Assembly: GCF_023499255.1 (NCBI RefSeq)
Contig: NZ_CP092183.1
Coordinates: 7,870,501-7,934,500 of the forward strand
Origin: Couchioplanes caeruleus
GTDB taxonomy: Bacteria > Actinomycetota > Actinomycetes > Mycobacteriales > Micromonosporaceae
DNA length: 64,000 nt
Direction of reading: 5' to 3'
Each line of letters opens with the position of its first letter. Position 1 is the first letter of the stretch. Under the pieces are notes generated by a model. It saw only the letters and a program-made list of their open reading frames with translations. It had not been told where the DNA came from and ran no database searches. Positions 1-64,000 of this stretch are shown here, piece by piece. The translations under genes and the position numbers were made by a program.

Positions 1-129
1 GACGAGAAGGTCGCCCGGCTGCACCTCGACGCGCTCGGCGTCCGGCTCACCGAGCTGACCAAGAAGCAGGCGGAGTACCTGGGTGTGGCGGTCGAGGGGC
101 CGTACAAGCCCGACCACTACCGCTACTGA
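1..129 (+). CDS. ahcY: Adenosylhomocysteinase, C-terminal end (partial)
   Basis: Only the last 42 codons lie in the window. They read as the C-terminal tail of S-adenosyl-L-homocysteine hydrolase, the cytosolic NAD-dependent enzyme that splits SAH into adenosine and homocysteine in the methyl cycle. The helix starting [13 protein letters not shown], then [11 protein letters not shown] and the terminal [10 protein letters not shown] are the family's dimer-completing tail, whose Lys and Tyr reach the NAD site of the partner subunit. The stop is TGA at 127-129. A strong hairpin follows at 141-168, so transcription probably ends here against the convergent esterase gene. The call rests on the tail alone, but the tail is highly diagnostic. 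Confidence 0.93.
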
Positions 130-140
130 TCGAACCCCTC

Positions 141-168
141 GGGGCCGCGTCCTACCGGGCGCGGCCCC
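141..168. terminator. Hairpin terminator between convergent genes
   Basis: GGGGCCGCG (141-149) pairs perfectly with CGCGGCCCC (160-168) across a 10-nt loop. It lies 12 bp after the ahcY stop and covers the last codons of the convergent esterase gene, so it can serve both strands. There is no U-tract, which is usual in high-GC actinobacteria. Confidence 0.7.
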
Positions 169-973
169 ACCGGGCGATCCTGTCGAGGAGGCTGCGCCCC
201 AGCGCGTTGCCCGGCTCCAGGATCGCGATCTGGAAGACGTGCGGCATCCCCTCGTAGACGTCGACCTCGACCTTCGTACCGGCGGCGGACGCCTTCTCCG
301 CGAAGCGCAGCGTGTCGTCCCGCAGCGCCTCCGCCCCGCCGACCACCATCACCAGCGGCGGCAGGCCCGCGAGGTCGCCGTACAGCGGGGACTGCGGCGC
401 CCGGTCGCCCGGCGCACCGCCGAGGTACTGCCCGATCAGGCGGGTCAGCAGCTCCCGGGTGACCGGATCGTCCGGCGAGTCGTCCACCGACGCCCCGGTG
501 ACGGCGAGATCGGTGACGGCCGACCAGGTCAGCACGCCGGCCGGGAGCTCCTCGCCGGCGTCCCTCAGCCGCAGCAGCATCGAGAGCGTGAGCGCCGCAC
601 CGGACGACTCGGCCAGCACGAGGATCCGCTGCGGCGGCACCCCGCCGTCCACCAGCCCGCGGTACGCCGCCAGCACGTCGTCGAGCGGCTCCGGGTACGC
701 GTCGGCCGGGGCGAGGCGGTGATGCGCCACCAGCACGGGGCGGCCGGTGGCGCGGGAGAACTCGTACGCGGCCCGGTTCATCAGCGGCGGGTTGCGATGC
801 TCGAAGCCGCCGCCGTGCACGTACATGAGGTGTCCGGCCTCGTCCGAGGCGTTCTCCGCGCGGACCAGCACGCCCCACGGCACGGGCACCGGCTCGACCG
901 GAATCTCGAAGGACAGGCCGGCGAAGCCGGGAACGGTGGCGCCGTCCGGCACCGGGAGCACGGTGAGGTCCAT
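152..973 (-). CDS. Alpha/beta hydrolase, HSL-type esterase
   Basis: A 273-aa cytosolic alpha/beta hydrolase of the hormone-sensitive-lipase (family IV) esterase type. Visible are the oxyanion motif HGGGF at residues 53-57, a nucleophile elbow AESSG with Ser123 (the family usually has GDSAG), HHRLAP near 84-89 and a catalytic His in GMPHVF near 245. These enzymes hydrolyse short acyl esters or lactones; the substrate cannot be read here. An upstream in-frame start at 1009 would overlap the GH3 gene, so the ATG at 973 (MDLTVLPVPDG) is preferred. It follows the GH3 gene by 10 bp on the same strand and is probably co-transcribed, which hints that it removes acyl groups from plant or microbial glycans, but that is only context. 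Confidence 0.82.
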   Translation of the reverse strand: MDLTVLPVPDGATVPGFAGLSFEIPVEPVPVPWGVLVRAENASDEAGHLMYVHGGGFEHRNPPLMNRAAYEFSRATGRPVLVAHHRLAPADAYPEPLDDVLAAYRGLVDGGVPPQRILVLAESSGAALTLSMLLRLRDAGEELPAGVLTWSAVTDLAVTGASVDDSPDDPVTRELLTRLIGQYLGGAPGDRAPQSPLYGDLAGLPPLVMVVGGAEALRDDTLRFAEKASAAGTKVEVDVYEGMPHVFQIAILEPGNALGRSLLDRIARWGRAR

Positions 974-983
974 GCGGTGAGGT

Positions 984-3473
984 CTACCGGCCGCCCGTCG
1001 CCCCGGCAACCGAATTCGGCGGCAGCGACACCTGGCCGGTGAGCCGCAGATCCCGCGAGGACGAGCCGACCGAGATCCGGTACGCGCCCCCGGCCGTCAC
1101 CCACCTGCCGGCCCAGTGCTGGAAGCTCCGCGCGTCCAGGGTGGTGGTGACCCGGCGGGACTCGCCCGGCCCGAGCGCCACCCGGTCGAAGCCGCGCAGG
1201 TTGTTCGGCGGCTCCCCGGTGGCCGCGGGCTGGCCGACGTACACCTGAGCGATCTCCGCGCCGGCCCGGGCGCCGGTGTTGGTGATCGTGTACGAGACCG
1301 GTACCGACCCGTCCGGGCGGGGCGCGCCGACGGCCAGGTCCGCGTACCGGAACGTCGTGTAGGACAACCCGTGGCCGAAGGGGAACAGCGGGGCCACCTT
1401 CTGCGCGTCGTACCAGCGGTAGCCGACCCCCAGCCCCTCGGAATACTCGCCGCCGGGCCAGCGCTGCGGCGCCGCCGCCGGCACGTCGGCCAGGGACCGG
1501 GGGAACGTGACCGGGAGCTTGCCGGAGAAGTTGACGTCGCCGAAGAGCAGGGCGGCGAGGGCGTGGCCGTACTCCTGGCCGGGATACCAGGCCTGGATCA
1601 CCGCACGGACCGAGCCGGCCCAGGGCAGGGCGACCGCGGAGCCGGTGTTGACCACCACGACCGTGTTGCGGTTGGCGGCGGCCACGTCCCGTACCAGGCG
1701 GTCCTGGTCGGCGGAGAGGCTGATGTCCTTGAGGTCGGCGCCCTCGGTCCCGTCCTTGCCGACCACCACCACGGCCAGGTCGGCGCGGGCGGCGGCCGCC
1801 ACCGCGTCGTCGTGCAGCCGCTGCCCGGGCCGGGTCCAGCCGAGCGCCACCACGGCGTTGCCGGTGAACTGCGCGTACTCGATCTCCACCGGCACCGGCT
1901 TGCCCGCGGTGAGCGTGACCGTGCCGGTGCGGGTGCGCCGGCGCGCCTCGGACCAGCCGTTGTCCACGATTGTGCGCCCGCCGATCCGCAGCCGGCCGCC
2001 GTCGCTGCTGGTCAGCGAGAACGTGTAGGCGCCGGTGGCGGGCGGGGTCAGGGTGCCGGTCCAGCGCGCCGACCAGTTCTCCTTGATCCCGATGCCGGCG
2101 TTACCGGCGTGCCAGAAGGCGTCGAGCGTCGCGTCGGTGCGGGTGGCGACCGGTGGGCCGCTGAGCGTCGTGCCGGCGAAGAACTCGGCGCGCAGGCCGC
2201 CGCCGAGCACGTCCGCCTCGACCGGGGGCAGCGCGCCGTCGGCCCGTACGGTGCCCGGCTGGTAGGTCACCTCGGCGCCGCTGCCGGCCCGCTCCTTGAT
2301 CCCCCGGTACGGCGAGACCACGTCCCACGGGATCACCCGGGCGCTACCCCCGCCCTGGCTCACGACGCTCGTCCCGCCGCCGCTGCCGAGCACGGCGACG
2401 GACCGTACGCCCGGCCCGACCGGCAGCAGGGCGCCGTCGTTCTTCAGCAGCACGCTGCCCTGCTCGGCCACCCGGCGGGCGACTTCGGCGTGCGCGTCGT
2501 TCGTCACCACCGCGGTCAGGTCACCGGTCTGTTTCCGGTCGAAAAGGCCGCGCCGGAACATCGCCGTGAGAACGCGGCGGACGTGCTCGTCGACGTCGAC
2601 CTGCCCGGCCTTGGCGGCCGCGGTGAGCGGGGCGCCGAAGTAGCGGCTGCCGGGCATCTCCATGTCGAGGCCGTTGTTCGCGGCCCGGACCGTCGAGTGG
2701 GTACCGCCCCAGTCCGAGGTGACGAAGCCGGAGAAGCCCAGCTCATCGCGGAGGATGCGCTGCAGCAGGTCGCCGTTCTCGCAGGCGTACGTGCCGTTGA
2801 CCGGGTTGTAGCCGCACATGACGGAGTCGGCGCCGGCCGCGATCGACGCCTCGAAGGCGGGCAGGTAGATCTCCCGCAGGGTCCGGTCGTCGAGCCGCGC
2901 GTTGCTGCCCGGCGTGTTGCGCGCGGTCTCCTGGTTGTAGACCGCGAAGTGCTTGACCTGCGCCATCGGGCCCTCGGCGCGGATGCCGCCGATCTCCGCC
3001 GCCGCGGCCCGCCCGGCCAGGTACGGGTCCTCTCCCAGCGACTCGAACGCCCGGCCCCAGCGCGGGTCGCGGACGATGTTCACGGTGGGCGCGAGGGCCA
3101 CGTTCGTACCCTTGCCCCACTGCTCGGCGCCGATGACCCGGCCGTACTCCCGCAGCAGCGCGGGGTCCCAGGCGGCCGCGGCGGCGACCGGCGCGGGCAG
3201 CTGGGTGACGCCGGTGGTGTCGTTGCCGACCCCCGCCGGGCCGTCCTGCAGGTGCAACGGCGGGATGCCCAGCCGCGGGTTGCCGTCGACGCAGCCGATG
3301 TAGCCGCACTCCGCCCCGCCGTGCATCATCGTCAGCTTCTCGGCGAGCGTCATGCGCGACAGCAGCGCCTCGGCCCGGTGCTCGGGCGTCGAGGTCCGCT
3401 CCCGGCCGCCGGCCCCGGCCAGCACCGCGCAGAGCAGCAGGGCCAGCACCCCGGCCGTACGCGCCACCCGCAT
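984..3473 (-). CDS. Secreted GH3 beta-glycosidase with PA14 domain
   Basis: An 829-aa exported glycoside hydrolase family 3 protein, a retaining exo-beta-glycosidase (beta-glucosidase or beta-xylosidase type). The N-terminus has a Sec-like signal (RVARTAGVLALLLCAVLAG). The GH3 N-domain carries KHF near 174-176 and the nucleophile Asp254 in VTSDWGGTHS. A PA14 domain sits inside the second alpha/beta domain (about residues 425-560, with the ITPxATGxYTF-like segment and SSDGGRLRIGG), as in KdgF/BglX-type beta-glucosidases, where it shapes the substrate pocket. A fibronectin-III-like domain ends the protein (about 735-815). The start ATG at 3473 follows a purine-rich GGGAGGCGGGGGAG. It is the first gene of a two-gene unit with the esterase. 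Substrate is unassigned. Confidence 0.9.
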   Translation of the reverse strand: MRVARTAGVLALLLCAVLAGAGGRERTSTPEHRAEALLSRMTLAEKLTMMHGGAECGYIGCVDGNPRLGIPPLHLQDGPAGVGNDTTGVTQLPAPVAAAAAWDPALLREYGRVIGAEQWGKGTNVALAPTVNIVRDPRWGRAFESLGEDPYLAGRAAAAEIGGIRAEGPMAQVKHFAVYNQETARNTPGSNARLDDRTLREIYLPAFEASIAAGADSVMCGYNPVNGTYACENGDLLQRILRDELGFSGFVTSDWGGTHSTVRAANNGLDMEMPGSRYFGAPLTAAAKAGQVDVDEHVRRVLTAMFRRGLFDRKQTGDLTAVVTNDAHAEVARRVAEQGSVLLKNDGALLPVGPGVRSVAVLGSGGGTSVVSQGGGSARVIPWDVVSPYRGIKERAGSGAEVTYQPGTVRADGALPPVEADVLGGGLRAEFFAGTTLSGPPVATRTDATLDAFWHAGNAGIGIKENWSARWTGTLTPPATGAYTFSLTSSDGGRLRIGGRTIVDNGWSEARRRTRTGTVTLTAGKPVPVEIEYAQFTGNAVVALGWTRPGQRLHDDAVAAAARADLAVVVVGKDGTEGADLKDISLSADQDRLVRDVAAANRNTVVVVNTGSAVALPWAGSVRAVIQAWYPGQEYGHALAALLFGDVNFSGKLPVTFPRSLADVPAAAPQRWPGGEYSEGLGVGYRWYDAQKVAPLFPFGHGLSYTTFRYADLAVGAPRPDGSVPVSYTITNTGARAGAEIAQVYVGQPAATGEPPNNLRGFDRVALGPGESRRVTTTLDARSFQHWAGRWVTAGGAYRISVGSSSRDLRLTGQVSLPPNSVAGATGGR

Positions 3474-3501
3474 GAACTCCCCCGCCTCCCGTGACTCCAG
3501 C

Positions 3502-3514
3502 GCAGCCTAGCTGC
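3502..3514. promoter_or_regulatory. Inverted repeat upstream of the GH3 gene
   Basis: GCAGC-CTA-GCTGC, a perfect 5-3-5 inverted repeat 29 bp upstream of the GH3 start. On the minus strand it contains TAGGCT, a TAnnnT -10-like hexamer. It may be the -10 region and an operator; binding protein unknown. Confidence 0.35.
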
Positions 3515-3527
3515 GCCCGCGTCGGCC

Positions 3528-3543
3528 ATGATCGCGAGATCAT
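3528..3543. promoter_or_regulatory. Inverted repeat upstream of antiporter
   Basis: ATGATC-GCGA-GATCAT, a perfect 6-4-6 inverted repeat in the short divergent spacer between the GH3 gene and the antiporter, ending 10 bp before the antiporter's GGGAG ribosome site. Possible operator for either gene. Confidence 0.35.
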
Positions 3544-3566
3544 CCGCCGTCCGGGAGAATGGGACC

Positions 3567-5210
3567 GTGCATATCGAGGCGACACTGCTGTTCGTACTGG
3601 CGGGAATTGCGGTCATCGTCGCCGCGCGGTGGTTCGGCGATCGGACGGGCATACCCGCGGCGGCGGTGCTGACCGTGCTCGGCATCACGTACGCCGTCCT
3701 GCCGGGGCCCAATGTCGGCCTGGAACCGGAGCTCGTCCTGACCCTCGTGCTGCCGCCGCTGCTCTACTCGGCCGCACTCGACTCCTCACTGCTGGACATC
3801 CGCCACAACCTGCGCACCGTGGTGAGCCTGTCGGTCGTGCTGGTGCTGCTCACCGCGCTGCTGATCGGCGTCGGCTTCCACTTCTTCGTGGCCGGGGCGA
3901 CGCTCGCCGCCGGGGTCGCGCTGGGCGCCGCGGTGGCCCCGCCGGACCCGGTCGCCGCGCTGTCGGTCGGCAAGAAGGTCGGGCTGCCCCGCAACATCGT
4001 GACGCTGGTGCAGGGCGAGGGCCTGCTCAACGACGCGACCGCACTGACCCTGCTCAGCGTCGCCGTGTCCGCCGCCGTGGGCGGGACGTTCTCGTTCTCC
4101 GCGGCCGTGGGCGAGTTCGTCATCTCGGCGACGGGCGGGGTGATCTGCGGCATCGTCGTCGCGTACGCGAACCGGGCCACCCGCCCGCTGTCCCGGGACC
4201 CGATCATTGCGAACGCCGTCTCGCTGGCCACGCCGTTCGTGGCGTACCTGCTCGCCGAGCGGGTGCACGTCTCCGGCGTGCTCGCCGTGGTGGTCGCCGG
4301 CCTCATCGTCGGGCACGACGCCCCGAGGCACGGGTCCGGCGCGAGCCGGCTGCAGGTCACCGCCGTGTGGCGGCTCGTCGACTTCCTCCTCGAGGGGCTG
4401 GTCTTCCTGCTGATCGGCCAGCAGCTCCCGCGCGTCGTCCGGGGCCTGTCCGAGTTCGACACCTCGACGATCGTCATCGCGGTGGCCGTCTCCGTCGGCG
4501 TGGTGCTGCTGCTGCGCCCGCTGTTCCTGATCGTCACGCAGAGCCTGCCGCGGTGGATGCACGCCCGGCTCGGTGGCACCCCGGATGCCGCCGACGACCC
4601 GAACCGCCGCCTCAACGGCCGGGAGATCACGGCGCTGAGCTGGTCGGGCACCCGCGGCGTCATCACCCTGGCCGCGGTCTTCACCATCCCGGCGCTCACC
4701 AAGAAGGGCGAGCCGTTCCCCGACCTCGACCTGCTGCTGTTCTGCGCTTTCGTGGTCGTGCTGGTCACGCTCGTCGGCCAGGGCGTCACCTTCGCCCCGC
4801 TGGTACGCCGGCTGGGCCTGAAGGCGAACCAGGCGGATCTGGTCCGGCTGCGCAACGAGGCGCGCACCGCCTCCGTCCAGGCCGCCCTCGACCGGCTCGA
4901 GGAGATCAAGCACGAGCGCCACGACGACGTCGAGGACCAGGCGATCGAGGTGATGCGCCGGCAGCTCGGCCACCGACTCGAGCGCTACCGCCGCCGCCTG
5001 GACCTGCTCGACCAGTCGGACTCCGACGAGGTCCCGGTGTCCCCGCAGTACGAGGCGGCGCTGCGGGTGCGCCGCTCGGTGATCGACGCCCAGCGCGACG
5101 AGCTGCTGCGCTGGCGGGACGTGGGGCGGCTGTCGGACGACGGCCTGCGCGTGCTCGAACGCGAGCTGGACCACGAGGAACGCCTGCTGCCGGACCGGTC
5201 CGCGTCCTGA
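3567..5210 (+). CDS. CPA1-family Na+/H+ antiporter
   Basis: A 547-aa polytopic membrane protein of the monovalent cation:proton antiporter-1 (NhaP/NHE) family, exchanging Na+ or K+ for H+. About 11-12 hydrophobic segments are visible over residues 1-415, with the family hallmarks PPLLYSAAL, PPDPVAAL and GEGLLNDATAL (conserved ND pair in the ion-binding helix), and the late SGTRGVITLA segment. A charged cytosolic tail of about 130 residues (EEIKHERHDDVEDQ...) follows and probably regulates activity. I chose the GTG at 3567 because GGGAG at 3553-3557 is ideally spaced; the upstream ATG at 3528 lacks a site and falls in an inverted repeat. A paralogue lies at 33310-34890. Confidence 0.9.
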   Translation: MHIEATLLFVLAGIAVIVAARWFGDRTGIPAAAVLTVLGITYAVLPGPNVGLEPELVLTLVLPPLLYSAALDSSLLDIRHNLRTVVSLSVVLVLLTALLIGVGFHFFVAGATLAAGVALGAAVAPPDPVAALSVGKKVGLPRNIVTLVQGEGLLNDATALTLLSVAVSAAVGGTFSFSAAVGEFVISATGGVICGIVVAYANRATRPLSRDPIIANAVSLATPFVAYLLAERVHVSGVLAVVVAGLIVGHDAPRHGSGASRLQVTAVWRLVDFLLEGLVFLLIGQQLPRVVRGLSEFDTSTIVIAVAVSVGVVLLLRPLFLIVTQSLPRWMHARLGGTPDAADDPNRRLNGREITALSWSGTRGVITLAAVFTIPALTKKGEPFPDLDLLLFCAFVVVLVTLVGQGVTFAPLVRRLGLKANQADLVRLRNEARTASVQAALDRLEEIKHERHDDVEDQAIEVMRRQLGHRLERYRRRLDLLDQSDSDEVPVSPQYEAALRVRRSVIDAQRDELLRWRDVGRLSDDGLRVLERELDHEERLLPDRSAS

Positions 5211-5226
5211 CCGGCCCGGAGCAGTC

Positions 5227-6825
5227 CTAGAGCACGGGGATGTCCCGACGGCGGAAGCCGGCCAGTCCGGCCGCCGCCAGCGCCACCGCGACCAGCGTCA
5301 GCACCACGAACGGCGTCGCGGTGGCGTCGCTGCCGGGCAGCCGCGGCACGTGCGTGAACGGCGAGATGTCGAGCACCCACTGGTCGAGCTGCAGCGCCGC
5401 CCCGACGATCAGCAGCAGGAAGCAGGCCGCCACCACGCCCCACGCGGCGGGTGCCTGCCGCGGCAGCAGGCCGACGAGCAGGACGGTCAGTGCGGCCAGC
5501 ACCCACACCGCCGGCACCTGGGCCAGCGCGCCGCCGAGCGCGCCCCGGAACGTGCCCGCGACGTCGTCCAGGCTCACCCCGGCGGTCAGGCCGGAGACCG
5601 CGCCGGCGGCCGCGAGCGCGAGGGCCGGACCGGCGAGGGCGAACACCAGGTGGCTGCCGATCCAGCGCAGCCGGGTGGTCGCGGTGGCCAGCACCATCTC
5701 GGCGTGACCGGTGCTCTCCTCGTCGCGCAGCCGCAGGGTGGCCTGCACGGCGTACGCCGCCGCGATGAGTCCCAGGATGCCGCTGGTCGCGACGAAGAAG
5801 TTGTCCACGGCACCGGACGCACCGCCCATCCGGGCGAAGACCTCCGCCATGTCCGCGTTGTCGTCGGTCAGCTCGGCCACGCTCTGCGCCACGCCGCCGA
5901 AGACGAGGCCGAGCGCGGCGAAGCCGGCGACCCAGCCGAGCAGCAGGCCGCGGTGCAGCCGCCAGGCCAGCGCGAACGGGCCGCGCAGGCCGGGCGCCGC
6001 GGACGCCGGGCCGGGCCGGGGGGCGATCAGGCCGGCGCCGACGTCGCGGCGGGCGGCGAGGGCGGCCGCACCGGCGATCAGCACCCCGGTGAGGACGACG
6101 GCCGCCAGCGCGGGCCACCACCGGTCCGCACCGTACGGATACATGCGCTGCACCCACCCGATCGGCGAGAGCCACGACAGCCAGCCGAGCGCGCCGCTGC
6201 CCGTGTCGCTCACGTCGCCGGCGAGGCGCAGCACGTACGCCACGCCGAGCGCGATGACGGAGATCGAGCGGGCGGTACGGGCACCACCGGCCAGTTGCGC
6301 GGCGACCGCGGCGACACCGGTGAACATCCAGCCGGCGAGGCCGAACTCGGCGGCCAGCACGACGGAACCGGCAGCGGGCAGGCCCTGCGTGATCATGAGG
6401 GAGGCGAGGATCAGGGCGAGCACCACGTTCGCGCCGAGCGTGGCGATCACCGCCGCCGCCAGGCCCGCGTGCCGGCCCACCACGCCGGACCCGATCAGCT
6501 CGGTACGGCCCGCCTCCTCCTCCGTACGCGTGTGCCGTACGACCGTGAGCAGGCTGAACAGGGCGATCATCACCGGGATGAAGCCGCCGCGCCACGCGAC
6601 CAGCTCGCCGAGGCTGCTGCCGTGCAGCGGCCCGTACAGTCCGACGAAGCCCGCGTTGCCGGCGCTGACCCGGGCGTACTCCAGACGGTCCGCCGCCGTC
6701 GGGAACAGGCTCTCGAAGGACGAGACGTAGAGCGCCGGCACGCACCCGAGCACCACGGCCCACAGCGGCAGCAGCACCCGGTCGCGCCGCAGGATCAGGC
6801 GGATGAGCTGCCAGGTGCCGGTCAT
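5227..6825 (-). CDS. ABC-2 type exporter permease
   Basis: A 532-aa integral membrane protein with 12 predicted hydrophobic segments in two homologous halves, the layout of large actinobacterial ABC-2 export permeases (tandem six-helix halves in one chain). It starts [19 protein letters not shown] and its ATG overlaps the stop of the upstream ATPase gene by four bases (ATGA), so the two are translationally coupled. Such pairs export antibiotics, lipids or other hydrophobic compounds. The linked TetR gene suggests induction by an exported ligand. Substrate not readable. Confidence 0.85.
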
Positions 6826-7721
6826 CGCGACGGCTCCTTGCGGTACTGCCGCAGGAACAGCTCCTCGAGCGTCGGCGGGTGGCTCGTGAGGCTGCGTACC
6901 CCGACGCCGATCAGCGAGCGCAGGGCGGGTTCGAGCGCGTCGGTGTCGACGTCGAAGGTGACGCTGTGGTTCTCGGCGCGCAGGCCGTGGACGCCCGGCA
7001 TGGTGGCGAGCCCGTCGACCGGGCCGGCGAGCTCGGCCTGGATCGTCGTGCGGGTCAGGTGCCGCAGGTCGGTCAGGGTGCCGCTCTCGACCGTACGGCC
7101 CTCGCGGATGATCGTGACCCGGTCGCAGAGCGCCTCGACCTCGCTGAGGACGTGGCTGGAGAGCAGGACCGTACGGTCGCCGCGCCGGCTCTCCTCCCGG
7201 ACGACGTCGCGGAACGCCGCCTCCATCAGCGGGTCGAGCCCGGAGGTCGGCTCGTCGAGGATCAGCAGCTCCACATCGGAGGCCAGCGCCGCGACGAGCG
7301 CCACCTTCTGCCGGTTGCCCTTGGAATACGTCCGGGCCTTCTTGCGCGGGTCCAGGTCGAAACGCTCCAGCAGGTCGGCTCGGCGCTTCTCGTCGAGCCC
7401 GCCGCGCAGCCGGCCGAGCAGGTCGATGACCTCGCCGCCGGAGAGGTTGGGCCAGAGCGTGACGTCGCCCGGCACGTACGCGAGCCGCCGGTGCAGCGCG
7501 GTCGCGTCGGCCCACGGGTCGCCGCCGAGCAGCCGGGCCGTCCCGGCGTCGGGGCGGATCAGGCCGAGCAGGACCCGGATCGTCGTGGTCTTCCCGGCGC
7601 CGTTGGGACCCAGGAAGCCGTGCACCTCGCCGGTGCCCACGGTCAGGTCGAGCCCCTGCAGGGCCGGGGTGCGCCCGAAGCTCTTCCTGAGCCCCGCGAC
7701 GCTGATCGCCTCCGTCATCAT
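6822..7721 (-). CDS. ABC exporter ATP-binding protein
   Basis: A 299-aa cytosolic ABC ATPase driving the adjacent ABC-2 permease. Walker A is GPNGAGKTT at about residues 38-46, the signature is the YSKGNRQK variant of LSGGQ seen in DrrA/CcmA-type exporters, Walker B is [13 protein letters not shown], and the H-loop is in [11 protein letters not shown]. The C-terminal about 75 residues form the usual DrrA-like domain. Two in-frame ATGs (7721, 7718) are possible; the first overlaps the tetR stop by four bases, so the order is tetR-ATPase-permease in one coupled operon. Confidence 0.9.
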
Positions 7722-8347
7722 GACTCCTCAGGGGTACTCATGAGCCGGTCAAGGGCGGCGTACGCCTGCTCGGCCTGCTCGGGCAGGAGCAGCGGCTGCG
7801 CGAAGATCTCGACGGCCGCCCGGAGCATGCGCAGATGCCCGTGGGGTTGCCGGGTGTCCTCGCCGATCGCCACTGATATCTGGTCGCGCATCATGAACAT
7901 GCCCATCTGCAATGCGCAGAGCACGGCCGCGTACGCCCGCGGGTCGGCGGACTTGACGGTGGCCTTCTCGTACCACTGCTCGGCTTCCCCGACCATGCGC
8001 TGGAACAGGTTGGCGCCGCTCGGCGAGCCGTCCAGGGTGGAGCGGATCAGGTAGCTCTGCAGCCGCAGCGGGGCCGCGCGGATCGCGTCGTAGATCAGCC
8101 GCTCGTTGCCCGCGCCCCCCTCGATGTACGGCGCCCGGATCCGCGCTATCTCGGCCATGGCGTACTCGTCGCAGGCGTCGCGCAGCCCCTCCTTGGAGCC
8201 GAAGTGGTGGCGCAGCAGCCCGGACGAGACGCCGGCGGCCTGCGCGATGTCGCGGATGGTGGCCCCGCCGATGCCCCGCTCGGCGAAGAGTTCGATGGCG
8301 GCGTCCCGGATGCGGGCGCGGGCGGTCAGGTCCCCCGTACTACTCAC
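7718..8347 (-). CDS. TetR/AcrR-family repressor of the ABC exporter
   Basis: A 209-aa TetR-family regulator. The N-terminal helix-turn-helix domain (about residues 10-56) contains [26 protein letters not shown] and [12 protein letters not shown], all family-typical; the C-terminal ligand domain is divergent. It is the first gene of the operon with the ABC exporter. Start is GTG at 8347, with no ribosome site. A -10 box (TAATCT on the minus strand, 8354-8359) ends six bases before it, so the mRNA is probably leaderless. A perfect palindrome at 8359-8376 lies right behind that -10 box and is the likely autoregulatory operator. Confidence 0.9.
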
Positions 8348-8353
8348 GCGTGC

Positions 8354-8376
8354 AGATTACTACACAGTTGTGTAGT
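8354..8376 (-). promoter_or_regulatory. TetR operator and leaderless promoter
   Basis: ACTACACA-GT-TGTGTAGT (8359-8376) is a perfect 8-2-8 inverted repeat of the size bound by TetR-family dimers. On the minus strand it is followed directly by TAATCT (8354-8359), a good actinobacterial -10 box, and the GTG start of tetR comes six bases later. The operator therefore sits between -10 and -35, ideal for repression. It overlaps the 3' end and stop codon of the upstream racemase-like gene. Confidence 0.8.
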
Positions 8377-8998
8377 CCTCCAGGGTCCGACGGACGGCGA
8401 TACGTGGGCTGCAGAACACCGGCCGGCCCAGATCCGCGAGCAGCTGTTCCGCGCCCGCCATGCTGGCCTGCGCGAGCACTACGACGTCCACGTCGAGCGT
8501 GCGGGCGTGCTCGGCCACGCGGTGGGCGTACCCGTCGAAGTCGCTCGCCAGGAACAGTGGCCAGGCGTCGAGGCAAGGCGCCTCGACGATCTCGGTGCCG
8601 GGCCGCGCGCAGGAGGCCAGCAGCTCGCACGTCGGGCCGAGCGTGGAGGCGGTGCTGGCGACCACCCCGATCCGGGCGCCGGCCGCAACGGCCGCCTCCG
8701 CCATGGGCCGGTCCACCCGCAGCACCGGTACGCCCACCGCCGCGCCCATCCGCTCGGCGTGGCCACCCAGCGTGGAACAGGTGCACACGATGACGTCCGG
8801 GCGACGGGCGGCCACCTCCCGCAGGCGGCCCAGGAGGCGGCGCTCGACGTCGCCGTCGACCCCACGCTCGCGGGCATCGGCGAGCAGGCTCTCGTCGACG
8901 ACGTGGACGTCCGTGCAGCCGGGACCCAGCTCCCGGAGCAGCCGGCGGAAGGTGCCGACGTGCACGTCGGCGGTGTGCAGAAAACCGATGGTCGTCAT
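8360..8998 (-). CDS. Asp/Glu/hydantoin racemase-like protein
   Basis: A 212-aa protein of the aspartate/glutamate racemase superfamily, whose members use two Cys residues for two-base proton transfer. The N-terminal half keeps the first Cys motif (VIVCTCSTLGG, about residues 70-80). At the second site the family has xxCT, but here the sequence is VVLAQASMAG, so the second Cys is replaced by Ala. Loss of one Cys argues against a classical racemase and for a decarboxylase-, isomerase- or binding-type role. The 3' end carries the operator of the downstream tetR gene. The start ATG at 8998 opens MTTIGFLHTADVHVGTF. Physiological substrate unknown. Confidence 0.75.
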   Translation of the reverse strand: MTTIGFLHTADVHVGTFRRLLRELGPGCTDVHVVDESLLADARERGVDGDVERRLLGRLREVAARRPDVIVCTCSTLGGHAERMGAAVGVPVLRVDRPMAEAAVAAGARIGVVASTASTLGPTCELLASCARPGTEIVEAPCLDAWPLFLASDFDGYAHRVAEHARTLDVDVVVLAQASMAGAEQLLADLGRPVFCSPRIAVRRTLEDYTTV

Positions 8999-9028
8999 CG
9001 GCTCAGCTTGCCGCAGACGCGCCCGCCC

Positions 9029-9364
9029 TCAGGCGCAGAGGATGGGGGTCAGGCCGGTGATGTCGAAGACCCGCCGGATGTGCGGCGGAACGTTGGTGAC
9101 GACCAGGTCGCAGCCGGGGACCCGGTGCTGGACCAGCGCGTTGATCCCGGAGGAGTCCATGAAGCTGACCTCCGCGAGGTCGGCCTCGACCCGGTGCCGG
9201 CCGGGCACGGCCTCGGCCAGCGCGGCGGCGAAGAGCGGCGCGGTGGCCTGGTCGATCTCGCCCACACAGCGCAGGCGGGCGTAGTCGTCGGTCACCCCGG
9301 CCGTCGTGACGGTCAGCAGGTGCTCCGGCGTGGTGAGCGGTTCGTGGGTCAGCCGGTCAGCCAT
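9029..9364 (-). CDS. STAS-domain anti-sigma factor antagonist
   Basis: A 111-aa single-domain STAS protein, the SpoIIAA/RsbV class that binds anti-sigma kinases when unphosphorylated. The phosphoacceptor motif is present as FMDSSGINAL (Ser in DSSG). The ATG at 9364 is preferred over the GTG at 9376 because the GTG is itself part of a GGAGG ribosome site spaced five bases from the ATG. No anti-sigma kinase or sigma gene is adjacent; the only sigma gene in the window is 40 kb away (49846). It probably plugs into a partner-switching network encoded elsewhere. Confidence 0.87.
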   Translation of the reverse strand: MADRLTHEPLTTPEHLLTVTTAGVTDDYARLRCVGEIDQATAPLFAAALAEAVPGRHRVEADLAEVSFMDSSGINALVQHRVPGCDLVVTNVPPHIRRVFDITGLTPILCA

Positions 9365-9465
9365 CGGAACCTCCACGATGAGGGTCGATGGCCAGCCTAG
9401 TCGTCACGGTGGCCGGGCGACAGCATCGCGGAACGGATGGTCACCATCGTGGCACGCTGCGCCGA

Positions 9466-10035
9466 TCAGCGGTCGGTGAGGATCACGTGCAGGCGCCGCG
9501 GACCGTGCACTCCCTCGACCCGGTTGAGCTCGATGTCGCTGGTCGCGGAGGGCCCGCTGATCCAGGTCAGCGGGCGGCGCGGGTCGAGCCGCGCGATCGC
9601 GTCCGGCACGGCCGCGACGACCTGGTCCGGGCGGACGACGCAGATGTGCAGGTCCGGCAGGAGCGAGATCACCCGCCGGCCCTGGTCGGGCGAGCCGTCG
9701 AGGACGATCGTGCCGGTCTCCGCGATCGCGACGGTGGCGGCGGTGAGCACCGCGTCGGCGTCGTGTTCGTCCTCGACCGTGCCCACGCCCGGCGGCAGCC
9801 ACGCCGGATCGAGCCCCGGCGGCACGACGAGCCGGCCGGGCTCCAGCGAGGCGACGATCCCGGCGATGTCCGAGCCGCGGTGCACCACGGCCTTGTAGTC
9901 GACAAGCCGGTCGACGAGCCGCTCGATGTCCGGCTTCCCCGCGCCGGCCCGGCGGTAGTCGCGGGGGACGTCCGGGACGGCCGTGTCGCCGAGGGCCGCG
10001 CGGATGCGGCGGAGGATCAGGTCTTTGCTGGTCAT
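9466..10035 (-). CDS. lutC: L-lactate utilisation protein LutC (LUD domain)
   Basis: A 189-aa LUD-domain protein, the third subunit of the LutABC L-lactate oxidation complex. It shows the family segments AETGTIVLDGSPDQGRR and LTWISGPSATSDIELNRVEGVHGPRRLHV near the C-terminus. The start ATG at 10035 overlaps the lutB stop by four bases. It is the last gene of the rhaEW-rhaB-lutABC operon. LutABC oxidises L-lactate to pyruvate with flavin and iron-sulfur carriers; here the lactate should come from the RhaEW product. Confidence 0.92.
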   Translation of the reverse strand: MTSKDLILRRIRAALGDTAVPDVPRDYRRAGAGKPDIERLVDRLVDYKAVVHRGSDIAGIVASLEPGRLVVPPGLDPAWLPPGVGTVEDEHDADAVLTAATVAIAETGTIVLDGSPDQGRRVISLLPDLHICVVRPDQVVAAVPDAIARLDPRRPLTWISGPSATSDIELNRVEGVHGPRRLHVILTDR

Positions 10036-11450
10036 CGCGCCGCCCACCAGTCGCGGAACGTCTCGGGAGGCGGCTGCGGCAGGTCGCGGCTCGCGGTCCA
10101 GCCGTTCAGCGGCGGGGGCAGGCGTGTGGCGTGGCGGCTGAGCTTGGCGGCGTGCTGCGCGCGGGCGTACAGGGCCGGACGGTCCATCGTGTACGCCGCC
10201 GCGGCCATCGCGATCCGCTCGGTGCGCGGGTGCGGCGCCTCGTTGCGCAGGTGCACGAGGATCGACGGGATGTCGATCTTCACGGGGCAGGCGTCGAAGC
10301 AGGCGCCGCAGAGCGAGGACGCGTACGGCAGTGACGCGTTGTCGGCGACCCCGGTGAGCTGCGGGGACAGCACCGCGCCGATCGGGCCGGGGTAGACCGA
10401 CCCGTACGCGTGCCCGCCGGTGCGCTCGTAGACCGGGCAGACGTTGAGGCAGGCGGAACAGCGGATGCAGTGCAGCGCCTGGCGTCCCACCTCGTCGGCG
10501 AGGACGGCGGTGCGCCCGTTGTCCAGCAGCACCAGGTGGAACTCCTGCGGGCCGTCGCCCGGCGTCACCCCGGTCCACATCGACGTGTACGGGTTCATCC
10601 GCTCCCCCGTCGACGCCCGCGGCAGCAGCTGGAGGAACACCTCCAGGTCCCGCCACGTGGGCACCACCTTCTCGATGCCCATCACGGTGATCAGGGTGTC
10701 GGGCAGCGTGAGGCACATCCGCCCGTTGCCCTCCGACTCCAGCACGGCGAGTGTGCCCGTCTCGGCGACCGCGAAGTTGGCGCCCGAGACCGCCACCTTG
10801 GTGCTCAGGAACGTCTCGCGCAGGTAGCGCCGCGCCGCCGCCGCGAGCGTCGCCGGGTCGTCGGTCAGCGCCGGGTCGACGCCGGGCATCTCGCGCAGGA
10901 AGATGTCGCGGATCTCCGTACGGTTGCGGTGGATGGCCGGAACCAGGATGTGGCTGGGCTTGTCGTGGCCCAGCTGGACGATCAGCTCGGCCAGGTCGGT
11001 CTCGACCGGGGCGATCCCGGCCGCCTCGAGCGCCTCGTTGAGCCCGATCTCCTGGGTGGCCATCGACTTGACCTTGATGACCCGGCGGTGACCGGTGGCC
11101 TCGACCAGGCCGGTGACGATCCGGTTGGCCTCGGTGGCGTCGGCCGCCCAGTGCACCACGCCGCCGGCCGCGGTCACGTTCGCCTCCAGCTGCTCCAGCA
11201 GCTCGGGCAGGCGGGCCATGGTCGCGGCCTTGAGCGCGGACCCCGCCGACCGCAGCTCCTGCCAGTCGGGCAGCTCGGCGACGACCGCACCGGACTTGCC
11301 GCGGATCGTGGTGGTGGCGTGGGCGAGGTTGCGGCGCAGCTGCTCGTTGCCGAGCGCCTTGCGGGCGGCCTCCGGGAAGGACTCGTCGCCGCGCAGGTGG
11401 CCGACACCGCGCGGGGCGGTCGCGGGCATCCCGAGGAAGGTGCTCATCAT
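10032..11450 (-). CDS. lutB: L-lactate utilisation iron-sulfur protein LutB
   Basis: A 472-aa cytosolic protein with an N-terminal LUD domain and C-terminal ferredoxin-like region. Two Cys clusters are visible: CIRCSACLNVCPVYE and CGACFDACPVKID, together ligating two 4Fe-4S centres. The segment VAVSGANFAVAETGTLAVLESEGNGRM is the LUD signature. ATG at 11450 (MMSTFLGMP) overlaps the lutA stop by four bases, and its stop overlaps the lutC start. Length matches LutB homologues. It is the electron-transfer core of L-lactate oxidation. Confidence 0.94.
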   Translation of the reverse strand: MMSTFLGMPATAPRGVGHLRGDESFPEAARKALGNEQLRRNLAHATTTIRGKSGAVVAELPDWQELRSAGSALKAATMARLPELLEQLEANVTAAGGVVHWAADATEANRIVTGLVEATGHRRVIKVKSMATQEIGLNEALEAAGIAPVETDLAELIVQLGHDKPSHILVPAIHRNRTEIRDIFLREMPGVDPALTDDPATLAAAARRYLRETFLSTKVAVSGANFAVAETGTLAVLESEGNGRMCLTLPDTLITVMGIEKVVPTWRDLEVFLQLLPRASTGERMNPYTSMWTGVTPGDGPQEFHLVLLDNGRTAVLADEVGRQALHCIRCSACLNVCPVYERTGGHAYGSVYPGPIGAVLSPQLTGVADNASLPYASSLCGACFDACPVKIDIPSILVHLRNEAPHPRTERIAMAAAAYTMDRPALYARAQHAAKLSRHATRLPPPLNGWTASRDLPQPPPETFRDWWAAR

Positions 11451-12178
11451 GCCTCCGATGCTGCGAGGATCTCCGCGAGGTGGACCGTACGCACATCCGA
11501 CCCGAGCCGCGACAACCCGCCGCCGATGTGCATGAGGCAGGAGGCGTCGCCGGCCGTACAGACCTCGGCGCCGGTCTCGAGCACGTGCCGCATCTTGTCG
11601 CCGAGCATCGCCGCCGAGGTGTCCGCGTTCTTCAGCGCGAACGTGCCGCCGAATCCGCAGCACTGCTCGGCCGCGGGCAGCTCCACGAGCTCGAGACCGC
11701 GTACGTGGCGCAGCAGCCGCAGCGGTTTGTCACCGACCCGGATCATCCGCAGCGAGTGGCAGGTCGGGTGGTACGTGACCCGGTGCGGGTAGTACGCCCC
11801 CACGTCCTCGACCCCGAGCACGTCGACGAGCAGCTCGGACAGCTCGTACGTGCGGCCCGCCACGTCCTCGGCGCGGGCGGCCAGCGACAGGTCACCCGCG
11901 CCCCTCGCGACCATCGCGTGCTGGTGGCGCACCGATCCGACGCACGAGCCCGAGGGCGCGACGATCACGTCGTACGGTGCGAACGTGCGCACGTGGCGGC
12001 GTATCAGGGGAAGCGCGTCCCGCTGATAGCCGGTGTTGATGTGCATCTGCCCGCAGCAGGTCTGGCCTGGAGGGAAGACCACCTCGTGGCCGAGCCGCTC
12101 CAGCAGCGTGACCGTCGCCTTGGCCGCCGCCGGGAACATGGTGTCGGCCAGGCACGTCACGAACAGCGCGATCCGCAC
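11447..12178 (-). CDS. lutA: L-lactate utilisation protein LutA (CCG domain)
   Basis: A 243-aa protein made of two CCG domains, as in LutA/GlcF/HdrB: QTCCGQMHINTGYQRD in the first half and EQCCGFGGTFALK in the second. These cysteines bind iron-sulfur centres or the substrate-side cofactor. The start is GTG at 12178, one base past the TGA of rhaB, with GGGAGG upstream. An overlapping ATG one codon-shift earlier is out of frame. The tight coupling to rhaB ties lactate oxidation to rhamnose catabolism rather than to a separate lactate regulon. Confidence 0.93.
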   Translation of the reverse strand: MRIALFVTCLADTMFPAAAKATVTLLERLGHEVVFPPGQTCCGQMHINTGYQRDALPLIRRHVRTFAPYDVIVAPSGSCVGSVRHQHAMVARGAGDLSLAARAEDVAGRTYELSELLVDVLGVEDVGAYYPHRVTYHPTCHSLRMIRVGDKPLRLLRHVRGLELVELPAAEQCCGFGGTFALKNADTSAAMLGDKMRHVLETGAEVCTAGDASCLMHIGGGLSRLGSDVRTVHLAEILAASEA

Positions 12179-12179
12179 A

Positions 12180-13586
12180 TCAGCCTCCCAGCCGCCGCTC
12201 GGCCGCCCGCCACGCCGCGTCGTCACCGCGGGGCTCGTAGCGCACGATGTGCTGAGTCTCCCGCAGCAGGGCCCGCATTGCCGAGAGGTCGCCGCTGATC
12301 GTTCCGGCCGCGCGCGCCTGCACGAGGATGTTGCCCAGCGCGGTGGCCTCCACCGGACCGGCCAGCACCGGCAGCCCGCAGGCCTCGGCGGTGAGGCGGC
12401 AGAGCAGGTCGTTGCGGGCGCCGCCGCCGACGATGTGCACGGCGTCGACGCGCCGGCCGGAGAGCTCCTGCGCCTGGCGTACCGCCCGCCGGTGGGCCAG
12501 CGCGAGGCTGTCCACGATGCACCGGACGATCTCCGCGCGCCCCGGCTGGCGCCCGATGCGCTCGCAGATCCGTCGTTCCATGCCGCCGGGTGGCAGGAAG
12601 ACCGGGTCGTCCAGGTCCACGACGGCCTGGAACGGGGGTACGGCCTCCGCCGCGCCCACCAGTCCGGGCAGGTCGGGCTCGCCCCATTCACGCAGGCACT
12701 CCTGCAGTGGCCAGAGGCCCATCACGTTGCGCAGGTACCGCACGGTCCCGTCGACGCCGGCCTCGTTGGTGAAGTTGGCCAGCCGCGACGCCTCGGTGAG
12801 CACGGGCGCGTCCAGCTCCACCCCGACCAGCGACCACGTCCCGCACGAGATGTACGCGAAGTGCTCCGACTCCGCGGGCACCCCGGCCACCGCCGACGCC
12901 GTGTCGTGCGAGCCGACGGCGATGACCTGCGGCGTGCCCACACCCACCTCGGGCAGCACCGGGCCGACGACCGTGCCGGGTTGCCGCAGCGGCGCGAACA
13001 GCCCCGGCCGGATGTCCAGCGACGTCATCAGGTCCGTGGCCCACTGCCCCGTACGCACGTCGAGCAGCTGGGTCGTCGACGCGTTGGTGACCTCGGCCCT
13101 GCGCTCGCCGGTGAGCCAGTACGCCAGCAGGTCCGGGATCATCAGCAACTGCCGCGCGGCCTCCAGTTGCGGCGTCCCGGCGGCGGCCACGAGCTGGTAG
13201 ATCGTGTTGAAGGGCAACTTCTGCAGGCCGGTACGCGCGTACAGCCGGTCCTCGGGGATCGTCGCGGCGACCTTGGCCGTCACCCCGTCGGTGCGCGAGT
13301 CGCGGTAGTGGACCGGGTTGCCGAGCAGGGCCCCGCTCGCGTCCAGCAGGCCGTAGTCCACCGCCCACGAGTCGATGCCGATGCCGTCGACCGGCCCGGC
13401 CCGGCGCAGTCCTTCGAGGACGCCGCGGTAGAGCGCGAGGACGTCCCAGTGCAGGGTGCCGGCGGCCCGTACCGGCTCGTTGGGGAACCGGTGCACGGGC
13501 CTCAGCTCACACACGCCGGGCCCGACGCGGCCGGCCATCACGCGCCCGCTGGACGCGCCCAGGTCGACCGCCGCGAACGTCGTCAC
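12180..13586 (-). CDS. rhaB: L-rhamnulokinase
   Basis: A 468-aa FGGY-family sugar kinase that phosphorylates L-rhamnulose at O1. FGGY hallmarks are present: DLGASSGRVM phosphate loop at residues 8-17, the DSWAVDYGLLD catalytic region with its conserved Asp near residue 76, SHDTASAVAG, SCGTWSLVGVE, and the adenine-site GGGARNDLL. NEAGVDGTVRYLRNVMGLW is typical of RhaB rather than of xylulo- or gluconokinase. It overlaps the rhaEW stop by four bases and is followed immediately by lutA. Confidence 0.94.
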   Translation of the reverse strand: MTTFAAVDLGASSGRVMAGRVGPGVCELRPVHRFPNEPVRAAGTLHWDVLALYRGVLEGLRRAGPVDGIGIDSWAVDYGLLDASGALLGNPVHYRDSRTDGVTAKVAATIPEDRLYARTGLQKLPFNTIYQLVAAAGTPQLEAARQLLMIPDLLAYWLTGERRAEVTNASTTQLLDVRTGQWATDLMTSLDIRPGLFAPLRQPGTVVGPVLPEVGVGTPQVIAVGSHDTASAVAGVPAESEHFAYISCGTWSLVGVELDAPVLTEASRLANFTNEAGVDGTVRYLRNVMGLWPLQECLREWGEPDLPGLVGAAEAVPPFQAVVDLDDPVFLPPGGMERRICERIGRQPGRAEIVRCIVDSLALAHRRAVRQAQELSGRRVDAVHIVGGGARNDLLCRLTAEACGLPVLAGPVEATALGNILVQARAAGTISGDLSAMRALLRETQHIVRYEPRGDDAAWRAAERRLGG

Positions 13587-15613
13587 CGCAGGAACGCAGC
13601 CGCGACGCCCGCATCCACCGGGATGTGCAGGCCCGTCGTGTGCGACAGCTCCCCGCCGGTCAGCACGAACACCGCGTTCGCCACGTGCTCCGGCAGGACC
13701 TCCCGCTTGAGCAGGGTGCGCTGGGCGTAGAACTCACCCAGCTTCTCCTCGGGTACGCCGTACACCGCGGCGCGCTGCGCTCCCCAGCCACCGGCGAAGA
13801 TGCCGGAGCCGCGCACCACGCCGTCGGGGTTGACGCCGTTGACCCGGATGCCGTGCCCGCCCAGTTCGGCGGCGAGCAGGCGGACCTGGTGCGCCTGGTC
13901 GGCCTTGGCGGCGCCGTACGCGACGTTGTTGGGCCCGGCGAACAGCGAGTTCTTGCTGGAGATGTAGACGATGTCGCCGCCCACGCCCTGCGCTGTCATC
14001 ACGGCGGCCGCGGCGCGCGAGACGAGGAACGAGCCCTTGGCCATCACGTCGTGCTGCAGGTCCCAGTCCTGCTCGGTCGTCTCCAGCAACGGCTTCGAGA
14101 TGGACAGCCCGGCGTTGTTGACGACCAGGTCCACGCCGCCGAAGGCGAGGACGGCCGCGCGCATCGCCCGCTCCACCGCCTCACCGGAGGTCACGTCGGC
14201 CTCGACCGCCACGGCGACGTCGGAGCCACCGATCTCGCCGGCGACCTCGGTGGCCGCGTCGAGGTTGCGGTCGGCGATCACCACGCAGGCGCCCTCGGCG
14301 GCGAGCCGCAGCGCGACGGCCCGCCCGATGCCGGAGCCGCCGCCGGTCACGAACGCGACCCGGGTGGCGAGCGGCCTCGGCTTGGGCATCCGCTGGAGCT
14401 TCGCCTCTTCCAAAGCCCAGTACTCGATGCGGAACTTCTCGGACTCGTCGATCGGCGCGTACGTGGACACCGCCTCGGCGCCGCGCATCACGTTGATCGC
14501 GTTGACGTAGAACTCGCCGGCGACGCGGGCGGTCTGCTTGGTCGCGCCGAAACTGAACATGCCGACGCCCGGAACGAGCACGATGGCCGGGTCGGCGCCG
14601 CGCATCGCGGGGCTGTCCGCGGTGGCGTGCCGCTCGTAGTAGGCGCGGTAGTCCTCGCGGTACGCCGCGTGCAGCTCCCGGAGGCGGCCCTCCACCTGCT
14701 CCAGCGGCGCGTCCGGGACGGTGTCCAGCACCAGCGGCTTCACCTTCGTCCGCAGGAAGTGGTCGGGGCACGACGTCCCGAGCGCGGCGAGCCCGGGCAT
14801 CCGTTCGCGCCCCACGAAGTCGAGCACGACCTCGGCATCGGTGTAGTGCCCGACCTGTGCGCGGTCGGTGGAGGCCAGGCCGCGGAGCAGCGGGAACAGC
14901 GCCGCGGCACGTTCGCGCCGGGCCTGCTCGGGCAGCGGCTCGTGCACCAGCGCGCCGAACGGCTCGGCTCGGCCGTGCTCCGCCAGGTACGCCGCCGCCG
15001 TACCGATGATCTCCAGCGACCGGGCCTCGCACTCCTCGCTGGTCGCGCCCCAGGCGGTGATGCCGTGACCGCCGAGGATGACGCCGATGGCCTGCGGGTT
15101 GGCCCGCTGTACGGCGGCGATGTCGAGGCCGAGCTGGAAGCCGGGGCGGCGCCACGGCACCCAGAGCACCCGGTCGCCGAAGATCTCCTTGGTGAGCGCC
15201 GGACCGTCGGCGGCGGTGGCGAGCGCGATGCCGGCGTCGGGGTGCAGGTGGTCGACGTGCGGCGCCTCGACCATGCCGTGCATGGCGGTGTCGATGGACG
15301 GCGCGGCACCACCCCGGCCGTGCAGGCAGTAATCGAACGCGGCCACCATCTCGTCCTCGCGTTCGACGCCCGGGTACACCCCGGTGAGCGCGCGCAGCCG
15401 GTCGAGCCGCAGCACCGCGAGCCCCGCCTCGTTCAGCGTGCCGAGGTCGCCGCCGGAGCCCTTGACCCACAGCAGGTCAACGGGGGCGCCGGTGACCGGG
15501 TCGGTCTCGGCGCCCTTGGCCGAGGTGTTGCCGCCCGCGTAGTTGGTGGTGCGGGGATCGGCGCCCAGACGGTTGCTGCGGCCGAGCAGCTCGGCGACTG
15601 CGGGGTTGGTCAT
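13583..15613 (-). CDS. rhaEW: Bifunctional rhamnulose-1-phosphate aldolase / L-lactaldehyde dehydrogenase
   Basis: A 676-aa two-domain enzyme. Residues about 1-390 are a class II aldolase/adducin-type domain (YAGGNTSAKG, HVDHLHPDA with metal-binding His, GGHGITAWG), which splits L-rhamnulose-1-phosphate into DHAP and L-lactaldehyde. Residues about 420-676 are a short-chain dehydrogenase with FVTGGGSGIGRA, NNAG and YGAAKADQ (YxxxK), expected to oxidise L-lactaldehyde to L-lactate with NAD. This RhaEW fusion is known from Bacillus, Chloroflexus and actinobacteria. ATG at 15613 follows GGGGG; a TTG one codon earlier is less likely. It heads the leftward operon under a LacI-type operator. Confidence 0.94.
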   Translation of the reverse strand: MTNPAVAELLGRSNRLGADPRTTNYAGGNTSAKGAETDPVTGAPVDLLWVKGSGGDLGTLNEAGLAVLRLDRLRALTGVYPGVEREDEMVAAFDYCLHGRGGAAPSIDTAMHGMVEAPHVDHLHPDAGIALATAADGPALTKEIFGDRVLWVPWRRPGFQLGLDIAAVQRANPQAIGVILGGHGITAWGATSEECEARSLEIIGTAAAYLAEHGRAEPFGALVHEPLPEQARRERAAALFPLLRGLASTDRAQVGHYTDAEVVLDFVGRERMPGLAALGTSCPDHFLRTKVKPLVLDTVPDAPLEQVEGRLRELHAAYREDYRAYYERHATADSPAMRGADPAIVLVPGVGMFSFGATKQTARVAGEFYVNAINVMRGAEAVSTYAPIDESEKFRIEYWALEEAKLQRMPKPRPLATRVAFVTGGGSGIGRAVALRLAAEGACVVIADRNLDAATEVAGEIGGSDVAVAVEADVTSGEAVERAMRAAVLAFGGVDLVVNNAGLSISKPLLETTEQDWDLQHDVMAKGSFLVSRAAAAVMTAQGVGGDIVYISSKNSLFAGPNNVAYGAAKADQAHQVRLLAAELGGHGIRVNGVNPDGVVRGSGIFAGGWGAQRAAVYGVPEEKLGEFYAQRTLLKREVLPEHVANAVFVLTGGELSHTTGLHIPVDAGVAAAFLR

Positions 15614-15632
15614 CAACGGCCCCCAACTCTCG

Positions 15633-15644
15633 TGAAACGTTTCA
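15633..15644. promoter_or_regulatory. Rha operator 1 (perfect LacI-type palindrome)
   Basis: TGAAACGTTTCA, a perfect 12-bp palindrome with central CG as in LacI-family operators, 20 bp upstream of the rhaEW start and just downstream of its predicted transcription start. Three related copies lie at 15713, 16771 and 16871. Confidence 0.85.
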
Positions 15645-15656
15645 TCGCTGCCGGGG

Positions 15657-15686
15657 ACGTTACGGGGCTTCGCCGAAGCCGGTCAA
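15657..15686 (-). promoter_or_regulatory. Promoter of rhaEW-rhaB-lutABC
   Basis: Minus-strand -35 TTGACC (15681-15686), 18-bp spacer, -10 TAACGT (15657-15662). Transcription would begin about 15650, directly in front of operator 1, so bound repressor blocks the start site. Confidence 0.65.
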
Positions 15687-15712
15687 GAGCCCGGCGCGGA
15701 AACGGCCTGATC

Positions 15713-15724
15713 TGAAACGTTGTC
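15713..15724. promoter_or_regulatory. Rha operator 2 (half-conserved)
   Basis: TGAAACGTTGTC matches the operator consensus in the left half and centre only. It spans the stop codon of the repressor gene, about 75 bp behind operator 1, and could support looping. Confidence 0.5.
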
Positions 15725-16760
15725 AGAAGACCTTCGACCGCAGGACCGTCGAGGCCCGCGCCACCAGCTCGGGGACGAACGAGAGCTGCTGATGCTCGTG
15801 CCGCCCGCCGGCCGCCTCCTCGAGGACGAGCTGCGCGGCCGCCCGGCCCAGCTCCTGGCGCGGCTGACGCACCGAGCTCAGCGGCACGGCCGCCGCCGCC
15901 GCGAACTCGATGTCGTCGAAGCCGACGATCGCGAGGTCCTCCGGCACCCGCAGGCCTGCGCCGATGCTCTGCTGCAGCAGCCCGAGCGCCAGCAGGTCGT
16001 TGGCGCAGAACGCCGCGGTCGGCCGGCGGCGGGCCGGGATGCCGGCGAGCCGCTCCCCCGCCGAGCGGCCCTCGGCGACGCTGAGGGCGGCCGTCGGCAG
16101 ATAGATGAGGTCCTCGGCGGGCAGCCCGAGCTCGGCCCAGACCTGCCGCGCGCCTTCGAGCCGCTCGCGGACCTGACCGAGCGACTCCGGGCCGCCGACC
16201 ACGGCGACCCGGGTGTGCCCCTGCTCGGCGAGGTGCTCGACGGCGATGCGGCCGCCCAGCACGTCGTCGACCGCGACCGAGCAGAAGGCGCCGCCCGCAC
16301 CGACCCGGTCGACGATCACCACGGGGATGCCCCGGCGGGAGATCTCGGTCAGGTGCGGGGCGTCCGGGTTGACCGGCGTGATCAGCACGCCCTGGACCCG
16401 CTGCTGCACGAGCCGGTCGAGGTGCACGGCCTCGCGGTCGGCGCGCCCGTTGCTGGTGCAGATGAACAGTGACAGGTCGGCGTCCTCGGCGGCGAGCTCG
16501 ATGCCCTGCGCGACGTCGTGGAAGAACGGGTTGCCGCCGTCGAGCATCACGTACGCCAGGGTGCGGCTGGTCCCGGCGCGCAGCTGCCGTGCCGACTCGT
16601 TGCGCACGAAGCCGAGCTCGGCCATCGCCCGCTCGACGCGCTCGCGGGTGGCCGGGCTGACCACCTCGGGCCGGTTCATCACGTTCGACACCGTGCCCAG
16701 CGACACGCCCGCGGCGGCGGCGACGTCCTTGACCGACGGGGTCCTGCCGTTCCCCACCAC
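15723..16760 (-). CDS. LacI-family repressor of the rhamnose regulon
   Basis: A 345-aa LacI/GalR regulator. The N-terminal DNA-binding domain (about residues 8-60) has SVKDVAAAAGVSLGTVSNVMNRP and a hinge helix ending in ESARQLRAG; the periplasmic-binding-protein-like sensor domain follows (YVMLDGGNPFFHDVAQGIE, FCANDLLALG, IVGFDDIEFA). Start is taken as the GTG at 16760 after AGGGGG; a second GTG follows at once. It sits between the two rha operons, and TGAAACGTT-type palindromes occur before all three transcription units, one of them 11 bp upstream of its own start, so it probably autoregulates. Inducer is likely L-rhamnose or L-rhamnulose (inference). Confidence 0.9.
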   Translation of the reverse strand: MVGNGRTPSVKDVAAAAGVSLGTVSNVMNRPEVVSPATRERVERAMAELGFVRNESARQLRAGTSRTLAYVMLDGGNPFFHDVAQGIELAAEDADLSLFICTSNGRADREAVHLDRLVQQRVQGVLITPVNPDAPHLTEISRRGIPVVIVDRVGAGGAFCSVAVDDVLGGRIAVEHLAEQGHTRVAVVGGPESLGQVRERLEGARQVWAELGLPAEDLIYLPTAALSVAEGRSAGERLAGIPARRRPTAAFCANDLLALGLLQQSIGAGLRVPEDLAIVGFDDIEFAAAAAVPLSSVRQPRQELGRAAAQLVLEEAAGGRHEHQQLSFVPELVARASTVLRSKVF

Positions 16761-16770
16761 TGCGCCCCCT

Positions 16771-16782
16771 TGAAACGTTGAA
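16771..16782. promoter_or_regulatory. Rha operator 3 (autoregulatory)
   Basis: TGAAACGTTGAA, matching operator 1 at 10 of 12 positions, 11 bp upstream of the repressor's GTG start. Confidence 0.7.
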
Positions 16783-16826
16783 GCGACATCGTACGGCATC
16801 CGCCCGCCCAGGTTTCGCCTGAACGC

Positions 16827-16856
16827 TTGACATGTGTGATCGGCGCCACCTACCTT
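16827..16856 (+). promoter_or_regulatory. Promoter of rhaTPQSMI
   Basis: Consensus -35 TTGACA (16827-16832), 18-bp spacer, -10 TACCTT (16851-16856). Operator 4 starts about 8 bp past the expected transcription start, the same geometry as at rhaEW. Confidence 0.75.
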
Positions 16857-16870
16857 CGTCCCACGGCGTC

Positions 16871-16882
16871 TGAAACATTTCA
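16871..16882. promoter_or_regulatory. Rha operator 4
   Basis: TGAAACATTTCA, a near-perfect palindrome differing from operator 1 at one central base, between the promoter and the GGAGG site of rhaT. Confidence 0.8.
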
Positions 16883-16902
16883 ACCCCAGTGCGGAGGTGG
16901 CC

Positions 16903-18393
16903 ATGGGCGCATTGCTGGAGGTGCGCGACGTGACCAAGTCGTTCGGCGCCGTGGCGGCCGTCCAGGGGGTCAGCTTCGCGCTGCACGCCGGCGAGGCCCA
17001 CGCGCTGGTCGGTGAGAACGGCGCCGGCAAGTCCACGATCGTCAAGATGCTCGCCGGGGTGCACCGGCCGGACACCGGCACCCTGGCGGTCAACGGCGCG
17101 GAGGTCGACTTCGCCGGGCCGGCAGACGCCAAGGCCGCCGGGATCGCGGTCATCTACCAGGAGCCGACGCTCTTCCCCGACCTGTCCGTCGCCGAGAACA
17201 TCGCGATGGGCAACCAGCCGCTGACCCGCCTGCGGCAGATCGACCGCCGGGCGATGAACGCCAACGCCGAGCGGCTGTTCGCCCGGCTGGGCGTGCGCAT
17301 CGACCCGGCTCGTCCGGCCCGGGGACTGTCCATCGCCGACCAGCAGCTCGTCGAGATCGCCAAGGCGCTGTCCAGCGAGGCGCGGGTGCTCATCATGGAC
17401 GAGCCGACCGCCGCGCTCAGCGGCGTCGAAGTGGACCGGCTCTTCGCGGTGACCCGCGCGCTGCGCGACGAGGGCGCCGCCATCATGTTCATCTCGCACC
17501 GGTTCGAGGAGATCACCGCCCTCTGTCAGCGGGTCACGATCCTGCGCGACGGCCGGCACGTCTGCACCGAGCCGGTCGCCGACCTGACCGTCGACGACAT
17601 GATCCGCCGCATGGTCGGCCGCGACCTCAGCGCGCTGTACCCCAAGCAAGAAGCCACGATCGGCGAGACCGTGCTCGAGGTCGAGGGGCTGAGCCGCGAG
17701 GGCGTTTTCCGCGATGTCAGCTTCACCGTGCGGGCCGGGGAGATCGTCGCGCTGGCGGGGCTGGTCGGCGCCGGACGCTCCGAGGTGATGCAGGCCGTCT
17801 TCGGCGTCGACCGGTACGACTCCGGTTCGGTGCGCTTCCTCGGCAGGAAGCTCAAGCCGGGCTCGCCACGCGCCGCGATGGCCGCGGGCATGGGGCTGGT
17901 GCCGGAGGACCGCCGCCAGCAGGGCCTGATCATGGAGCTCTCGATCGAACGCAACGTGACGCTGCCCCGCTCGCGGGCGCTGGCGAAGCTCGGCCTGCTG
18001 TTCGGCGGCGCGGAACGGCGCGAGGCGGCGAGCTGGACCCAGCAGCTGCAGACCAGGCTGGGCCGGCTCTCCGACCCGGTCGGCACGCTCTCCGGCGGTA
18101 ACCAGCAGAAGGTCGTGCTGGCCAAGTGGCTGGCCACCGGGCCGCGGCTGCTCATCGTCGACGAGCCGACCCGCGGCATCGACGTGGGCACGAAAGCCGA
18201 GGTGCACCGCCTCCTGTCCACGCTGGCGGCGCGCGGGCTCGCCGTCGTCATGGTCTCGTCCGAGCTGCCCGAGGTGCTCGGCATGGCGGACCGCATCGTC
18301 GTCCTGCGGGAGGGGCACGTCGCGGCCCAGCTGACCCGTGAAGAAGCCACTGAGGAGTCGGTCATGTACGCGGCCATGGGGCAGACATCATGA
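16903..18393 (+). CDS. rhaT: L-rhamnose ABC transporter ATP-binding protein
   Basis: A 496-aa double ABC ATPase of the CUT2 sugar family (RbsA/XylG type). The first cassette has Walker A GENGAGKST, signature LSIADQQLVEIA and Walker B LIMDEPTAALSG. The second has the degenerate Walker A GLVGAGRSE, signature LSGGNQQKVVLA and Walker B LIVDEPTRGIDVG, as in other CUT2 ATPases. The ATG at 16903 is chosen over GTG 16897, since the GTG lies within the GGAGG site (16893-16897). It is the first gene of the uptake operon; its stop overlaps the rhaP start by four bases. Confidence 0.92.
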   Translation: MGALLEVRDVTKSFGAVAAVQGVSFALHAGEAHALVGENGAGKSTIVKMLAGVHRPDTGTLAVNGAEVDFAGPADAKAAGIAVIYQEPTLFPDLSVAENIAMGNQPLTRLRQIDRRAMNANAERLFARLGVRIDPARPARGLSIADQQLVEIAKALSSEARVLIMDEPTAALSGVEVDRLFAVTRALRDEGAAIMFISHRFEEITALCQRVTILRDGRHVCTEPVADLTVDDMIRRMVGRDLSALYPKQEATIGETVLEVEGLSREGVFRDVSFTVRAGEIVALAGLVGAGRSEVMQAVFGVDRYDSGSVRFLGRKLKPGSPRAAMAAGMGLVPEDRRQQGLIMELSIERNVTLPRSRALAKLGLLFGGAERREAASWTQQLQTRLGRLSDPVGTLSGGNQQKVVLAKWLATGPRLLIVDEPTRGIDVGTKAEVHRLLSTLAARGLAVVMVSSELPEVLGMADRIVVLREGHVAAQLTREEATEESVMYAAMGQTS

Positions 18394-19412
18394 CGGCCGC
18401 GCTGACCACGAAGTCGAAGCGTCCCGGGCTGTCGCTGAGCGGGCTGGTGAAGACGCGGGAGCTGGGCATCATCCTGGCGCTGGCGGTCCTCGTGGCGTAC
18501 ACGACCGCGAGCCACCCGCGCTTCCTCTCCGGACAGAGCATCCGCGACATCCTGCTCAACACGGCGATCCTGGCGGTGATGGCGGCCGGCCAGGCGGTCG
18601 TCGTCATCACCCGCAACATCGACCTGTCCGTCGGCTCGGTGCTCGGGCTGAGCGCCTTCACCGTCGCGACGATGATGAGCGCCAACCCGGACCTGCCGAT
18701 GATCGTGGCGCTGCTGGTCGGTCTCGCGGTCGGGGCCGTGGCCGGCCTGATCAACGGCGTGCTGGTCCGGTACGGCCGGGTCCCCGCGCTCGTGGTCACG
18801 CTCGGCACGCTCTACATGTTCCGCGGGATCACGTACTCGTGGGCCGGCGGCCGGCAGGTCAACGCCGACGAGCTGCCGCGGCACTTCCTGCAGTTCGCCA
18901 ACGCCTCGGTGCTCGGGGTGCCGTGGCTGGTGCTGATCGCGGTGGTCGTGGTCGTCGGGGTCTCCGTGCTCATGCGCAACTACCGGGTGGGCCGCGAGCT
19001 GTACGCGATGGGCTCGAGCCCGCAGGCCGCCGAGCTCGCCGGCATCCGCGTCGCCCGCAACCTGCTCGGCGCGTTCCTGCTCAGCGGCGCCCTGGCCGGG
19101 CTGGCCGGCGTTCTCTTCGCCGCCCGCTTCGGCACGGTCGACGCCTCGGCCGGCAACGGGTACGAGCTCAACGTCGTCGCCGCGGTCGTGGTCGGCGGGG
19201 TCGCGGTCTTCGGCGGCAGCGGCACCGTGTGGGGCGCAGGGCTCGGCGCGCTGCTGCTCACGGTGATCGGCAGCGCCCTGGCCGTGCTCGACATCAACCA
19301 GTTCTGGCAGCAGGCCATCGTCGGCGCGCTGATCCTCTTCGCGATCTGCGCCGACCGCTTGGTCGCCGTCCGCATCGCCCGCTCGCTGAAGAAGAGGGAC
19401 AGCCATGTCTGA
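18390..19412 (+). CDS. rhaP: L-rhamnose ABC transporter permease 1
   Basis: A 340-aa membrane permease of the CUT2/BPD-2 family with about 9-10 hydrophobic segments. It has the family stretch TRNIDLSVGSVLGLSA and AGIRVARNLLGAFLLSGALAG, the segment contacting the ATPase. It overlaps rhaT by four bases and the second permease by eight, so subunits are made in balanced amounts. With RhaQ it forms the hetero-dimeric membrane channel for rhamnose. Confidence 0.9.
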   Translation: MTAALTTKSKRPGLSLSGLVKTRELGIILALAVLVAYTTASHPRFLSGQSIRDILLNTAILAVMAAGQAVVVITRNIDLSVGSVLGLSAFTVATMMSANPDLPMIVALLVGLAVGAVAGLINGVLVRYGRVPALVVTLGTLYMFRGITYSWAGGRQVNADELPRHFLQFANASVLGVPWLVLIAVVVVVGVSVLMRNYRVGRELYAMGSSPQAAELAGIRVARNLLGAFLLSGALAGLAGVLFAARFGTVDASAGNGYELNVVAAVVVGGVAVFGGSGTVWGAGLGALLLTVIGSALAVLDINQFWQQAIVGALILFAICADRLVAVRIARSLKKRDSHV

Positions 19413-20394
19413 GCTGCGAAGAAGGCTGGCGAGCTGGGACAGCATCATCATCGCGCTGACCGTCCTCGTGCTGGTGATCGCGTCAGTGGGCGTACCCAAC
19501 TTCGGCACCAGCCGGAACTTCACCTTCCTGATCCTCGACCTGATGCCGATCGTGCTGGTCGCGCTACCGATGACCTTCATCATCGTGACCGGCGAGATCG
19601 ACCTCTCGGTGGCCAGCACGCTGGGCCTGACCAGCTCGCTGATGGGCTGGTTCTGGAACAACGGGCTGTCGATCGAGATGATCATCCCGCTCTGCGTGCT
19701 GGTCGGCGCCCTCCTCGGCGCGTTCAACGGCTTCCTGGTCACCGGGCTGGGGCTGCCCTCGCTGGCGGTCACGATCGGCACGCTGGCCCTCTACCGGGGC
19801 CTCGCGTTCGTGGTGCTGGGCGACGGGGCGGTCGCGGACTTCCCGTGGAACTACACCGGCTGGGTCACCGGCACGATCGGCGGGGGCGCCGTACCGAACG
19901 TGCTCATCCTCATCGTCGCGCTCGCCCTGATCTTCGGGGTGGTCCTGCATGCGACGCCGTTCGGCCGATCGCTGTACGCGATCGGCGCGAACGCCCAGGC
20001 CGCGCACTTCTCCGGCATCCGGGTGGCCCGCACCAAATTCTGGCTGTACGTCGCCAGCGGCGCGATCGCCGGCCTCGTCGGTGTCCTGTGGACGCTGCGG
20101 TACTCCAGCGCTCGCGCCGACAACGGCTCGGGGCTCGAGCTGGCCGTGGTCGCCGCGGTGCTGCTGGGCGGCGTCTCGATCTTCGGCGGCCGGGGCACCC
20201 TGCCCGGCGTGCTCGCCGGTGTCGTGCTGCTCGCCGCGCTGCAGAACGCTCTGCGGCTGCAGGACGTCTCCGGCCAGGCGCTCAACATCGTCACCGGCGC
20301 GCTGCTGGTGCTCTCCGTCCTTCTGCCCAACGTCACCTCCTCGATCCGCGCCACCTGGCATCGGCGGAGACTCCGCCAGGCCGCCGCCCACTGA
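19405..20394 (+). CDS. rhaQ: L-rhamnose ABC transporter permease 2
   Basis: A 329-aa CUT2-family permease paralogous to the preceding gene, with TGEIDLSVASTLGLTS, VTGLGLPSLAVTIGTLALYRG and SGIRVARTKFWLYVASGAIAG. Two distinct permeases next to one double ATPase is the Rhizobium RhaSTPQ arrangement and supports a rhamnose role. About 10 hydrophobic helices. A 41-bp spacer with two AATTCCCCC repeats and TAGGAG precedes the binding-protein gene. Confidence 0.9.
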   Translation: MSELRRRLASWDSIIIALTVLVLVIASVGVPNFGTSRNFTFLILDLMPIVLVALPMTFIIVTGEIDLSVASTLGLTSSLMGWFWNNGLSIEMIIPLCVLVGALLGAFNGFLVTGLGLPSLAVTIGTLALYRGLAFVVLGDGAVADFPWNYTGWVTGTIGGGAVPNVLILIVALALIFGVVLHATPFGRSLYAIGANAQAAHFSGIRVARTKFWLYVASGAIAGLVGVLWTLRYSSARADNGSGLELAVVAAVLLGGVSIFGGRGTLPGVLAGVVLLAALQNALRLQDVSGQALNIVTGALLVLSVLLPNVTSSIRATWHRRRLRQAAAH

Positions 20395-20435
20395 ATTCCC
20401 CCCGTCGCAATTCCCCCCTCGCATAGGAGCCCGTC

Positions 20436-21512
20436 ATGCTTCGCACCCATCACCGGCTACTGTCCGCGGCCAGCGCCTCACTTCTCGTCCTGGGTCTCGC
20501 CGCGTGCGGCGGCACGACCAAGGACAGCTCGTCCTCGGACGGCGGCGCGGCCGCCCAGCCCGGCGCCTCGGCCGACCCCAACGCCAAGACCAAGGAGGGC
20601 CTGAAGATCGCCTTCCTGCCGAAGCAGCTGAACAACCCGTACTCCGATGTGGAGACGAGCGGCGGGAAGGTGGCGGTCGGCGAGCTCAAGGGCGAGTACA
20701 AGCTGGTCGGCCCGAACGACGCCAGCGCCTCCTCGCAGGTCAGCTACATCAACACGCTGATCCAGCAGCAGCAGGACGTGATCGTGGTGGCGGCCAACGA
20801 CCCGAACGCGGTCTGCCCGTCGCTCAACCAGGCCCGGCAGGCGAAGATCAAGGTGGTCTCGTTCGACTCCGACGCCTCCAAGGACTGCCGGGACGCGTTC
20901 ATCAACCAGGCCACCACCCAGGGCATCGGCGAGAGCCTGGTGAAGATGGCGAACGAGCTGGCCGGCGGGGAGGGTGAGATCGCGATCCTCTCGGCCACCC
21001 CGAACGCCACGAACCAGAACGCCTGGATCGAGGTGATGAAGAAGGAGCTGGCCAAGCCCGAGTACAGCAAGCTCAAGCTGGTCAAGACCGCGTACGGCAA
21101 CGACGACGACCAGAAGTCGTTCCAGGAGGCGCAGGGCCTGCTGCAGTCGTACCCGAAGCTCAAGGTCATCGTCTCCCCCACCACCGTGGGCATCGCCGCG
21201 GCCTCGCGGTACGTCAGCTCGTCGAACTACAAGGGCAAGGTGGCGATCACCGGGCTGGGCCTGCCCAACCAGATGCGCGAGTACGTCAAGGACGGCACGG
21301 TGAAGAAGTTCGCGCTGTGGAACCCGGCCGACATCGGCTACCTGGCCGCGTACGCCGGCGCCGCGCTCGCCTCCGGGCAGATCACCGGCAAGCAGGGCGA
21401 GAAGTTCACCGCCGGCAAGCTCGGCGAGTACACGATCGGCGCGGACGGCGAAATCGTCCTCGGGCCGCCGACCGAGTTCACCGCACAGAACATCGACCAG
21501 TTCCACTTCTGA
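20436..21512 (+). CDS. rhaS: L-rhamnose-binding lipoprotein
   Basis: A 358-aa extracytoplasmic sugar-binding protein. A lipoprotein signal peptide ends in LGLAACGG, with the lipobox Cys near residue 24, and a Ser/Ala-rich linker follows. The type I periplasmic-binding fold is evident from IAFLPKQLNNPYSDVETSGG, VVAANDPNAVCPSL and VKVVSFDSDASKD-like segments. It delivers L-rhamnose to the RhaPQ channel from the cell surface. Its TGA shares one base with the rhaM ATG (TGATG). Confidence 0.9.
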   Translation: MLRTHHRLLSAASASLLVLGLAACGGTTKDSSSSDGGAAAQPGASADPNAKTKEGLKIAFLPKQLNNPYSDVETSGGKVAVGELKGEYKLVGPNDASASSQVSYINTLIQQQQDVIVVAANDPNAVCPSLNQARQAKIKVVSFDSDASKDCRDAFINQATTQGIGESLVKMANELAGGEGEIAILSATPNATNQNAWIEVMKKELAKPEYSKLKLVKTAYGNDDDQKSFQEAQGLLQSYPKLKVIVSPTTVGIAAASRYVSSSNYKGKVAITGLGLPNQMREYVKDGTVKKFALWNPADIGYLAAYAGAALASGQITGKQGEKFTAGKLGEYTIGADGEIVLGPPTEFTAQNIDQFHF

Positions 21513-21826
21513 TGCGCTACTGCTTCCAGCTCCAGGTCCGCCCCGAGCGGATCGAGGAGTACGTGGAACGTCACCAGGCCGTGTGGCCCGAGATGCAGGA
21601 CGCACTCCGGGCCACCGGCTGGCGCAACTATTCGCTCTTCCTCCGCGACGACGGGCTGCTCATCGGCTACGTCGAAGCGGACGACCTCGCCGCGTCACAG
21701 GCGGCGATGGAGGCACTGGACGTCAACACCCGCTGGCAGGCCGAGATGGCGGGGTTCTTCTCCGGCACCCACCCGTCGGAGGGGTTTCCCCAGCTCAGAG
21801 AAGTTTTTCACTTGGAGTCGTCATGA
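21512..21826 (+). CDS. rhaM: L-rhamnose mutarotase
   Basis: A 104-aa protein, exactly the usual length of the RhaM/RhaU mutarotase, a small ferredoxin-like-fold enzyme that interconverts the alpha and beta anomers of L-rhamnose. Family motifs are MRYCFQLQVRPE, YVERHQAVWPEM with the catalytic His, GWRNYSLFL, YVEADD and the WQAEM segment. It shares a base with the rhaS stop and overlaps rhaI by four bases. Confidence 0.95.
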   Translation: MRYCFQLQVRPERIEEYVERHQAVWPEMQDALRATGWRNYSLFLRDDGLLIGYVEADDLAASQAAMEALDVNTRWQAEMAGFFSGTHPSEGFPQLREVFHLESS

Positions 21827-22989
21827 CTGACACGTCCGCCGTCAAGCGCGCGCTCGCCGCGCAGCGGATCGAGACCCCGTCGTGGGCCTTCGGCAACTCC
21901 GGCACCCGGTTCAAGGTGTTCGCCCAGCCGGGCGTGCCGCGCACCCCCGAGGAGAAGATCGCCGACGCGGCGGTCGTGCACCGGTTCACCGGCGTGGCAC
22001 CCACGGTTGCCCTGCACATCCCGTGGGACAGGGTGGACGACTACCAGGCCCTGGCGGACCACGCCGCGTCGCTGGGCGTCGGCATCGGGGCCATCAACAC
22101 CAACGTCTTCCAGGACGACGACTACAAGCTGGGGTCGGTCACCAACCCCGATCCGGGCGTACGGCGCAAGGCCACCGACCACCTGCTCGAGGCGGTCGGC
22201 ATCATGGACGCCACGGGCTCGCGCGACCTGAAGCTGTGGTTCTCCGACGGCATCAACTACCCCGGCCAGGACGACCTGCGCAACCGGCAGGACCGGCTGG
22301 CCGCGGCGCTGCGCGAGGCGTACGACCGGCTCGGCGACCAGCAGCGCATCCTGCTCGAGTACAAGCTGTTCGAGCCGGCCTTCTACGCCACCGACGTCCC
22401 GGACTGGGGCACCTCGTACGCCCACTGCGTCGAGCTCGGCGAGAAAGCGACGGTCTGCATCGACACCGGGCACCACGCGCCGGGCACGAACATCGAGTTC
22501 ATCGTGGCGTTCCTGCTGCGGCAGCAGAAGCTGGGCGCCTTCGACTTCAACAGCCGCTTCTACGCCGACGACGACCTGATGGCCGGCGCCGCGGACCCGT
22601 TCCAGCTGTTCCGCATCATGTACGAGATCGTCCGCGGCGACGCGCTGGATCCGGCGTACGGCATCAACTTCATGCTGGACCAATGTCATAACATCGAGAC
22701 GAAGATACCTGCCATCATCCGGTCCGTCATGAACATCCAGGAGGCCACCGCCAAGGCGCTGCTCGTGGACCGGGAGGCGCTGGCCAAGGCCCAGCACGAC
22801 GGCGACGTGCTGGAGGCCAACGGGGTGCTGATGGACGCGTACAACACCGACGTACGGCCGCTGCTCGCCGAGGTCCGCGCGGACATGGGCCTCGACCCGG
22901 ACCCGGTGGCGGCGTACCGGCGCAGCGGCTACCAGGAGCGGATCGTCGCGGAGCGGGTCGGGGGCCGGCAGGCGGGCTGGGGCGCCTGA
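21823..22989 (+). CDS. rhaI: L-rhamnose isomerase
   Basis: A 388-aa cytosolic isomerase converting L-rhamnose to L-rhamnulose, of the RhaI (Pseudomonas stutzeri/Rhizobium) type rather than the E. coli RhaA type. TIM-barrel metal-site residues are in LEYKLFEPAFYATDV (Glu), IDTGHHAPGTNIEF (Asp, His) and FDFNSRFYADDDL (Asp, Asp). ATG at 21823 overlaps rhaM (ATGA); the preceding CTTGGAG serves as ribosome site. Last gene of the uptake operon. Confidence 0.93.
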   Translation: MTDTSAVKRALAAQRIETPSWAFGNSGTRFKVFAQPGVPRTPEEKIADAAVVHRFTGVAPTVALHIPWDRVDDYQALADHAASLGVGIGAINTNVFQDDDYKLGSVTNPDPGVRRKATDHLLEAVGIMDATGSRDLKLWFSDGINYPGQDDLRNRQDRLAAALREAYDRLGDQQRILLEYKLFEPAFYATDVPDWGTSYAHCVELGEKATVCIDTGHHAPGTNIEFIVAFLLRQQKLGAFDFNSRFYADDDLMAGAADPFQLFRIMYEIVRGDALDPAYGINFMLDQCHNIETKIPAIIRSVMNIQEATAKALLVDREALAKAQHDGDVLEANGVLMDAYNTDVRPLLAEVRADMGLDPDPVAAYRRSGYQERIVAERVGGRQAGWGA

Positions 22990-23008
22990 CCGGCCCACGA
23001 CTCGGCTC

Positions 23009-23782
23009 TCAGGCCGCCGCGGCCGGTGGCGGGGCGGCACCGGTCATGATGGCGACCGCCTCCGACATGGAGTGGGACTTCGGGGTGATGACCGTCGCGC
23101 GGCGGCCGAGGCGCTGGATGTGGATGCGGTCCGCGACCTCGAAGACGTGCGGCATGTTGTGGCTGATCAGGATCACCGGCAGGCCGCGGTCGCGGACGTC
23201 GCGGATCAGCTGCAGCACGCGGTTGCCCTCCTTGACGCCCAGCGCGGCCGTCGGCTCGTCGAGGATCACCACCTTGCTGCCGAAGGCCGCCGACCGGGCC
23301 ACCGCCACCGCCTGCCGCTGGCCGCCGGAGAGCGACTCCACCGCCTGGCCGATGTTCTGCAGCGTGCCGATGCCCAGCTCGGACATGTGCCGTCGGGCCT
23401 CCGAGCGCATGTGCCCGCGGTCCAGCATCCGGAACACCGACCCGAGGACGCCGGCCCGCCGCTGCTCCCGGCCCAGGAACAGGTTGTCGGCGATGTCGAG
23501 CCCGGGCGCGACGGCGAGCGTCTGGTACACGGTCTCGATACCGGCCTCCCGCGCCTCCATCGGGTTGCGGAACTGCACCCGCCGCCCATCCAGGTACATC
23601 TCGCCGCTGTCCGGGATCAGCGCCCCGGACAGCGCCTTGATCAGGCTGGACTTGCCGGCGCCGTTGTCGCCGATGACCGCGAGGATCTCACCGGGATACA
23701 GCTCGAGGTCGCTGCCGTCGATCGCGACGACCCGGCCGTACCGTTTGGTGAGGCTCTTGGCCTGCAGAACCGGAGTCGTCAT
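23009..23782 (-). CDS. frcA: Sugar ABC transporter ATPase, FrcA-like
   Basis: A 257-aa single-cassette ABC ATPase. Walker A is GDNGAGKSSL, signature LSGGQRQAVAVAR, Walker B VVILDEPTAALGV, H-loop VILISHNMP. The single rather than double cassette in a CUT2-type operon is characteristic of the FrcBCA fructose system. ATG at 23782 overlaps the permease stop by four bases. The C-terminus is a short Pro/Ala tail. Substrate (fructose or a related hexose) is inferred from family likeness only. Confidence 0.85.
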   Translation of the reverse strand: MTTPVLQAKSLTKRYGRVVAIDGSDLELYPGEILAVIGDNGAGKSSLIKALSGALIPDSGEMYLDGRRVQFRNPMEAREAGIETVYQTLAVAPGLDIADNLFLGREQRRAGVLGSVFRMLDRGHMRSEARRHMSELGIGTLQNIGQAVESLSGGQRQAVAVARSAAFGSKVVILDEPTAALGVKEGNRVLQLIRDVRDRGLPVILISHNMPHVFEVADRIHIQRLGRRATVITPKSHSMSEAVAIMTGAAPPPAAAA

Positions 23783-24801
23783 GACTTGACCTTCCTGATC
23801 CACTGATCCAGCGACACCGCCACCAGGACGAGCAGGCCGATGGCGAAGCCCTGCCAGACCACCTCGACGCCGCCGAGCTGCAGGCCGTTGCGGAAGACGC
23901 CGACGATCAGCGCGCCGATCAGCGTGCCCAGGACGCCGCCGCGGCCGCCGAAGAGGCTCGTGCCGCCCAGCACCACGGCCGTGATCGAGTCGAGGTTGTA
24001 GTCGGTGCCGACGTTCGGGCTGGCCGAGGCGAGCCGGCCGATGAGGATCCAGCCGCCGACGGCGTACAGCAGGCCCGCGACCGTGTAGACGGAGAACAGC
24101 ACCCGGTTGGTCCGGATGCCCGCGAGCCGGGCGGCCTCGATGTCGTCGCCGGTCGCGTACACGTGCTTGCCCCAGGCCGTGGAGCGCAGCGCGTAGAAGA
24201 AGTACGCGAACAGCGCCAGCATGATGATCGAGCCGTACGTGAGCCGGAACCCGCCGATGGGGATCGTCGTACCGGTCCACGTCATCAGCGACGGCATGTC
24301 GGAGCCGCGTACGGTCTCGCTCTTCGACACGACCGCGTTGAGCGAGAAGAAGATGGTCAGCGTGCCGAGCGTGACGATGAACGGCGGGAGCTTGATCCGG
24401 GTGACGAGGAAGCCGTTCAGCGCGCCCATGGCCGTACCGCAGGCGAAGCCGAGCAGCAGCGCCAGGACCCCGGGCATGCCCAGCTTGGTGCAGAAGTTCG
24501 CCATCAGGACCGAGGAGAAGACCGCGATGGCGCCCGCCGCCAGGTCGATGCCCGCGGTGAGAATCACCAGCGTCTGACCGAGCGCCAGCGTCGCGATGAC
24601 GGTGACCTGGGCCAGCACCAGCGACAGGTTGGCGGCCGAGAAGAAGCGGGTGTTGACGAGCGAGAAGGCGATGATCGCGACGACCAGGACGGCGAGCGGG
24701 CCGAGGACCGGGTTGCCGTGCAGGACGTGCTGGACGCGCAGCCCGAAGGAGTCGTGCCGGGCGGTGTCGAAGTCGGTGGCGGTCTCGGTTGCGGTCGCCA
24801 T
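23779..24801 (-). CDS. frcC: Sugar ABC transporter permease, FrcC-like
   Basis: A 340-aa CUT2-family membrane permease with about 9-10 hydrophobic segments and a hydrophilic N-terminus of roughly 35 residues. Family stretches include GQTLVILTAGIDLAAGAIAVF, TRIKLPPFIVTLGTL and the ATPase-contact loop AARLAGIRTNRVLF. Only one permease gene is present, so the channel is a homodimer. It lies two bases downstream of the binding-protein gene. Confidence 0.87.
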   Translation of the reverse strand: MATATETATDFDTARHDSFGLRVQHVLHGNPVLGPLAVLVVAIIAFSLVNTRFFSAANLSLVLAQVTVIATLALGQTLVILTAGIDLAAGAIAVFSSVLMANFCTKLGMPGVLALLLGFACGTAMGALNGFLVTRIKLPPFIVTLGTLTIFFSLNAVVSKSETVRGSDMPSLMTWTGTTIPIGGFRLTYGSIIMLALFAYFFYALRSTAWGKHVYATGDDIEAARLAGIRTNRVLFSVYTVAGLLYAVGGWILIGRLASASPNVGTDYNLDSITAVVLGGTSLFGGRGGVLGTLIGALIVGVFRNGLQLGGVEVVWQGFAIGLLVLVAVSLDQWIRKVKS

Positions 24802-24803
24802 CG

Positions 24804-25865
24804 TCAGCCCCAGCAGTTCTGCTTGCCCCACGCGGAGTCCTTGGCCTCCACGCCGGCTTGCGGTTGGTCGGTGATCAGCTGGGCGCCGGTGTCGACGAAG
24901 TCCTTGCCGGCGGTGGCCTCCGGCTTGGTCCCGTCCTTCGCGAACTTCGCGATGGCCTCGATGCCGAGCGACGCCATCTTCAGCGGGAACTGCATGGAGG
25001 TCGCCCCGATGACGCCCTTCGCGACGTTGTCGACGCCCGGGCAGCCGCCGTCGATCGAGACGATGGTGACGGTCTTGTCCTTGCCCGCCGCCTTGAGCGC
25101 CTGGTACGCCCCGGCCGCCGCGGGCTCGTTGATGGTGTAGACGAGGTTGATCGACGGGTCCTTCTGCAGCAGGTTCTCCATCGCCGTACGCCCGCCGTCC
25201 TCGGCCCCGTCGGTGACGTCGTGGCCGGCGATGCGCGGGTCGTTCTCGTCGCCGATGCGGTTCGGGTCGCCGACCGGGATGCCGAAGCCGTCGAGGAACC
25301 CCTGGTCCCGCTTGACGTCCACGGACACCTGGTTGGCGTTGAGGTCGAGCATGGCGATCTTCGCCTGCTTGCCGTCCTTGGCGAACTTGGCCTTCGCCCA
25401 CTGCCCGATCAGCTTGCCGGCCTGGTAGTTGTCGGTGGCGAAGGTGGCGTCGACGGCGTCCGGCGGGTCGGTCGGCGTGTCGAGCGCGATGACCAGCATG
25501 CCCTGCTGCTTCGCCTTGTCGATGGACGGCACGATCGCCTTCGAGTCGCTCGGCGTGATGAGGAAGCCCTTGGCGCCCGAGGACATCAGGTTCTCGATGG
25601 CCTGCACCTGGGCCTCGTTGTCACCGTCCTGCTTGCCGGCGAACGACTGCAGCTTCAGCCCCTGCTGCGTCGCGGCCTGCTGCGCGCCCTCCTTCATCTT
25701 GACGAAGAAGGGGTTCGTGTCGGTCTTGGTGATGAGCCCGACGATGTCGCCGCCGCCGGACCCGCCACCGTCGTCCCCGCCGCCGCACGCCGCCGTACCG
25801 AGCAGCAGCGTCATGACGGTCAGGGCGGGGCACACCCGTCCCAAGATCAGCTCTGATCCACGCAT
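24804..25865 (-). CDS. frcB: Sugar-binding lipoprotein, FrcB-like
   Basis: A 353-aa surface lipoprotein with lipobox [11 protein letters not shown] and a Gly/Asp-rich linker. The mature part begins [20 protein letters not shown], a stretch very like FrcB fructose-binding proteins, and contains [16 protein letters not shown] and [16 protein letters not shown] at 25865 is supported by GGAGGAG; an in-frame start at 25946 lies upstream of the promoter. It is the first gene of frcBCA, under a promoter at 25915-25943 with a palindromic operator at the start site. Confidence 0.87.
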
Positions 25866-25874
25866 GTCTCCTCC

Positions 25875-25884
25875 AAATCGATTT
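25875..25884. promoter_or_regulatory. AAATCGATTT palindrome before frcB
   Basis: A perfect 10-bp palindrome with the AAA-CG-TTT pattern of LacI-family sites, 10 bp upstream of the frcB ATG and abutting its ribosome site. Possible second operator. Confidence 0.5.
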
Positions 25885-25897
25885 AGCAGGAATCGAG

Positions 25898-25911
25898 AGA
25901 CAACGTTGTCT
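25898..25911. promoter_or_regulatory. LacI-type operator of frcBCA
   Basis: AGACAACGTTGTCT, a perfect 14-bp palindrome with central CG, located just downstream of the -10 box on the minus strand. The divergent LacI gene at 25992 is the obvious binding partner. Confidence 0.8.
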
Positions 25912-25914
25912 TGC

Positions 25915-25943
25915 AGTAGACGACTCGGGCCATCGACTGTCAA
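25915..25943 (-). promoter_or_regulatory. Promoter of frcBCA
   Basis: Minus strand: -35 TTGACA (25938-25943), 17-bp spacer, -10 TCTACT (25915-25920). Transcription would start inside the 14-bp palindrome, giving tight repression. Confidence 0.75.
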
Positions 25944-25991
25944 CAATTAGTTTCCGGATCGTTGCGTACGGTGATCATCAAGGGGGAACCG

Positions 25992-26987
25992 ATGGGGCGG
26001 CCCACGATGAACGACGTCGCCCGCAGCGCGGGCGTCAGCCTCAAGACCGTCTCGCGGGTGGTGAACGGCGAGGCCACCGTGGACCCCGTGCTGGTCGCGC
26101 GGGTTCGGGCGGCGGTCGCGTCGCTCGGCTACCGGCCGAACCTCGGCGCCAGCATGCTGCGGCGCAACGATCGGCGTACGGGGACGATCGGCGTCCTGCT
26201 CGAGGACGTCAGCAACCCGTTCTCGGCCGCGGTGAACCGGGCCGTCGAGGACGAGGCGCGCGGGCGCGGGGTGCACGTGCTGACCGGCAGCCTCGACGAG
26301 GACCCGGGCCGCGAGCGGGACCTCGCGGACGCGTTCGCCCGGCGGCACGCGGACGGGCTGATCCTCGCCCCGACCGCTCCTGATCAGGGCTACCTGGCCA
26401 CCGACTGGCAGCCCGGCGCGCCCGTGGTGTTCGTCGACCGGCCGCCGGCGGGCTACCGCGGCGACGCCGTGCTGGCCACCAACCGCAGCGGTACGGCCGA
26501 GGCGGTCCGCCACCTCCTCGCCCGCGGCCACCGCCGGATCGCCTTCCTCGGCGACGCCCCGCGGATCGCGACCGCCCGCAGCCGGCGGCAGGGGTACCGC
26601 GACGCCATGCGCGAGGCCGGCCTCCCCCCGTACGAGACGGTCGCGCCGGACTGCGGCGCGGAGGCGGCAGCGCTGGCCCTGCTGAGGCTGCCGGGCCGGC
26701 CGACGGCGCTGTTCACCGCGCAGAACCTGATCACCATCGGGGCGCTGCGCGCGCTGCGCCGGCTCGCCCTGCAGCACCGCGTGGCGCTCATCGGCTTCGA
26801 CGACTTCCCCCTGGCCGACCTGCTGGATCCGCCGGTCACCGTGGTGGCGCAGGACCCGGCCGCGATGGGCCGGGCCGCGGCCCGGGCGCTGTTCGAGCGC
26901 ATCGACGGGCACACGGGAGAACCGCGCGAGATCAGCATCCTGACGACGCTGATCCCGCGCGGTTCGGGAGAACTGCTACCTACCTAG
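25992..26987 (+). CDS. LacI-family repressor of frcBCA
   Basis: A 331-aa LacI/GalR regulator. The DNA-binding domain starts MGRPTMNDVARSAGVSLKTVSRVVNG, and the hinge contains LGASMLRRN. The sensor domain has GTIGVLLEDVSNPFSAAVNRAVE, RGHRRIAFLGD and GFDDFPLADLLDPPVTVV. The ATG at 25992 after AGGGGGAACC is chosen over an upstream ATG at 25962 that lacks a ribosome site. It diverges from frcBCA across 126 bp with two LacI-type palindromes. The sensed sugar is probably the transported one (inference). Confidence 0.9.
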   Translation: MGRPTMNDVARSAGVSLKTVSRVVNGEATVDPVLVARVRAAVASLGYRPNLGASMLRRNDRRTGTIGVLLEDVSNPFSAAVNRAVEDEARGRGVHVLTGSLDEDPGRERDLADAFARRHADGLILAPTAPDQGYLATDWQPGAPVVFVDRPPAGYRGDAVLATNRSGTAEAVRHLLARGHRRIAFLGDAPRIATARSRRQGYRDAMREAGLPPYETVAPDCGAEAAALALLRLPGRPTALFTAQNLITIGALRALRRLALQHRVALIGFDDFPLADLLDPPVTVVAQDPAAMGRAAARALFERIDGHTGEPREISILTTLIPRGSGELLPT

Positions 26988-26999
26988 CGGATCACCGGC

Positions 27000-29204
27000 T
27001 CACGGGAAGTTGGTGACCGTCACCGGTACGGTCGCCGTGCCCTGCGCCGGGCCGCCGGTGTTGTTGACCACGTGGTCGATGACCCCGTTGCCACCCAGCG
27101 AGACCGTGAAGATGCTGTGCAGCTTCACGCCGCCGTTCACCGGAACCTCGAAGCCCCGGTCCGAGTGCACCTGCGGGTTGACGTTGAAGTAGCAGTAGCT
27201 GCCCATCGCCCACGCCTCGTGGCTCGTGACGTTGTCCGCCACCTTGTACGCCGCGTACCCGTTGGCGCCGCTGCGCCAGGCCGCGTTCGACGGCGGGTCG
27301 TACGGCTGCTCGTTCTGCAGGAAGTACGTGCGGCCGCCGTTGCCGTTCCAGATGACCTCGTACTTCTGGTAGTGCTCGACGAAGAGCCCGTACGCCGTGA
27401 CGTTCTGACCGTTGACGATCAGGCCGCTGTCGGCGGTGTTGACCGTCCAGCCGTACGTGCCGGCGTTGCCGTGGTCGGCGCGCCACGCCCAGATGTGGTC
27501 GATGATCGTGTTGTTGCTGTTCACCAGCAGGCTGTTGGTGGCCTTGCCGGCGATCGAGCCGCCGATCCGGAAGAACACGTCCTGCACGGTGGTCGGGTTG
27601 CCGGCGTGGCTGGCCGAGGACCCGTTCGGGCCGATGACCAGCAGGTTCGCCGAGTTGGTGGTGCCGGCGTCGAAGAGCAGGCCGGCCACCTTCACACCGT
27701 CCACGTCGGCCACCTGCATCGGGGTGACGCCGTTGTCCGGGATGATCGTCGCGTAGCCCAGGCCGAGCACGACCGTGTTGGCGCGGGTCACGTTGATCGT
27801 CTGGTTCACGTGGTAGACGCCCGGCTGGAAGATCAGGTTCAGGCCCTGCGCGAGCGCCTGGTTGATCGTCGCGGCGGAGTCACCGGGCTTGGCGACGTAG
27901 AACTGGCTCAGCGGGAGGCTGGTGCCCGGCGTGTTGCCGTTCGCCCAGGTCACGCCGGACGCGTTCTGCTGCAGGTTTGGCACGAAGACCGCGTACTGGC
28001 CGCCGGCCTGGTAGAGGTACGGCTTCTCCCGGATGACCGGGGCCGTGCCGATCGTCGTGTACGGCGGGTTCGGGAAGCTCGACGCCGGTGCGCCCTGCAC
28101 GCCGACGAAGGCCTGGTTCCACACCGCGTTCAGGCTCGAGCCGATCTGGCTGTTGCGGGTGAACCACTGCTGCTGCGAGTACTGCTGCTCCGAGCCGCTG
28201 ATCCGCGAGTCGGCGATGTAGCCGCCGGAGGCCCAGCCGTACCCGTTGGGGGCGAGGTTGAGGTCGCCGTGGATGTCCATGCGGCGGAACGGGGCGGCCT
28301 GCGAGACGGCCCACCGGTTGGCGCCGCTGACCGGGTACACCGAGATGTTCTCGACCGAGCGCCAGAAGTTCTGGGTCGCGTTGCCCTGGAACCAGCCGGC
28401 GTCGACGGTGATGTCACCGTTGATCCGCACGTCCTGCGGGTTCTGGCCGAGGCCGAGCACGGAGGTGTAGAAGCCGACCTGGATGTTGAGGCCGTTGTAG
28501 GTGCCCGGCTTGAACGCGAGCACGTAGCGCTGGGTGCCGAACTGGTTCGACTCCTGCTGCTTGAAGATCGTGTCGGCCTGGCTCTGGATCGAGGCGCTCG
28601 ACATCGACGGGTCGAAGACGATCACGTTCGCGCCGAGGCTGCCACCGCCGGGGACGGTCGGGCCGGTGGGCGGGGTCGTCGGGCCGGTCGAGGTGCCGCC
28701 GAAGACCTTGAACTCCCACAGCGAGTAGCCGTAGCCGGTGGCGCGCTCGGTGCCGTACATGCGCACGTACCGGCCGGTCGCGTTGACGGTCACGCTCTGC
28801 ACGCCCGCGACGCCGGCGGTGGCGGGGCTGGCGTCGGCCCAGCTGCTGGCGTCGTTCGAGGTCTGAATCTTGAAGGTCTTCGCGTACGCGGCCTCCCAGT
28901 TCAGCTCCACCCGGTTGATCGCCGAGCTGGCGCCGAGGTCGACCTGCAGCCACTGGGGGTCGGAGAACGCGGAGGACCAGCGGGTGCCGGTGTTGCCGTC
29001 GACGGCGGCCGAGGCCGGGAAGGCACCCGGGTTCTCCGAGGACGAGGCGGTCGCGGGCTTGCCCTGCGAGAGCAGCGTCTCGGCGGCGTGCGCGGTCAGC
29101 GTGGTGAACGCGCCGAACGCCGCGACGACCGCGACGACCAGGCCGCCGGTGGCGCCGAGACGCCACCGGCTGCGAGGCCGGGGGATGGTTTGGGGGACGG
29201 TCAT
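27000..29204 (-). CDS. Secreted discoidin-domain, bilobal beta-helix protein (GH55/GH87-like)
   Basis: A 734-aa secreted protein. A signal peptide of about 40 residues ends near LTAHAAE. An F5/8-type discoidin domain follows (about 42-175, with SSENPGAFPASAAVDGN, NRVELNWEAAYAKTFKIQ and GYGYSLWEFKVFG). After a Pro/Thr linker, residues about 195-734 hold two beta-helix lobes, each opening with a FKPGTYNG / FQPGVYHVN sequence, followed by TSVLGLG / NTVVLGLG, the double-lobe pattern of GH55-like exo-beta-1,3-glucanases. Related sequences are often mislabelled adenylyl cyclase. Catalytic residues cannot be fixed here. Start ATG follows GAGGAG; a good promoter lies at 29328-29356. It probably attacks fungal or plant glucan. 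Confidence 0.7.
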   Translation of the reverse strand: MTVPQTIPRPRSRWRLGATGGLVVAVVAAFGAFTTLTAHAAETLLSQGKPATASSSENPGAFPASAAVDGNTGTRWSSAFSDPQWLQVDLGASSAINRVELNWEAAYAKTFKIQTSNDASSWADASPATAGVAGVQSVTVNATGRYVRMYGTERATGYGYSLWEFKVFGGTSTGPTTPPTGPTVPGGGSLGANVIVFDPSMSSASIQSQADTIFKQQESNQFGTQRYVLAFKPGTYNGLNIQVGFYTSVLGLGQNPQDVRINGDITVDAGWFQGNATQNFWRSVENISVYPVSGANRWAVSQAAPFRRMDIHGDLNLAPNGYGWASGGYIADSRISGSEQQYSQQQWFTRNSQIGSSLNAVWNQAFVGVQGAPASSFPNPPYTTIGTAPVIREKPYLYQAGGQYAVFVPNLQQNASGVTWANGNTPGTSLPLSQFYVAKPGDSAATINQALAQGLNLIFQPGVYHVNQTINVTRANTVVLGLGYATIIPDNGVTPMQVADVDGVKVAGLLFDAGTTNSANLLVIGPNGSSASHAGNPTTVQDVFFRIGGSIAGKATNSLLVNSNNTIIDHIWAWRADHGNAGTYGWTVNTADSGLIVNGQNVTAYGLFVEHYQKYEVIWNGNGGRTYFLQNEQPYDPPSNAAWRSGANGYAAYKVADNVTSHEAWAMGSYCYFNVNPQVHSDRGFEVPVNGGVKLHSIFTVSLGGNGVIDHVVNNTGGPAQGTATVPVTVTNFP

Positions 29205-29301
29205 GGCTTCGCTTCTCCTCGTATGGAGGTACGGACGCGCGGGGTTCGCGTCCGGATGAGGCAGGAGCCGGGGAAAGCTCCGGCACGGGCGGACGATCGT
29301 G

Positions 29302-29317
29302 GGAGAGCGCTCACCCG
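29302..29317. promoter_or_regulatory. GAGCGCTC operator-like box
   Basis: GGAGAGCGCTCACC, centred on the perfect 8-bp palindrome GAGCGCTC (29305-29312). This resembles the CebR-type LacI operator core (GGGAGCGCTCCC) that controls cellulase and glucan-use genes in Streptomyces. It lies about 16 bp past the -10 box of the discoidin/beta-helix gene. Confidence 0.5.
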
Positions 29318-29327
29318 TGTGGTGTGG

Positions 29328-29356
29328 ACGCTAAGTTCGTTACGTCGATGTGTCAA
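29328..29356 (-). promoter_or_regulatory. Promoter of the discoidin/beta-helix gene
   Basis: Minus strand: -35 TTGACA (29351-29356), 17-bp spacer, -10 TAGCGT (29328-29333). Confidence 0.7.
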
Positions 29357-29387
29357 AGGGTCGGCGTACCGGTTACGGACGCGGTCC

Positions 29388-29401
29388 CGGAACCGGTTCC
29401 G
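29388..29401. repeat. CGGAACCGGTTCCG palindrome
   Basis: Perfect 14-bp palindrome 32 bp upstream of the -35 box of the discoidin gene, with a related ACCGGT core at 29368. Possible activator site; no partner identified. Confidence 0.4.
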
Positions 29402-29641
29402 CCGATCGGTCAGGACTCGCCGCGCAGTCCCGGTACCCGCACCGCACCCGGTCGCCGTCCACTCCTCCCGGCATCCGCCTCTAGCTGGCGCTATGCCCGA
29501 TTGGGCCAGAGTCAAGGGCGGTCGGGCGCGAGGTATCGACCCGGCGCCGATTACGTTTTTCCGCCGCCATCGACGCGTCCGAATGAGCTGGAACCACCAG
29601 GACGGTCCTATGCCACATACGGGACATGATCGGCGATCTCG

Positions 29642-29655
29642 GGGAAGCGCTTCCC
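29642..29655. promoter_or_regulatory. GGGAAGCGCTTCCC palindrome
   Basis: Perfect 14-bp palindrome with a LacI-like GCGC core, 14 bp upstream of the -10 box of the phosphoesterase gene, so it would cover its -35 region. Confidence 0.5.
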
Positions 29656-29669
29656 GGCCCGCGAGACCC

Positions 29670-29675
29670 TACAGT
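29670..29675 (+). promoter_or_regulatory. Leaderless -10 box of the phosphoesterase gene
   Basis: TACAGT ends six bases before the ATG at 29682, and no ribosome site is present. This places the transcription start at or next to the start codon. Confidence 0.55.
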
Positions 29676-29681
29676 GGCTCC

Positions 29682-30185
29682 ATGCGCCTGGTCCTGACGA
29701 CCGACACCCACGTCCCCAAGCGAGCCCGGGACCTCCCCGCCCCACTGTGGTCAGCGATCGACGTGGCCGACGTCGTCATCCACGCCGGCGACTGGGTCGA
29801 CGTACCGATGCTCGACGCGCTGGAGGCCCGGTCCCGGCGGCTGATCGCCTGCTACGGCAACAATGACGGGGCCGCCCTGCGCGCCCGCCTGCCCGAGATC
29901 GCCCGGGTGACGCTGGGCGGTCTGCGCCTGGCGGTCATCCACGAGACCGGCGACGCCAAGGGCCGCGAACGCCGCTGCGACGAGGCCTTCCCGGACACGG
30001 ACGTCCTGGTCTTCGGCCATTCCCACATTCCGTGGGACACCACCACCCCGCGCGGGCTCCGGCTGCTCAACCCGGGCAGTCCGACGGACCGGCGACGGCA
30101 GCCGTACGGCACGTACATGACGGCGGAGATCGAGAGCGGCAAGCTGACCGCCGCCACGCTGCACAACCTGCCGGCCCGCACGTGA
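29682..30185 (+). CDS. MJ0936/YfcE-family metallophosphoesterase
   Basis: A 167-aa calcineurin-like phosphoesterase. Metal-binding motifs occur in order: TDTHVPK (DxH), AGDWVD (GDxxD), YGNNDG (GNND), HETGD (H) and FGHSHIP (GHxH). The length fits the YfcE/MJ0936 group, Mn-dependent phosphodiesterases of uncertain physiological substrate (cyclic nucleotide-like in vitro). It starts MRLVLTTDTHV with no ribosome site but a TACAGT box six bases upstream, suggesting a leaderless mRNA. Stands alone. Confidence 0.85.
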   Translation: MRLVLTTDTHVPKRARDLPAPLWSAIDVADVVIHAGDWVDVPMLDALEARSRRLIACYGNNDGAALRARLPEIARVTLGGLRLAVIHETGDAKGRERRCDEAFPDTDVLVFGHSHIPWDTTTPRGLRLLNPGSPTDRRRQPYGTYMTAEIESGKLTAATLHNLPART

Positions 30186-30348
30186 GCTGGTCACTCTTCG
30201 CGACCCCGCTTCATCTGGCGGCGGCCGACAGTACGGATTCGGGCGATGGGCGTGCAGGGTTCCGACGGCACCGGACGCCTCATCGCCGCCTCGGCGGGCG
30301 ATCGGCCGGTGGAGGTGGCGCAGCAGTGGCCGCGGTGAACGCGCCGGT

Positions 30349-31443
30349 TCAGGTGAGGCGGACCGGGCCGGCGCCGATGTGGACGCGGAAGAGCTGGTAC
30401 GGGTAGCGCCGCTGGTCCTGGCCGCGCCGGTACGTGGCCTGGCGGTGCAACTGGTTGGCCGTCACGTAGAGGTAGCCGTCCTCGGCGACCGACATGGTGT
30501 CCGGCCACAGCAGGCGGGGGTCGTGTGCCACGGTTTCCATGGTGCCGTCGGGCAGGCGGCGCAGGATCGCGTTGTGCTCGGCGTTCGTGACGTACACGCG
30601 GCCCTGGTCGTCGGTTTCGAGGCCGTCGGCGACGCCGCCCTTGTCGCCCTCGTCGACGACCGTCGCCGCCACGTCCTCCTCGCTCATCTCGCCGTCGAGG
30701 AGGGCGTCGGTGGAGACGCTGTACCAGCGGCGTGACATCAGCGGGCAGTAGAAGAGGCGGGAGCCGTCGGCCGAGATCGCGATGCCGTCGGCGCCCATCG
30801 TGACCGGCTCCGGGGCGCCGTCCTCGGGGCGTTCCATGAACGGCTCGCCCTCCACCACGGGCAGGAACGCGGGCGGGGTCTCCGCCTTCGTGGACGGGTG
30901 GTCGTGCAGCCGACGCCAGGCGGTGCCGCTGCCCAGGTCAACCACGATGATGGCGTTGGGGCCCTGGTCCGACGAGTCGGTGATGTACGCGACATCGCGC
31001 CGCAGGTCGAAACGCACGTCGTTGAGGTACGTGGTCGGCAGCGCGGCGCTGCGGTCGAAGACGATGGTGCGGATCACGGTGTCGTTCGCGAGGTCGATGC
31101 AGACGAGCTTGGGACCGCCGACCTGGGTCTTCTGGAACATGGGCGAGCCGGTGTCGAGCACCCACAGCCGGTCGGCCGGGTCCACGACGATGCTCTGCAC
31201 CGAGACGAACGCCTTCGGGTCGTCGTCGGCGGACGGGCTGTTCCAGGCTTGGTTCGGGTACGGGACCACGGTGCCGTCGCGGATCTCGCCGACGGTGAAC
31301 TCCACGTCGTCGCCCCACTTCGGGAAGTTCACGAAGATGCGGCCCCGCGCGGAGACGCTGACGCCCGTCGGCATGGGCCCGCTGTCGAACGTGTGCACCG
31401 TCTCCAGCTCGCCGAAGGGCTGGTCGACAGGATGATCCGTCAT
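30349..31443 (-). CDS. Major royal jelly protein (yellow)-like beta-propeller
   Basis: A 364-aa protein resembling the MRJP/yellow family and, more loosely, SMP-30 lactonase-like six-bladed beta-propellers. Telling segments are DRLWVLDTGSP, LNDVRFDLRRDVAYITDSS, GADGIAISADGSRLFYCPL, and VADGLETDDQGRVYVTNAEHNAI, with WPDTMSVAEDGYLYVTANQLHR near the end. No signal peptide is apparent, so it is likely cytosolic. Bacterial members are of unknown function; a sugar-lactone or bound-ligand role is possible. The 163 bp between it and the phosphoesterase gene show nothing clear. Confidence 0.75.
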   Translation of the reverse strand: MTDHPVDQPFGELETVHTFDSGPMPTGVSVSARGRIFVNFPKWGDDVEFTVGEIRDGTVVPYPNQAWNSPSADDDPKAFVSVQSIVVDPADRLWVLDTGSPMFQKTQVGGPKLVCIDLANDTVIRTIVFDRSAALPTTYLNDVRFDLRRDVAYITDSSDQGPNAIIVVDLGSGTAWRRLHDHPSTKAETPPAFLPVVEGEPFMERPEDGAPEPVTMGADGIAISADGSRLFYCPLMSRRWYSVSTDALLDGEMSEEDVAATVVDEGDKGGVADGLETDDQGRVYVTNAEHNAILRRLPDGTMETVAHDPRLLWPDTMSVAEDGYLYVTANQLHRQATYRRGQDQRRYPYQLFRVHIGAGPVRLT

Positions 31444-31594
31444 CCTCGGCGCTTACCCGGCCGGCCCCGGCGCAAAACGGCCCGGCGGACGCGGGCGCGC
31501 GAGGCCGACGTGCCCCGGGGCCATTCGGTATCCGGAGGCCGGGCCCGCCGCGCGAAGGTCGTGATCTCGGGTTTCCTTACTCACGCAGAATGAA

Positions 31595-31629
31595 GGGGCC
31601 AGGGCCAGCGGATGCTGGGCCCCGGCCCC
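31595..31629 (-). terminator. Terminator downstream of glyA
   Basis: GGGGCC..GGCCAGC and GCTGGGCC..GGCCCC form a long, slightly interrupted hairpin with a four-base loop, 66 bp after the glyA stop. The rest of 31444-31694 shows no gene. Confidence 0.6.
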
Positions 31630-31694
31630 GGCCTCGACGGGAGTTGCGGTCCGCACCACCCACCGAGCTACGACATCGAGAATGTGACCTTGAC

Positions 31695-33119
31695 CTAGAC
31701 GCCCAGGTCGACGCTCGGGTAGAGCGGGAACGCGCCGAGCAGCTCGTTGGCCTGCTTGCTGATGCCGTCGGCGACGGCGGGGTCGAGGTCGAACTTCGCC
31801 TTCGACGCGCCGGCCTTCGTCTGCGACAGGACCGTGTGCATCAGCTCGGCGATCTGGTCCATCTCCGCCGTGCCGAGGCCGCGGGTGGTCAGCGCCGGGG
31901 TGCCGATGCGGATGCCGGAGGTGTACCAGGCGCCGTTCGGGTCCTGCGGGATCGCGTTGCGGTTGGTGACGATGCCGCTGTCCAGCAGGGCCTGCTCGGC
32001 CTGGCGGCCGGTGAGGCCGTACTTGTCGACGTCGACCAGCACGAGGTGGTTGTCGGTGCCGCCGCTGACCAGCGTCGCGCCGCGGCGCAGCAGGCCCTCG
32101 GCGAGCGCCTGGCTGTTGTCGACGATGCGCTGGGCGTAGTCGGCGAACTCGGGGCGGCGGGCCTCGGCGAACGCGACCGCCTTGGCGGCCATGACGTGCG
32201 CGAGCGGGCCGCCGAGCACCATCGGGCAGCCGCGGTCCACCTGGTCGGCGAGCTCGGGCCGGCAGAACACCGCGCCGCCGCGGGGGCCGCGCAGGCTCTT
32301 GTGGGTGGTGGTGGTGACGATGTGCGCGTGCTCGATCGGGTTGAAGTCGCCGGTGAAGACCTTGCCGGCGACCAGGCCCGCGAAGTGCGCCATGTCGACC
32401 ATGAAGGTCGCGCCGACCTCGTCGGCGATCTCCCGCATGATGCGGAAGTTCACCTTGCGCGGGTACGCCGAATAGCCACCGACGATGATCAGCGGCTTGA
32501 ACTCGCGCGCCGACTCCCGCAGGGCCGCGTAGTCGATCTGGCCCGTCGCCGGGTCGACGCCGTAGCTGCGCTGGTCGAACATCTTGCCGGAGATGTTGGG
32601 GCGGAAGCCGTGGGTGAGGTGGCCGCCCGCGTCCAGGCTCATGCCGAGCATGCGCTGGTTGCCGAAGGCCTGCCGCAGCTCGGCCCACTCGGCGTCGGTG
32701 AGGTCGTTGACGTTGCGCTTCTGCGCCTTGGCCAGCGCCGGCGCCTCGACCCGGTCGGCGAGCACGGCCCAGTAGGCGACCAGGTTGGCGTCGATGCCGG
32801 AGTGCGGCTGGACGTACGCGTACGGCGCGCCGAACAAGGCCTTGGCGTGCTCGACGGCGATCTGCTCGACGGTGTCGACGTTCTGGCAGCCGGCGTAGAA
32901 GCGCCGGCCGATGGTGCCCTCGGCGTACTTGTCGGAGAGCCAGTTGCCCATGGCGAGCAGCACGGCGGGGGACGCGTAGTTCTCGGACGCGATCAGCTTG
33001 AGGGACTCGCGCTGGTCGTGCAGTTCCTTGGCGATGGCGTCGGCGATGCGGGGCTCGACGGCGCGCACGGCCTCGAGGGCGGCACGAAACGCGGTCGACT
33101 CGGCGTTCAGCTCAGACAT
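31695..33119 (-). CDS. glyA: Serine hydroxymethyltransferase
   Basis: A 474-aa PLP enzyme interconverting serine and glycine with tetrahydrofolate one-carbon transfer. The PLP lysine is Lys274 in [31 protein letters not shown] and [21 protein letters not shown] are the folate/dimer motifs. It is about 50 residues longer than E. coli GlyA, chiefly through an insert around residues 120-165, as in a known actinobacterial subgroup. A ZTP riboswitch aptamer lies in its 5' leader (33146-33232), linking expression to purine/folate status. The ATG at 33119 follows GGGAGG. Confidence 0.94.
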
Positions 33120-33123
33120 CGGA

Positions 33124-33232
33124 CCTCCCTATCACAGGTGAAGAGGCCCAGGCGCACGGCAGGTCACCCCGACGGGTGGGACCGCTCCCCGATGGTGGAT
33201 CCATCCGAACGCGCCAGTCACGGCCCGGGTGG
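33124..33232 (-). ncRNA. ZTP (pfl) riboswitch controlling glyA
   Basis: Read on the minus strand, the leader contains CCGTGACTGGCG (about 33214-33225), then ACCATCGGGGAGCGG, a variable stem-loop and GCGCCTGGGC (33146-33155). These are the conserved core elements of the ZTP/ZMP-sensing pfl motif, in order. Downstream, GGGCCTCT, which overlaps the conserved 3' element, can pair with GGGAGGTCC at the ribosome site, so ligand-bound aptamer should free the site and allow translation. The class is known to govern folate and purine genes including glyA. The switching helix is my inference. Confidence 0.85.
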
Positions 33233-33297
33233 AAGCATACCGGCGTACGGCGGCGTGGTGGCAACCGAGAAGCGGGCGGAAGGGTTGCGGAGATCAC

Positions 33298-33303
33298 TAG
33301 CCT
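33298..33303 (+). promoter_or_regulatory. Leaderless -10 box of antiporter 2
   Basis: TAGCCT ends six bases before the GTG at 33310; no ribosome site is present. Confidence 0.5.
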
Positions 33304-33309
33304 GACCGG

Positions 33310-34890
33310 GTGAACGGCGTCCAGATCCTCCTGATCATCGGGGCCGGTATCGCCGTCTCCGCCCTCGCCCACCGCCGCGGTGTGCAGCCCGGGCTGGTGG
33401 TGGTGACCCTGGCGGCCGCGGCGAGCTTCCTGCCCGGCATGCCACGGCTGGAGCTCGAGAGCGAGCTGATCCTGGCGATCGTCGTGCCGCCGCTGCTCTA
33501 CTCGGCGACCCGGGCCGCGTCGGCCACGGCGTTCGGCCGCAACCTGCGGGCGATCCTCAACCTCGGCGTGCTGCTGGTCGTGCTGACCGCGGGGGCGCTG
33601 GGGCTGCTGGCGTCGTGGCTGCTGCCCTCGATCGGGCTGGCGACGGCGTTCGTGCTGGGCTCGGTGCTGGCCCCGCCGGACACGATCACCACGGTGTCGC
33701 ACGGGTCGGAGATCGGGCTGCCGCGCCGGGTCACCACCATCCTCACCGGCGAGAGCCTGGTCAACGACGCCACGGCGCTGACCCTGTTCAGCATCGCGGT
33801 GGCGGCGGTCGGCGGGGAGCACGCCACGTGGGGCTCGGGCATCCGGGACTTCGCGTACAACGCCTTCGTCGGTGTGGTCGTCGGTGGGGTGCTGGCCGTG
33901 GCGACGCTGTGGGTACGCAAGCGGCTGCGCAATTCGACGCTGGAGACGTCCCTCGTGCTCCTCGTGCCGTTCACGGCGTTCCTGACGGCCGAGGAGCTGC
34001 ACGCCTCGGGAATCCTGGCCGTGGTGGTGGCTGCGTTCGCCATCAGCGCCAACACGACGCTGGACCCGCGCCACCAGTACCCCGGCGCGTACCGGACGCG
34101 GCTGCAGGAGGACGCATTCTGGCCGGTCGTCGACTTTCTGCTCGAGACGTTCGTGTTCGCGTACATCGGGCTGCAGCTGCGCTTCGTGGTCGAGGATCTG
34201 CGCGACGCCGACGAGATGGACCTGACCCGCGTCCTCGTGGCGGCCGGGGTGCTGCTGGCGGCGGCGATCGTGCTGCGGGTCGTCGGCGTCTACGTGACCT
34301 TCGGGCGCTGGCAGCTGAGCTGGTTGATGTACCGCAGACGGGCCGAGGCCCACCCGGAGATCGTCGAGCAGCTTGCCGCCGCCCGCGAGGCGGCGCGCCG
34401 ACGCGACCAGCGACGCGGCCGGAACCGGCGCCGGACGGCCCCGCTCGGGCCGCCGACGGCCCGCGAGACGCTGGTCGTCGGCTGGACCGGCATGCGGGGC
34501 ATCCTCACGCTCGCCGCGGCGGCCGCCATCCCGGAGACCACCGCCGGCGGCGAGCCGTTCCCCGGCCGCGACGCCATCCAGGTGATCGCGCTCGTCGTCA
34601 CCCTGGGCACGCTGCTGATCCAGGGCACGACGATCCGCCGGGCGGTCACCCTGCTCGGCCTGGACGTCCGCGCCGAGCGCGAGGAGGCCGAGACGATGCG
34701 CCGCCGCGGTGAGGAGATCGTCGCGGCCGCGGCATCCGGCACGAGCGACGCCGACTTCGACCGGCAGCGCACCCGGCTCGGCGAGAGCGTGGCCACCGGG
34801 GACATCGACGAGGAGACCGCCCGCGCCCTGATCGCCGAGGTCGACCTGCGCCAGGCCGCCCAGCACACGGTCGCGGAGAAAATGCCGTGA
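33310..34890 (+). CDS. CPA1-family Na+/H+ antiporter (second copy)
   Basis: A 526-aa cation/proton antiporter, paralogue of the protein at 3567-5210. Motifs: PPLLYSATRAAS, APPDTITTVSHG, GESLVNDATALTLF with the conserved ND, DFLLETFVFAYIGLQL and GWTGMRGILTLAAAAAIPE. About 12 hydrophobic segments, a charged loop of 40 residues at about 340-385 (REAARRRDQRRGRNRRR), and a short cytosolic tail. Start GTG at 33310 has no ribosome site but a TAGCCT box six bases upstream, so leaderless. A different tail suggests different regulation from the first copy. Confidence 0.9.
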   Translation: MNGVQILLIIGAGIAVSALAHRRGVQPGLVVVTLAAAASFLPGMPRLELESELILAIVVPPLLYSATRAASATAFGRNLRAILNLGVLLVVLTAGALGLLASWLLPSIGLATAFVLGSVLAPPDTITTVSHGSEIGLPRRVTTILTGESLVNDATALTLFSIAVAAVGGEHATWGSGIRDFAYNAFVGVVVGGVLAVATLWVRKRLRNSTLETSLVLLVPFTAFLTAEELHASGILAVVVAAFAISANTTLDPRHQYPGAYRTRLQEDAFWPVVDFLLETFVFAYIGLQLRFVVEDLRDADEMDLTRVLVAAGVLLAAAIVLRVVGVYVTFGRWQLSWLMYRRRAEAHPEIVEQLAAAREAARRRDQRRGRNRRRTAPLGPPTARETLVVGWTGMRGILTLAAAAAIPETTAGGEPFPGRDAIQVIALVVTLGTLLIQGTTIRRAVTLLGLDVRAEREEAETMRRRGEEIVAAAASGTSDADFDRQRTRLGESVATGDIDEETARALIAEVDLRQAAQHTVAEKMP

Positions 34891-34909
34891 GCCGGACGGC
34901 CCGCGCCGG

Positions 34910-34915
34910 TACGGT
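34910..34915 (+). promoter_or_regulatory. Leaderless -10 box of the erm leader
   Basis: TACGGT ends seven bases before the leader-peptide ATG at 34923; there is no ribosome site between them. Confidence 0.55.
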
Positions 34916-34922
34916 CGGCGCC

Positions 34923-35030
34923 ATGCCAACGCCGCACGCCCTTCTCGCGCAGGCCTCGACGCCTGTCGCGCGCGGGCCCCTGCACTCGTCCCGCCTGCGC
35001 AACCGGCGTCGCGCCCTGCGCCGCCGCTGA
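34923..35030 (+). CDS. Erm leader peptide, 35 aa
   Basis: A 35-codon reading frame starting MPTPHALLAQASTPVARG and ending in a very Arg-rich tail containing RLRNRRRALRRR. Position (117 bp before erm), size and likely leaderless start fit the leader peptides that control inducible erm genes. Arg-X-Arg triplets are the established arrest motif for macrolide- and ketolide-bound ribosomes (RLR in ErmDL); the tail offers RLR and RNR. Arrest there would refold the downstream RNA and open the erm start. It has no other likely function. Previously unknown as far as I can tell, but erm leaders are poorly annotated. Confidence 0.75.
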   Translation: MPTPHALLAQASTPVARGPLHSSRLRNRRRALRRR

Positions 35031-35144
35031 GCCTGCCCCTGAGCTGAGCGCCGCCAGGGCCCCTTCGTGTCCTCTTCCCACGGACGGGCCTCGCTGACGC
35101 CTGTCCGCGTTCGCCGCCGCACCCGGCGGCAGACAGGACCCTGG
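34952..35144 (+). promoter_or_regulatory. Erm attenuator region
   Basis: The leader gene and the spacer share a near-repeat: GGCCTCGACGCCTGTC (34952-34967) and GGCCTCGCTGACGCCTGTC (35087-35105). CCTGTC in either copy can pair with GACAGG (35132-35137), and CCAGGG (35054-35059) can pair with CCCTGG (35139-35144), two bases before the erm ATG. These competing helices would mask or free the erm start depending on whether a ribosome is stalled in the leader. Confidence 0.55.
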
Positions 35145-35146
35145 TC

Positions 35147-35914
35147 ATGGCGCCACACCGGCAGGAACACGCCCGCGCGCGGCGGGCGTACGGACAGAAC
35201 TTCCTCATCGATCCCGGCTCGCTGCGGCGGGTCGTCGCGGCCGCGGGCATCCGGCCCGGGGATCTCGTGTACGAGGTGGGCGCCGGTCGCGGCCACCTCA
35301 CCGCCGAACTGGCCCGGCGGACCCGGCGGCTGGTCGCGTACGAGGTGGACCCGGAGCTGGCCGCCGCGCTGCCCGACCGGCCGGGGGTGGCCGTACGGGC
35401 CGGGGACTTCCTGCGGGCCGCACCCCCGGCGGAGCCGTTCCGGGTGGTCGGCAACATCCCGTATGCGCTGACCTCGGCGGTCGTCGAGTGGTGCCTGGAC
35501 GCCCCGGCCCTGACCACCGCGACCCTCGTCACGCAGCTCGAGTACGCCCGCAAGCGGACCGGCGACTACGGACGCTGGAGCCGGCTGACGATCCGCACCT
35601 GGCCGCGGCACGCGTGGGAGCTGTCCGGGCGGCTGCCGCGTACGGCGTTCCGCCCGGTCCCCCGCGTCGACGGCGGCATCCTGCGGTTGCGCCGCCGCCC
35701 GGTGCCGCTGGTGCCGGACCTCGCGGACTGGCAGCGCTTCGTGGACCTCGGGTTCACCGGGCTGGGCGGCTCGTTGCAGGCCACTCTGACCGGCCGCTAC
35801 GGCGTACGGCGCACCGCTGCCGCGTTCCGCGCGGTCCGGCTCGCACCCGACGTGCCGGTCGGCCGGGTGTGGCCGGAGCAGTGGCTGACCCTGTACCGGC
35901 TGCTCAGCCGGTGA
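35147..35914 (+). CDS. erm: 23S rRNA A2058 N6-dimethyltransferase (Erm)
   Basis: A 255-aa Erm/KsgA-family methyltransferase. Motifs: YGQNFLID at 15-22, the SAM-binding YEVGAGRGHLT at 42-52, and the catalytic NIPY at 103-106. FRPVPRVDGGILRL and the C-terminal helical domain fit Erm rather than KsgA. Methylation of A2058 gives macrolide-lincosamide-streptogramin B resistance. The gene follows a leader peptide and competing RNA hairpins, implying antibiotic-inducible expression. Its TGA touches the convergent chemoreceptor's stop with no spacer. Composition matches neighbours, so it looks intrinsic rather than recently acquired. Confidence 0.92.
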   Translation: MAPHRQEHARARRAYGQNFLIDPGSLRRVVAAAGIRPGDLVYEVGAGRGHLTAELARRTRRLVAYEVDPELAAALPDRPGVAVRAGDFLRAAPPAEPFRVVGNIPYALTSAVVEWCLDAPALTTATLVTQLEYARKRTGDYGRWSRLTIRTWPRHAWELSGRLPRTAFRPVPRVDGGILRLRRRPVPLVPDLADWQRFVDLGFTGLGGSLQATLTGRYGVRRTAAAFRAVRLAPDVPVGRVWPEQWLTLYRLLSR

Positions 35915-37564
35915 TCAGACGCGGAACCGCTCGGCGACCGTACGCAGCTCGTCCGCCACCCGGTTGAGCTGCGCGACCGCCGCGTCGGCCTCGGCCAGCG
36001 TGCTGGTCGTCGCCTCGGCGGAGCGGGCGACGCCGTTGATGTTCGCCGCGATCGTCGAGCTGCCGCCCGCGGCCTCGGTGATGCTGCGGCTCATCTCGCC
36101 GGTCGTGGCGGTCTGCTCCTCGACCGCGGAGGCGATCGTGACCTGGTAGTCGTTGATCCGCTGGATGATCTGGGAGATCTCGCCGATCGCCGCGACCGCG
36201 CTCGACGTGTCGGCCTGGATGGTCTCCACCCGGCGGGAGATGTCCTCGGTGGCCTTCGCCGTCTCCTGCGCCAGGTCCTTGACCTCGGACGCGACGACGG
36301 CGAAGCCCTTGCCCGCCTCGCCGGCCCGGGCCGCCTCGATCGTGGCGTTGAGCGCGAGCAGATTCGTCTGCTCGGCGATCGCCGTGATCACCTTGACCAC
36401 GTCGCCGATCTCCGCCGAGGAGGCACCCAGCTTGGCGACCGTCTCGTTGGTGTTCTGCGCGACCCCCACCGCGCCGGCGGCGACCTGCGCGGCGTCGTTG
36501 GCGTTCTGGGCGATCTCGCGGATGGAGGCGCCCATCTCGTCGCTGCCGGCCGCCACCGTCTGCACCGAGGCGGAGACGTCGCCGGCGGCCCCGGCCACCA
36601 GCCCGGCCTGGGCGGCGGCCTCGCGGGCGCTCTCCCCGATCCGGCCGGTGACGCCGGTGAGCTGCTGGGCGCTCGCGCCGAGTTCCTGGGCGCCGCCGGT
36701 GAGCTGGGCGACCGTGCCGCGCAGGCCGTCGCGGGCCCGGTTCACGGCCGCCGCCATGAGCCCGAGTTCATCGCGCGAGCGCACCTCCGCGGGCACGGTG
36801 AGGTTGCCGTCGGCGACCGCGCCGAGCGCGTGGGCGACCGAGGCGAGCTGGCGGCGGACCAGCCGCGCCACGATCAGCGCGATCGCGGCGGCGAGGACGA
36901 TGCCCGCGATCAGCGCCACGATCACGTACCGCCGGGCGTTGCGGAAATCCGCGGCCGAATCCGCGGTGATGGCGTCCGCTTCGGAGTCCTCGGTCTTCTG
37001 CAGCGCGGCCACGGCGCCGTTCATCTCGCCCTCCACGGACTCGAAGGCGGCGCCGATCTGGGCGGCCGGTGGCAGCGTGAAGCCCGCCGGCGGGGACTCC
37101 TGGAAGAGCACCGTGTTGCGCAGCGTGCGGTAGCGGCCCATGGCGTCGGTGAAAGCCTCGAGGCTCTTGCGCCGGGTGGCCGAGTCCGCGGCGATCTTCC
37201 CGTACGCGGCCAGGGCGGCGTCGATCTTCGCGTCGGCGTCGCGGACGTCCTGCCGCCCCTGCTGCTTGTCCGGGCCGGGCGGGCTGATCTGGTAGACGAG
37301 CATGCCGCGGAACATGTCGGCGATGCCGCCGCGCAGCTCGGCGACCTGCTGGAGGCTGTCGACGTGCTTGTCCTTCAGCACGCCGATGTTCTCGTTGGTC
37401 TCGTTCATCCGGCTCAGCGCCAGCGTGCCGACCATGATCGCCACCAGCGCCATCGCGGCCGCCGGGAGCACGGTCTTGACCGTCATGCCGCGGTCCGCGA
37501 GCCACCCGGCAAGGGGGTTGCGCTGCACCGTCACCTCGACGGCGCCGTCGGTCCTGCCCGCCAT
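35915..37564 (-). CDS. Methyl-accepting chemotaxis protein
   Basis: A 549-aa transmembrane chemoreceptor. The first membrane helix is about residues 25-48, followed by an extracellular four-helix-bundle-type sensor (about 50-210) and a second helix (about 213-236). A HAMP domain then leads to a cytoplasmic coiled-coil whose tip [19 protein letters not shown] is the invariant CheA/CheW-binding hairpin. ATG at 37564 has a GAGAGGTGG site; upstream in-frame codons lack one. No che genes are nearby. Its presence suggests a motile stage, such as the flagellated spores of Actinoplanes (inference). Confidence 0.92.
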
Positions 37565-37640
37565 CCCGGCACCACCTCTCGTCCGGGACCGATCATCACT
37601 CCCGCACGGGGCGCCGGGGGGCGAAACCCCGAAAGCCGGG

Positions 37641-40607
37641 TCAGCGGACCGCGAACTCCACAAGGTCGGCGTCGCCCGGCCGCCACCCGTCCACGACGAC
37701 CGCCACGTAACGGGCCCGCGCGCCCAGGGCCGCGTACGTCAGCCCGTCCTGGGACGCCTCGATCCGGTGCGGACGGCGGTGGCCCGCACCCCACGTCAGG
37801 TCGACGTCCCGCACCCGGGTGACCGAGCCGAGATCGACGACCATGCGGCCGGCCGCCCCGGGCCGCCACGACGTGGCCGGATCGCCGTCGACCGCCCGGT
37901 CCGGCGAGGTCATGCCCTCGGGCAGCGGCGAGGTCGGGAACGTGGTCCGGCCACGGGCCAGGTCGGCGGTCGGCGTCACCGGCCCGCCCGGCACGGTGAG
38001 GCGGCGGGACCTGCCGGAGGCCAGGCGTACGGCCGCCGACCAGGAACCGCACCGCAGCGTGATCCGTACGCGGTTGTCCCGCGGGGCCGTCACCGTGACG
38101 TGGTGTGAGTCGTGCACCTCGAAGCGGGTGCCGGCCGGCGCCGCACCCTCGACGGTGAAGCGCGGCGGCTCCACGCGCGCTGTGCCGCCCTCGAGGCTGA
38201 CCTCCCACTCCGAACCCTTGCCGGTCACCACCTGCGTGCCCCGGTAGAGCCGGGACCCCGACGGGATGCGGACGGTCACGCCGCGCACCGGGTCGGGCGC
38301 GAGGTTGAAGAGGCTGAGGTAACCGTCGGCGTCGCTGACCGACAGACCCTCGGCGGCGGGCAGGGCGCGGGTCGCGGCCGCCGCCAGGTCACGGCGGCTG
38401 CCGGCGTACCCCTCGATCAAAGGTGCCGGCGCGCTGATGCCGGCCGCCGTCACGGTGATCTTCCCGTTGCCGCCGTGGGTGACGAGGCCGGCGCGCCCGT
38501 CGATGCCGACCCACCGCCGCGCGGCGCGGGTCTCCGGCACGGCCGCCGCATCCGTCCAGGTCAGACCGTCGATCGAGGTCTGGATCACGAACCTCTTGGC
38601 GTACGCGGCCTCCCAGTGGATGCGCACGCCGGCGACCCGCACGGCCAGGCCGAGGTCCACGGCGAGCCAGCTGTCCGCCCGGCCGCGTTCCTCCGCGGCC
38701 ACCGTCCAGCGGGTCAGCGGGTTGCCGTCGGTGGTGTTGCGGGCCGGGTACCAGACGTCCTCGGACGACGCGGTGGGCATCGCGCCCTGGGCCAGATCAG
38801 CACCGCGGACGTCGAGCACCTCGAACGTATAGATCGAGTAGCCGAACGTCGTGGCCGGCTCCCGGCCGAGCATCCGCACGTAGCGGGCGTCACGCGGGCT
38901 GAACGAGATGCTGCCGGTGAGTTGGTCGCCGAGCTCGGCGCGACCGCCGTCGAAGGTGAACGTCCGGCGGCCGGTGAGGCCCGGCACGCCCGGCATCGCC
39001 ATCGTGAACAGCGCGAGCGTGCCCTCCCCCGGCAGGCCCGTGCTGGCGTACACCACCGTGCCCGTGGGCAGCGTGGTGAAGCCGGCGTACCCGCCGCCGA
39101 CCGCGAGGACGGTCGCGGTCGCGTCGACCCCGTCACGGTTCTGGCGGTACGCCCTGGTCCAGCGCTCGGTGGGCTGCGCACCCGCCGGCAGGAACGCCGG
39201 CACCCGCGCGTCGACCAGCCAGTTGTCGTGGCCGGGCTGCCACAGGAAACGGGCGAACTCGGGCTTCGTGACCGCCGCCGCGAACGCCGCCGGCGACTGG
39301 TGGACCGTCAGGCCGACGTCCCGCCCGAAGTCCCGGGTGCCCGCGGCGGAACGGAAGAACTCCTGCTTCGACACCGGTGCCACGGGCGTCTTGCGGAGGC
39401 GGTGGAACAGGTACGCGACGGCGACCTCCGCGCGGGCCACCGGCTCCTCACTCTCCTCCGCACCGAACTTCACGAGCCGGAACTCGGGCTCGTGCCGCAC
39501 GTACGGCAGCAGCCGCTCGGCGAGGTCGGCCTCGGCGCGGGCCGCGTCCCGGTCCCCGGCCACCTGGGCCAGGAAGGCGAGCGCGAGCACGTCGCGCCCG
39601 TACAGGTGGTAGCGCTCGGTGGCCATCGGCATGACCGGCTCACCGGCGTCGCTCGCCAGCAGCCGCAGGGTCCGCCACAGCTGCTCGCCGCTGGGCTGGC
39701 GGGTCAGGATCTCCGGCACCGGCTGCCCGGCCACGAGGAAGTGGATCGCGGAGCGTCCCGCCGTACGCCACAGCTCCGCCTGGTGGTCCGGGCTCACCGA
39801 GCCGTCACTCTCCACGATGAACGAGTCGTGGATGTTGTGCGCGGTGGTCCGCTGGTCGATCCGGTCGCCGTCCACCACCGCGGGGTTCGCCCGGTCGGCG
39901 ACGGGCAGGGCGCTCGCGTTGCTCGCCCAGAAGAGGAACCGCTCCCGCCAGGACTCGGCCGACTCCGGGTCGGCGGTCCAGGCCGTCCCCGGCACGAGGG
40001 CCTGCGCGTACGCCCCCATCGCCGCGAGCCTGCTGTCACCCTTCCACCCGCCGGCGGTCCCGTTGGGCGTGAAGCCGGCACTCATCGGGTCGTCCTGGGT
40101 GTTCAGCTCGTATGCGTATGCGGCCTGCCCCTCGGCGATGCGCTGCACGTTCACCCGCGTCGCCGGGTCCAGGTCGGCCCACATCAGCCGGGCGGCGAGC
40201 ACGAAGTACAGCTCGAACGTGGAATCCCAGAACAGCAGCCGACCCCACTCGCTGCCCCCGGCAAGCCGGTTGCTCGCGGCGAACCGCTTGATCGTCGCCA
40301 CCGTCCGGGCCCGGAGCGTCGCCGCATCGACCCCCGCGAGCCCGGCGTCGAAGTCGTCCATGCCGAGCAGAACGGCGTTACCGAGCACGGAGATGAACCG
40401 GAACTCCCCGCCCCGGTACGCCCCGCTCGCGTCGTCCCACTGCTCCTCCACCCACCGCGTGTGCAGGTGCAGCGCCTCACGGTAGACAGCGGCCACCGGC
40501 CCCGCCGCCCGCACCGCGCCGACCGCGGCCGAGGAGCCGGCGAACGCGCTGCTCACGCCGCTGATACCGGCCAGCATGAGGAGCTGACGACGGGACAGTG
40601 CGACCAA
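37641..40607 (-). CDS. Large Tat-secreted discoidin-domain protein
   Basis: A 988-aa exported protein. I chose the TTG at 40607, since GGAGG lies five bases upstream and it makes a clean Tat signal ([23 protein letters not shown]). Residues about 30-400 are rich in helices and repeats of aromatic-Asp segments ([25 protein letters not shown]), suggesting an alpha/alpha-barrel catalytic region as in several polysaccharide lyases and glycosidases. Two F5/8 discoidin domains are clear: about 610-700 ([19 protein letters not shown]) and 905-988 ([19 protein letters not shown]). Catalytic family not recognised. Alone in its neighbourhood; likely acts on an external glycan. Confidence 0.7.
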
Positions 40608-40672
40608 GGGGACCTCCGGGCGGGACGCCGATGCCCTGCATACCCTTCGCTTCGGCCCCAAAGACTGTCAAA

Positions 40673-41555
40673 TCACACTTCAGCACCGGCCCCGCGGTAC
40701 GCGGCGAGCATCGCCCTGACATAGGCCGGCATCACAGCGCGAACCTCGTCCTCGGGTGCCGCGCTGGCAAGGTTGTCGACGGCCAGTTCGACACCGCGCG
40801 CACGAGGGGCCCCGAACAACTCGTCGAAGTACCTCATCGCGGCTTCAACGCCGGCGGAACAGATCGGCTGGCACTTCAGCTCGGCAAGCCGCATCCCGAC
40901 CATCTGCGGCGAGAGACGACCACGCATGAGCCGGAAGACGTCGCCTGCGTCCTTCGGCTTGATGCGGCTCCCCCTTCCTGCGGCGACGCGTTCTCCGATC
41001 TTGTGCGCCTTCGCGACCAGGAGAGCCGGCGCGCCCGCCACGCGGAGCGTCGCCGCGCGAGGGTCCTGCCAGGCTCCAAGCTGGTGATCGTCATCCTGTC
41101 GTTGTCCAGCAAACTGGCCTCGAGACCAGCCGCGATACGCGAGGCGTTCTTCCCGTGATCGGGCAGCTTGGCATCGCGCCCGGATCCGGGCGCGATGCTC
41201 TCCGCGACCATGAGGTCGACCTCGATGAGAGTCTGCGCGCCGCGCACCTCGGTACGCCGTAGCCAGGCCCCGGCTCGACCCCGTTGCCGCCGGCCTTGAC
41301 CTTCAGAGCGAATCCGGCGTCGGTCATCGCCCGCACGATGGCCGGGTCGGCGGCGAGGAGCATGGGATCGATACTGAGGTCCGCATCCGTCGTGAACGGG
41401 GCGACACCCTCGAGATCCGCATCGCCGGCGCGGAGATAGACGGCCTGCGCGCCCACCAGGACCAGCGCCTCGCGGTGGGCGTCCAGTGCATCGCAGGCGT
41501 CAAGCAGGACACGGCGGGCCGCAACGTACAACGGGTCGTACTGAGAGTCGAACAC
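40673..41555 (-). pseudogene. AbiEii-like nucleotidyltransferase toxin, two frameshifts
   Basis: A continuous protein of about 294 residues can be traced only by changing frame twice. The first part (41555 to about 41270) begins FDSQYDPLYVAARRVLLDA and holds the nucleotidyltransferase motif LVGAQAVYL...FTTDADLSID. The second (about 41270-41070) reads WLRRTEVRGAQTLIEVDLM and NDRMTITSLEP. The third (about 41070-40673) reads DPRAATLRVAGAPALLVAKA and ends YRGAGAEV. Breaks fall at GAGCCGGGGCC (about 41265-41275) and GAGCCTGGCAGG (about 41065-41075). Both shifts go the same way. The gene follows an AbiEi-like regulator by 10 bp, so it is the AbiEii toxin position. Either truly inactivated or two sequencing indels. 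Confidence 0.75.
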
Positions 41556-41565
41556 AAAGGACAGA

Positions 41566-42642
41566 CTAGTCGCCTGTCAGGTTGTCACTCCGCCACTGTC
41601 CAGTGTGTTCTTCCATCCATTCGATCAGCGCCTCCCCTTCCTCCGGGAGGCGCCCGTTTCCGCTGAGGCAATCCAGCGCCACCTGGGACAGGCCGGCGTG
41701 AAGAGCACCTCGGACGACGCGGGCACGCGTCAGCTGCGATGGGTGCGCCGCCCGCAGCAGCAGGACGTTCGCGCCCCGGTCGGCAGGGAGCAGTTGGTGC
41801 TCTTCGGCAAACGTCACCGGGTCAGGGACATAGAGGGCCAACTGGGCCGGTGCAGCCACCGTCACGATCTCGCGCACCGCGTACGAGCCGGTCACGAGCA
41901 TCTGACTGTCGGCGCGTACGGCTTCCGACCCGAGGTCGCGGACGACCCTGTCGAGGCCGGCCCGGGCCACGTAACCGCTACCCCGATTCGACTTGATCAG
42001 CGAGTAGTGCCGGGCCCGCTCCCGCAGCAGGCGCGACCAGTCGACTTCTTCGATCATGCGGTTGGCGCCGCGGCGCAGCAGGCGTTCGCTGCCCAGTGCC
42101 TCCACCGTCCGCGAGGCGTACGCCGGGCTCACCCCGGCGACGCGTGCAAGATCGGTGATCCGATACGGCGGGGCGTGGTCCACGAGGGCGCGCACCAAGC
42201 CGTTGACCGAACGCCCCTGCAGGCCGCGCCGGGGATTCTCGGACGGGAAGGGGTCACTGGTGGCGCCCTCGGTGTGGACGAGGATCGGAAGGCCCGGGAC
42301 TCGGATCTGCCCGTTGCCGGTCAGATCCAGGTGGTTGATCCTCTGTTCGGCGAGGAGCTGGCGCGAGCGAGGGCTGAGCCAGGGCGCCACCACCAGAATC
42401 GACTGACTGCGCAGCCGGGAGAGTTCACCGATGAGCTGATCGACGTGCCGGGGCGTGAAGCGCGAGAACCCCCGCACGGTGATCTCAACAGTGAGCCGGG
42501 CGGTCCGCACCTCCCAGACCGCATCGCGGTCGCCGTCGCCGTACCGCCCGTCCACCCTCACGTCGAGGCTGTCGTCCTCCAGGAGATCGCGGAAGCGGGC
42601 GAAGGCCGTGGGCAGCAATTCGCGCGTCAGCAGCTTCTCCAT
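41566..42642 (-). CDS. AbiEi-like antitoxin/regulator of a type IV TA pair
   Basis: A 358-aa protein. The N-terminal part (about 40-125) has a restriction-endonuclease-like pattern (WEVRTARLTVEITVRG, SILVVAPWLSPRSRQLLAE, NHLDLTGNG) as seen in AbiEi relatives. A winged-helix DNA-binding segment follows (about 150-195: RITDLARVAGVSPAYASRTV). In AbiE systems this protein neutralises AbiEii and represses its own operon by binding inverted repeats; TGGCAA/TTGCCA half-sites lie right upstream here. ATG at 42642 sits among these repeats. The downstream toxin is frameshifted, leaving this partner possibly orphaned. Confidence 0.75.
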   Translation of the reverse strand: MEKLLTRELLPTAFARFRDLLEDDSLDVRVDGRYGDGDRDAVWEVRTARLTVEITVRGFSRFTPRHVDQLIGELSRLRSQSILVVAPWLSPRSRQLLAEQRINHLDLTGNGQIRVPGLPILVHTEGATSDPFPSENPRRGLQGRSVNGLVRALVDHAPPYRITDLARVAGVSPAYASRTVEALGSERLLRRGANRMIEEVDWSRLLRERARHYSLIKSNRGSGYVARAGLDRVVRDLGSEAVRADSQMLVTGSYAVREIVTVAAPAQLALYVPDPVTFAEEHQLLPADRGANVLLLRAAHPSQLTRARVVRGALHAGLSQVALDCLSGNGRLPEEGEALIEWMEEHTGQWRSDNLTGD

Positions 42643-42643
42643 A

Positions 42644-42704
42644 TGGCAATGTTGCCACAGAACCCCGATTTGCCATCAAGTGTCAAGTCGCGGTCCTGTG
42701 GCAA
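42644..42704 (-). promoter_or_regulatory. Autoregulatory half-sites and promoter of the AbiE-like operon
   Basis: TGGCAA-TG-TTGCCA (42644-42657) is a perfect inverted repeat two bases upstream of the ATG. Further half-sites are TTGCCA at 42670-42675 and TGGCAA at 42699-42704. A minus-strand -35 TTGACA lies at 42681-42686 between them; the -10 would fall at about 42658-42664 (TTCTGT, weak). The arrangement fits negative autoregulation by the AbiEi-like protein. Confidence 0.65.
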
Positions 42705-42724
42705 GTGACCCGGATATCGTCTGC

Positions 42725-43789
42725 TCAGGCGGTACGCCGGCGGCGGGCGAAGGGGGCGGTCAACGCAGGCGGGACGTAGCCCGAGTCCGCGCGGCTGAAG
42801 GTCGTGCCCGGCGGCACGATGTCGTCGATGCGGTCGAGGATGTCCGTGGTCAGCGTCACGTCCAGCGCGCCGATCTGGGACTCGAGGTGCGCCATCGTGC
42901 GCGGCCCGATGATCGGCGCGGTCACGGCCGGGTGGTGCAGGACGAAGGCGATCGCCAGGTGCACCAGCGGGATACCTGCCTCGTCGGCCAACTGGCCGAA
43001 CTTGTCGGCCGCGTCCAGTTTGCGCTGGTTCTCCGGCAGGGAGAGGTCGTAGCGCTGCGGGAGGCGGTTGGCGCGCGTCGAGCCCGGGGTGTCCTGGCCC
43101 TTGCGGTACTTGCCGCTGAGCCAGCCGCCCGCGAGCGGGCTCCAGGGAATGACGCCCATGCCGTACTGCTGCGCGACCGGCAGGAGGTCGGCTTCGATGC
43201 CGCGGACCAGCATCGAGTACGGCGGCTGCTCGGTGACGAAGCGTCCGAGGCCGCGCCGTTGTGCCACCCACTGGGCCTCGACGATCTCGTGGGCCGGGAA
43301 CGTCGACGAGCCGAACGCCCGGATCTTGCCTTGGCGCTGCAGGTCGGTCAGGGCCGACAGGGTCTCCTCGACGTCCGTGTCGGGCGACGGGCGGTGCACC
43401 TGGTAGAGGTCGATCCAGTCGGTGCCGAGCCGGCGCAGGCTGTTCTCGACCTCGCGGATGATCCAGCGGCGGGAGTTGCCCTGACTGTTGGGGTCGCCCT
43501 TTGCTCCGGCCGGGGCGTCCGCCGGTACGCCCATCTGGCCGTGGAACTTGGTGGCGAGGATGACGTCGTCGCGGCGTCCGTCCGCCAGCGCCTTGCCGAC
43601 GATGATCTCGCTTTCGCCCTGCGAGTAGACGTCGGCGGTGTCGATGAAGTTGATGCCGGCGTCGAGGGCGCGGTGGATGATGCCGATCGACGTGTCGTGG
43701 TCCGGCTCGCCCCAGGCGCCGAACATCATGGCGCCGAGGCAGAGCGGGCTGACGTGCATTCCGGTACGTCCGAGGCTGCGGTACTCCAT
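42725..43789 (-). CDS. Aldo/keto reductase
   Basis: A 354-aa NADPH-dependent TIM-barrel oxidoreductase of the AKR superfamily, closest in type to the AKR13/YajO-like group. Signature residues: GINFIDTADVYSQGESE with the catalytic Asp and Tyr, VILATKFHG with the catalytic Lys, and LYQVHRPSPDTD with the catalytic His. Cofactor loop near APIIGPRTMAHLESQIG. Substrate unknown; carbonyl detoxification is common. ATG at 43789 opens MEYRSLGRTG. It diverges from an SDR gene across a 222-bp AT-richer promoter region. Confidence 0.88.
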   Translation of the reverse strand: MEYRSLGRTGMHVSPLCLGAMMFGAWGEPDHDTSIGIIHRALDAGINFIDTADVYSQGESEIIVGKALADGRRDDVILATKFHGQMGVPADAPAGAKGDPNSQGNSRRWIIREVENSLRRLGTDWIDLYQVHRPSPDTDVEETLSALTDLQRQGKIRAFGSSTFPAHEIVEAQWVAQRRGLGRFVTEQPPYSMLVRGIEADLLPVAQQYGMGVIPWSPLAGGWLSGKYRKGQDTPGSTRANRLPQRYDLSLPENQRKLDAADKFGQLADEAGIPLVHLAIAFVLHHPAVTAPIIGPRTMAHLESQIGALDVTLTTDILDRIDDIVPPGTTFSRADSGYVPPALTAPFARRRRTA

Positions 43790-43811
43790 GAGGGCTATGT
43801 GCCCCGCCCGC

Positions 43812-43823
43812 GGTTCCGGAACC
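43812..43823. repeat. GGTTCCGGAACC palindrome
   Basis: Perfect 12-bp palindrome 23 bp upstream of the aldo/keto reductase start; possible operator. Confidence 0.4.
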
Positions 43824-43827
43824 AGGA

Positions 43828-43846
43828 TTACTTGCTTGTTAACTAA
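43828..43846. promoter_or_regulatory. AT-rich dyad in the AKR/SDR promoter region
   Basis: TTACTTGCTTGTTAACTAA, an imperfect dyad (TTA-TT outer arms matched by AA-TAA) that stands out in the GC-rich background. It lies 39-57 bp upstream of the AKR gene. It probably marks the -35/-10 region and a regulator site. Confidence 0.45.
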
Positions 43847-44011
43847 TGCATCGATGAGACTGTCTCTACCGTCCCCAAGTACCGCACGTCCCCCGCTCCG
43901 AGGCGCCGGCCGCTCACTCTCGAGGCCGGCGCCCCGGCGTATCCGGGGACTGGTTGTCCGTGGATCGACGCGACATTCATCCCGGCGCCGCGGCGGGCCA
44001 GGCTTCAGGGC

Positions 44012-44923
44012 ATGACAGATGTTCTCGTACCGGATCTGACCGGCCGGCTGGCCGTGGTCACCGGCGGCAGCGACGGCATGGGCCTGGGGTTGGCGACCCG
44101 ACTGGCGGCCGCCGGCGCCGAGGTGGTCCTCCCGGTCCGCAACGCCGCCAAGGGCCGCGCCGCCCTCGACCGCATCCGCGCCGCCGCCCCCCGGGCGACG
44201 GTCTCCACCCGTACCCTCGACCTCGCCTCGCTGCGGTCCGCCGGCGCCCTGGCCGACACGCTCCTCGGCGAGAACCGTCCGATCCACATCCTGGTCAACA
44301 ACGCCGCGGTGATGGCGCTGCCCACCCGGCACACCAGCCCCGACGGGCTCGAGCTGCAGTTCGCGACCAACCACCTCGGTCACTTCCTGCTCACGACGCG
44401 GCTGCTGCCGCTGCTGCGCGCGGGAAAGGCCCGGGTCACCACCCACACCAGCTTCGGCGCCCGCTCCGGCCGCATCGCGTGGGACGACCTGCAGAGCGAA
44501 CACGGGTACGGGGCCTGGCGGGCGTACAACCGGTCGAAGCTGGCCGGGATGCTGTTCGCGCTGGAGCTCGACCGGCGCAGCCGAGCCGGCGGGTGGGGGC
44601 TGACCAGCAACGTCGCGCATCCGGGGCTGGCCTCGACCAACCTGCAGTCCACCCTGCCGAAGCCGCTCGCCGCGCTGTTCAAGCGGCTCTCCGGGCTGGG
44701 CTACCCGGTCCAGACCGCGGACCACGGCCTGCGGTCCGCCCTGTACGCCGCCACCAGCCCCGAAGCTCGGGGCGGCCGCTTCTACGGGCCGGGCGGCCTC
44801 GGGCACGTCGCCGGTAAGCCCGCCGAGCAGCGGATCTACCCGTCCGCCCGCAGCGTGGAGGACGGCGGGCGGCTCTGGCGCGTGTCGGAGGAGCTCACGA
44901 GCCGCTTACCGGCCGGGAGCTGA
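44012..44923 (+). CDS. Short-chain dehydrogenase/reductase
   Basis: A 303-aa SDR resembling the retinol-dehydrogenase/WWOX-like group. [12 protein letters not shown] is the cofactor loop, followed by [20 protein letters not shown] and the active site YNRSKLAGM (YxxxK). After the catalytic region, [12 protein letters not shown] is typical. No membrane segment. Sixteen bases before the XRE regulator start, so both are probably one transcript. Substrate not readable. Confidence 0.87.
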
Positions 44924-44938
44924 GGGAGGATGGGACCC

Positions 44939-45772
44939 GTGGACCGCGCCCAGCTCGCCGACTTCCTGCGTACGCGCCGGGAAGCGCTGCAGCCGGAGGA
45001 CGTGGGACTGCCCCGGGGGCCGCGCCGGCGCACGGGCGGCCTGCGCCGCGAGGAGGTCGCAGCCCTGTGCGGCATGTCGGCCGACTACTACGGCCGCATC
45101 GAGCAGCAGCGCGGCCCGAACCCGTCCGAGCAGATGCTGGCCGCCATCGCCCGGGGCCTGCACCTCTCCCTCGACGAGCGGGACCACCTGTTCCGGCTCG
45201 CCGGGCACGCCGCGCCCCGGCGGGTGCTGCGCTCCGACCACATCAATCCCGGGATCATGCGCATCCTCGACCGGCTGGAGGACACGCCGGCGCAGGTGCT
45301 CAGCCATCTCGGCGAGACGTTGCGGCAGACCCGGCCGGCGATCGCGCTGATGGGCGACGACTCCCGCTGGACCGGGATGGCCCGCAGCATGGTGTACCGC
45401 TGGTACACCGATCCGCTCGCGCGGGCGATCTATCCCGAGGAGGACCACCCGACGCACGGGCGGATCTTCACGGCTCAGCTGCGGGTCGCGTACACGCGGG
45501 AAGGCAAGGGCTCCCGAGCCGCCACCGTCGTCGACGCCCTGCACGACATCAGCCCTGAGTTCCGCGCGGTGTGGGCGGAGCACGACATCAGCACCACCCA
45601 CACCGACGTCAAACGCATCGCGCACCCCGAGCTCGGCGTCATCGAGGTGCACTGTCAGACCCTGATCGACCCGGACCAGTCACAGGTCCTGCTGGTCTTC
45701 ACCGCCGCACCCGGCACGGAGAGCTACGAGAAGCTCCAGCTGCTGTCGGTCGTCGGCGACCAGCGTCTCTGA
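44939..45772 (+). CDS. XRE-family regulator with MmyB-like ligand domain
   Basis: A 277-aa regulator. The N-terminal helix-turn-helix (about residues 5-80) has LADFLRTRREALQPEDVGLP, RRTGGLRREEVAALCGMSADYYGRIEQQRG, and the C-terminal half is the MmyB-like PAS-related domain (GDDSRWTGMARSMVYRWYTD, HPELGVIEVHC). This family usually lies beside an SDR and controls it. GTG at 44939 is chosen, since GGAGG at 44925-44929 is nine bases upstream, whereas the ATG at 44930 touches the site; MDRAQLADFL is also the family's normal N-terminus. SDR genes flank it on both sides. Confidence 0.9.
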   Translation: MDRAQLADFLRTRREALQPEDVGLPRGPRRRTGGLRREEVAALCGMSADYYGRIEQQRGPNPSEQMLAAIARGLHLSLDERDHLFRLAGHAAPRRVLRSDHINPGIMRILDRLEDTPAQVLSHLGETLRQTRPAIALMGDDSRWTGMARSMVYRWYTDPLARAIYPEEDHPTHGRIFTAQLRVAYTREGKGSRAATVVDALHDISPEFRAVWAEHDISTTHTDVKRIAHPELGVIEVHCQTLIDPDQSQVLLVFTAAPGTESYEKLQLLSVVGDQRL

Positions 45773-45807
45773 TTCCTCCCACCTTCTCGTCCTTGAGAGG
45801 ACCCCTC

Positions 45808-46566
45808 ATGCCCGAAATCGCCCTGATCACCGGTGGCAACCGCGGCCTGGGCCGCGCCTCGGCCCTCGCGCTGGCGGAGGCCGGCATCGACGCGATCATC
45901 ACGTACCGCAACGGCGCCGACGAGGCGGCGGAGGTGGTCGACGCCGTCAAGCAGGCCGGCCGGACCGCGGTGGCCCTGCGCCTCGACACCCGTGAGGTCG
46001 ACACCTTCGACGCCTTCACGGCCGAGATCCGCGAGACGCTGCGGACCACCTGGAACCGCGACACCTTCGATCACCTGCTGAACAACGCCGGCGTCGGGCT
46101 CGGCGCCTCGATCGCCGACACCACCGTGGCCGCGTTCGACGAGCTGGTCGGCGTACACCTGCGCGGCGTCTTCTTCCTCACCCAGAAGCTGCTGCCGCTG
46201 ATCGCCGACGGCGGCCGGATCATCAACTTCTCCACCGGCCTGACCCGCTCCGGCGCGGACGGCCCCTGGGCCGCCTACGCGGCCGCGAAGGGCGCCGTCG
46301 AGGTCTTCACCCGCTACCTCGCCCGGGAGGTCGGCCCGCGCGGCATCACGGCGAACGTGGTGGCGCCCGGCCCGATCGGTACGGACTTCGCCGGCGGCGT
46401 CCTGCGCGACGACGAGAACGTGCGCGCGCACCTGGCCGCGCAGGCGGCGATGGGCCGGATGGGACGCCCCGAGGACGTCGGTGGCGCCATCGCCGCGCTG
46501 CTCACGGGCCGGACCGGCTGGATCACCGCCCAGCGCATCGAGGTCTCCGGCGGGATCCGGCTGTGA
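45808..46566 (+). CDS. Short-chain dehydrogenase/reductase (FabG-like)
   Basis: A 252-aa classical SDR: ALITGGNRGLGRA cofactor loop, HLLNNAGVGLG, NFSTGLTRSG with the catalytic Ser position taken by Thr/Ser, YAAAKGAVEVFTRY (YxxxK), and a C-terminal GWITAQRIEVSGGIRL. NADPH preference is suggested by TYRNGADE. ATG at 45808 follows GAGAGGACCCC. It lies 35 bp after the XRE regulator on the same strand. A bidirectional hairpin (46574-46599) ends the transcript. Confidence 0.88.
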   Translation: MPEIALITGGNRGLGRASALALAEAGIDAIITYRNGADEAAEVVDAVKQAGRTAVALRLDTREVDTFDAFTAEIRETLRTTWNRDTFDHLLNNAGVGLGASIADTTVAAFDELVGVHLRGVFFLTQKLLPLIADGGRIINFSTGLTRSGADGPWAAYAAAKGAVEVFTRYLAREVGPRGITANVVAPGPIGTDFAGGVLRDDENVRAHLAAQAAMGRMGRPEDVGGAIAALLTGRTGWITAQRIEVSGGIRL

Positions 46567-46573
46567 GACCAGG

Positions 46574-46599
46574 GCCGGGCTCAGTCCGCTGAGCCCGGC
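46574..46599. terminator. Bidirectional terminator between two SDR genes
   Basis: GCCGGGCTCAG-TCCG-CTGAGCCCGGC, an 11-bp perfect stem with a four-base loop, 7 bp after one SDR stop and overlapping the end of the convergent SDR gene. Confidence 0.8.
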
Positions 46600-47384
46600 T
46601 CCGCCATCTTGCGGTGCATCTTGGCCTTGGCGCTGTCCGGCATGACCTTCGACGCGGCCGCCTGGACCTTCGTCATGACCGAGCCGGCCACGACCTTCTC
46701 CTCGCCCTTCATCAGGGCCTTGTACGCCTGCTCGGCCACCTGTGCCGGGTCGTCCTTCTTGCTCGCGCCGACCCGGGTGTCGTCCATCTCGGCGCGGTGG
46801 AAGAAGTTGGTGTCGGTCGGGCCGGGCATCAGCGAGGTGACGGTGACGCCGGTGTCCTTCAGCTCCTCGCGCAGCGCCTCGGCCAGCGACTGCACGAACG
46901 ACTTCGACGCGTTGTAGACCGCCTGGTACGTGCCCGGCATCATCGACGCGATCGACGAGGTGAACAGCACCCGGCCCTCGCCGCGCGCCACCATGTCCGG
47001 CAGCACCCGCTTGGCCAGGTGCACCGTCGAGGTGACATTCACATCGATGATGTTGATCTCCTGCGCCAGGTCGGTCTCACGGGTGAAGTCGCCGCCCATG
47101 CCCCGGCCGGCGTTCAGCGCGATCGCGTCGACCGGCCGGCCCGCCGCGCGGATCTCGGCGTACAGCTTCTCGACGCCGTCGTACGTGGCCAGGTCGGCGC
47201 GCACGGCCGTGACCTGGTTCTGCCCGTCCCGGCGCAGATCGACGGCGGCCTGCTCGATGTCCGCGTCCTCCGCCGCCAGCAGCAGGTCGTACCCGTGGTC
47301 GGCGAACTGCCGGGCCAGCTCGTACCCGATGCCGCTGGACGCGCCGGTGACCACCGCGAACGGACGCTCGGTGGGAGTCGTCAT
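46581..47384 (-). CDS. Short-chain dehydrogenase/reductase (DltE-like)
   Basis: A 267-aa SDR with VVTGASSGIGYELA, IALNAGRGMGG, SSIASMMPG and the active site YNASKSFVQSL. Relatives are described as DltE/YqjQ-type oxidoreductases. The C-terminal 40 residues (VVAGSVMTKVQAAASKVMP) extend past the core fold. ATG at 47384 follows GAGGAGGG. It diverges from the Zn alcohol dehydrogenase gene, with a perfect 10-bp inverted repeat pair in the shared spacer. Confidence 0.88.
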   Translation of the reverse strand: MTTPTERPFAVVTGASSGIGYELARQFADHGYDLLLAAEDADIEQAAVDLRRDGQNQVTAVRADLATYDGVEKLYAEIRAAGRPVDAIALNAGRGMGGDFTRETDLAQEINIIDVNVTSTVHLAKRVLPDMVARGEGRVLFTSSIASMMPGTYQAVYNASKSFVQSLAEALREELKDTGVTVTSLMPGPTDTNFFHRAEMDDTRVGASKKDDPAQVAEQAYKALMKGEEKVVAGSVMTKVQAAASKVMPDSAKAKMHRKMAEPGSAD

Positions 47385-47415
47385 GGGTTTCGCCCTCCTC
47401 GTTGTCTGCGTTCCG

Positions 47416-47470
47416 GGTGCCCGGTCGGCGGGTGGCTAATCCAGGCATATCCGCGCCGTCACCGGGCACC
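47416..47470. promoter_or_regulatory. Widely spaced inverted repeat in divergent promoter
   Basis: GGTGCCCGGT (47416-47425) and ACCGGGCACC (47461-47470) are perfect complements separated by 35 bp, centred between the divergent SDR and alcohol dehydrogenase genes. The arms could be two operator half-sites about four helical turns apart, or a cruciform/hairpin. Confidence 0.5.
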
Positions 47471-47508
47471 ACGACAGGTGACGACACCGACGAGACGCGG
47501 AGGACCGC

Positions 47509-48693
47509 ATGCGCGCACTGACCTGGCAGGGCACCGAGAAGGTGTCCGTCGAGACCGTTCCCGACCCGAAGATCCAGGAGCCCACGGACGCGATCATCAA
47601 GGTCACCTCCACCGCGATCTGCGGCTCCGACCTGCACCTGTACGACGTGCTCGGCATGTACCTGGAGAAGGGCGACGTCCTCGGCCACGAGCCCATGGGC
47701 ATCGTCGAGGAAGTGGGGCCGGAGGTCACCCACATCCGCCCCGGCGACCGCGTGGTCATCCCGTTCAACATCTCCTGCGGCTACTGCTTCTTCTGCAGCC
47801 GCGGCTACTACGCGCAGTGCGAGACGACGCAGGTCAAGGAGCACGGCAAGGGCGCGTCCCTGTTCGGCTACACCAAGCTCTACGGCCAGGTCCCCGGCGG
47901 CCAGGCCGAGTACCTGCGGGTGCCGCAGGCGCACTTCGGCCCGATCAAGGTGCCGGAGCAGCACCCGGACGAGCGCTACCTGTTCCTCTCCGACGTGCTC
48001 ACCACCTCGTGGCAGGCCGCGAAGTGGGCCGACATCGTTCCCGGCAGCACGGTCTTCGTGACCGGCCTCGGCCCGATCGGGCAGATGACCGCGCGGATCG
48101 CCCGCCACCTGGGCGCCGAGCGGGTCATCGCCACCGACAACGTGCCGGAGCGCCTGGAGATGGCCCGCCGCAACGGTGTCGAGGCGCTGAACTTCGACGA
48201 GGTCGACGACATCCCGGCCGCCGTGCTGGAGCTGACCCAGGGCCGCGGCGCGGACAGCGTCGTCGAGGCGGTCGGCATGGAGGCGCACGGCACCCCGTTC
48301 CAGGAGTTCGCGCAGAAGGCGGCGGGCCTGCTGCCCGACGCGGTGGCCCGCAAGGCGATCGACAAGGCCGGCGTGGACCGGATGGCCGCTCTGCGCACGG
48401 CGTTCGCGGCGGTCCGCCGGGCCGGCACGGTGTCCATCATCGGCGTGTACGGCGGCCAGGCCGACCCGATGCCGATGTTCGACCTGTTCGACAAGGGCAT
48501 CACGATGCGCATGGGCCAGGCCCACGTGAAGCACTGGGTCGACGACATCCTGCCGCTGCTGACCGGCGACGACGACCCGCTGGGCGTGGACGACCTGGTC
48601 ACCCACCGGATGCCGCTCGAGGAGGCGCCGCACGGGTACGACATCTTCAAGAAGAAGGAGGACGGCTGCATCAAGGTCGTGCTCAAGCCCTGA
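47509..48693 (+). CDS. Zinc-dependent alcohol dehydrogenase (formaldehyde-dehydrogenase-like)
   Basis: A 394-aa medium-chain dehydrogenase of the GSH-independent formaldehyde dehydrogenase-like group. Catalytic zinc ligands are in ICGSDLH (Cys) and GHEPMG (His, Glu); the structural zinc loop CGYCFFCSRGYYAQC has four Cys. The NAD(P) loop is GLGPIGQM. The insert GKGASLFGYTKLYGQVPGGQAEYLRV is typical of this group. ATG at 47509 follows GCGGAGGACC. A strong hairpin follows the stop. Substrate probably a threonine- or polyol-like alcohol or an aldehyde; not resolved. Confidence 0.9.
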   Translation: MRALTWQGTEKVSVETVPDPKIQEPTDAIIKVTSTAICGSDLHLYDVLGMYLEKGDVLGHEPMGIVEEVGPEVTHIRPGDRVVIPFNISCGYCFFCSRGYYAQCETTQVKEHGKGASLFGYTKLYGQVPGGQAEYLRVPQAHFGPIKVPEQHPDERYLFLSDVLTTSWQAAKWADIVPGSTVFVTGLGPIGQMTARIARHLGAERVIATDNVPERLEMARRNGVEALNFDEVDDIPAAVLELTQGRGADSVVEAVGMEAHGTPFQEFAQKAAGLLPDAVARKAIDKAGVDRMAALRTAFAAVRRAGTVSIIGVYGGQADPMPMFDLFDKGITMRMGQAHVKHWVDDILPLLTGDDDPLGVDDLVTHRMPLEEAPHGYDIFKKKEDGCIKVVLKP

Positions 48694-48700
48694 CGCAGCG

Positions 48701-48734
48701 GGCCGCCCGCCGGATGGATGTGCGGCGGGCGGCC
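48701..48734 (+). terminator. Terminator after the alcohol dehydrogenase
   Basis: GGCCGCCCGCC (48701-48711) pairs perfectly with GGCGGGCGGCC (48724-48734) around a 12-nt loop, eight bases after the stop. Confidence 0.8.
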
Positions 48735-48754
48735 TCCGCGCGCAGAATCGGCGC

Positions 48755-49261
48755 ATGTATGTGATCAGGGAGCGGTTCTTCGCATTCGGCGACGACTTCG
48801 ACGTGCTGGACGAGCACGGCACCAAGCTGTTCCGCGTGGACGGCAAGGTCTTCAGCGCCCGGGACAAGGTGGTGATCGAGGACCCGGCCGGTGTCGAGGT
48901 CGCCAGCGTCCACCGGCACCTCGTGGCGCTGCGGCCGACGTACGAGATCCGCATCGGCGGCGAGAAGGCCGCCGAGGTCCGCAAGAAGCTGTTCACGCCG
49001 TTCCGGGACCGGTTCACGATCGACGTGCCCGGCCCGGACGACCTCACGATGAAGGGCGACCTGCTCGACCACGAGTACGTCATCGAGCGCGGCGGCCGGG
49101 ACGTGGCCGCGGTCTCCAAGCGGTGGCTGACCATCCGCGACACGTACGCCGTCCAGGTCGCCGCCGGCGAGGACGCCCTCCTGGTCATCGCCGCGGTGCT
49201 GGCGCTCGACCTCGCCCTGGAACGCGAGGAGAAGAAGAAGGCGCGGGACGACGACGACTGA
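48755..49261 (+). CDS. LURP-one-related (LOR) family protein
   Basis: A 168-aa protein of the LOR/DUF567 family, a tubby-like beta-barrel fold related to phospholipid scramblases. The pattern MYVIRERFFAFGDDFDVLDE, KVFSARDKVVIEDPAG, SVHRHLVALRPTYEI and YVIERGGRDVAAVSKRW is typical. A C-terminal hydrophobic helix (AALLVIAAVLALDLAL-like) followed by a charged tail is seen in many members. Bacterial function unknown. No ribosome site precedes the ATG; CAGAAT at 48743-48748 ends six bases upstream, suggesting a leaderless mRNA. Confidence 0.85.
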   Translation: MYVIRERFFAFGDDFDVLDEHGTKLFRVDGKVFSARDKVVIEDPAGVEVASVHRHLVALRPTYEIRIGGEKAAEVRKKLFTPFRDRFTIDVPGPDDLTMKGDLLDHEYVIERGGRDVAAVSKRWLTIRDTYAVQVAAGEDALLVIAAVLALDLALEREEKKKARDDDD

Positions 49262-49275
49262 ACGTCCGGGGATCC

Positions 49276-49597
49276 TTGAAGGACAGTCGTCCGGATTCCC
49301 GGTTCTTCGCCGCCGATCCGGATCCGGTGGAGCTGGCGCGGCCGGCTGAACCCGCCGCGCCGAGCTCCACCGTGGTGCCCGCCGCGCCGAGCTCCGCCAC
49401 GGTGCCCGCCGCGCTGAGCTCCGCCGTGGTGCCCGCCGCGCCGAGCTCCGCCGTGGTGCCCGCCGCGCTCGCGAAGGACGAAGGCACGCCGCTCGCGGAG
49501 GAGGAGGTCATGCCCTGGGGGCTGGTCGCCGCGGGCGCTGCCCGGGGTGGTGCTCGCGGGTGCGGGAGCCCTGCTGATGGCCCGCCGTCGCCGCTGA
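49276..49597 (+). pseudogene. Degenerate repeat-rich surface-protein remnant
   Basis: One frame runs through SLKDSRPDSRFFAADPDP, nine-residue repeats (PAAPSSAVV) and AKDEGTPLAEEEVMPWGLVAAGAA. Removing one C at about 49551-49553 joins this to GVVLAGAGALLMARRRR and a TGA at 49595-49597. The joined end (acidic spacer, hydrophobic helix, Arg tail) looks like a cell-surface anchor. No start codon with a ribosome site and no signal peptide are visible, so it is read as a decayed 3' remnant with one frameshift. Function not assignable. Confidence 0.45.
49351..49468 (+). repeat. 27-bp tandem repeat, four copies plus part
   Basis: Units at 49351, 49378, 49405 and 49432, each about CCCGCCGCGCCGAGCTCCGC then CGTGGTG, with a partial fifth at 49459-49468. 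Copies differ at one to three bases. The 27-bp period equals nine codons and encodes PAAPSSAVV in the plus frame. Confidence 0.85.
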
Positions 49598-49790
49598 GTG
49601 ATCAAGCCCGTACGCTGCGTACACTATCGACAGTGACCGCACGGCTACCTAAAGTGACTCATACTTTCGGCTAGTCAGCAATGGACCTCTCGGCTAAGGT
49701 CGTTGTAACCGAACGGGCCAAGCGTGCCTGGACAACGGGGGTCTCATCGACCGCCGTCGACCCGATACAGCGACATCCCCGACCCGATCG

Positions 49791-49811
49791 GGCCCGGCTG
49801 ACCGCCGGGCC
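49791..49811 (+). repeat. Hairpin in the 5' region of the sigma gene
   Basis: GGCCCGGC-TGACC-GCCGGGCC, an 8-bp perfect stem with a five-base loop, 34 bp before the sigma ATG and next to a CCCGATCGGG palindrome (49783-49792). It may act as a terminator of upstream transcription or as a 5'-leader control element. Confidence 0.5.
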
Positions 49812-49845
49812 GGCTCTCCGGACAGGGGCCAGGGAGGACCACGAC

Positions 49846-50652
49846 ATGACTGTTACCCAGTCGACCGCGACTCACGCATCGACCCGGATCAGCGAGGCGC
49901 CCGCGGACAGCGCCGCCGATCTGCTCAACGCGATGGCCGCGATGCCGGCCGGTCACCCCTCCCGCGCCCTGCTGCGGGACCGGGCGATCGAGGCCTGGCT
50001 GCCGCTGGCCCGCCACCTCGCGCACCGCTACTCCGGCCGCGGCGAGCCCACCGACGACCTCGTGCAGACCGCCACCGTCGGCCTGATCAAGGCCGTCGAC
50101 AAGTTCGACCCCGAACGCGGCGTCGACTTCGCCGGCTACGCCATCCCCACCATCATCGGCGAGATCAAGCGCCACTTCCGCGACCGCACCTGGTCCGTGC
50201 GCGTGCCGCGCCGCCTGCAGGAACTGCGCCTGGCCATCACCGAGGCCAACGCCACCCTCACCCACACCCTGGGCCGCTCCCCCCAGGTCGCCGACATCGC
50301 CGTACACCTCGGCGTCACCGAGGAAGACGTCCTGGAAGGCCTCGAAGGCGCCCGCGCCTACAACGCCACCAGCCTGTCCACCCCGATCAGCGCCGACGGC
50401 ACCACCGAACTCGGCGACACCCTCGGCGGCGAGGACCACGAATACGAACTCGCCGAGACCCGCGTCGCCCTCGGCCCCGCCCTGGCCAGCCTCGACGAAC
50501 GCGAGCAGAAGATCCTCACCCTGCGCTTCTACGGCAACCTCACCCAGTCGCAGATCGCCGAGCAGATCGGCATCTCCCAGATGCACGTCAGCCGCCTGCT
50601 CACCAAGGCGCTGACCAAGCTGCGCACCCAGCTCGCCGCCGAGACCCTCTGA
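49846..50652 (+). CDS. RNA polymerase sigma factor, SigB/SigF subfamily
   Basis: A 268-aa group 3 sigma factor. Region 2 is LPLARHLAHRYSGRGEPTDDLVQ, then ATVGLIKAVDKFDPERGVDFAGYA and IPTIIGEIKRHFRDRTWSVRVPR; region 3 is RSPQVADIAVHLGVTEEDV; region 4 is LDEREQKILTLRFYGNLTQS with the helix-turn-helix IAEQIGISQMHVSRLL. It directs stress or developmental genes. The usual anti-sigma kinase (RsbW/SpoIIAB type) is not adjacent. ATG at 49846 follows GGGAGG. A perfect terminator hairpin follows the stop. Confidence 0.93.
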   Translation: MTVTQSTATHASTRISEAPADSAADLLNAMAAMPAGHPSRALLRDRAIEAWLPLARHLAHRYSGRGEPTDDLVQTATVGLIKAVDKFDPERGVDFAGYAIPTIIGEIKRHFRDRTWSVRVPRRLQELRLAITEANATLTHTLGRSPQVADIAVHLGVTEEDVLEGLEGARAYNATSLSTPISADGTTELGDTLGGEDHEYELAETRVALGPALASLDEREQKILTLRFYGNLTQSQIAEQIGISQMHVSRLLTKALTKLRTQLAAETL

Positions 50653-50667
50653 GCTCCGCACCACACG

Positions 50668-50696
50668 AAGCGCCGGCCCGGTTCGGGCCGGCGCTT
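50668..50696 (+). terminator. Terminator after the sigma gene
   Basis: AAGCGCCGGCCCG-GTT-CGGGCCGGCGCTT, a 13-bp perfect stem with a three-base loop, 15 bp after the stop. Confidence 0.9.
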
Positions 50697-50715
50697 CACC
50701 ACTTCCGGACGGCCG

Positions 50716-50721
50716 TAGAGT
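50716..50721 (+). promoter_or_regulatory. Leaderless -10 box of the GH13 gene
   Basis: TAGAGT ends six bases before the ATG at 50728; no ribosome site lies between. Confidence 0.6.
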
Positions 50722-50727
50722 GGCCCG

Positions 50728-51984
50728 ATGAATGAGGCCTCGTGGGTTCAGCACGCCGTGTGGTGGCAGGTGTATCCGCTCGGCTTCACCGGCGCGTACC
50801 CCGAGCACGACAACGGCGGGCTGCGGCGCCTCGACGCGTGGCTGGACTATGTGATCGAGCTGGGGGCCTCCGGGCTGATGCTCGGGCCGGTCTTCGCGTC
50901 CGAGACCCACGGGTACGACACCGTCGACCACTTCCGCATCGACCCGCGGCTGGGCGACGACCGTGACTTCGACGCGCTGGTGGCCGCCGCCCACGAGCGT
51001 GGGCTGCGGGTGCTGCTCGACGGCGTCTTCAACCACGTCGGCCGCGGCCACCCCGCCTTCCAGGACGTGCTCACCCGCGGCCGGGAGGCGCCGACCGCCG
51101 GCTGGTTCCGGCTGACCTGGCGGGAGGGCCGCAGCGAGCCGGACTACGCGACCTTCGAGGGGCACGGCGCGCTGGTCGCCCTCAACCATCTCGAACCGGC
51201 CGTCGCCGACTACATCGCCGACGTGATGACCCATTGGCTGCGGCGCGGCGCAGACGGATGGCGACTGGATGCCGCGTACGCCGTCCCGGCCGCGTTCTGG
51301 GCGCGGGTGCTGCCCCGGGTGCGGGCGGAATTCCCGGAGGCGTACTTCGTCGGCGAGGTCATCCACGGCGACTACCAGGACGTCGTGTCCCGCTCCACCA
51401 TGGACTCCGTCACCCAGTACGAGCTGTGGAAGGCCATCTGGAGCGCTCTGGAGTCGCGGAACTTCTTCGAGCTCAGCTGGGCCCTGGAACGCCACAACGA
51501 CTTCCTCGCCGCCTTCGTGCCGCAGACGTTCACCGGCAACCACGACGTCACGCGGCTCGCCAGCCGGCTCGGCGACGAGCGTGACATCCCGTTGGCGGTC
51601 GCCGTGCTGATGACCGTCGGCGGCACGCCCAGCATCTACTCCGGCGACGAGCAGGGTTTCCGCGGCGTGAAGGAGGACCGGGCGGGCGGCGACGACGCGG
51701 TCCGGCCGCCGTTCCCCGAGAAGCCGGCGGACCTGGCGCCGTTCGGCCGCCCGCTCTACCACGTACACCAGGAGTTGATCGCTCTTCGCCGCCGCAACCC
51801 GTGGCTGCACCGTGCGCGGACCACGACGCTGCACCTGACGAACGAGCAGTTCGTCTACGAGGCGTCGGCCGACGGCAACCGGCTCGTCATGGCCCTGAAC
51901 GTGGGTGACGAGCCCGCCGAGGTACCCACCCCGGGCGGCGGCATCACCACCCTCGAACCGCACACCTGGCGGGTGCTGCCCTGA
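50728..51984 (+). CDS. Cytoplasmic GH13 alpha-glycosidase
   Basis: A 418-aa alpha-amylase-family (GH13) protein without a signal peptide. The (beta/alpha)8 barrel motifs are LLDGVFNHVG, GWRLDAAY with the nucleophile Asp181, VGEVIHGDY with acid/base Glu210, and TGNHDVTR with Asp273. The short C-terminal sheet domain closes the fold. Likely a maltodextrin- or trehalose/sucrose-related intracellular glucosidase; specificity not readable. TAGAGT six bases before the ATG and no ribosome site indicate a leaderless transcript, starting after the sigma terminator. Confidence 0.9.
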   Translation: MNEASWVQHAVWWQVYPLGFTGAYPEHDNGGLRRLDAWLDYVIELGASGLMLGPVFASETHGYDTVDHFRIDPRLGDDRDFDALVAAAHERGLRVLLDGVFNHVGRGHPAFQDVLTRGREAPTAGWFRLTWREGRSEPDYATFEGHGALVALNHLEPAVADYIADVMTHWLRRGADGWRLDAAYAVPAAFWARVLPRVRAEFPEAYFVGEVIHGDYQDVVSRSTMDSVTQYELWKAIWSALESRNFFELSWALERHNDFLAAFVPQTFTGNHDVTRLASRLGDERDIPLAVAVLMTVGGTPSIYSGDEQGFRGVKEDRAGGDDAVRPPFPEKPADLAPFGRPLYHVHQELIALRRRNPWLHRARTTTLHLTNEQFVYEASADGNRLVMALNVGDEPAEVPTPGGGITTLEPHTWRVLP

Positions 51985-52211
51985 CGGACCTCTTGGAGCA
52001 GCTGGAAGCCGACCTCACCGACGGCATGACCGACGGCTCGTTGCGGCGCGCCCACCCCGCTGAGACAGCCCGGGCCGTTTTCACCGCCGCCACCCGGTTC
52101 CACCACCCCGGCCTGGCCCGCGGCTGGACCGAACCGGGCATCGACCACGAGCTGGATGTCGTCTGCACCCTGCTGCTCGACGGCCTACGACCGGCTCGGC
52201 CCACGGCCTGA
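51972..52211 (+). pseudogene. TetR-family regulator fragment (C-terminal only)
   Basis: The frame LTDLLEQLEADLTDGMTDGS..RRAHPAETARAVFTAATRFHHP.. to LLLDGLRPARPTA matches the last part of TetR-family ligand domains, including the PAETARAVF and FHHP elements. The DNA-binding half is missing; the frame overlaps the GH13 stop codon. It is most simply a 5'-truncated remnant whose front was replaced or lost next to the GH13 gene. A translated 73-residue protein from the TTG or ATG-like codons near 51993 is possible but would lack DNA binding. Confidence 0.6.
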
Positions 52212-52215
52212 GGCG

Positions 52216-54081
52216 TCAGCGGCGCGGCGGCGACATGGCCCGCGCGACGTCGCCCGACGGGCCGTACGCGGTCAGGAACTTGTCGCGGAACTGGTTCATC
52301 GGGAACGCCGGGACGCTCGCGGCGGGACGCAGCCCGTCGGTCCAGCCCCAGTCGGCGATCTTGTCCAGCACGGCCGGGTCCTTGGCGACGATCGTGATCG
52401 GCACGTCGTGGCTGGCGGTCTCGCCGACCACGATCGGCGCCGGCTGGTGGTCGCCGAGGAACACCATGACGGTGTCGTCGTCGCCGAACTTCTCCAGGTA
52501 CGAGATCAGCGTCGAGAGTGTGTACTGGATCGAGCGGGCGTACTCGTGCTTGACCTTCGCCGGGTCCTTCCAGACCGCGCCGGGCTTCTTGGCGCGCGCG
52601 TGGATCTGCTCGTACACGGAGCCGTCGCCCACGTCCTTCCAGTCGATCATGCTGGGGATCGGCACCCACGGGGTGTGGCTGGAGACCAGCGGCATCTCGA
52701 CGAACAGCGGCGAGTGCGCCGGGCCGTGCACGTTCTTCTCCAGCCACGAGAGCGTGTACTGGTCCGGCTGCGGTCCCCAGCCGAAGCGCGGTCCGGCGTA
52801 GCCCATGGTGCGGGAGTCGTAGACCCGGTTGTAGCCGTAGAAGTTGCCCTCCGGCCACGCCCGGGTGGCGCCCGGCATGACGCTCATCGTGTCGAAGCCC
52901 GCCTTGCGGGTCAGGCTGGTCAGCGTCAGCCGCTCGCTCGACGTGAGGTTGCGGTACCGCTGCTGGTTGTTGATCCACAGGCCGGAGAGCAACGTCGAGT
53001 GGGCGAGCCAGCTCCCGCCGCCGAAGGTCGGGGAGGTCAGCCAGCCGCTCTTCGCGGTGTAGCCGGCCTTGGCGAGCGTCGCGGTGCCCTCGTCGAGCAC
53101 CTTCACCGTGCCGGCGTTGATCACCGGGTCCTCGACCGCCGAACGGCCGTAGCTCTCCACGAACGTCAGCAGCAGATCCTTGCCGCGCAGCGAGGTGAGC
53201 AGCTGGTCGCCCGGCACGTTCGCGAACGCGTCGACCTTGACCTCACGGGCGAAATTGGCCTCGTCGCGCAGGCCGCCGCGGACCATGTGGGCGCGGTCCC
53301 AGGCGTACATGGCGCTGGCGCGGGCGGCCACCGGCATGTTGCCGAACACCTGGACGCCCAGCACGAAGCAGGTCACCCACACGGCCGTGCCGGCCAGCGC
53401 CGTCCGCGCGGTCGCCGTACGGTGCTTCGCGGCCACCCGGGCGATGCGCAGCGCCGCCAGCGTCGTCAGGCTCATGATCGCCAGCACGAGGACGATGACG
53501 CCGATCAGCGCGCCGATCGCGCCCGCCTTGCCGGCCGAGTCCCGCAGGAACGCCTCGGCGTCGTCGAGCAGCACCCAGTCGAGGACCGGGTCGAACGGGC
53601 GGGCCAGCACCTGGTAGAAGCCCATGTCCAGGGACTTCTCGACCATCAGCAGGCCGAGGCCGGCGCCGAGCACGCCCGCGACGATCCGCTTCCAGCGGCC
53701 GGGCACGACCAGCAGCAGGCCGAGGGCGACGAAGCCCTCGATCGGGAGGCGGACGTACGTGCCGGGGCGTTCCAGCCGGTTCACGATGTTCGGCATGATC
53801 AGCCCGGCGAAGATCAGCACGATCGCGCCGGTGGTGAGGGCGCGCCCGGCGATCCGGCGCAGGCGGCTCGGCGAGGGGACCACGGACTCCGGCCCCGAAG
53901 CCGCCGGCTCCGAGGCTGCCGCCTCAGCGACGGCCGGCTCAGCAGCGGCCGGCTCAGCGGGCGCCGGCTCGGAGGACGCCGGCTCGGAGGACGCGGTCGG
54001 GGCCTCCGGGGCCTCCGGGGAGGTGGGCGAGGCCGACCGGCGCAGGCGGGTGGCCAGCACTTCCCGCAGGGAGACAGACAA
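52216..54081 (-). CDS. LtaS-like membrane sulfatase-fold enzyme
   Basis: A 621-aa membrane protein. After a low-complexity cytosolic N-terminus (about residues 15-60, repeats of SEPA/AEPA type), five membrane helices span about 72-260. The extracellular domain (about 290-621) is an alkaline-phosphatase-superfamily fold like LtaS/phosphoglycerol transferases, with LLLTFVESYGRSA (metal-binding Glu), SPTFGGGSWLAHSTLLSG (nucleophile region), EMPLVSSHTPWVP and FLGDHQPAP (DHQ metal motif). It may transfer or remove phosphoglycerol or related groups on surface polymers. Start TTG at 54081 has GAGGAGG eight bases upstream; GTG 54150 is the alternative. Ends just after the TetR fragment, converging. 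Confidence 0.85.
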   Translation of the reverse strand: MSVSLREVLATRLRRSASPTSPEAPEAPTASSEPASSEPAPAEPAAAEPAVAEAAASEPAASGPESVVPSPSRLRRIAGRALTTGAIVLIFAGLIMPNIVNRLERPGTYVRLPIEGFVALGLLLVVPGRWKRIVAGVLGAGLGLLMVEKSLDMGFYQVLARPFDPVLDWVLLDDAEAFLRDSAGKAGAIGALIGVIVLVLAIMSLTTLAALRIARVAAKHRTATARTALAGTAVWVTCFVLGVQVFGNMPVAARASAMYAWDRAHMVRGGLRDEANFAREVKVDAFANVPGDQLLTSLRGKDLLLTFVESYGRSAVEDPVINAGTVKVLDEGTATLAKAGYTAKSGWLTSPTFGGGSWLAHSTLLSGLWINNQQRYRNLTSSERLTLTSLTRKAGFDTMSVMPGATRAWPEGNFYGYNRVYDSRTMGYAGPRFGWGPQPDQYTLSWLEKNVHGPAHSPLFVEMPLVSSHTPWVPIPSMIDWKDVGDGSVYEQIHARAKKPGAVWKDPAKVKHEYARSIQYTLSTLISYLEKFGDDDTVMVFLGDHQPAPIVVGETASHDVPITIVAKDPAVLDKIADWGWTDGLRPAASVPAFPMNQFRDKFLTAYGPSGDVARAMSPPRR

Positions 54082-54234
54082 GACGGGGTCCTCCTCGTGG
54101 CGAACGTTCCAGGAGGAGGAACGGATCTCACCGGGCGACAGTTCAACCACGGAACGAGTTCACCCGGTGTACACCTTCGCGCGGGTGGTTGACACATTGG
54201 ATCGAGTCGATGGAGGCTGACCTCCGACATGGTC

Positions 54235-54248
54235 TGACATCGATGTCA
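54235..54248. promoter_or_regulatory. TGACATCGATGTCA palindrome before GH92 gene
   Basis: Perfect 14-bp palindrome with central CG, 15 bp upstream of the GH92 ATG and two bases before its AGGGGGA site. Nearby are GGAGG-CTGA-CCTCC (54212-54225) and ATCGA-G-TCGAT (54201-54211). Likely operator for a sugar-responsive repressor encoded elsewhere. Confidence 0.6.
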
Positions 54249-54263
54249 TCAGGGGGACCCCGC

Positions 54264-57122
54264 ATGCTCGGACTCCGTACCGTCGCCGCCCTCTCCGGGG
54301 TGGCGCTGACCGTTCCGATCGGCGCCGCCGCTCAGGCCGCGCCCCTACCGCCCTTGGTCGCGGAGCCGGCGTCGTACGTCAACCCGTTCATCGGCTCCAC
54401 GAACCTCGGCAACACGTACCCGGGCGCGGTCACGCCGTTCGGCATGCTGGCGTGGAGCCCGCAGACCTCGCGCGGCAACCAGCTGTCGACGCCCGCGCCG
54501 GGCGGCTACCAGTACACGGCGACGCGCATCCGCGGCCTGAGCCTGACCCACCTCAGCGGGGTCGGCTGCTCGGGCGCCAACGGGGACATCCCGATCATGC
54601 CGCACGTCGGCGAGGTCGCCGGGTCGCCGACCGCGGACGCCACCGACGCGGTCTACGCCAGCACGTTCTCGCACGCCAACGAGGCCGCCAAGCCGGGCTG
54701 GTACAAGGTCGGGCTGGACAGCGGCGCCGGGGCCGAGCTGACCGCGACGCCGCGTACCGGGTTCGGGAAGTTCACATTCCCCGCCGACAAGGCGGCCAGC
54801 CTGCTGTTCCGTACGTCGCTGTCGGAGACCGGCAGCGAGGACGCGACGGTCCACCTCGACCCGGCGACGCAGACGGTGACCGGCTCGGTGAGCGCGGGCA
54901 ACTTCTGCGGCCCGCAGAGCACCAACAACTCGCACGCCTACTACACGCTGCACTTCGTCGCGAAGCTGGACAAACCGTTCGCGGCCACGGGTACCTGGAA
55001 GGACACCACGCTCACCCCCGGCGGCACGGACGCCCAGGGCGGCAGTGGCTACAGCTCGACCGGCCGGCCGAACCCAAACAAGGGCTCCGGCGGGTACGTG
55101 ACCTTCGCACCCGGCACGACCAGCGTGAACATGCGCGTGGCGATCTCGTACGTGAGCCTCGACGGCGCGCAGAAGAACCTGGCCGCCGAGTCGCCGGAGC
55201 GGCTGAGCTTCGCCGCGATCCAGGCCGGCGCACGGTCGGGGTGGTCGCAGCGGCTGAAGAAGATCGGCATCGGCGGCGGCACCGAGGACCAGAAGACGAC
55301 GTTCTACACGGCGCTGTACCACTCGATGCTCGAGCCGACGCTGACCAGCGACGTCGACGGCCGCTACTACGGCGCCGACGACGCAATCCACACGTTGTCC
55401 ACAGGACAGAAGGCGCAATACGGGACGTTCTCCGGCTGGGACGTGTACCGGGCGCAGGTCCAGCTGCTCGCCCTGCTCGACCCGAAGATGGCAAGCGATT
55501 ACGCGCAGAGCCTGTTCAACTACGCCACCCAGCGCGACGGCGAGTGGGACCGGTGGCTGCTGCAGCACGGCAAGACCGCGGTCATGTCCGGCGACCCGGC
55601 AGCGGCCGCCGTCGCCGGCATGCACGCCTTCGGCGCCCGCGACTTCGACGTCAAGGGCGCGTTCGACTCGCTGGTCCGGGCGGCCACCGTGCCGACGGCC
55701 AACGACTCCAGCGACGCCGGCTGCAACGTCGAGTGCGTGGGCCAGCGCCCGGCCCTCGACAAGTACCTGAAGCTCGGCTACGTCCCCGCCGACGACTGCC
55801 ACTGCTGGGGCGGCGCGGCGGAGACGCTGGAGGACGCGGCGGCCGACTACGGCATCTCGGAGCTGGCGAAGGCGCTCGGCGACGACGAGAAGCACGCGGA
55901 GTTCCTGAACCGGTCGCACAACTGGCGCAACGTGTTCGACCCGCAGGCCAAGGCCGACCCGGGCCTCGAGCACAACATCCGGGAGCGGATCACCGAGATC
56001 CAGGCCAGCGCCGAGAACGCCCCGTTCGAGGGCAAGGCGCAGGCGTTCGACGGCGACAAGGGCACCAAGTGGCTCACGTTCGCCACCACCGGCTGGATCC
56101 AGGCGAAGCTCAGCTCGCCGCTGACCGTGAACCGGTACGCGATCACGTCCGCCAACGACGTCCCCGAGCGCGACCCGAAGAACTGGGAACTGCAGGGCTC
56201 CGCCGACGGCACGACGTGGACCACGATCGACTCGCGTTCCGGCGAGAGCTTCGACAAGCGCGGGCAGACCAAGGAGTACGAGGTCAGCGACCCGCAGCCG
56301 TACGCGTACTACCGCCTGAACGTGACGGCCAACGGCGGCGCGCCGATCGTGCAGCTCGCCGAGCTGGAGCTGGCCGACCCGGCGGTGCCGACCCCGGTGC
56401 CCGCCGACGGCTCGGCCGTGGGCTGGATGCGCGACCGCTACAGCGACGGCACCTGGGCCGAGGGCTTCAGCCCGTCCACCGGCACCGGGTTCGTCGAGGG
56501 CAGCAGCGCCCAGTACACCTGGATGGTGTACTCCGACGTGGTGACGCTCGCCGAGAAGATGGGCGGCAACGCGACGGCGATCGAGCGGCTGGACGGCTTC
56601 TTCCGCAAGCCCGACGGCACGTTCGACCTGAGCGCCACGAGCGGCACGAAGTTCGACGCGACCAACGAGCCGGACATCCAGACGCCGTACCTCTACAACT
56701 ACTTCGGGGCGGCGTACAAGACGCAGGAGACGGTCCGGGCGATCATCGACGGGAAGTGGAGCAACGGCACCGGCGGTATCCCGGGCAACGACGACGCCGG
56801 CACGATGAGCGCCTGGTACGTCTTCTCCGCCCTGGGCCTCTACCCGACCGTGCCGACGCGCGCCGAACTGGCCCTGACCAGCCCGCTCTTCCCCCGGGCG
56901 GTGGTGCACCTCGGCAGTGGCGCCGACCTGACGATCGAGGCGCCGCGCGACGACGCCAAGGCGATCTACGTGCAGAAGCTCTCGGTGGACGGCAAGTCGA
57001 CCACCAAGGGCTGGCTTCCGGCCTCGGCGGTCACCAAGGGCGGCAAGCTCAGTTACACCCTGAGCACGACCCCGAGCCGTACGTGGGGCAGTGGCCCGGG
57101 CGACGTGCCACCGCAGAACTAA
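54264..57122 (+). CDS. Secreted GH92 alpha-mannosidase with inserted discoidin domain
   Basis: A 952-aa exported GH92 enzyme (calcium-dependent inverting exo-alpha-mannosidase, typically alpha-1,2). Signal peptide about 1-27. The GH92 N-domain starts YVNPFIGSTNLGNTYPG; DVYRAQVQLLALLDP and GNDDAGTMSAWYVFSALGLYP are family catalytic-domain signatures. Unusually, an F5/8 discoidin domain (about 600-720: NAPFEGKAQAFDGDKGTKW, NRYAITSANDVPERDPKNWE, YRLNVTANGGAPIVQLAELEL) is inserted within the catalytic barrel region rather than attached at an end. ATG at 54264 follows AGGGGGA. A terminator hairpin follows. Probably trims fungal mannoprotein or N-glycans outside the cell. Confidence 0.92.
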   Translation: MLGLRTVAALSGVALTVPIGAAAQAAPLPPLVAEPASYVNPFIGSTNLGNTYPGAVTPFGMLAWSPQTSRGNQLSTPAPGGYQYTATRIRGLSLTHLSGVGCSGANGDIPIMPHVGEVAGSPTADATDAVYASTFSHANEAAKPGWYKVGLDSGAGAELTATPRTGFGKFTFPADKAASLLFRTSLSETGSEDATVHLDPATQTVTGSVSAGNFCGPQSTNNSHAYYTLHFVAKLDKPFAATGTWKDTTLTPGGTDAQGGSGYSSTGRPNPNKGSGGYVTFAPGTTSVNMRVAISYVSLDGAQKNLAAESPERLSFAAIQAGARSGWSQRLKKIGIGGGTEDQKTTFYTALYHSMLEPTLTSDVDGRYYGADDAIHTLSTGQKAQYGTFSGWDVYRAQVQLLALLDPKMASDYAQSLFNYATQRDGEWDRWLLQHGKTAVMSGDPAAAAVAGMHAFGARDFDVKGAFDSLVRAATVPTANDSSDAGCNVECVGQRPALDKYLKLGYVPADDCHCWGGAAETLEDAAADYGISELAKALGDDEKHAEFLNRSHNWRNVFDPQAKADPGLEHNIRERITEIQASAENAPFEGKAQAFDGDKGTKWLTFATTGWIQAKLSSPLTVNRYAITSANDVPERDPKNWELQGSADGTTWTTIDSRSGESFDKRGQTKEYEVSDPQPYAYYRLNVTANGGAPIVQLAELELADPAVPTPVPADGSAVGWMRDRYSDGTWAEGFSPSTGTGFVEGSSAQYTWMVYSDVVTLAEKMGGNATAIERLDGFFRKPDGTFDLSATSGTKFDATNEPDIQTPYLYNYFGAAYKTQETVRAIIDGKWSNGTGGIPGNDDAGTMSAWYVFSALGLYPTVPTRAELALTSPLFPRAVVHLGSGADLTIEAPRDDAKAIYVQKLSVDGKSTTKGWLPASAVTKGGKLSYTLSTTPSRTWGSGPGDVPPQN

Positions 57123-57168
57123 CCTTCGTTGCATAGCGGTTGCTATCACCGCGTAAGCACGACATCGG

Positions 57169-57196
57169 GTGCCCCGGCGAGGGATCGTCGGGGCAC
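57169..57196 (+). terminator. Terminator after the GH92 gene
   Basis: GTGCCCCGGCGA-GGGA-TCGTCGGGGCAC, a 12-bp stem with one G-T pair and a four-base loop, 46 bp after the stop. Confidence 0.8.
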
Positions 57197-57284
57197 ACCC
57201 GTGTTTGGCCGCCCGCCCGGCGGATACCGTGTCAGGCCGAAGGGGCCGCCGCCCCACACCGATGACGGGAGCGCTTGAGGACCC

Positions 57285-57959
57285 ATGCCGCCCACCGACG
57301 ACCTGCCGAGCTTCCTGCACGGGGTGGCCCCGATCCTGGACAACTGGGGATATCTGGCGGTCGCCGGGGTCATCGGGGTCGAGAGCTTCGGGGTGCCGGC
57401 ACCCGGCCAGACGATCATGGTCGCCGCGGCGATCTACTCCAGCTGGGGGCGGCTCGACATCTTCGCCGTGGCGGCGATCTCCTTCGTCGCGGCGGTGCTC
57501 GGCGACAACGTCGGCTACTGGATCGGCGTGCGCGGCGGCCGCAAGGCGGTGCACCGGTTCGGCCGGTACATCTTCATCACGCCCGAGCGGCTCGAACGGG
57601 CCGAGAGGTTCTTCGCCCGGCGCGGCAACCGGGTCGTCGTGGTGGCCCGGTTCATCGACGGGCTGCGGCAGCTCAACGGCGTGATCGCGGGCATCACCGC
57701 GATGCCGTGGCGCACGTTCCTGCTGTACAACGCGATCGGCGCCGCGCTCTGGGTGGGCTGGTGGACCACGGTGGCGTACCTGCTCGGCACCCACCTGGTC
57801 GACATCATCGATCACGCGCACAAGTACAAGTGGTGGGCGCTCGCCGCGATCGTGCTGGCAATCGGGGCGTACGCCGCCCTGCACATGCGCCACATCCGGC
57901 GGCGCCGCGCCCGGGCCGCCGCCGACGACCAGACGGTGGAAGTGGACTCGCAGGCTTGA
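57285..57959 (+). CDS. DedA-family membrane protein
   Basis: A 224-aa inner-membrane protein of the DedA/SNARE-associated (VTT) family, implicated in undecaprenyl-phosphate or phospholipid translocation. Motifs: GVPAPGQTIMVAAA, the amphipathic ALGDNVGYWIGVRGG-like helix, FARRGNRVVVVARFIDGLRQLNGVIAG with the conserved F-x-R/G and re-entrant loop, and AALWVGWWTTVAYLLG. Ends in an Arg-rich cytosolic tail. Lies between the GH92 terminator and a small charged protein. Confidence 0.9.
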   Translation: MPPTDDLPSFLHGVAPILDNWGYLAVAGVIGVESFGVPAPGQTIMVAAAIYSSWGRLDIFAVAAISFVAAVLGDNVGYWIGVRGGRKAVHRFGRYIFITPERLERAERFFARRGNRVVVVARFIDGLRQLNGVIAGITAMPWRTFLLYNAIGAALWVGWWTTVAYLLGTHLVDIIDHAHKYKWWALAAIVLAIGAYAALHMRHIRRRRARAAADDQTVEVDSQA

Positions 57960-57995
57960 CCGTCACCCGTCCGGGTACCGCTGGAGAAGGACCGG

Positions 57996-58451
57996 ATGGG
58001 AGTGATGACCGTGACCGCAACCGACCAGACACTCGACCGCCGCCGGGACCGGGCCGGTACCGCCGGCGCCGCCGCCGAGCGGGCCGAGGCGGCCGTGACC
58101 GACCTCGACAACCAGCTCAGGACGATCGCCGACCTGACGGTGCAACAGCAGCAGTCGCTGCGCAACGCCGTCGACGAGGCGGCCCGCCTGAAGCGGTCGC
58201 TCAAGGCCGCCCGGCAGCGGCGGGCCGAGCTGCTCAAGGCCCGCAAGAAGGCCGCGGTCAAGGCCGGCAAGGCGCGCGACAAGGCCCGGGCGGCCGAGGC
58301 GAAGTACGACAAGCAGCTCCTGGCGGACATGATCCGCCGCGAGAAGGAACGCGACCGGGCCGCCTCGGCGCCGGACCCGCAGCCCGAGAAACAGACCGCG
58401 AGCACCGCGACGGCCCGCCGCACTGCCGCGCGCAAGACCGCGCGATCCTGA
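57996..58451 (+). CDS. Small Lys/Ala/Arg-rich coiled-coil protein
   Basis: A 151-aa hydrophilic protein I do not recognise. Residues about 25-110 form a predicted long helix or coiled coil (LDNQLRTIADLTVQQQQSLR, DEAARLKRSLKAARQRRAEL, LKARKKAAVKAGKARDKARA). The C-terminus is basic (TARRTAARKTARS), reminiscent of histone-H1-like tails. No signal or membrane segment. It could bind DNA or another acidic polymer; not assigned. ATG at 57996 follows GGAGAAGGA; a second ATG nine bases later is also possible. Confidence 0.65.
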   Translation: MGVMTVTATDQTLDRRRDRAGTAGAAAERAEAAVTDLDNQLRTIADLTVQQQQSLRNAVDEAARLKRSLKAARQRRAELLKARKKAAVKAGKARDKARAAEAKYDKQLLADMIRREKERDRAASAPDPQPEKQTASTATARRTAARKTARS

Positions 58452-58530
58452 GCTTTCTCCAGGTACGCGTCGCCGAGGCGGGACAACCGCGGCACCGGGG
58501 CGCCGCCCTCAGGGCTCCCGCGGCCGGTCG

Positions 58531-59277
58531 TCACGTACCGGTCGCGGCCCCGCCCTGGGTGCCCTGACCCGCCCCGCCGTCCCCCGGGCCGCCGGGTCGC
58601 ATCCCGCCGCCGTCCTGCTGCTGCGCGGAGGCGAGACTCGAGTCGATCACCGTGGTGGCCGTGGCCGTCTCCCCCGACGTCGTCGCGACCACCCGTACGG
58701 TGTGCCCGCTCTGCACGTCGGCGATCTGGTCGGCGCCGTTGTCCACGCTCGTCGAGCCGCCGACCACGTACGTCCTGCTGTAGCCGTCCTCGCTCTTCAC
58801 CGTGATCGACGTCGAGCTGACCGCCGACACGGTGCCGGTCTGCGTCTCCTGGGTCACATAGCCGCCGTTGCCGTCCGGGACGACGGACGTGCCGTGCAGT
58901 GCGGCCATGCCGGGACCGCCACCGCCACCGCGGCCGAACTGTCCACGCCCCGCGTCGTCGGGCAGCGCCTGACCGCCGGGCGAGCCGCCGGCCGCAGTGT
59001 TGCCGGCGGCGGCGCTGCTGTCGTCCCGCGAACCCACGACGGCCGCCGTCACCCCGGCGGTCGCCACCACCGCGGCCGCGATGGCACCCGCCACCGCCAG
59101 CTTCCCCTTGGCCGCCCGGGGGGCACCGGGCCGGGCGGGCGGTACGGGCTGCGCGACCGGCGGATGCCAATCCGGCGGGCCGCCCGACGACCCCGCGGCC
59201 ACCGGGTACGCGTCGATCACCGTACGGTCGTCGGCGGGCCAGGCCCGGAGGTTCTCGGTGGGGCCGTTGACGGTCAT
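58531..59277 (-). CDS. Single-pass membrane protein with DUF5666-like domain
   Basis: A 248-aa protein. Residues 1-55 are a Pro-rich cytosolic part; one membrane helix follows (GKLAVAGAIAAAVVATAGVTAAVVG); the outer part has Gly/Ser linkers around a single beta-rich domain (QTGTVSAVSSTSITVKSEDGYSRTYVVGGSTSV) resembling DUF5666, an OB-like repeat found in actinobacterial surface proteins. The C-terminus is a Gly/Gln-rich tail. Function unknown. GAGGAGAT precedes the ATG at 59277. The 79 bp to the previous gene show nothing clear. Confidence 0.7.
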   Translation of the reverse strand: MTVNGPTENLRAWPADDRTVIDAYPVAAGSSGGPPDWHPPVAQPVPPARPGAPRAAKGKLAVAGAIAAAVVATAGVTAAVVGSRDDSSAAAGNTAAGGSPGGQALPDDAGRGQFGRGGGGGPGMAALHGTSVVPDGNGGYVTQETQTGTVSAVSSTSITVKSEDGYSRTYVVGGSTSVDNGADQIADVQSGHTVRVVATTSGETATATTVIDSSLASAQQQDGGGMRPGGPGDGGAGQGTQGGAATGT

Positions 59278-59394
59278 GGGATTCGGATCTCCTCGTCTCG
59301 CCTGATCTGCTGGAACCACCGTGACCGTGCGGTCTGTGTGCGGCCTGTGCGATCGGTAGGCGTCACATGTGGCATGGTTCCGCGCCACAGCGGT

Positions 59395-59400
59395 GATAAT
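59395..59400 (+). promoter_or_regulatory. Leaderless -10 box of the SDR gene
   Basis: GATAAT ends six bases before the ATG at 59407, with no ribosome site. Confidence 0.6.
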
Positions 59401-59406
59401 CGATCG

Positions 59407-60237
59407 ATGGAGCGATTCGCGTTCGCGGGGCGTACGTGCGTGATCACCGGCGCGGCGAGCGGCATCGGCGCCGCGCTCGCCCTTGACCTCGCGAAACGCC
59501 GGTCGGTGCTGGTGCTGGTCGACCGGGATGCCGACGGGCTGGCCCGGGTCGCCGGCACCGCCCGGCAGCTCGGCGCGGCCGCGGTGGACACGTTCGTGAC
59601 AGACCTCGCCGACGGCGGTGACCGCGCCGACCTGGCCGCCGAGGTCGCCGCCCGGCACGGCGGCGCGGACCTGCTGGTCAACAACGCCGGCGTCGCGCTG
59701 AGCGGCACGTTCGACCAGGTCAGCCTCAAGGACTTCGACTGGCTGATGGAGGTCAACCTGCACGCCGTGGTGCGGATGACCAAGGCGTTCCTGCCGCAGC
59801 TGCAGAGCCGCCCCGGCTCGCACGTCGTGAACATCTCCAGCCTCTTCGGGCTGATCGCGCCGCCGTCCCAGGTCGCGTACGCGACGAGCAAGTACGGCGT
59901 CCGCGGCTTCTCCGAGGCGCTGCGGCACGAGCTGGCCGGCCGGGTCGGCGTGACCGTGGTCCACCCGGGCGGCGTACGCACCAACATCGCTCGCAACGCG
60001 CGGCTGAGCGGGCCCGACGTGGACGGCCGGCAGGCGGCGGAGATCGAGCGGTTCACCGAGAAGGCGCTCACCCTGCCTCCGGAGGAGGCGGCGCGGCAGA
60101 TCGTCGCGGCCATCCAGGCCCGCAAGCCCCGACTGGTGATCACCCGGGTGGCGAAGCTGGCCGATCTGCTGGCCCGCGTCGCGCCGGGACGCTACTGGAA
60201 CGTCATCGAGCGCCAGATCCGCGACCGGGGCCTGTAG
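59407..60237 (+). CDS. Short-chain dehydrogenase/reductase
   Basis: A 276-aa classical SDR: CVITGAASGIGAALALDL cofactor loop, DLLVNNAGVAL, NISSLFGL with the catalytic Ser, and YATSKYGVRGFSEAL (YxxxK). The C-terminal part (RQIVAAIQARKPRLVITRVAKLADLLARVAPG) resembles acetoin/diacetyl-reductase-like or steroid-type SDRs used on lipids. LVDRDADGL after beta-2 suggests NAD preference (acidic residue). Leaderless-type promoter (GATAAT six bases upstream). Alone in its transcript. Confidence 0.87.
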   Translation: MERFAFAGRTCVITGAASGIGAALALDLAKRRSVLVLVDRDADGLARVAGTARQLGAAAVDTFVTDLADGGDRADLAAEVAARHGGADLLVNNAGVALSGTFDQVSLKDFDWLMEVNLHAVVRMTKAFLPQLQSRPGSHVVNISSLFGLIAPPSQVAYATSKYGVRGFSEALRHELAGRVGVTVVHPGGVRTNIARNARLSGPDVDGRQAAEIERFTEKALTLPPEEAARQIVAAIQARKPRLVITRVAKLADLLARVAPGRYWNVIERQIRDRGL

Positions 60238-60303
60238 GAGCCCGTCAGGCCGTGTCGGCGCGATGTCGGCGCCGTGTCAGCGGCACCGCGCACGCTGGGC
60301 GGC

Positions 60304-61269
60304 ATGACAGCAGACCTGATCATCGAGGCCGAGGGCCTCGTCAAGCACTTCGGCAGGACGAAGGCGCTGCAAGGCGTCGATCTCGCCGTACCGCGCGGCA
60401 CGGTGCTGGGGGTGCTGGGGCCCAACGGCGCCGGCAAGACCACCGCCGTCCGCATCCTCTCCACGCTCCTCACCCCGGACGGCGGTTCGGCACGGATCGC
60501 CGGCCACGACGTCGTCCGCGACGCCGAGCGGGTCCGCCAGTCGATCGGCCTCACCGGCCAGTACGCCTCCGTCGACGAGGACCTGACCGGCCGGCAGAAC
60601 CTGGAGCTTTTCGGCACGCTGCTCGACCTCGGCCGGGCCGGCGCGCGGCGGCGGGCCGCGGAGCTGCTCGAGTGGTTCGACCTCACCGACGCCGCCGACC
60701 GGATGGCGAAGACGTACTCGGGCGGCATGCGCCGGCGCCTCGACCTGGCCGCGAGCCTGGTCGGCTCCCCCGCCGTGATCTTCCTGGACGAGCCCACCAC
60801 CGGCCTCGACCCCGCCAAGCGCGAGGACATGTGGGACGTCGTCCGCACGCTGGTCGCCGGCGGCGCGACGGTGCTGCTCACCACGCAGTACCTGGAGGAG
60901 GCCGACGCGCTGGCCGACGAGATCACCGTGATCGACCACGGCCGGGTCATCGCCCACGACACCCCGGACGGGCTCAAGCGGGTGGTCGGCGGCCAGACCC
61001 TGGAGGTACGCCCGGCCGACCTGTCCGACCTGGCGCGCACCGCGGCGATCCTCTCCGAGGTGTCGACGGGTGCGGCGGCGGACGAGATCCGCAAGGGCGT
61101 GCTGGCCGTCCCGGTGGCCGGTGACGCGGCGCTGACCGAGGCGGTCGCGCGGCTCGCCGGGGCCGGTGTCGCCGTCACCGAACTGTCCCTGCACCTGCCC
61201 AGCCTCGACGAGGTCTTCTTCACCCTGACCGGCGCGCCCCACAACGAGAAGGAAGAGGTTCCCGCATGA
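60304..61269 (+). CDS. DrrA-like ABC exporter ATPase
   Basis: A 321-aa ABC ATPase of the daunorubicin-resistance (DrrA/DRA) group. Walker [10 protein letters not shown] at about 39-47, the Q-loop GQYASVDEDLTGRQNL, signature YSGGMRRRLDLAA, Walker B VIFLDEPTTGLDP and H-loop LLTTQYLEEADALAD, with a DrrA-type C-terminal domain ending PSLDEVFFTLTG. Starts MTADLIIEAEG at 60304; an earlier ATG (60274) lacks a ribosome site. A CACGCT box seven bases before the ATG is consistent with leaderless transcription. Overlaps the permease by four bases. Confidence 0.9.
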   Translation: MTADLIIEAEGLVKHFGRTKALQGVDLAVPRGTVLGVLGPNGAGKTTAVRILSTLLTPDGGSARIAGHDVVRDAERVRQSIGLTGQYASVDEDLTGRQNLELFGTLLDLGRAGARRRAAELLEWFDLTDAADRMAKTYSGGMRRRLDLAASLVGSPAVIFLDEPTTGLDPAKREDMWDVVRTLVAGGATVLLTTQYLEEADALADEITVIDHGRVIAHDTPDGLKRVVGGQTLEVRPADLSDLARTAAILSEVSTGAAADEIRKGVLAVPVAGDAALTEAVARLAGAGVAVTELSLHLPSLDEVFFTLTGAPHNEKEEVPA

Positions 61270-62102
61270 CCACCACCGTCGTCACCCCGCCGTCCCGTTC
61301 CAACCCCGTCATGCCGGCCGAGGCCGTACCCAGGCGACGCCCGTTGCGGTTGCTTCGGCATTCGCTCGCGCTGACCAAACGCAGCCTGATCAAGACCGCG
61401 CGTACGCCCGAGGCGCTCATCGACGTGACCCTGCAGCCGGCGCTGTTCCTGGTCATCTTCGTGTACATCTTCGGCGGCGCGGTGGCCGGCTCCACCCACG
61501 ACTACCTGCAGTTCCTGCTGCCGGGCATCCTGGCGCAGACCATCGCCACCGGCTGCATCGCGATCGGCGTCAACCTCAACACCGACCTGCAGAAGGGCAT
61601 CTTCGACCGGTTCCGGTCGCTGCCGGTGCCCCGGTCCGCCCCGCTGGTCGGCGCGGTGCTCGGCGACATCGTCCGGTACGTGATCGTCACCGGCGTGACC
61701 CTGGCGATCGGGTACCTGATGGGCTTCCGCATCACCACCGACCCGCTGAGCGCGCTCGCCGGATGCCTGCTCGCCGTGCTGTTCGCGCTGTGCCTGAGCT
61801 GGCTGCCGGTGTTCGTCGCGATGAACGTACGGACCCCCGGCGCGGTGCAGGGCCTGATGTTCGCGCTGATCATGCCGCTGAGCTTCGCCTCGAACGTCTT
61901 CGTCGGCACCGACACGCTGCCCGGCTGGATGCAGGGCTTCGTGGACGTCAACCCGCTGACGCACCTGGTCGGCGCGACCCGCGGGCTCTTCCTCGGTACG
62001 CCGATCGGCAACCACATCTGGTGGACGCTCGCCTGGTGCGCCGGGTTCGTCGTGGTGTTCATGCCGCTGGCGTTGCGGGCGTACCGGCGGAAGGCTAGTT
62101 GA
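61266..62102 (+). CDS. DrrB-like ABC-2 exporter permease
   Basis: A 278-aa ABC-2 permease with six membrane helices. Family stretches include RTPEALIDVTLQPALFLVIF, FLLPGILAQTI, DLQKGIFDRFRSLPVPRSAPL and NPLTHLVGATRGLFLG, typical of DrrB. With the upstream ATPase it forms a drug or lipid exporter. The stop overlaps the convergent regulator gene by eight bases, with no room for a separate terminator. Confidence 0.9.
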   Translation: MTTTVVTPPSRSNPVMPAEAVPRRRPLRLLRHSLALTKRSLIKTARTPEALIDVTLQPALFLVIFVYIFGGAVAGSTHDYLQFLLPGILAQTIATGCIAIGVNLNTDLQKGIFDRFRSLPVPRSAPLVGAVLGDIVRYVIVTGVTLAIGYLMGFRITTDPLSALAGCLLAVLFALCLSWLPVFVAMNVRTPGAVQGLMFALIMPLSFASNVFVGTDTLPGWMQGFVDVNPLTHLVGATRGLFLGTPIGNHIWWTLAWCAGFVVVFMPLALRAYRRKAS

Positions 62103-64000
62103 GCAGGCGCGCCATGAGCTCGTGGATGCGCGCGACGGTCGCCGCCACGGACTCGTCGGCGTGGGTTGCCAGCAGCGCCTTGCGGTGGTCCTCGTCCCCG
62201 AGGGCCACCGCCAGCCGTCCGGTGTCGCCGGACGGGAACATCATCCGGTCGTAGGCGCCGATCCGGCGTGCCGCCGCCCACAGTTCCCCGGCTACCGCGG
62301 CATCCCCGCGGGACGCGGCCAGCACTGCCCCGCCCAGCGCCCACCCGCCCGCGAACTGGGCGTCCTGCAGCGGCAGCCCCTCGTCGCGGACCTGGACGAG
62401 CAGCGCCGTCGCCCGCGCGTCGGCCCCCTCGACCGGCCGCTCAGCGGCGACCGTCGCGTACAGGGCCGCCACCGAGACGGCGAACAGGACGCGCAGCTGG
62501 GGCATCGGCTGGGTGAAGCCACCGACCATGCGCATCACCGCGTCGGCGCACCGCAACACCTCGTCGAGGTCGCGCCGCTGCCAGGCGAGGTGGGCGAGGC
62601 TCAGGTACGCCTGCGCGACCTGCTCCGGGTCGGCGTGGCCGGACGTCGCCGTCTCGTGCAGCCGGCGTTCCGCCTCGGCGTCACCCGCACCGGCGAGCTG
62701 CCCGTCCAGCACCACCCGGATCGACCGGGCGTCCTGCGCGGCACCGAGCATCTCCATGTGCTCCACGCCGCGCCGGAGCCACTGCACCGCCTCCTCGTGC
62801 CGCGAGGACATCGCCTGCCCGATCGCCCCGGCCGCCATCGCCATGCCCCAGTGGTCGCCGACCGCCTCGAAGCGGGCGTACGCGGTCTTGGCGTCGGTCA
62901 GGGACTCGTCCGGCATGCCGCCGTTCTCGCGCAGGACCGCCCGCATGAACAGCCCCAGCGCCTGCACGTACGGGTCGGCATGCGCGATCAGCTCCTCCGC
63001 GCCCCGCAGCCCCTCCTGTGAGTCGAACAGGTTCAGCCGGGGAAGCTGCGCCGCCAGCGCGAGGTGGCGCGGCGATATCTCGGCGGACCGTTCGGCGATG
63101 ACCCGGTCCAGGGCACGGCGGGCCAGGACGGCGAGCCGTACCGGGCCGGTGATGCCCGAGTTGACCCCCAGCATCAGGCAGAGCCAGGCCAGCCGGTCGG
63201 CGTTCGGCCCCGCGCCACCGGCCCGTCCGGCGGCCACCGCCGAGCGCACCCGCGCCACCGGGTCGTCGACGTGCAGCAGCATCCGTCCCCAGCCGGAGAC
63301 CTCGACGTGCAGGCCGCGGACCTGCCACAGGTAGAAGATCGAGGCGCTCACGTCCACCGCGGCGGCCTCGTCGTCGTGGTCCATCGCCCAGCGCAGCGCC
63401 GCGACCAGATTCTCCTGGTCGCGGGCGGTAGCGGCGAGCATGTCCAGCTGTCGCGGCCCGATCTGGTCGGCGGCCAGCTCCACCGAGCGGGCCCGGGCCC
63501 ACGCGACCAGGCCCGCCATCGCCTCGGCGCGGTCACCGAGGCGGGCCTCGCCGTACTCGCGGACGGTCTCGAGCATGCGGTAGCGCGGCGGGCCGCCGTC
63601 GCCGTCCTCCAGGGAGAGCAGCGACTGCTCGACCAGTACGGCCAGGCCGCGGCGCACGTCGCGCACCCCGGCGACGGCGGCCGCCGTGTCGGCGGTGAAC
63701 GAGGCCGGGATCACCGCCAGCCGCTGCATCAGCTCCTGGTCGGCGGGCTTGAGCAGCTCGCGGCTCCAGTCGACCATCGCCCACAGGCTCGCGTGCCGAT
63801 CGGGCAGTCCCCGCAGCGCGTCGTCCAGCAGGGCGAACCGGTCGTCCAGCCCGGTCAGCACGTCGTCGATCGGCATGTGCCGCAGCTTGGCGGCGGCCAG
63901 CTCGAGCGCGAGCGGCAGGTTGTCGAGACGATGGCACAGCGCGAGCGCCTGCGCGGTGTCCCAGGTGGACACGGCGCCGCCGGCTCGGGCGCGGCTCTCC
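62095..64000 (-). CDS. AfsR/LuxR-class regulator, C-terminal part (partial)
   Basis: The last 634 codons of a large regulator that continues beyond the window. The visible part begins within the STAND/NB-ARC ATPase region (LCHRLDNLPLALELAAAKLR is the conserved GLPLAIELAA motif) and then has a winged-helix segment (ELMQRLAVIPASFTADTAAA, YRMLETVREYGEARL), followed by about 400 residues of TPR-like helices. The DNA-binding and Walker A/B parts lie outside, so SARP versus LuxR type cannot be decided. It converges with the DrrAB operon and might control it or a nearby secondary-metabolite cluster (inference). Confidence 0.88.
   Translation of the reverse strand, partial: ESRARAGGAVSTWDTAQALALCHRLDNLPLALELAAAKLRHMPIDDVLTGLDDRFALLDDALRGLPDRHASLWAMVDWSRELLKPADQELMQRLAVIPASFTADTAAAVAGVRDVRRGLAVLVEQSLLSLEDGDGGPPRYRMLETVREYGEARLGDRAEAMAGLVAWARARSVELAADQIGPRQLDMLAATARDQENLVAALRWAMDHDDEAAAVDVSASIFYLWQVRGLHVEVSGWGRMLLHVDDPVARVRSAVAAGRAGGAGPNADRLAWLCLMLGVNSGITGPVRLAVLARRALDRVIAERSAEISPRHLALAAQLPRLNLFDSQEGLRGAEELIAHADPYVQALGLFMRAVLRENGGMPDESLTDAKTAYARFEAVGDHWGMAMAAGAIGQAMSSRHEEAVQWLRRGVEHMEMLGAAQDARSIRVVLDGQLAGAGDAEAERRLHETATSGHADPEQVAQAYLSLAHLAWQRRDLDEVLRCADAVMRMVGGFTQPMPQLRVLFAVSVAALYATVAAERPVEGADARATALLVQVRDEGLPLQDAQFAGGWALGGAVLAASRGDAAVAGELWAAARRIGAYDRMMFPSGDTGRLAVALGDEDHRKALLATHADESVAATVARIHELMARLLN

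Follow-up and report, generated by a model that had tools for sequence, protein, structure and literature searches.

A conserved leader peptide and a putative five-segment RNA switch upstream of erm in Couchioplanes caeruleus

We have analysed a 64,000-nt stretch of DNA from C. caeruleus (hereafter, the window; bases 7870501-7934500 of a single-contig genome of 8.42 Mb), in which a short reading frame precedes an erm gene. The genes and reading frames of the locus are as follows.

33310-34890: Na+/H+ antiporter gene, the upstream neighbour of the leader and erm
34923..35030, + strand: leader peptide reading frame of 35 codons, probably leaderless, recognized by its conservation before erm
35147..35914, + strand: erm, 23S rRNA (A2058) N6-methyltransferase of 255 aa (NCBIfam NF000337 above cut-off, Pfam RrnaAD, structure 6nvm)
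35915-37663, strand opposite to erm: chemotaxis-receptor-like gene, named by eye

The erm product scored 328.2 bits against NF000337 (the ErmE/H/O/R family; cut-off 320) and 230.3 against the broad Erm model (cut-off 212); its score with the ksgA model, 132.4, fell short of the cut-off of 171 for that model. Among solved structures it was closest to 6nvm (E 4.1e-74). Its identities to the erm products of Nucisporomicrobium flavum (94%), Pseudosporangium ferrugineum (76%) and Actinoplanes sp. RD1 (74%) place it on the Actinoplanes side of the family of these relatives, which we take to be the Micromonosporaceae. Visual examination of the long open reading frames of 27000-44000 revealed no polyketide synthase. 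Further upstream, a ZMP/ZTP riboswitch (Rfam RF01750, 48.6 bits) at 33139-33231 (-) lies directly 5' of a gene at 31695-33119 (-), by eye a serine hydroxymethyltransferase.

Three sequence elements to the 5' side of the leader ATG resemble a WhiB7-type promoter.

34878..34883, + strand: A/T box GAAAAT, WhiB7-type, inside the 3' end of the antiporter gene
34887..34892, + strand: -35-like hexamer GTGAGC, 3 bp past the A/T box, its position inferred from spacing
34910..34915, + strand: -10-like hexamer TACGGT, 17 bp past the -35, with 7 nt between its end and the leader ATG

We observed that all 96 leaders of our main set (defined below) with enough upstream sequence have a TAnnnT hexamer ending 3-16 nt before the start codon, and that the gap is 6-7 nt in 95 of them; the exception, from genome G114, was assigned a start at a non-start codon, and an in-frame GTG 9 nt upstream would give a gap of 7. 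A stretch of four or more A/T, ending 24-29 nt before the -10, was present at 90 of the 96, and within 26-28 nt at 87 of these 90. At 4277 random positions in the same sequences, TAnnnT occurred at 1.5% and TAnnnT together with the A/T run at 0.1%. This count of WhiB7-type promoters rests on the A/T box, the -10 and the spacing between them; a scan for the sigma-70 consensus found no promoter at the leader. The genome has six WhiB-family matches, of which one is a WhiB7-like protein that carries RGRPRK after the domain, a hook that is a hallmark of WhiB7. The geometry of the leader promoters is that reported for WhiB7 sites, in which an A/T-rich element lies 3 bp 5' of the -35 (PMC10727445, in the part accessible to us). 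These likenesses suggest that WhiB7 binds and controls the leader promoter. The position of TACGGT, 7 nt before the ATG, makes a leaderless start plausible, and the leader mRNA is probably leaderless.

The leader frame runs from ATG 34923 to TGA 35030 and encodes MPTPHALLAQASTPVARGPLHSSRLRNRRRALRRR. The initial annotation had placed it 117 bp before erm; the frame, its coordinates and its arginine motif hold, and the gap to ATG 35147 is actually 116 nt. GTG 34887 was rejected as an alternative start because conservation begins only at ATG 34923. A search for the peptide before related erm genes, which the same annotation had proposed, found a short leader at 123 of 134 family erm loci, these loci being 130 of the 133 erm matches from 250 genomes of the family (G166:C31, G101 and G014 were left out) together with 4 extras from the genus. 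One broad leader type, M..HAL(L/I)...R-x-R..RPAL, or a form related to it, occurs at 99 of the loci (the main set), and 7 of the 99 are of a second type that ends in RLRAAA. The 24 further loci have other short leaders, with endings such as FIRLRAAA or NIRIRIA. No acceptable leader was found at the remaining 11 of the 134 loci, two of which (G120 and G078) have a leader-like C-terminal piece near the edge of the 600-nt stretch.

A profile built from 20 leaders gave 93 matches in the 250 genomes, 66 of them at E <= 1.3e-6, a number that includes the loci of its own 20 rows; some of the 27 weaker matches also lie at erm leaders. Of the 66 strong matches, 65 share a strand with an erm match and sit 106-418 bp 5' of it. 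In 394 genomes of the class, the profile gave, besides G000 and G045, six weak matches, one of which (G487) is at an erm leader. Outside the family, 24 of the 28 best-scoring erm loci of this 394-genome sample have a short upstream frame that carries [R/K]-x-[R/K/W] and lies 4-9 nt downstream of a T[A/T]nnnT box, and an A/T box is present at 23 of the 24; the -10 box was a criterion in picking these frames, and R-x-R was not.

The sole strong profile match without an erm match, L166 (about 2731-2842, -) of genome G191, has a leader and promoter that look intact, with none of the downstream RNA segments described below. An open reading frame matching erythromycin esterase (PF05139, E 6.4e-120) starts about 360 bp past this leader, with an apparent small opposite-strand gene between the two; either erm has been lost there, or the leader has been left beside another macrolide-resistance gene. 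A naturally broken leader is seen in G057 (L066), where the frame ends after 11 codons, the R-P-W stretch runs on in another frame, and erm is otherwise present. Four other loci (L159, L160, L161 and L165, from G052, G072, G018 and G088, respectively) have leaders of only 11-13 codons, such as MGALNIRIRIA, before more distant erm genes.

Might the leader frame be a by-product of a leaderless transcript, with all control exerted by WhiB7 at the promoter? The promoter elements are the most uniform feature of these loci, and erm41 of M. abscessus is reported to be a direct WhiB7 target (PMC10727445, accessible part). Moreover, the leader shows little sign of selection at the codon level: third-position bias is slight (176 vs 158 and 148), and synonymous changes number 123 of 381 in frame against 92 of 372 and 80 of 367 in the other frames. 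Yet leaders that differ at most other residues retain R-x-R and its register, and 65 of the 66 strong profile matches precede erm, so that we hold control by the promoter alone to be improbable. The sequence comparisons give good support to an inducible erm leader. Likewise, the earlier proposal of a complete inducible MLS switch draws good support from conservation and promoter position; the arrest site and hairpins that it named are revised in what follows.

We predict arrest of the drug-bound ribosome at the following codons.

34992..35000, + strand: R24-L25-R26, with L25 in the P site and R26 in the A site, predicted from conservation, from ErmDL and from a fold scan (below)

How often the motif occurs depends on how the leaders were chosen. 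R-x-R or R-P-W is found in 98 of the 99 main-set leaders, a figure that is partly circular because the 69 seeds of this set were taken by an N-terminal pattern plus R-x-R somewhere; in addition, its Actinoplanes-clade leaders came from a list that required R-x-R (decisively so for G155, G190, G210, G254 and G126), its remainder were profile matches chosen by eye, seven of them weak, and the R-x-[R/W] pattern applied to it allowed W after W had been noticed. The 24 other leaders were picked by TAnnnT and R-x-R and so count as support for neither; a doubtful 25th (G035) was excluded from that count. We therefore give more weight to a filter-free set, the 77 of 134 loci with a frame starting [M/V]..HAL, which includes a spurious frame (G190) and the leader that stops early (G057). 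R-x-[R/W] occurs in 75 of these 77, where shuffling of residues within such Arg-rich peptides gives an expected 50.7, so Arg-X-Arg alone is weak evidence, though its conservation exceeds what chance would give. The stronger fact is its fixed register: in 69 of the 77 the motif stands in one register, 3-4 residues before Ala-Leu or Ala-Pro.

Main-set motifs (n=99) are RPR (52), RLR (25), RPW (5), RIR (4), RHR (3), RQR (2) and RTR (2), with RVR, RCR, RKR, RRR and RMR once each; all five R-x-W cases are R-P-W (G134, G147, G001, G091 and G112, of genera g4, g2 and g31). The motifs of erythromycin arrest obtained in vitro by inverse toeprinting are +X(+) and XP(X), with the subsets +X(W) and XP(W) (PMC6238534, accessible part), and natural R-P-W leaders are therefore expected to work. 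In ErmDL, the ribosome comes to a halt at RLR when Leu occupies the P site; this RLR is described as critical with telithromycin and dispensable with erythromycin (PMC8298421, accessible part).

The codons of this region are unevenly constrained. At R-x-R, Arg-1 is encoded by CGC (54), CGT (27), CGG (5) or AGG (5) and Arg-3 by CGC (35), CGA (25), CGG (20) or CGT (6), with TGG (Trp) in 5. The distal Ala-Leu is encoded by GCC in 76 of 78 leaders and CTG in 77 of 78; in the N-terminal HAL of the same set, the figures are 59 of 85 and 62 of 85, respectively (Fisher p about 7e-7 for GCC and 9e-7 for CTG, without correction for relatedness). G111 and G190 each differ from relatives by one base that puts the frame out at or just past R-x-R; Ala-Leu is thereby gone from the peptide, and the bases GCCCTG are kept. 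We read the fixed Ala-Leu codons, the varied Arg codons and the survival of GCCCTG through a frameshift as signs that the peptide is what is kept at R-x-R, and the RNA what is kept at the conserved Ala-Leu. As a separate matter, CGA at Arg-3 (25/91) and CGT at Arg-1 (27/91) are codons that are rare in the window antiporter and erm genes (CGA 2 and CGT 1 of 87 Arg codons). Are they slow codons, or do they avoid pairing?

Comparison of the leader regions suggests five RNA segments, numbered 0 to 4, that can pair in two alternative ways (ON, 0:1 with 2:3; OFF, 1:2 with 3:4).

35013..35018, + strand: segment 0, GCCCTG, codons A31-L32, which pairs with segment 1 (ON)
35055..35072, + strand: segment 1, with CAGGGC 35055-35060 for 0:1 and GGCCC 35058-35062 and GTCC 35069-35072 for 1:2
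35081..35090, + strand: segment 2, CGGACGGGCC, partner of 1 (OFF) or 3 (ON)
35099..35107, + strand: segment 3, GCCTGTCCG, partner of 2 (ON) or 4 (OFF)
35113..35130, + strand: inner stem GCCGCC/GGCGGC of the 3:4 hairpin
35132..35138, + strand: segment 4, GACAGGA, which includes AGGA, the putative Shine-Dalgarno of erm, 8 nt 5' of the ATG

Two competing hairpins had been named in the initial annotation. One, CCTGTC:GACAGG, is conserved, its six pairs forming in 23, 27, 25, 27, 24 and 26 of 27 relatives. The other, CCAGGG:CCCTGG, was dropped as a part of the switch, CCCTGG being present in only 2 of the 27 (the nearest relative, G170, has CCCAGG instead), though the full-length minimum-energy fold of the window RNA uses it. 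Segment 0, within the leader, and segment 2 (35081-35090) had been missed.

These comparisons used an alignment of 27 of 30 Actinoplanes-clade leaders (G152, G115 and G126 were left out). The ON structure is paired in 93.2% of cells and the OFF structure in 95.5%, against 32-49% and 26-46%, respectively, in slid controls. Helix 2:3 is paired in 97.5% of cells, with both-side changes at 3 of 9 pairs; at pair 104:219, which involves segment 0, the 27 sequences have UA (19), CG (6), UG (1) or no pair (1). For the ON structure as a whole, both-side-change cells numbered 14 against 3.5 in shuffled alignments (0/500 shuffles), with a covariation score of 0.138 against 0.085 (0/500). Stricter measures of the same structure did not exceed shuffling: 4 pairs with both-side changes against 2.5 (63/500), and 11 further pair types against 11.5 (414/500). 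The OFF structure showed no covariation among the 27 leaders, nor did its helix 3:4 (93.8% of cells paired); the inner stem of the 3:4 hairpin is paired in 96.8% of cells and gapped in 6 of 27. When segments were swapped between leaders, native duplex energies were slightly better for 0:1 (p=0.054), 2:3 (0.033) and 3:4 (0.069), and more clearly so for 1:2 (p=7.7e-5). No Rfam covariance model matched 34870-35200 up to E = 1. In summary, the pairings are conserved and their covariation is weak.

We propose, with a probability that we put at about 0.58, a two-layer inducible Erm switch that is read out through exposure of an RNA segment. In the first layer, a WhiB7-type promoter would place the mRNA start on the leader ATG or very close to it. 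In the second, a macrolide-bound ribosome would stall when L25 occupies the P site and R26 is next to be taken into the A site. Its front would reach to about 35010, which leaves segment 0 (35013-35018) just outside. That segment could then pair with 1, leaving 2 free to pair with 3, so that 3 would be kept off the Shine-Dalgarno segment 4 (ON). In the absence of drug, the ribosome would reach the stop codon and cover segment 0; helices 1:2 and 3:4 would form, and the Shine-Dalgarno would be hidden (OFF). The RNA would commit to one fold while it is still being transcribed and segment 4 has yet to be made. The sequences compared show conservation of the frame, of the motif and its register, of the promoter spacing and of the segments; the drug-dependent arrest, the start at the ATG and the effect on erm translation are parts that we infer.

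The timing in this scheme was imposed by the folding calculations. With the complete leader, the mean probability that the Shine-Dalgarno is unpaired was 0.23 stalled and 0.25 terminated (n=73, p=0.83); the complete leader thus shows no switch, and the model needs a kinetic trap. We folded partial transcripts, ending just past segment 3, for 68 leaders; the other 31 of the 99 were set aside because the segment 2/3 pattern (23) or the R-x-R..AL pattern (8) was not found. Helix 2:3 averaged 8.6 pairs with the ribosome stalled at R-x-R and 4.4 with the ribosome at the stop codon, the stalled value being higher in 46 of 68 leaders, lower in 5 and within 0.5 in 17. With the stall at R-x-R, helix 0:1 had more than 3 pairs in 66 of the 68; with the ribosome at the stop codon, helix 1:2 rose from 2.3 to 6.7 pairs. 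For the window RNA, the stalled values were 7.3 (0:1), 0.6 (1:2) and 9.9 (2:3), the terminated values 10.7 (1:2) and 0.8 (2:3), and 2:3 without a ribosome was 6.1. When the P-site codon was moved along the leader, mean 2:3 was highest at x of R-x-R (8.58, against 8.43 one codon before) and fell to 6.73 and 5.52 one and two codons further on; in the window, it went from 9.9 at R-x-R to 3.0 and 0.4. The helix choice in the partial transcript is supported by these calculations, and holds at assumed ribosome footprints of 13-17 nt with three 3' ends; with a 19-nt footprint, the window switch fails at one 3' end (0.3 vs 1.1) and is weaker at another (3.0 vs 0.5).

The same calculations bear on the position of arrest, which the initial annotation had set at the C-terminus of the leader. 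The terminal RRR lacks conservation, and with the ribosome placed on it the window RNA takes the OFF fold, offset +9 leaving 0.3 pairs of helix 2:3; arrest at RRR was accordingly discarded, and the likely site is R24-L25-R26, about two thirds along the leader. The window's own switch would be less clean than the average, since barring the leader bases from pairing still leaves 2:3 at 9.3 pairs and a second ON region appears at offsets +6 to +8. The 9.3 pairs are probably due to CCCCTG past the stop codon standing in for segment 0; the sequence GCCTGCCCCTGAGC at 35031-35044 holds this second CCCCTG.

Another way to read the same R-x-R arrest is through re-initiation, mRNA stabilization or Rho control rather than through a five-segment fold. 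This would accord with the full-length folding, which has no switch, with OFF helices that lack covariation and ON covariation that is weak, and with a report that ties the expression of erm to mRNA stability, without dependence on stalling (PMC5118997, accessible part). However, the fold scan has its maximum at the arrest codon itself, and the segment 0 bases outlast frameshifts and lack synonymous variation; a read-out other than the fold is, in our judgement, unlikely, though a serious alternative.

A more familiar arrangement is the four-segment attenuator of the ermC type, where the ribosome, once stalled, occupies the first arm of the first hairpin and melts it. The ermC stall opens that hairpin, whereas in the window the stall is predicted to leave the first arm exposed. 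The gene family and the output are the same, and helices 1:2 and 3:4 are conserved, as such an attenuator would have them. But segment 1 (35055 on) lies about 45 nt past the predicted leading edge (about 35010), so that, given arrest at R-x-R, the ribosome cannot cover it, and on average the folding requires free leader bases (2:3 falls from 8.58 to 5.41 pairs when they are kept from pairing). We consider the ermC arrangement to have little chance of applying here. Slightly less probable still is a leader with an intrinsic terminator that attenuates transcription. Actinobacterial resistance leaders, that of whiB7 included, can use terminators (PMC10727445, PMC12421871; accessible parts); in the window, a simple scan of 34850-35250 (+) found no terminator-like site, and the last hairpin includes the putative erm Shine-Dalgarno.

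Leaders of the second type, M.GSPG...RLRAAA or RIRAAA (L129, L132, L136 and L138-L141, genus g12), have their motif at the extreme C-terminus and, by eye, no Ala-Leu segment 0; their RNA read-out is probably different.

A simpler relative of the window arrangement was seen at five erm loci of one other family, f21, presumably Streptomyces-like (L189, L190, L191, L195 and L206). Their leaders, such as VAANNAIINTGLGRGYAHSVRMRRGPGALTGPGSHAR, match what we take to be the ErmSV leader. The leader and mechanism of ermSV (erm(V)) of Streptomyces viridochromogenes were reportedly described by Kamimiya and Weisblum in 1997, and ermSV is said to be, like the window gene, an inducible actinobacterial erm with a leader peptide. 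In L189, L191 and L206, GCCCTGACCGG of the leader is complementary to a downstream CCGGTCAGGGC, which otherwise pairs beside the Shine-Dalgarno; L190 and L195 are one base off that complementarity. Whole-leader folding gave 0:1 when stalled and pairing of 1 with the Shine-Dalgarno side when terminated at 3 of the 5 loci (L191, L206 and L189), with a partial switch in L190 and none in L195; the computed accessibility of AGGA hardly changed at any of the five. The f21 loci and the window have in common the layout of R-x-R followed by Ala-Leu and the 0:1 pairing, but differ in having three RNA segments (0, 1 and the Shine-Dalgarno) against five, and in the rest of the leader sequence. The switch would work in the same sense with five segments as with three. 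By analogy, the window leader may be a variant of the ermSV kind, with a five-segment arrangement that would be new; in the literature searched, outside which lay most subscription papers, including two on ermSF/ermSV, we found no description of the leader family or of the five-segment fold.

The window system can also be set against other known regulators. In trp-type attenuators, an early-stalled ribosome leaves a segment free and one at the stop codon covers it; the window proposal differs in that a drug in the tunnel would be the signal and translation start the output, and in its five segments. ErmDL, the leader of ermD, comes from Bacillus and has start signals of its own. It shares with the window leader an arrest motif R-L-R whose Leu occupies the P site (PMC8298421, accessible part). 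The motif is at codons 6-8 in ErmDL and 24-26 in the window. The ermCL-ermC system, like our proposal, uses translational attenuation that exposes the erm Shine-Dalgarno (PMC10219788, accessible part). Finally, the whiB7/wblC upstream frame and regulon, erm41 among its members, are likewise actinobacterial and antibiotic-induced, with an A/T box 3 bp 5' of the -35; the upstream frame of whiB7 acts via a terminator, unlike the window proposal, and for erm41 as a WhiB7 target no leader peptide is mentioned in the accessible part of that report (PMC10727445).

Taken more broadly, and somewhat short of even odds in our estimation, many chromosomal erm genes across the class may share one design: a WhiB7-type promoter, a leaderless mRNA that starts with an arrest peptide, an arrest codon (R-x-R or its substitute R-P-W) just 5' of an RNA segment encoding Ala-Leu, and a sign (segment 0 free = ON) kept from the three segments of ErmSV-like loci to the five of the Micromonosporaceae. 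If so, a large group of soil-actinomycete erm genes would sense macrolides by one old device, which unites transcriptional control by WhiB7 with translational control on a leaderless mRNA. The more than 100 natural leaders would then amount to a mutational scan of macrolide arrest motifs (R-P-R, R-L-R, R-P-W and others), in which arrest position and RNA fold evolve together.
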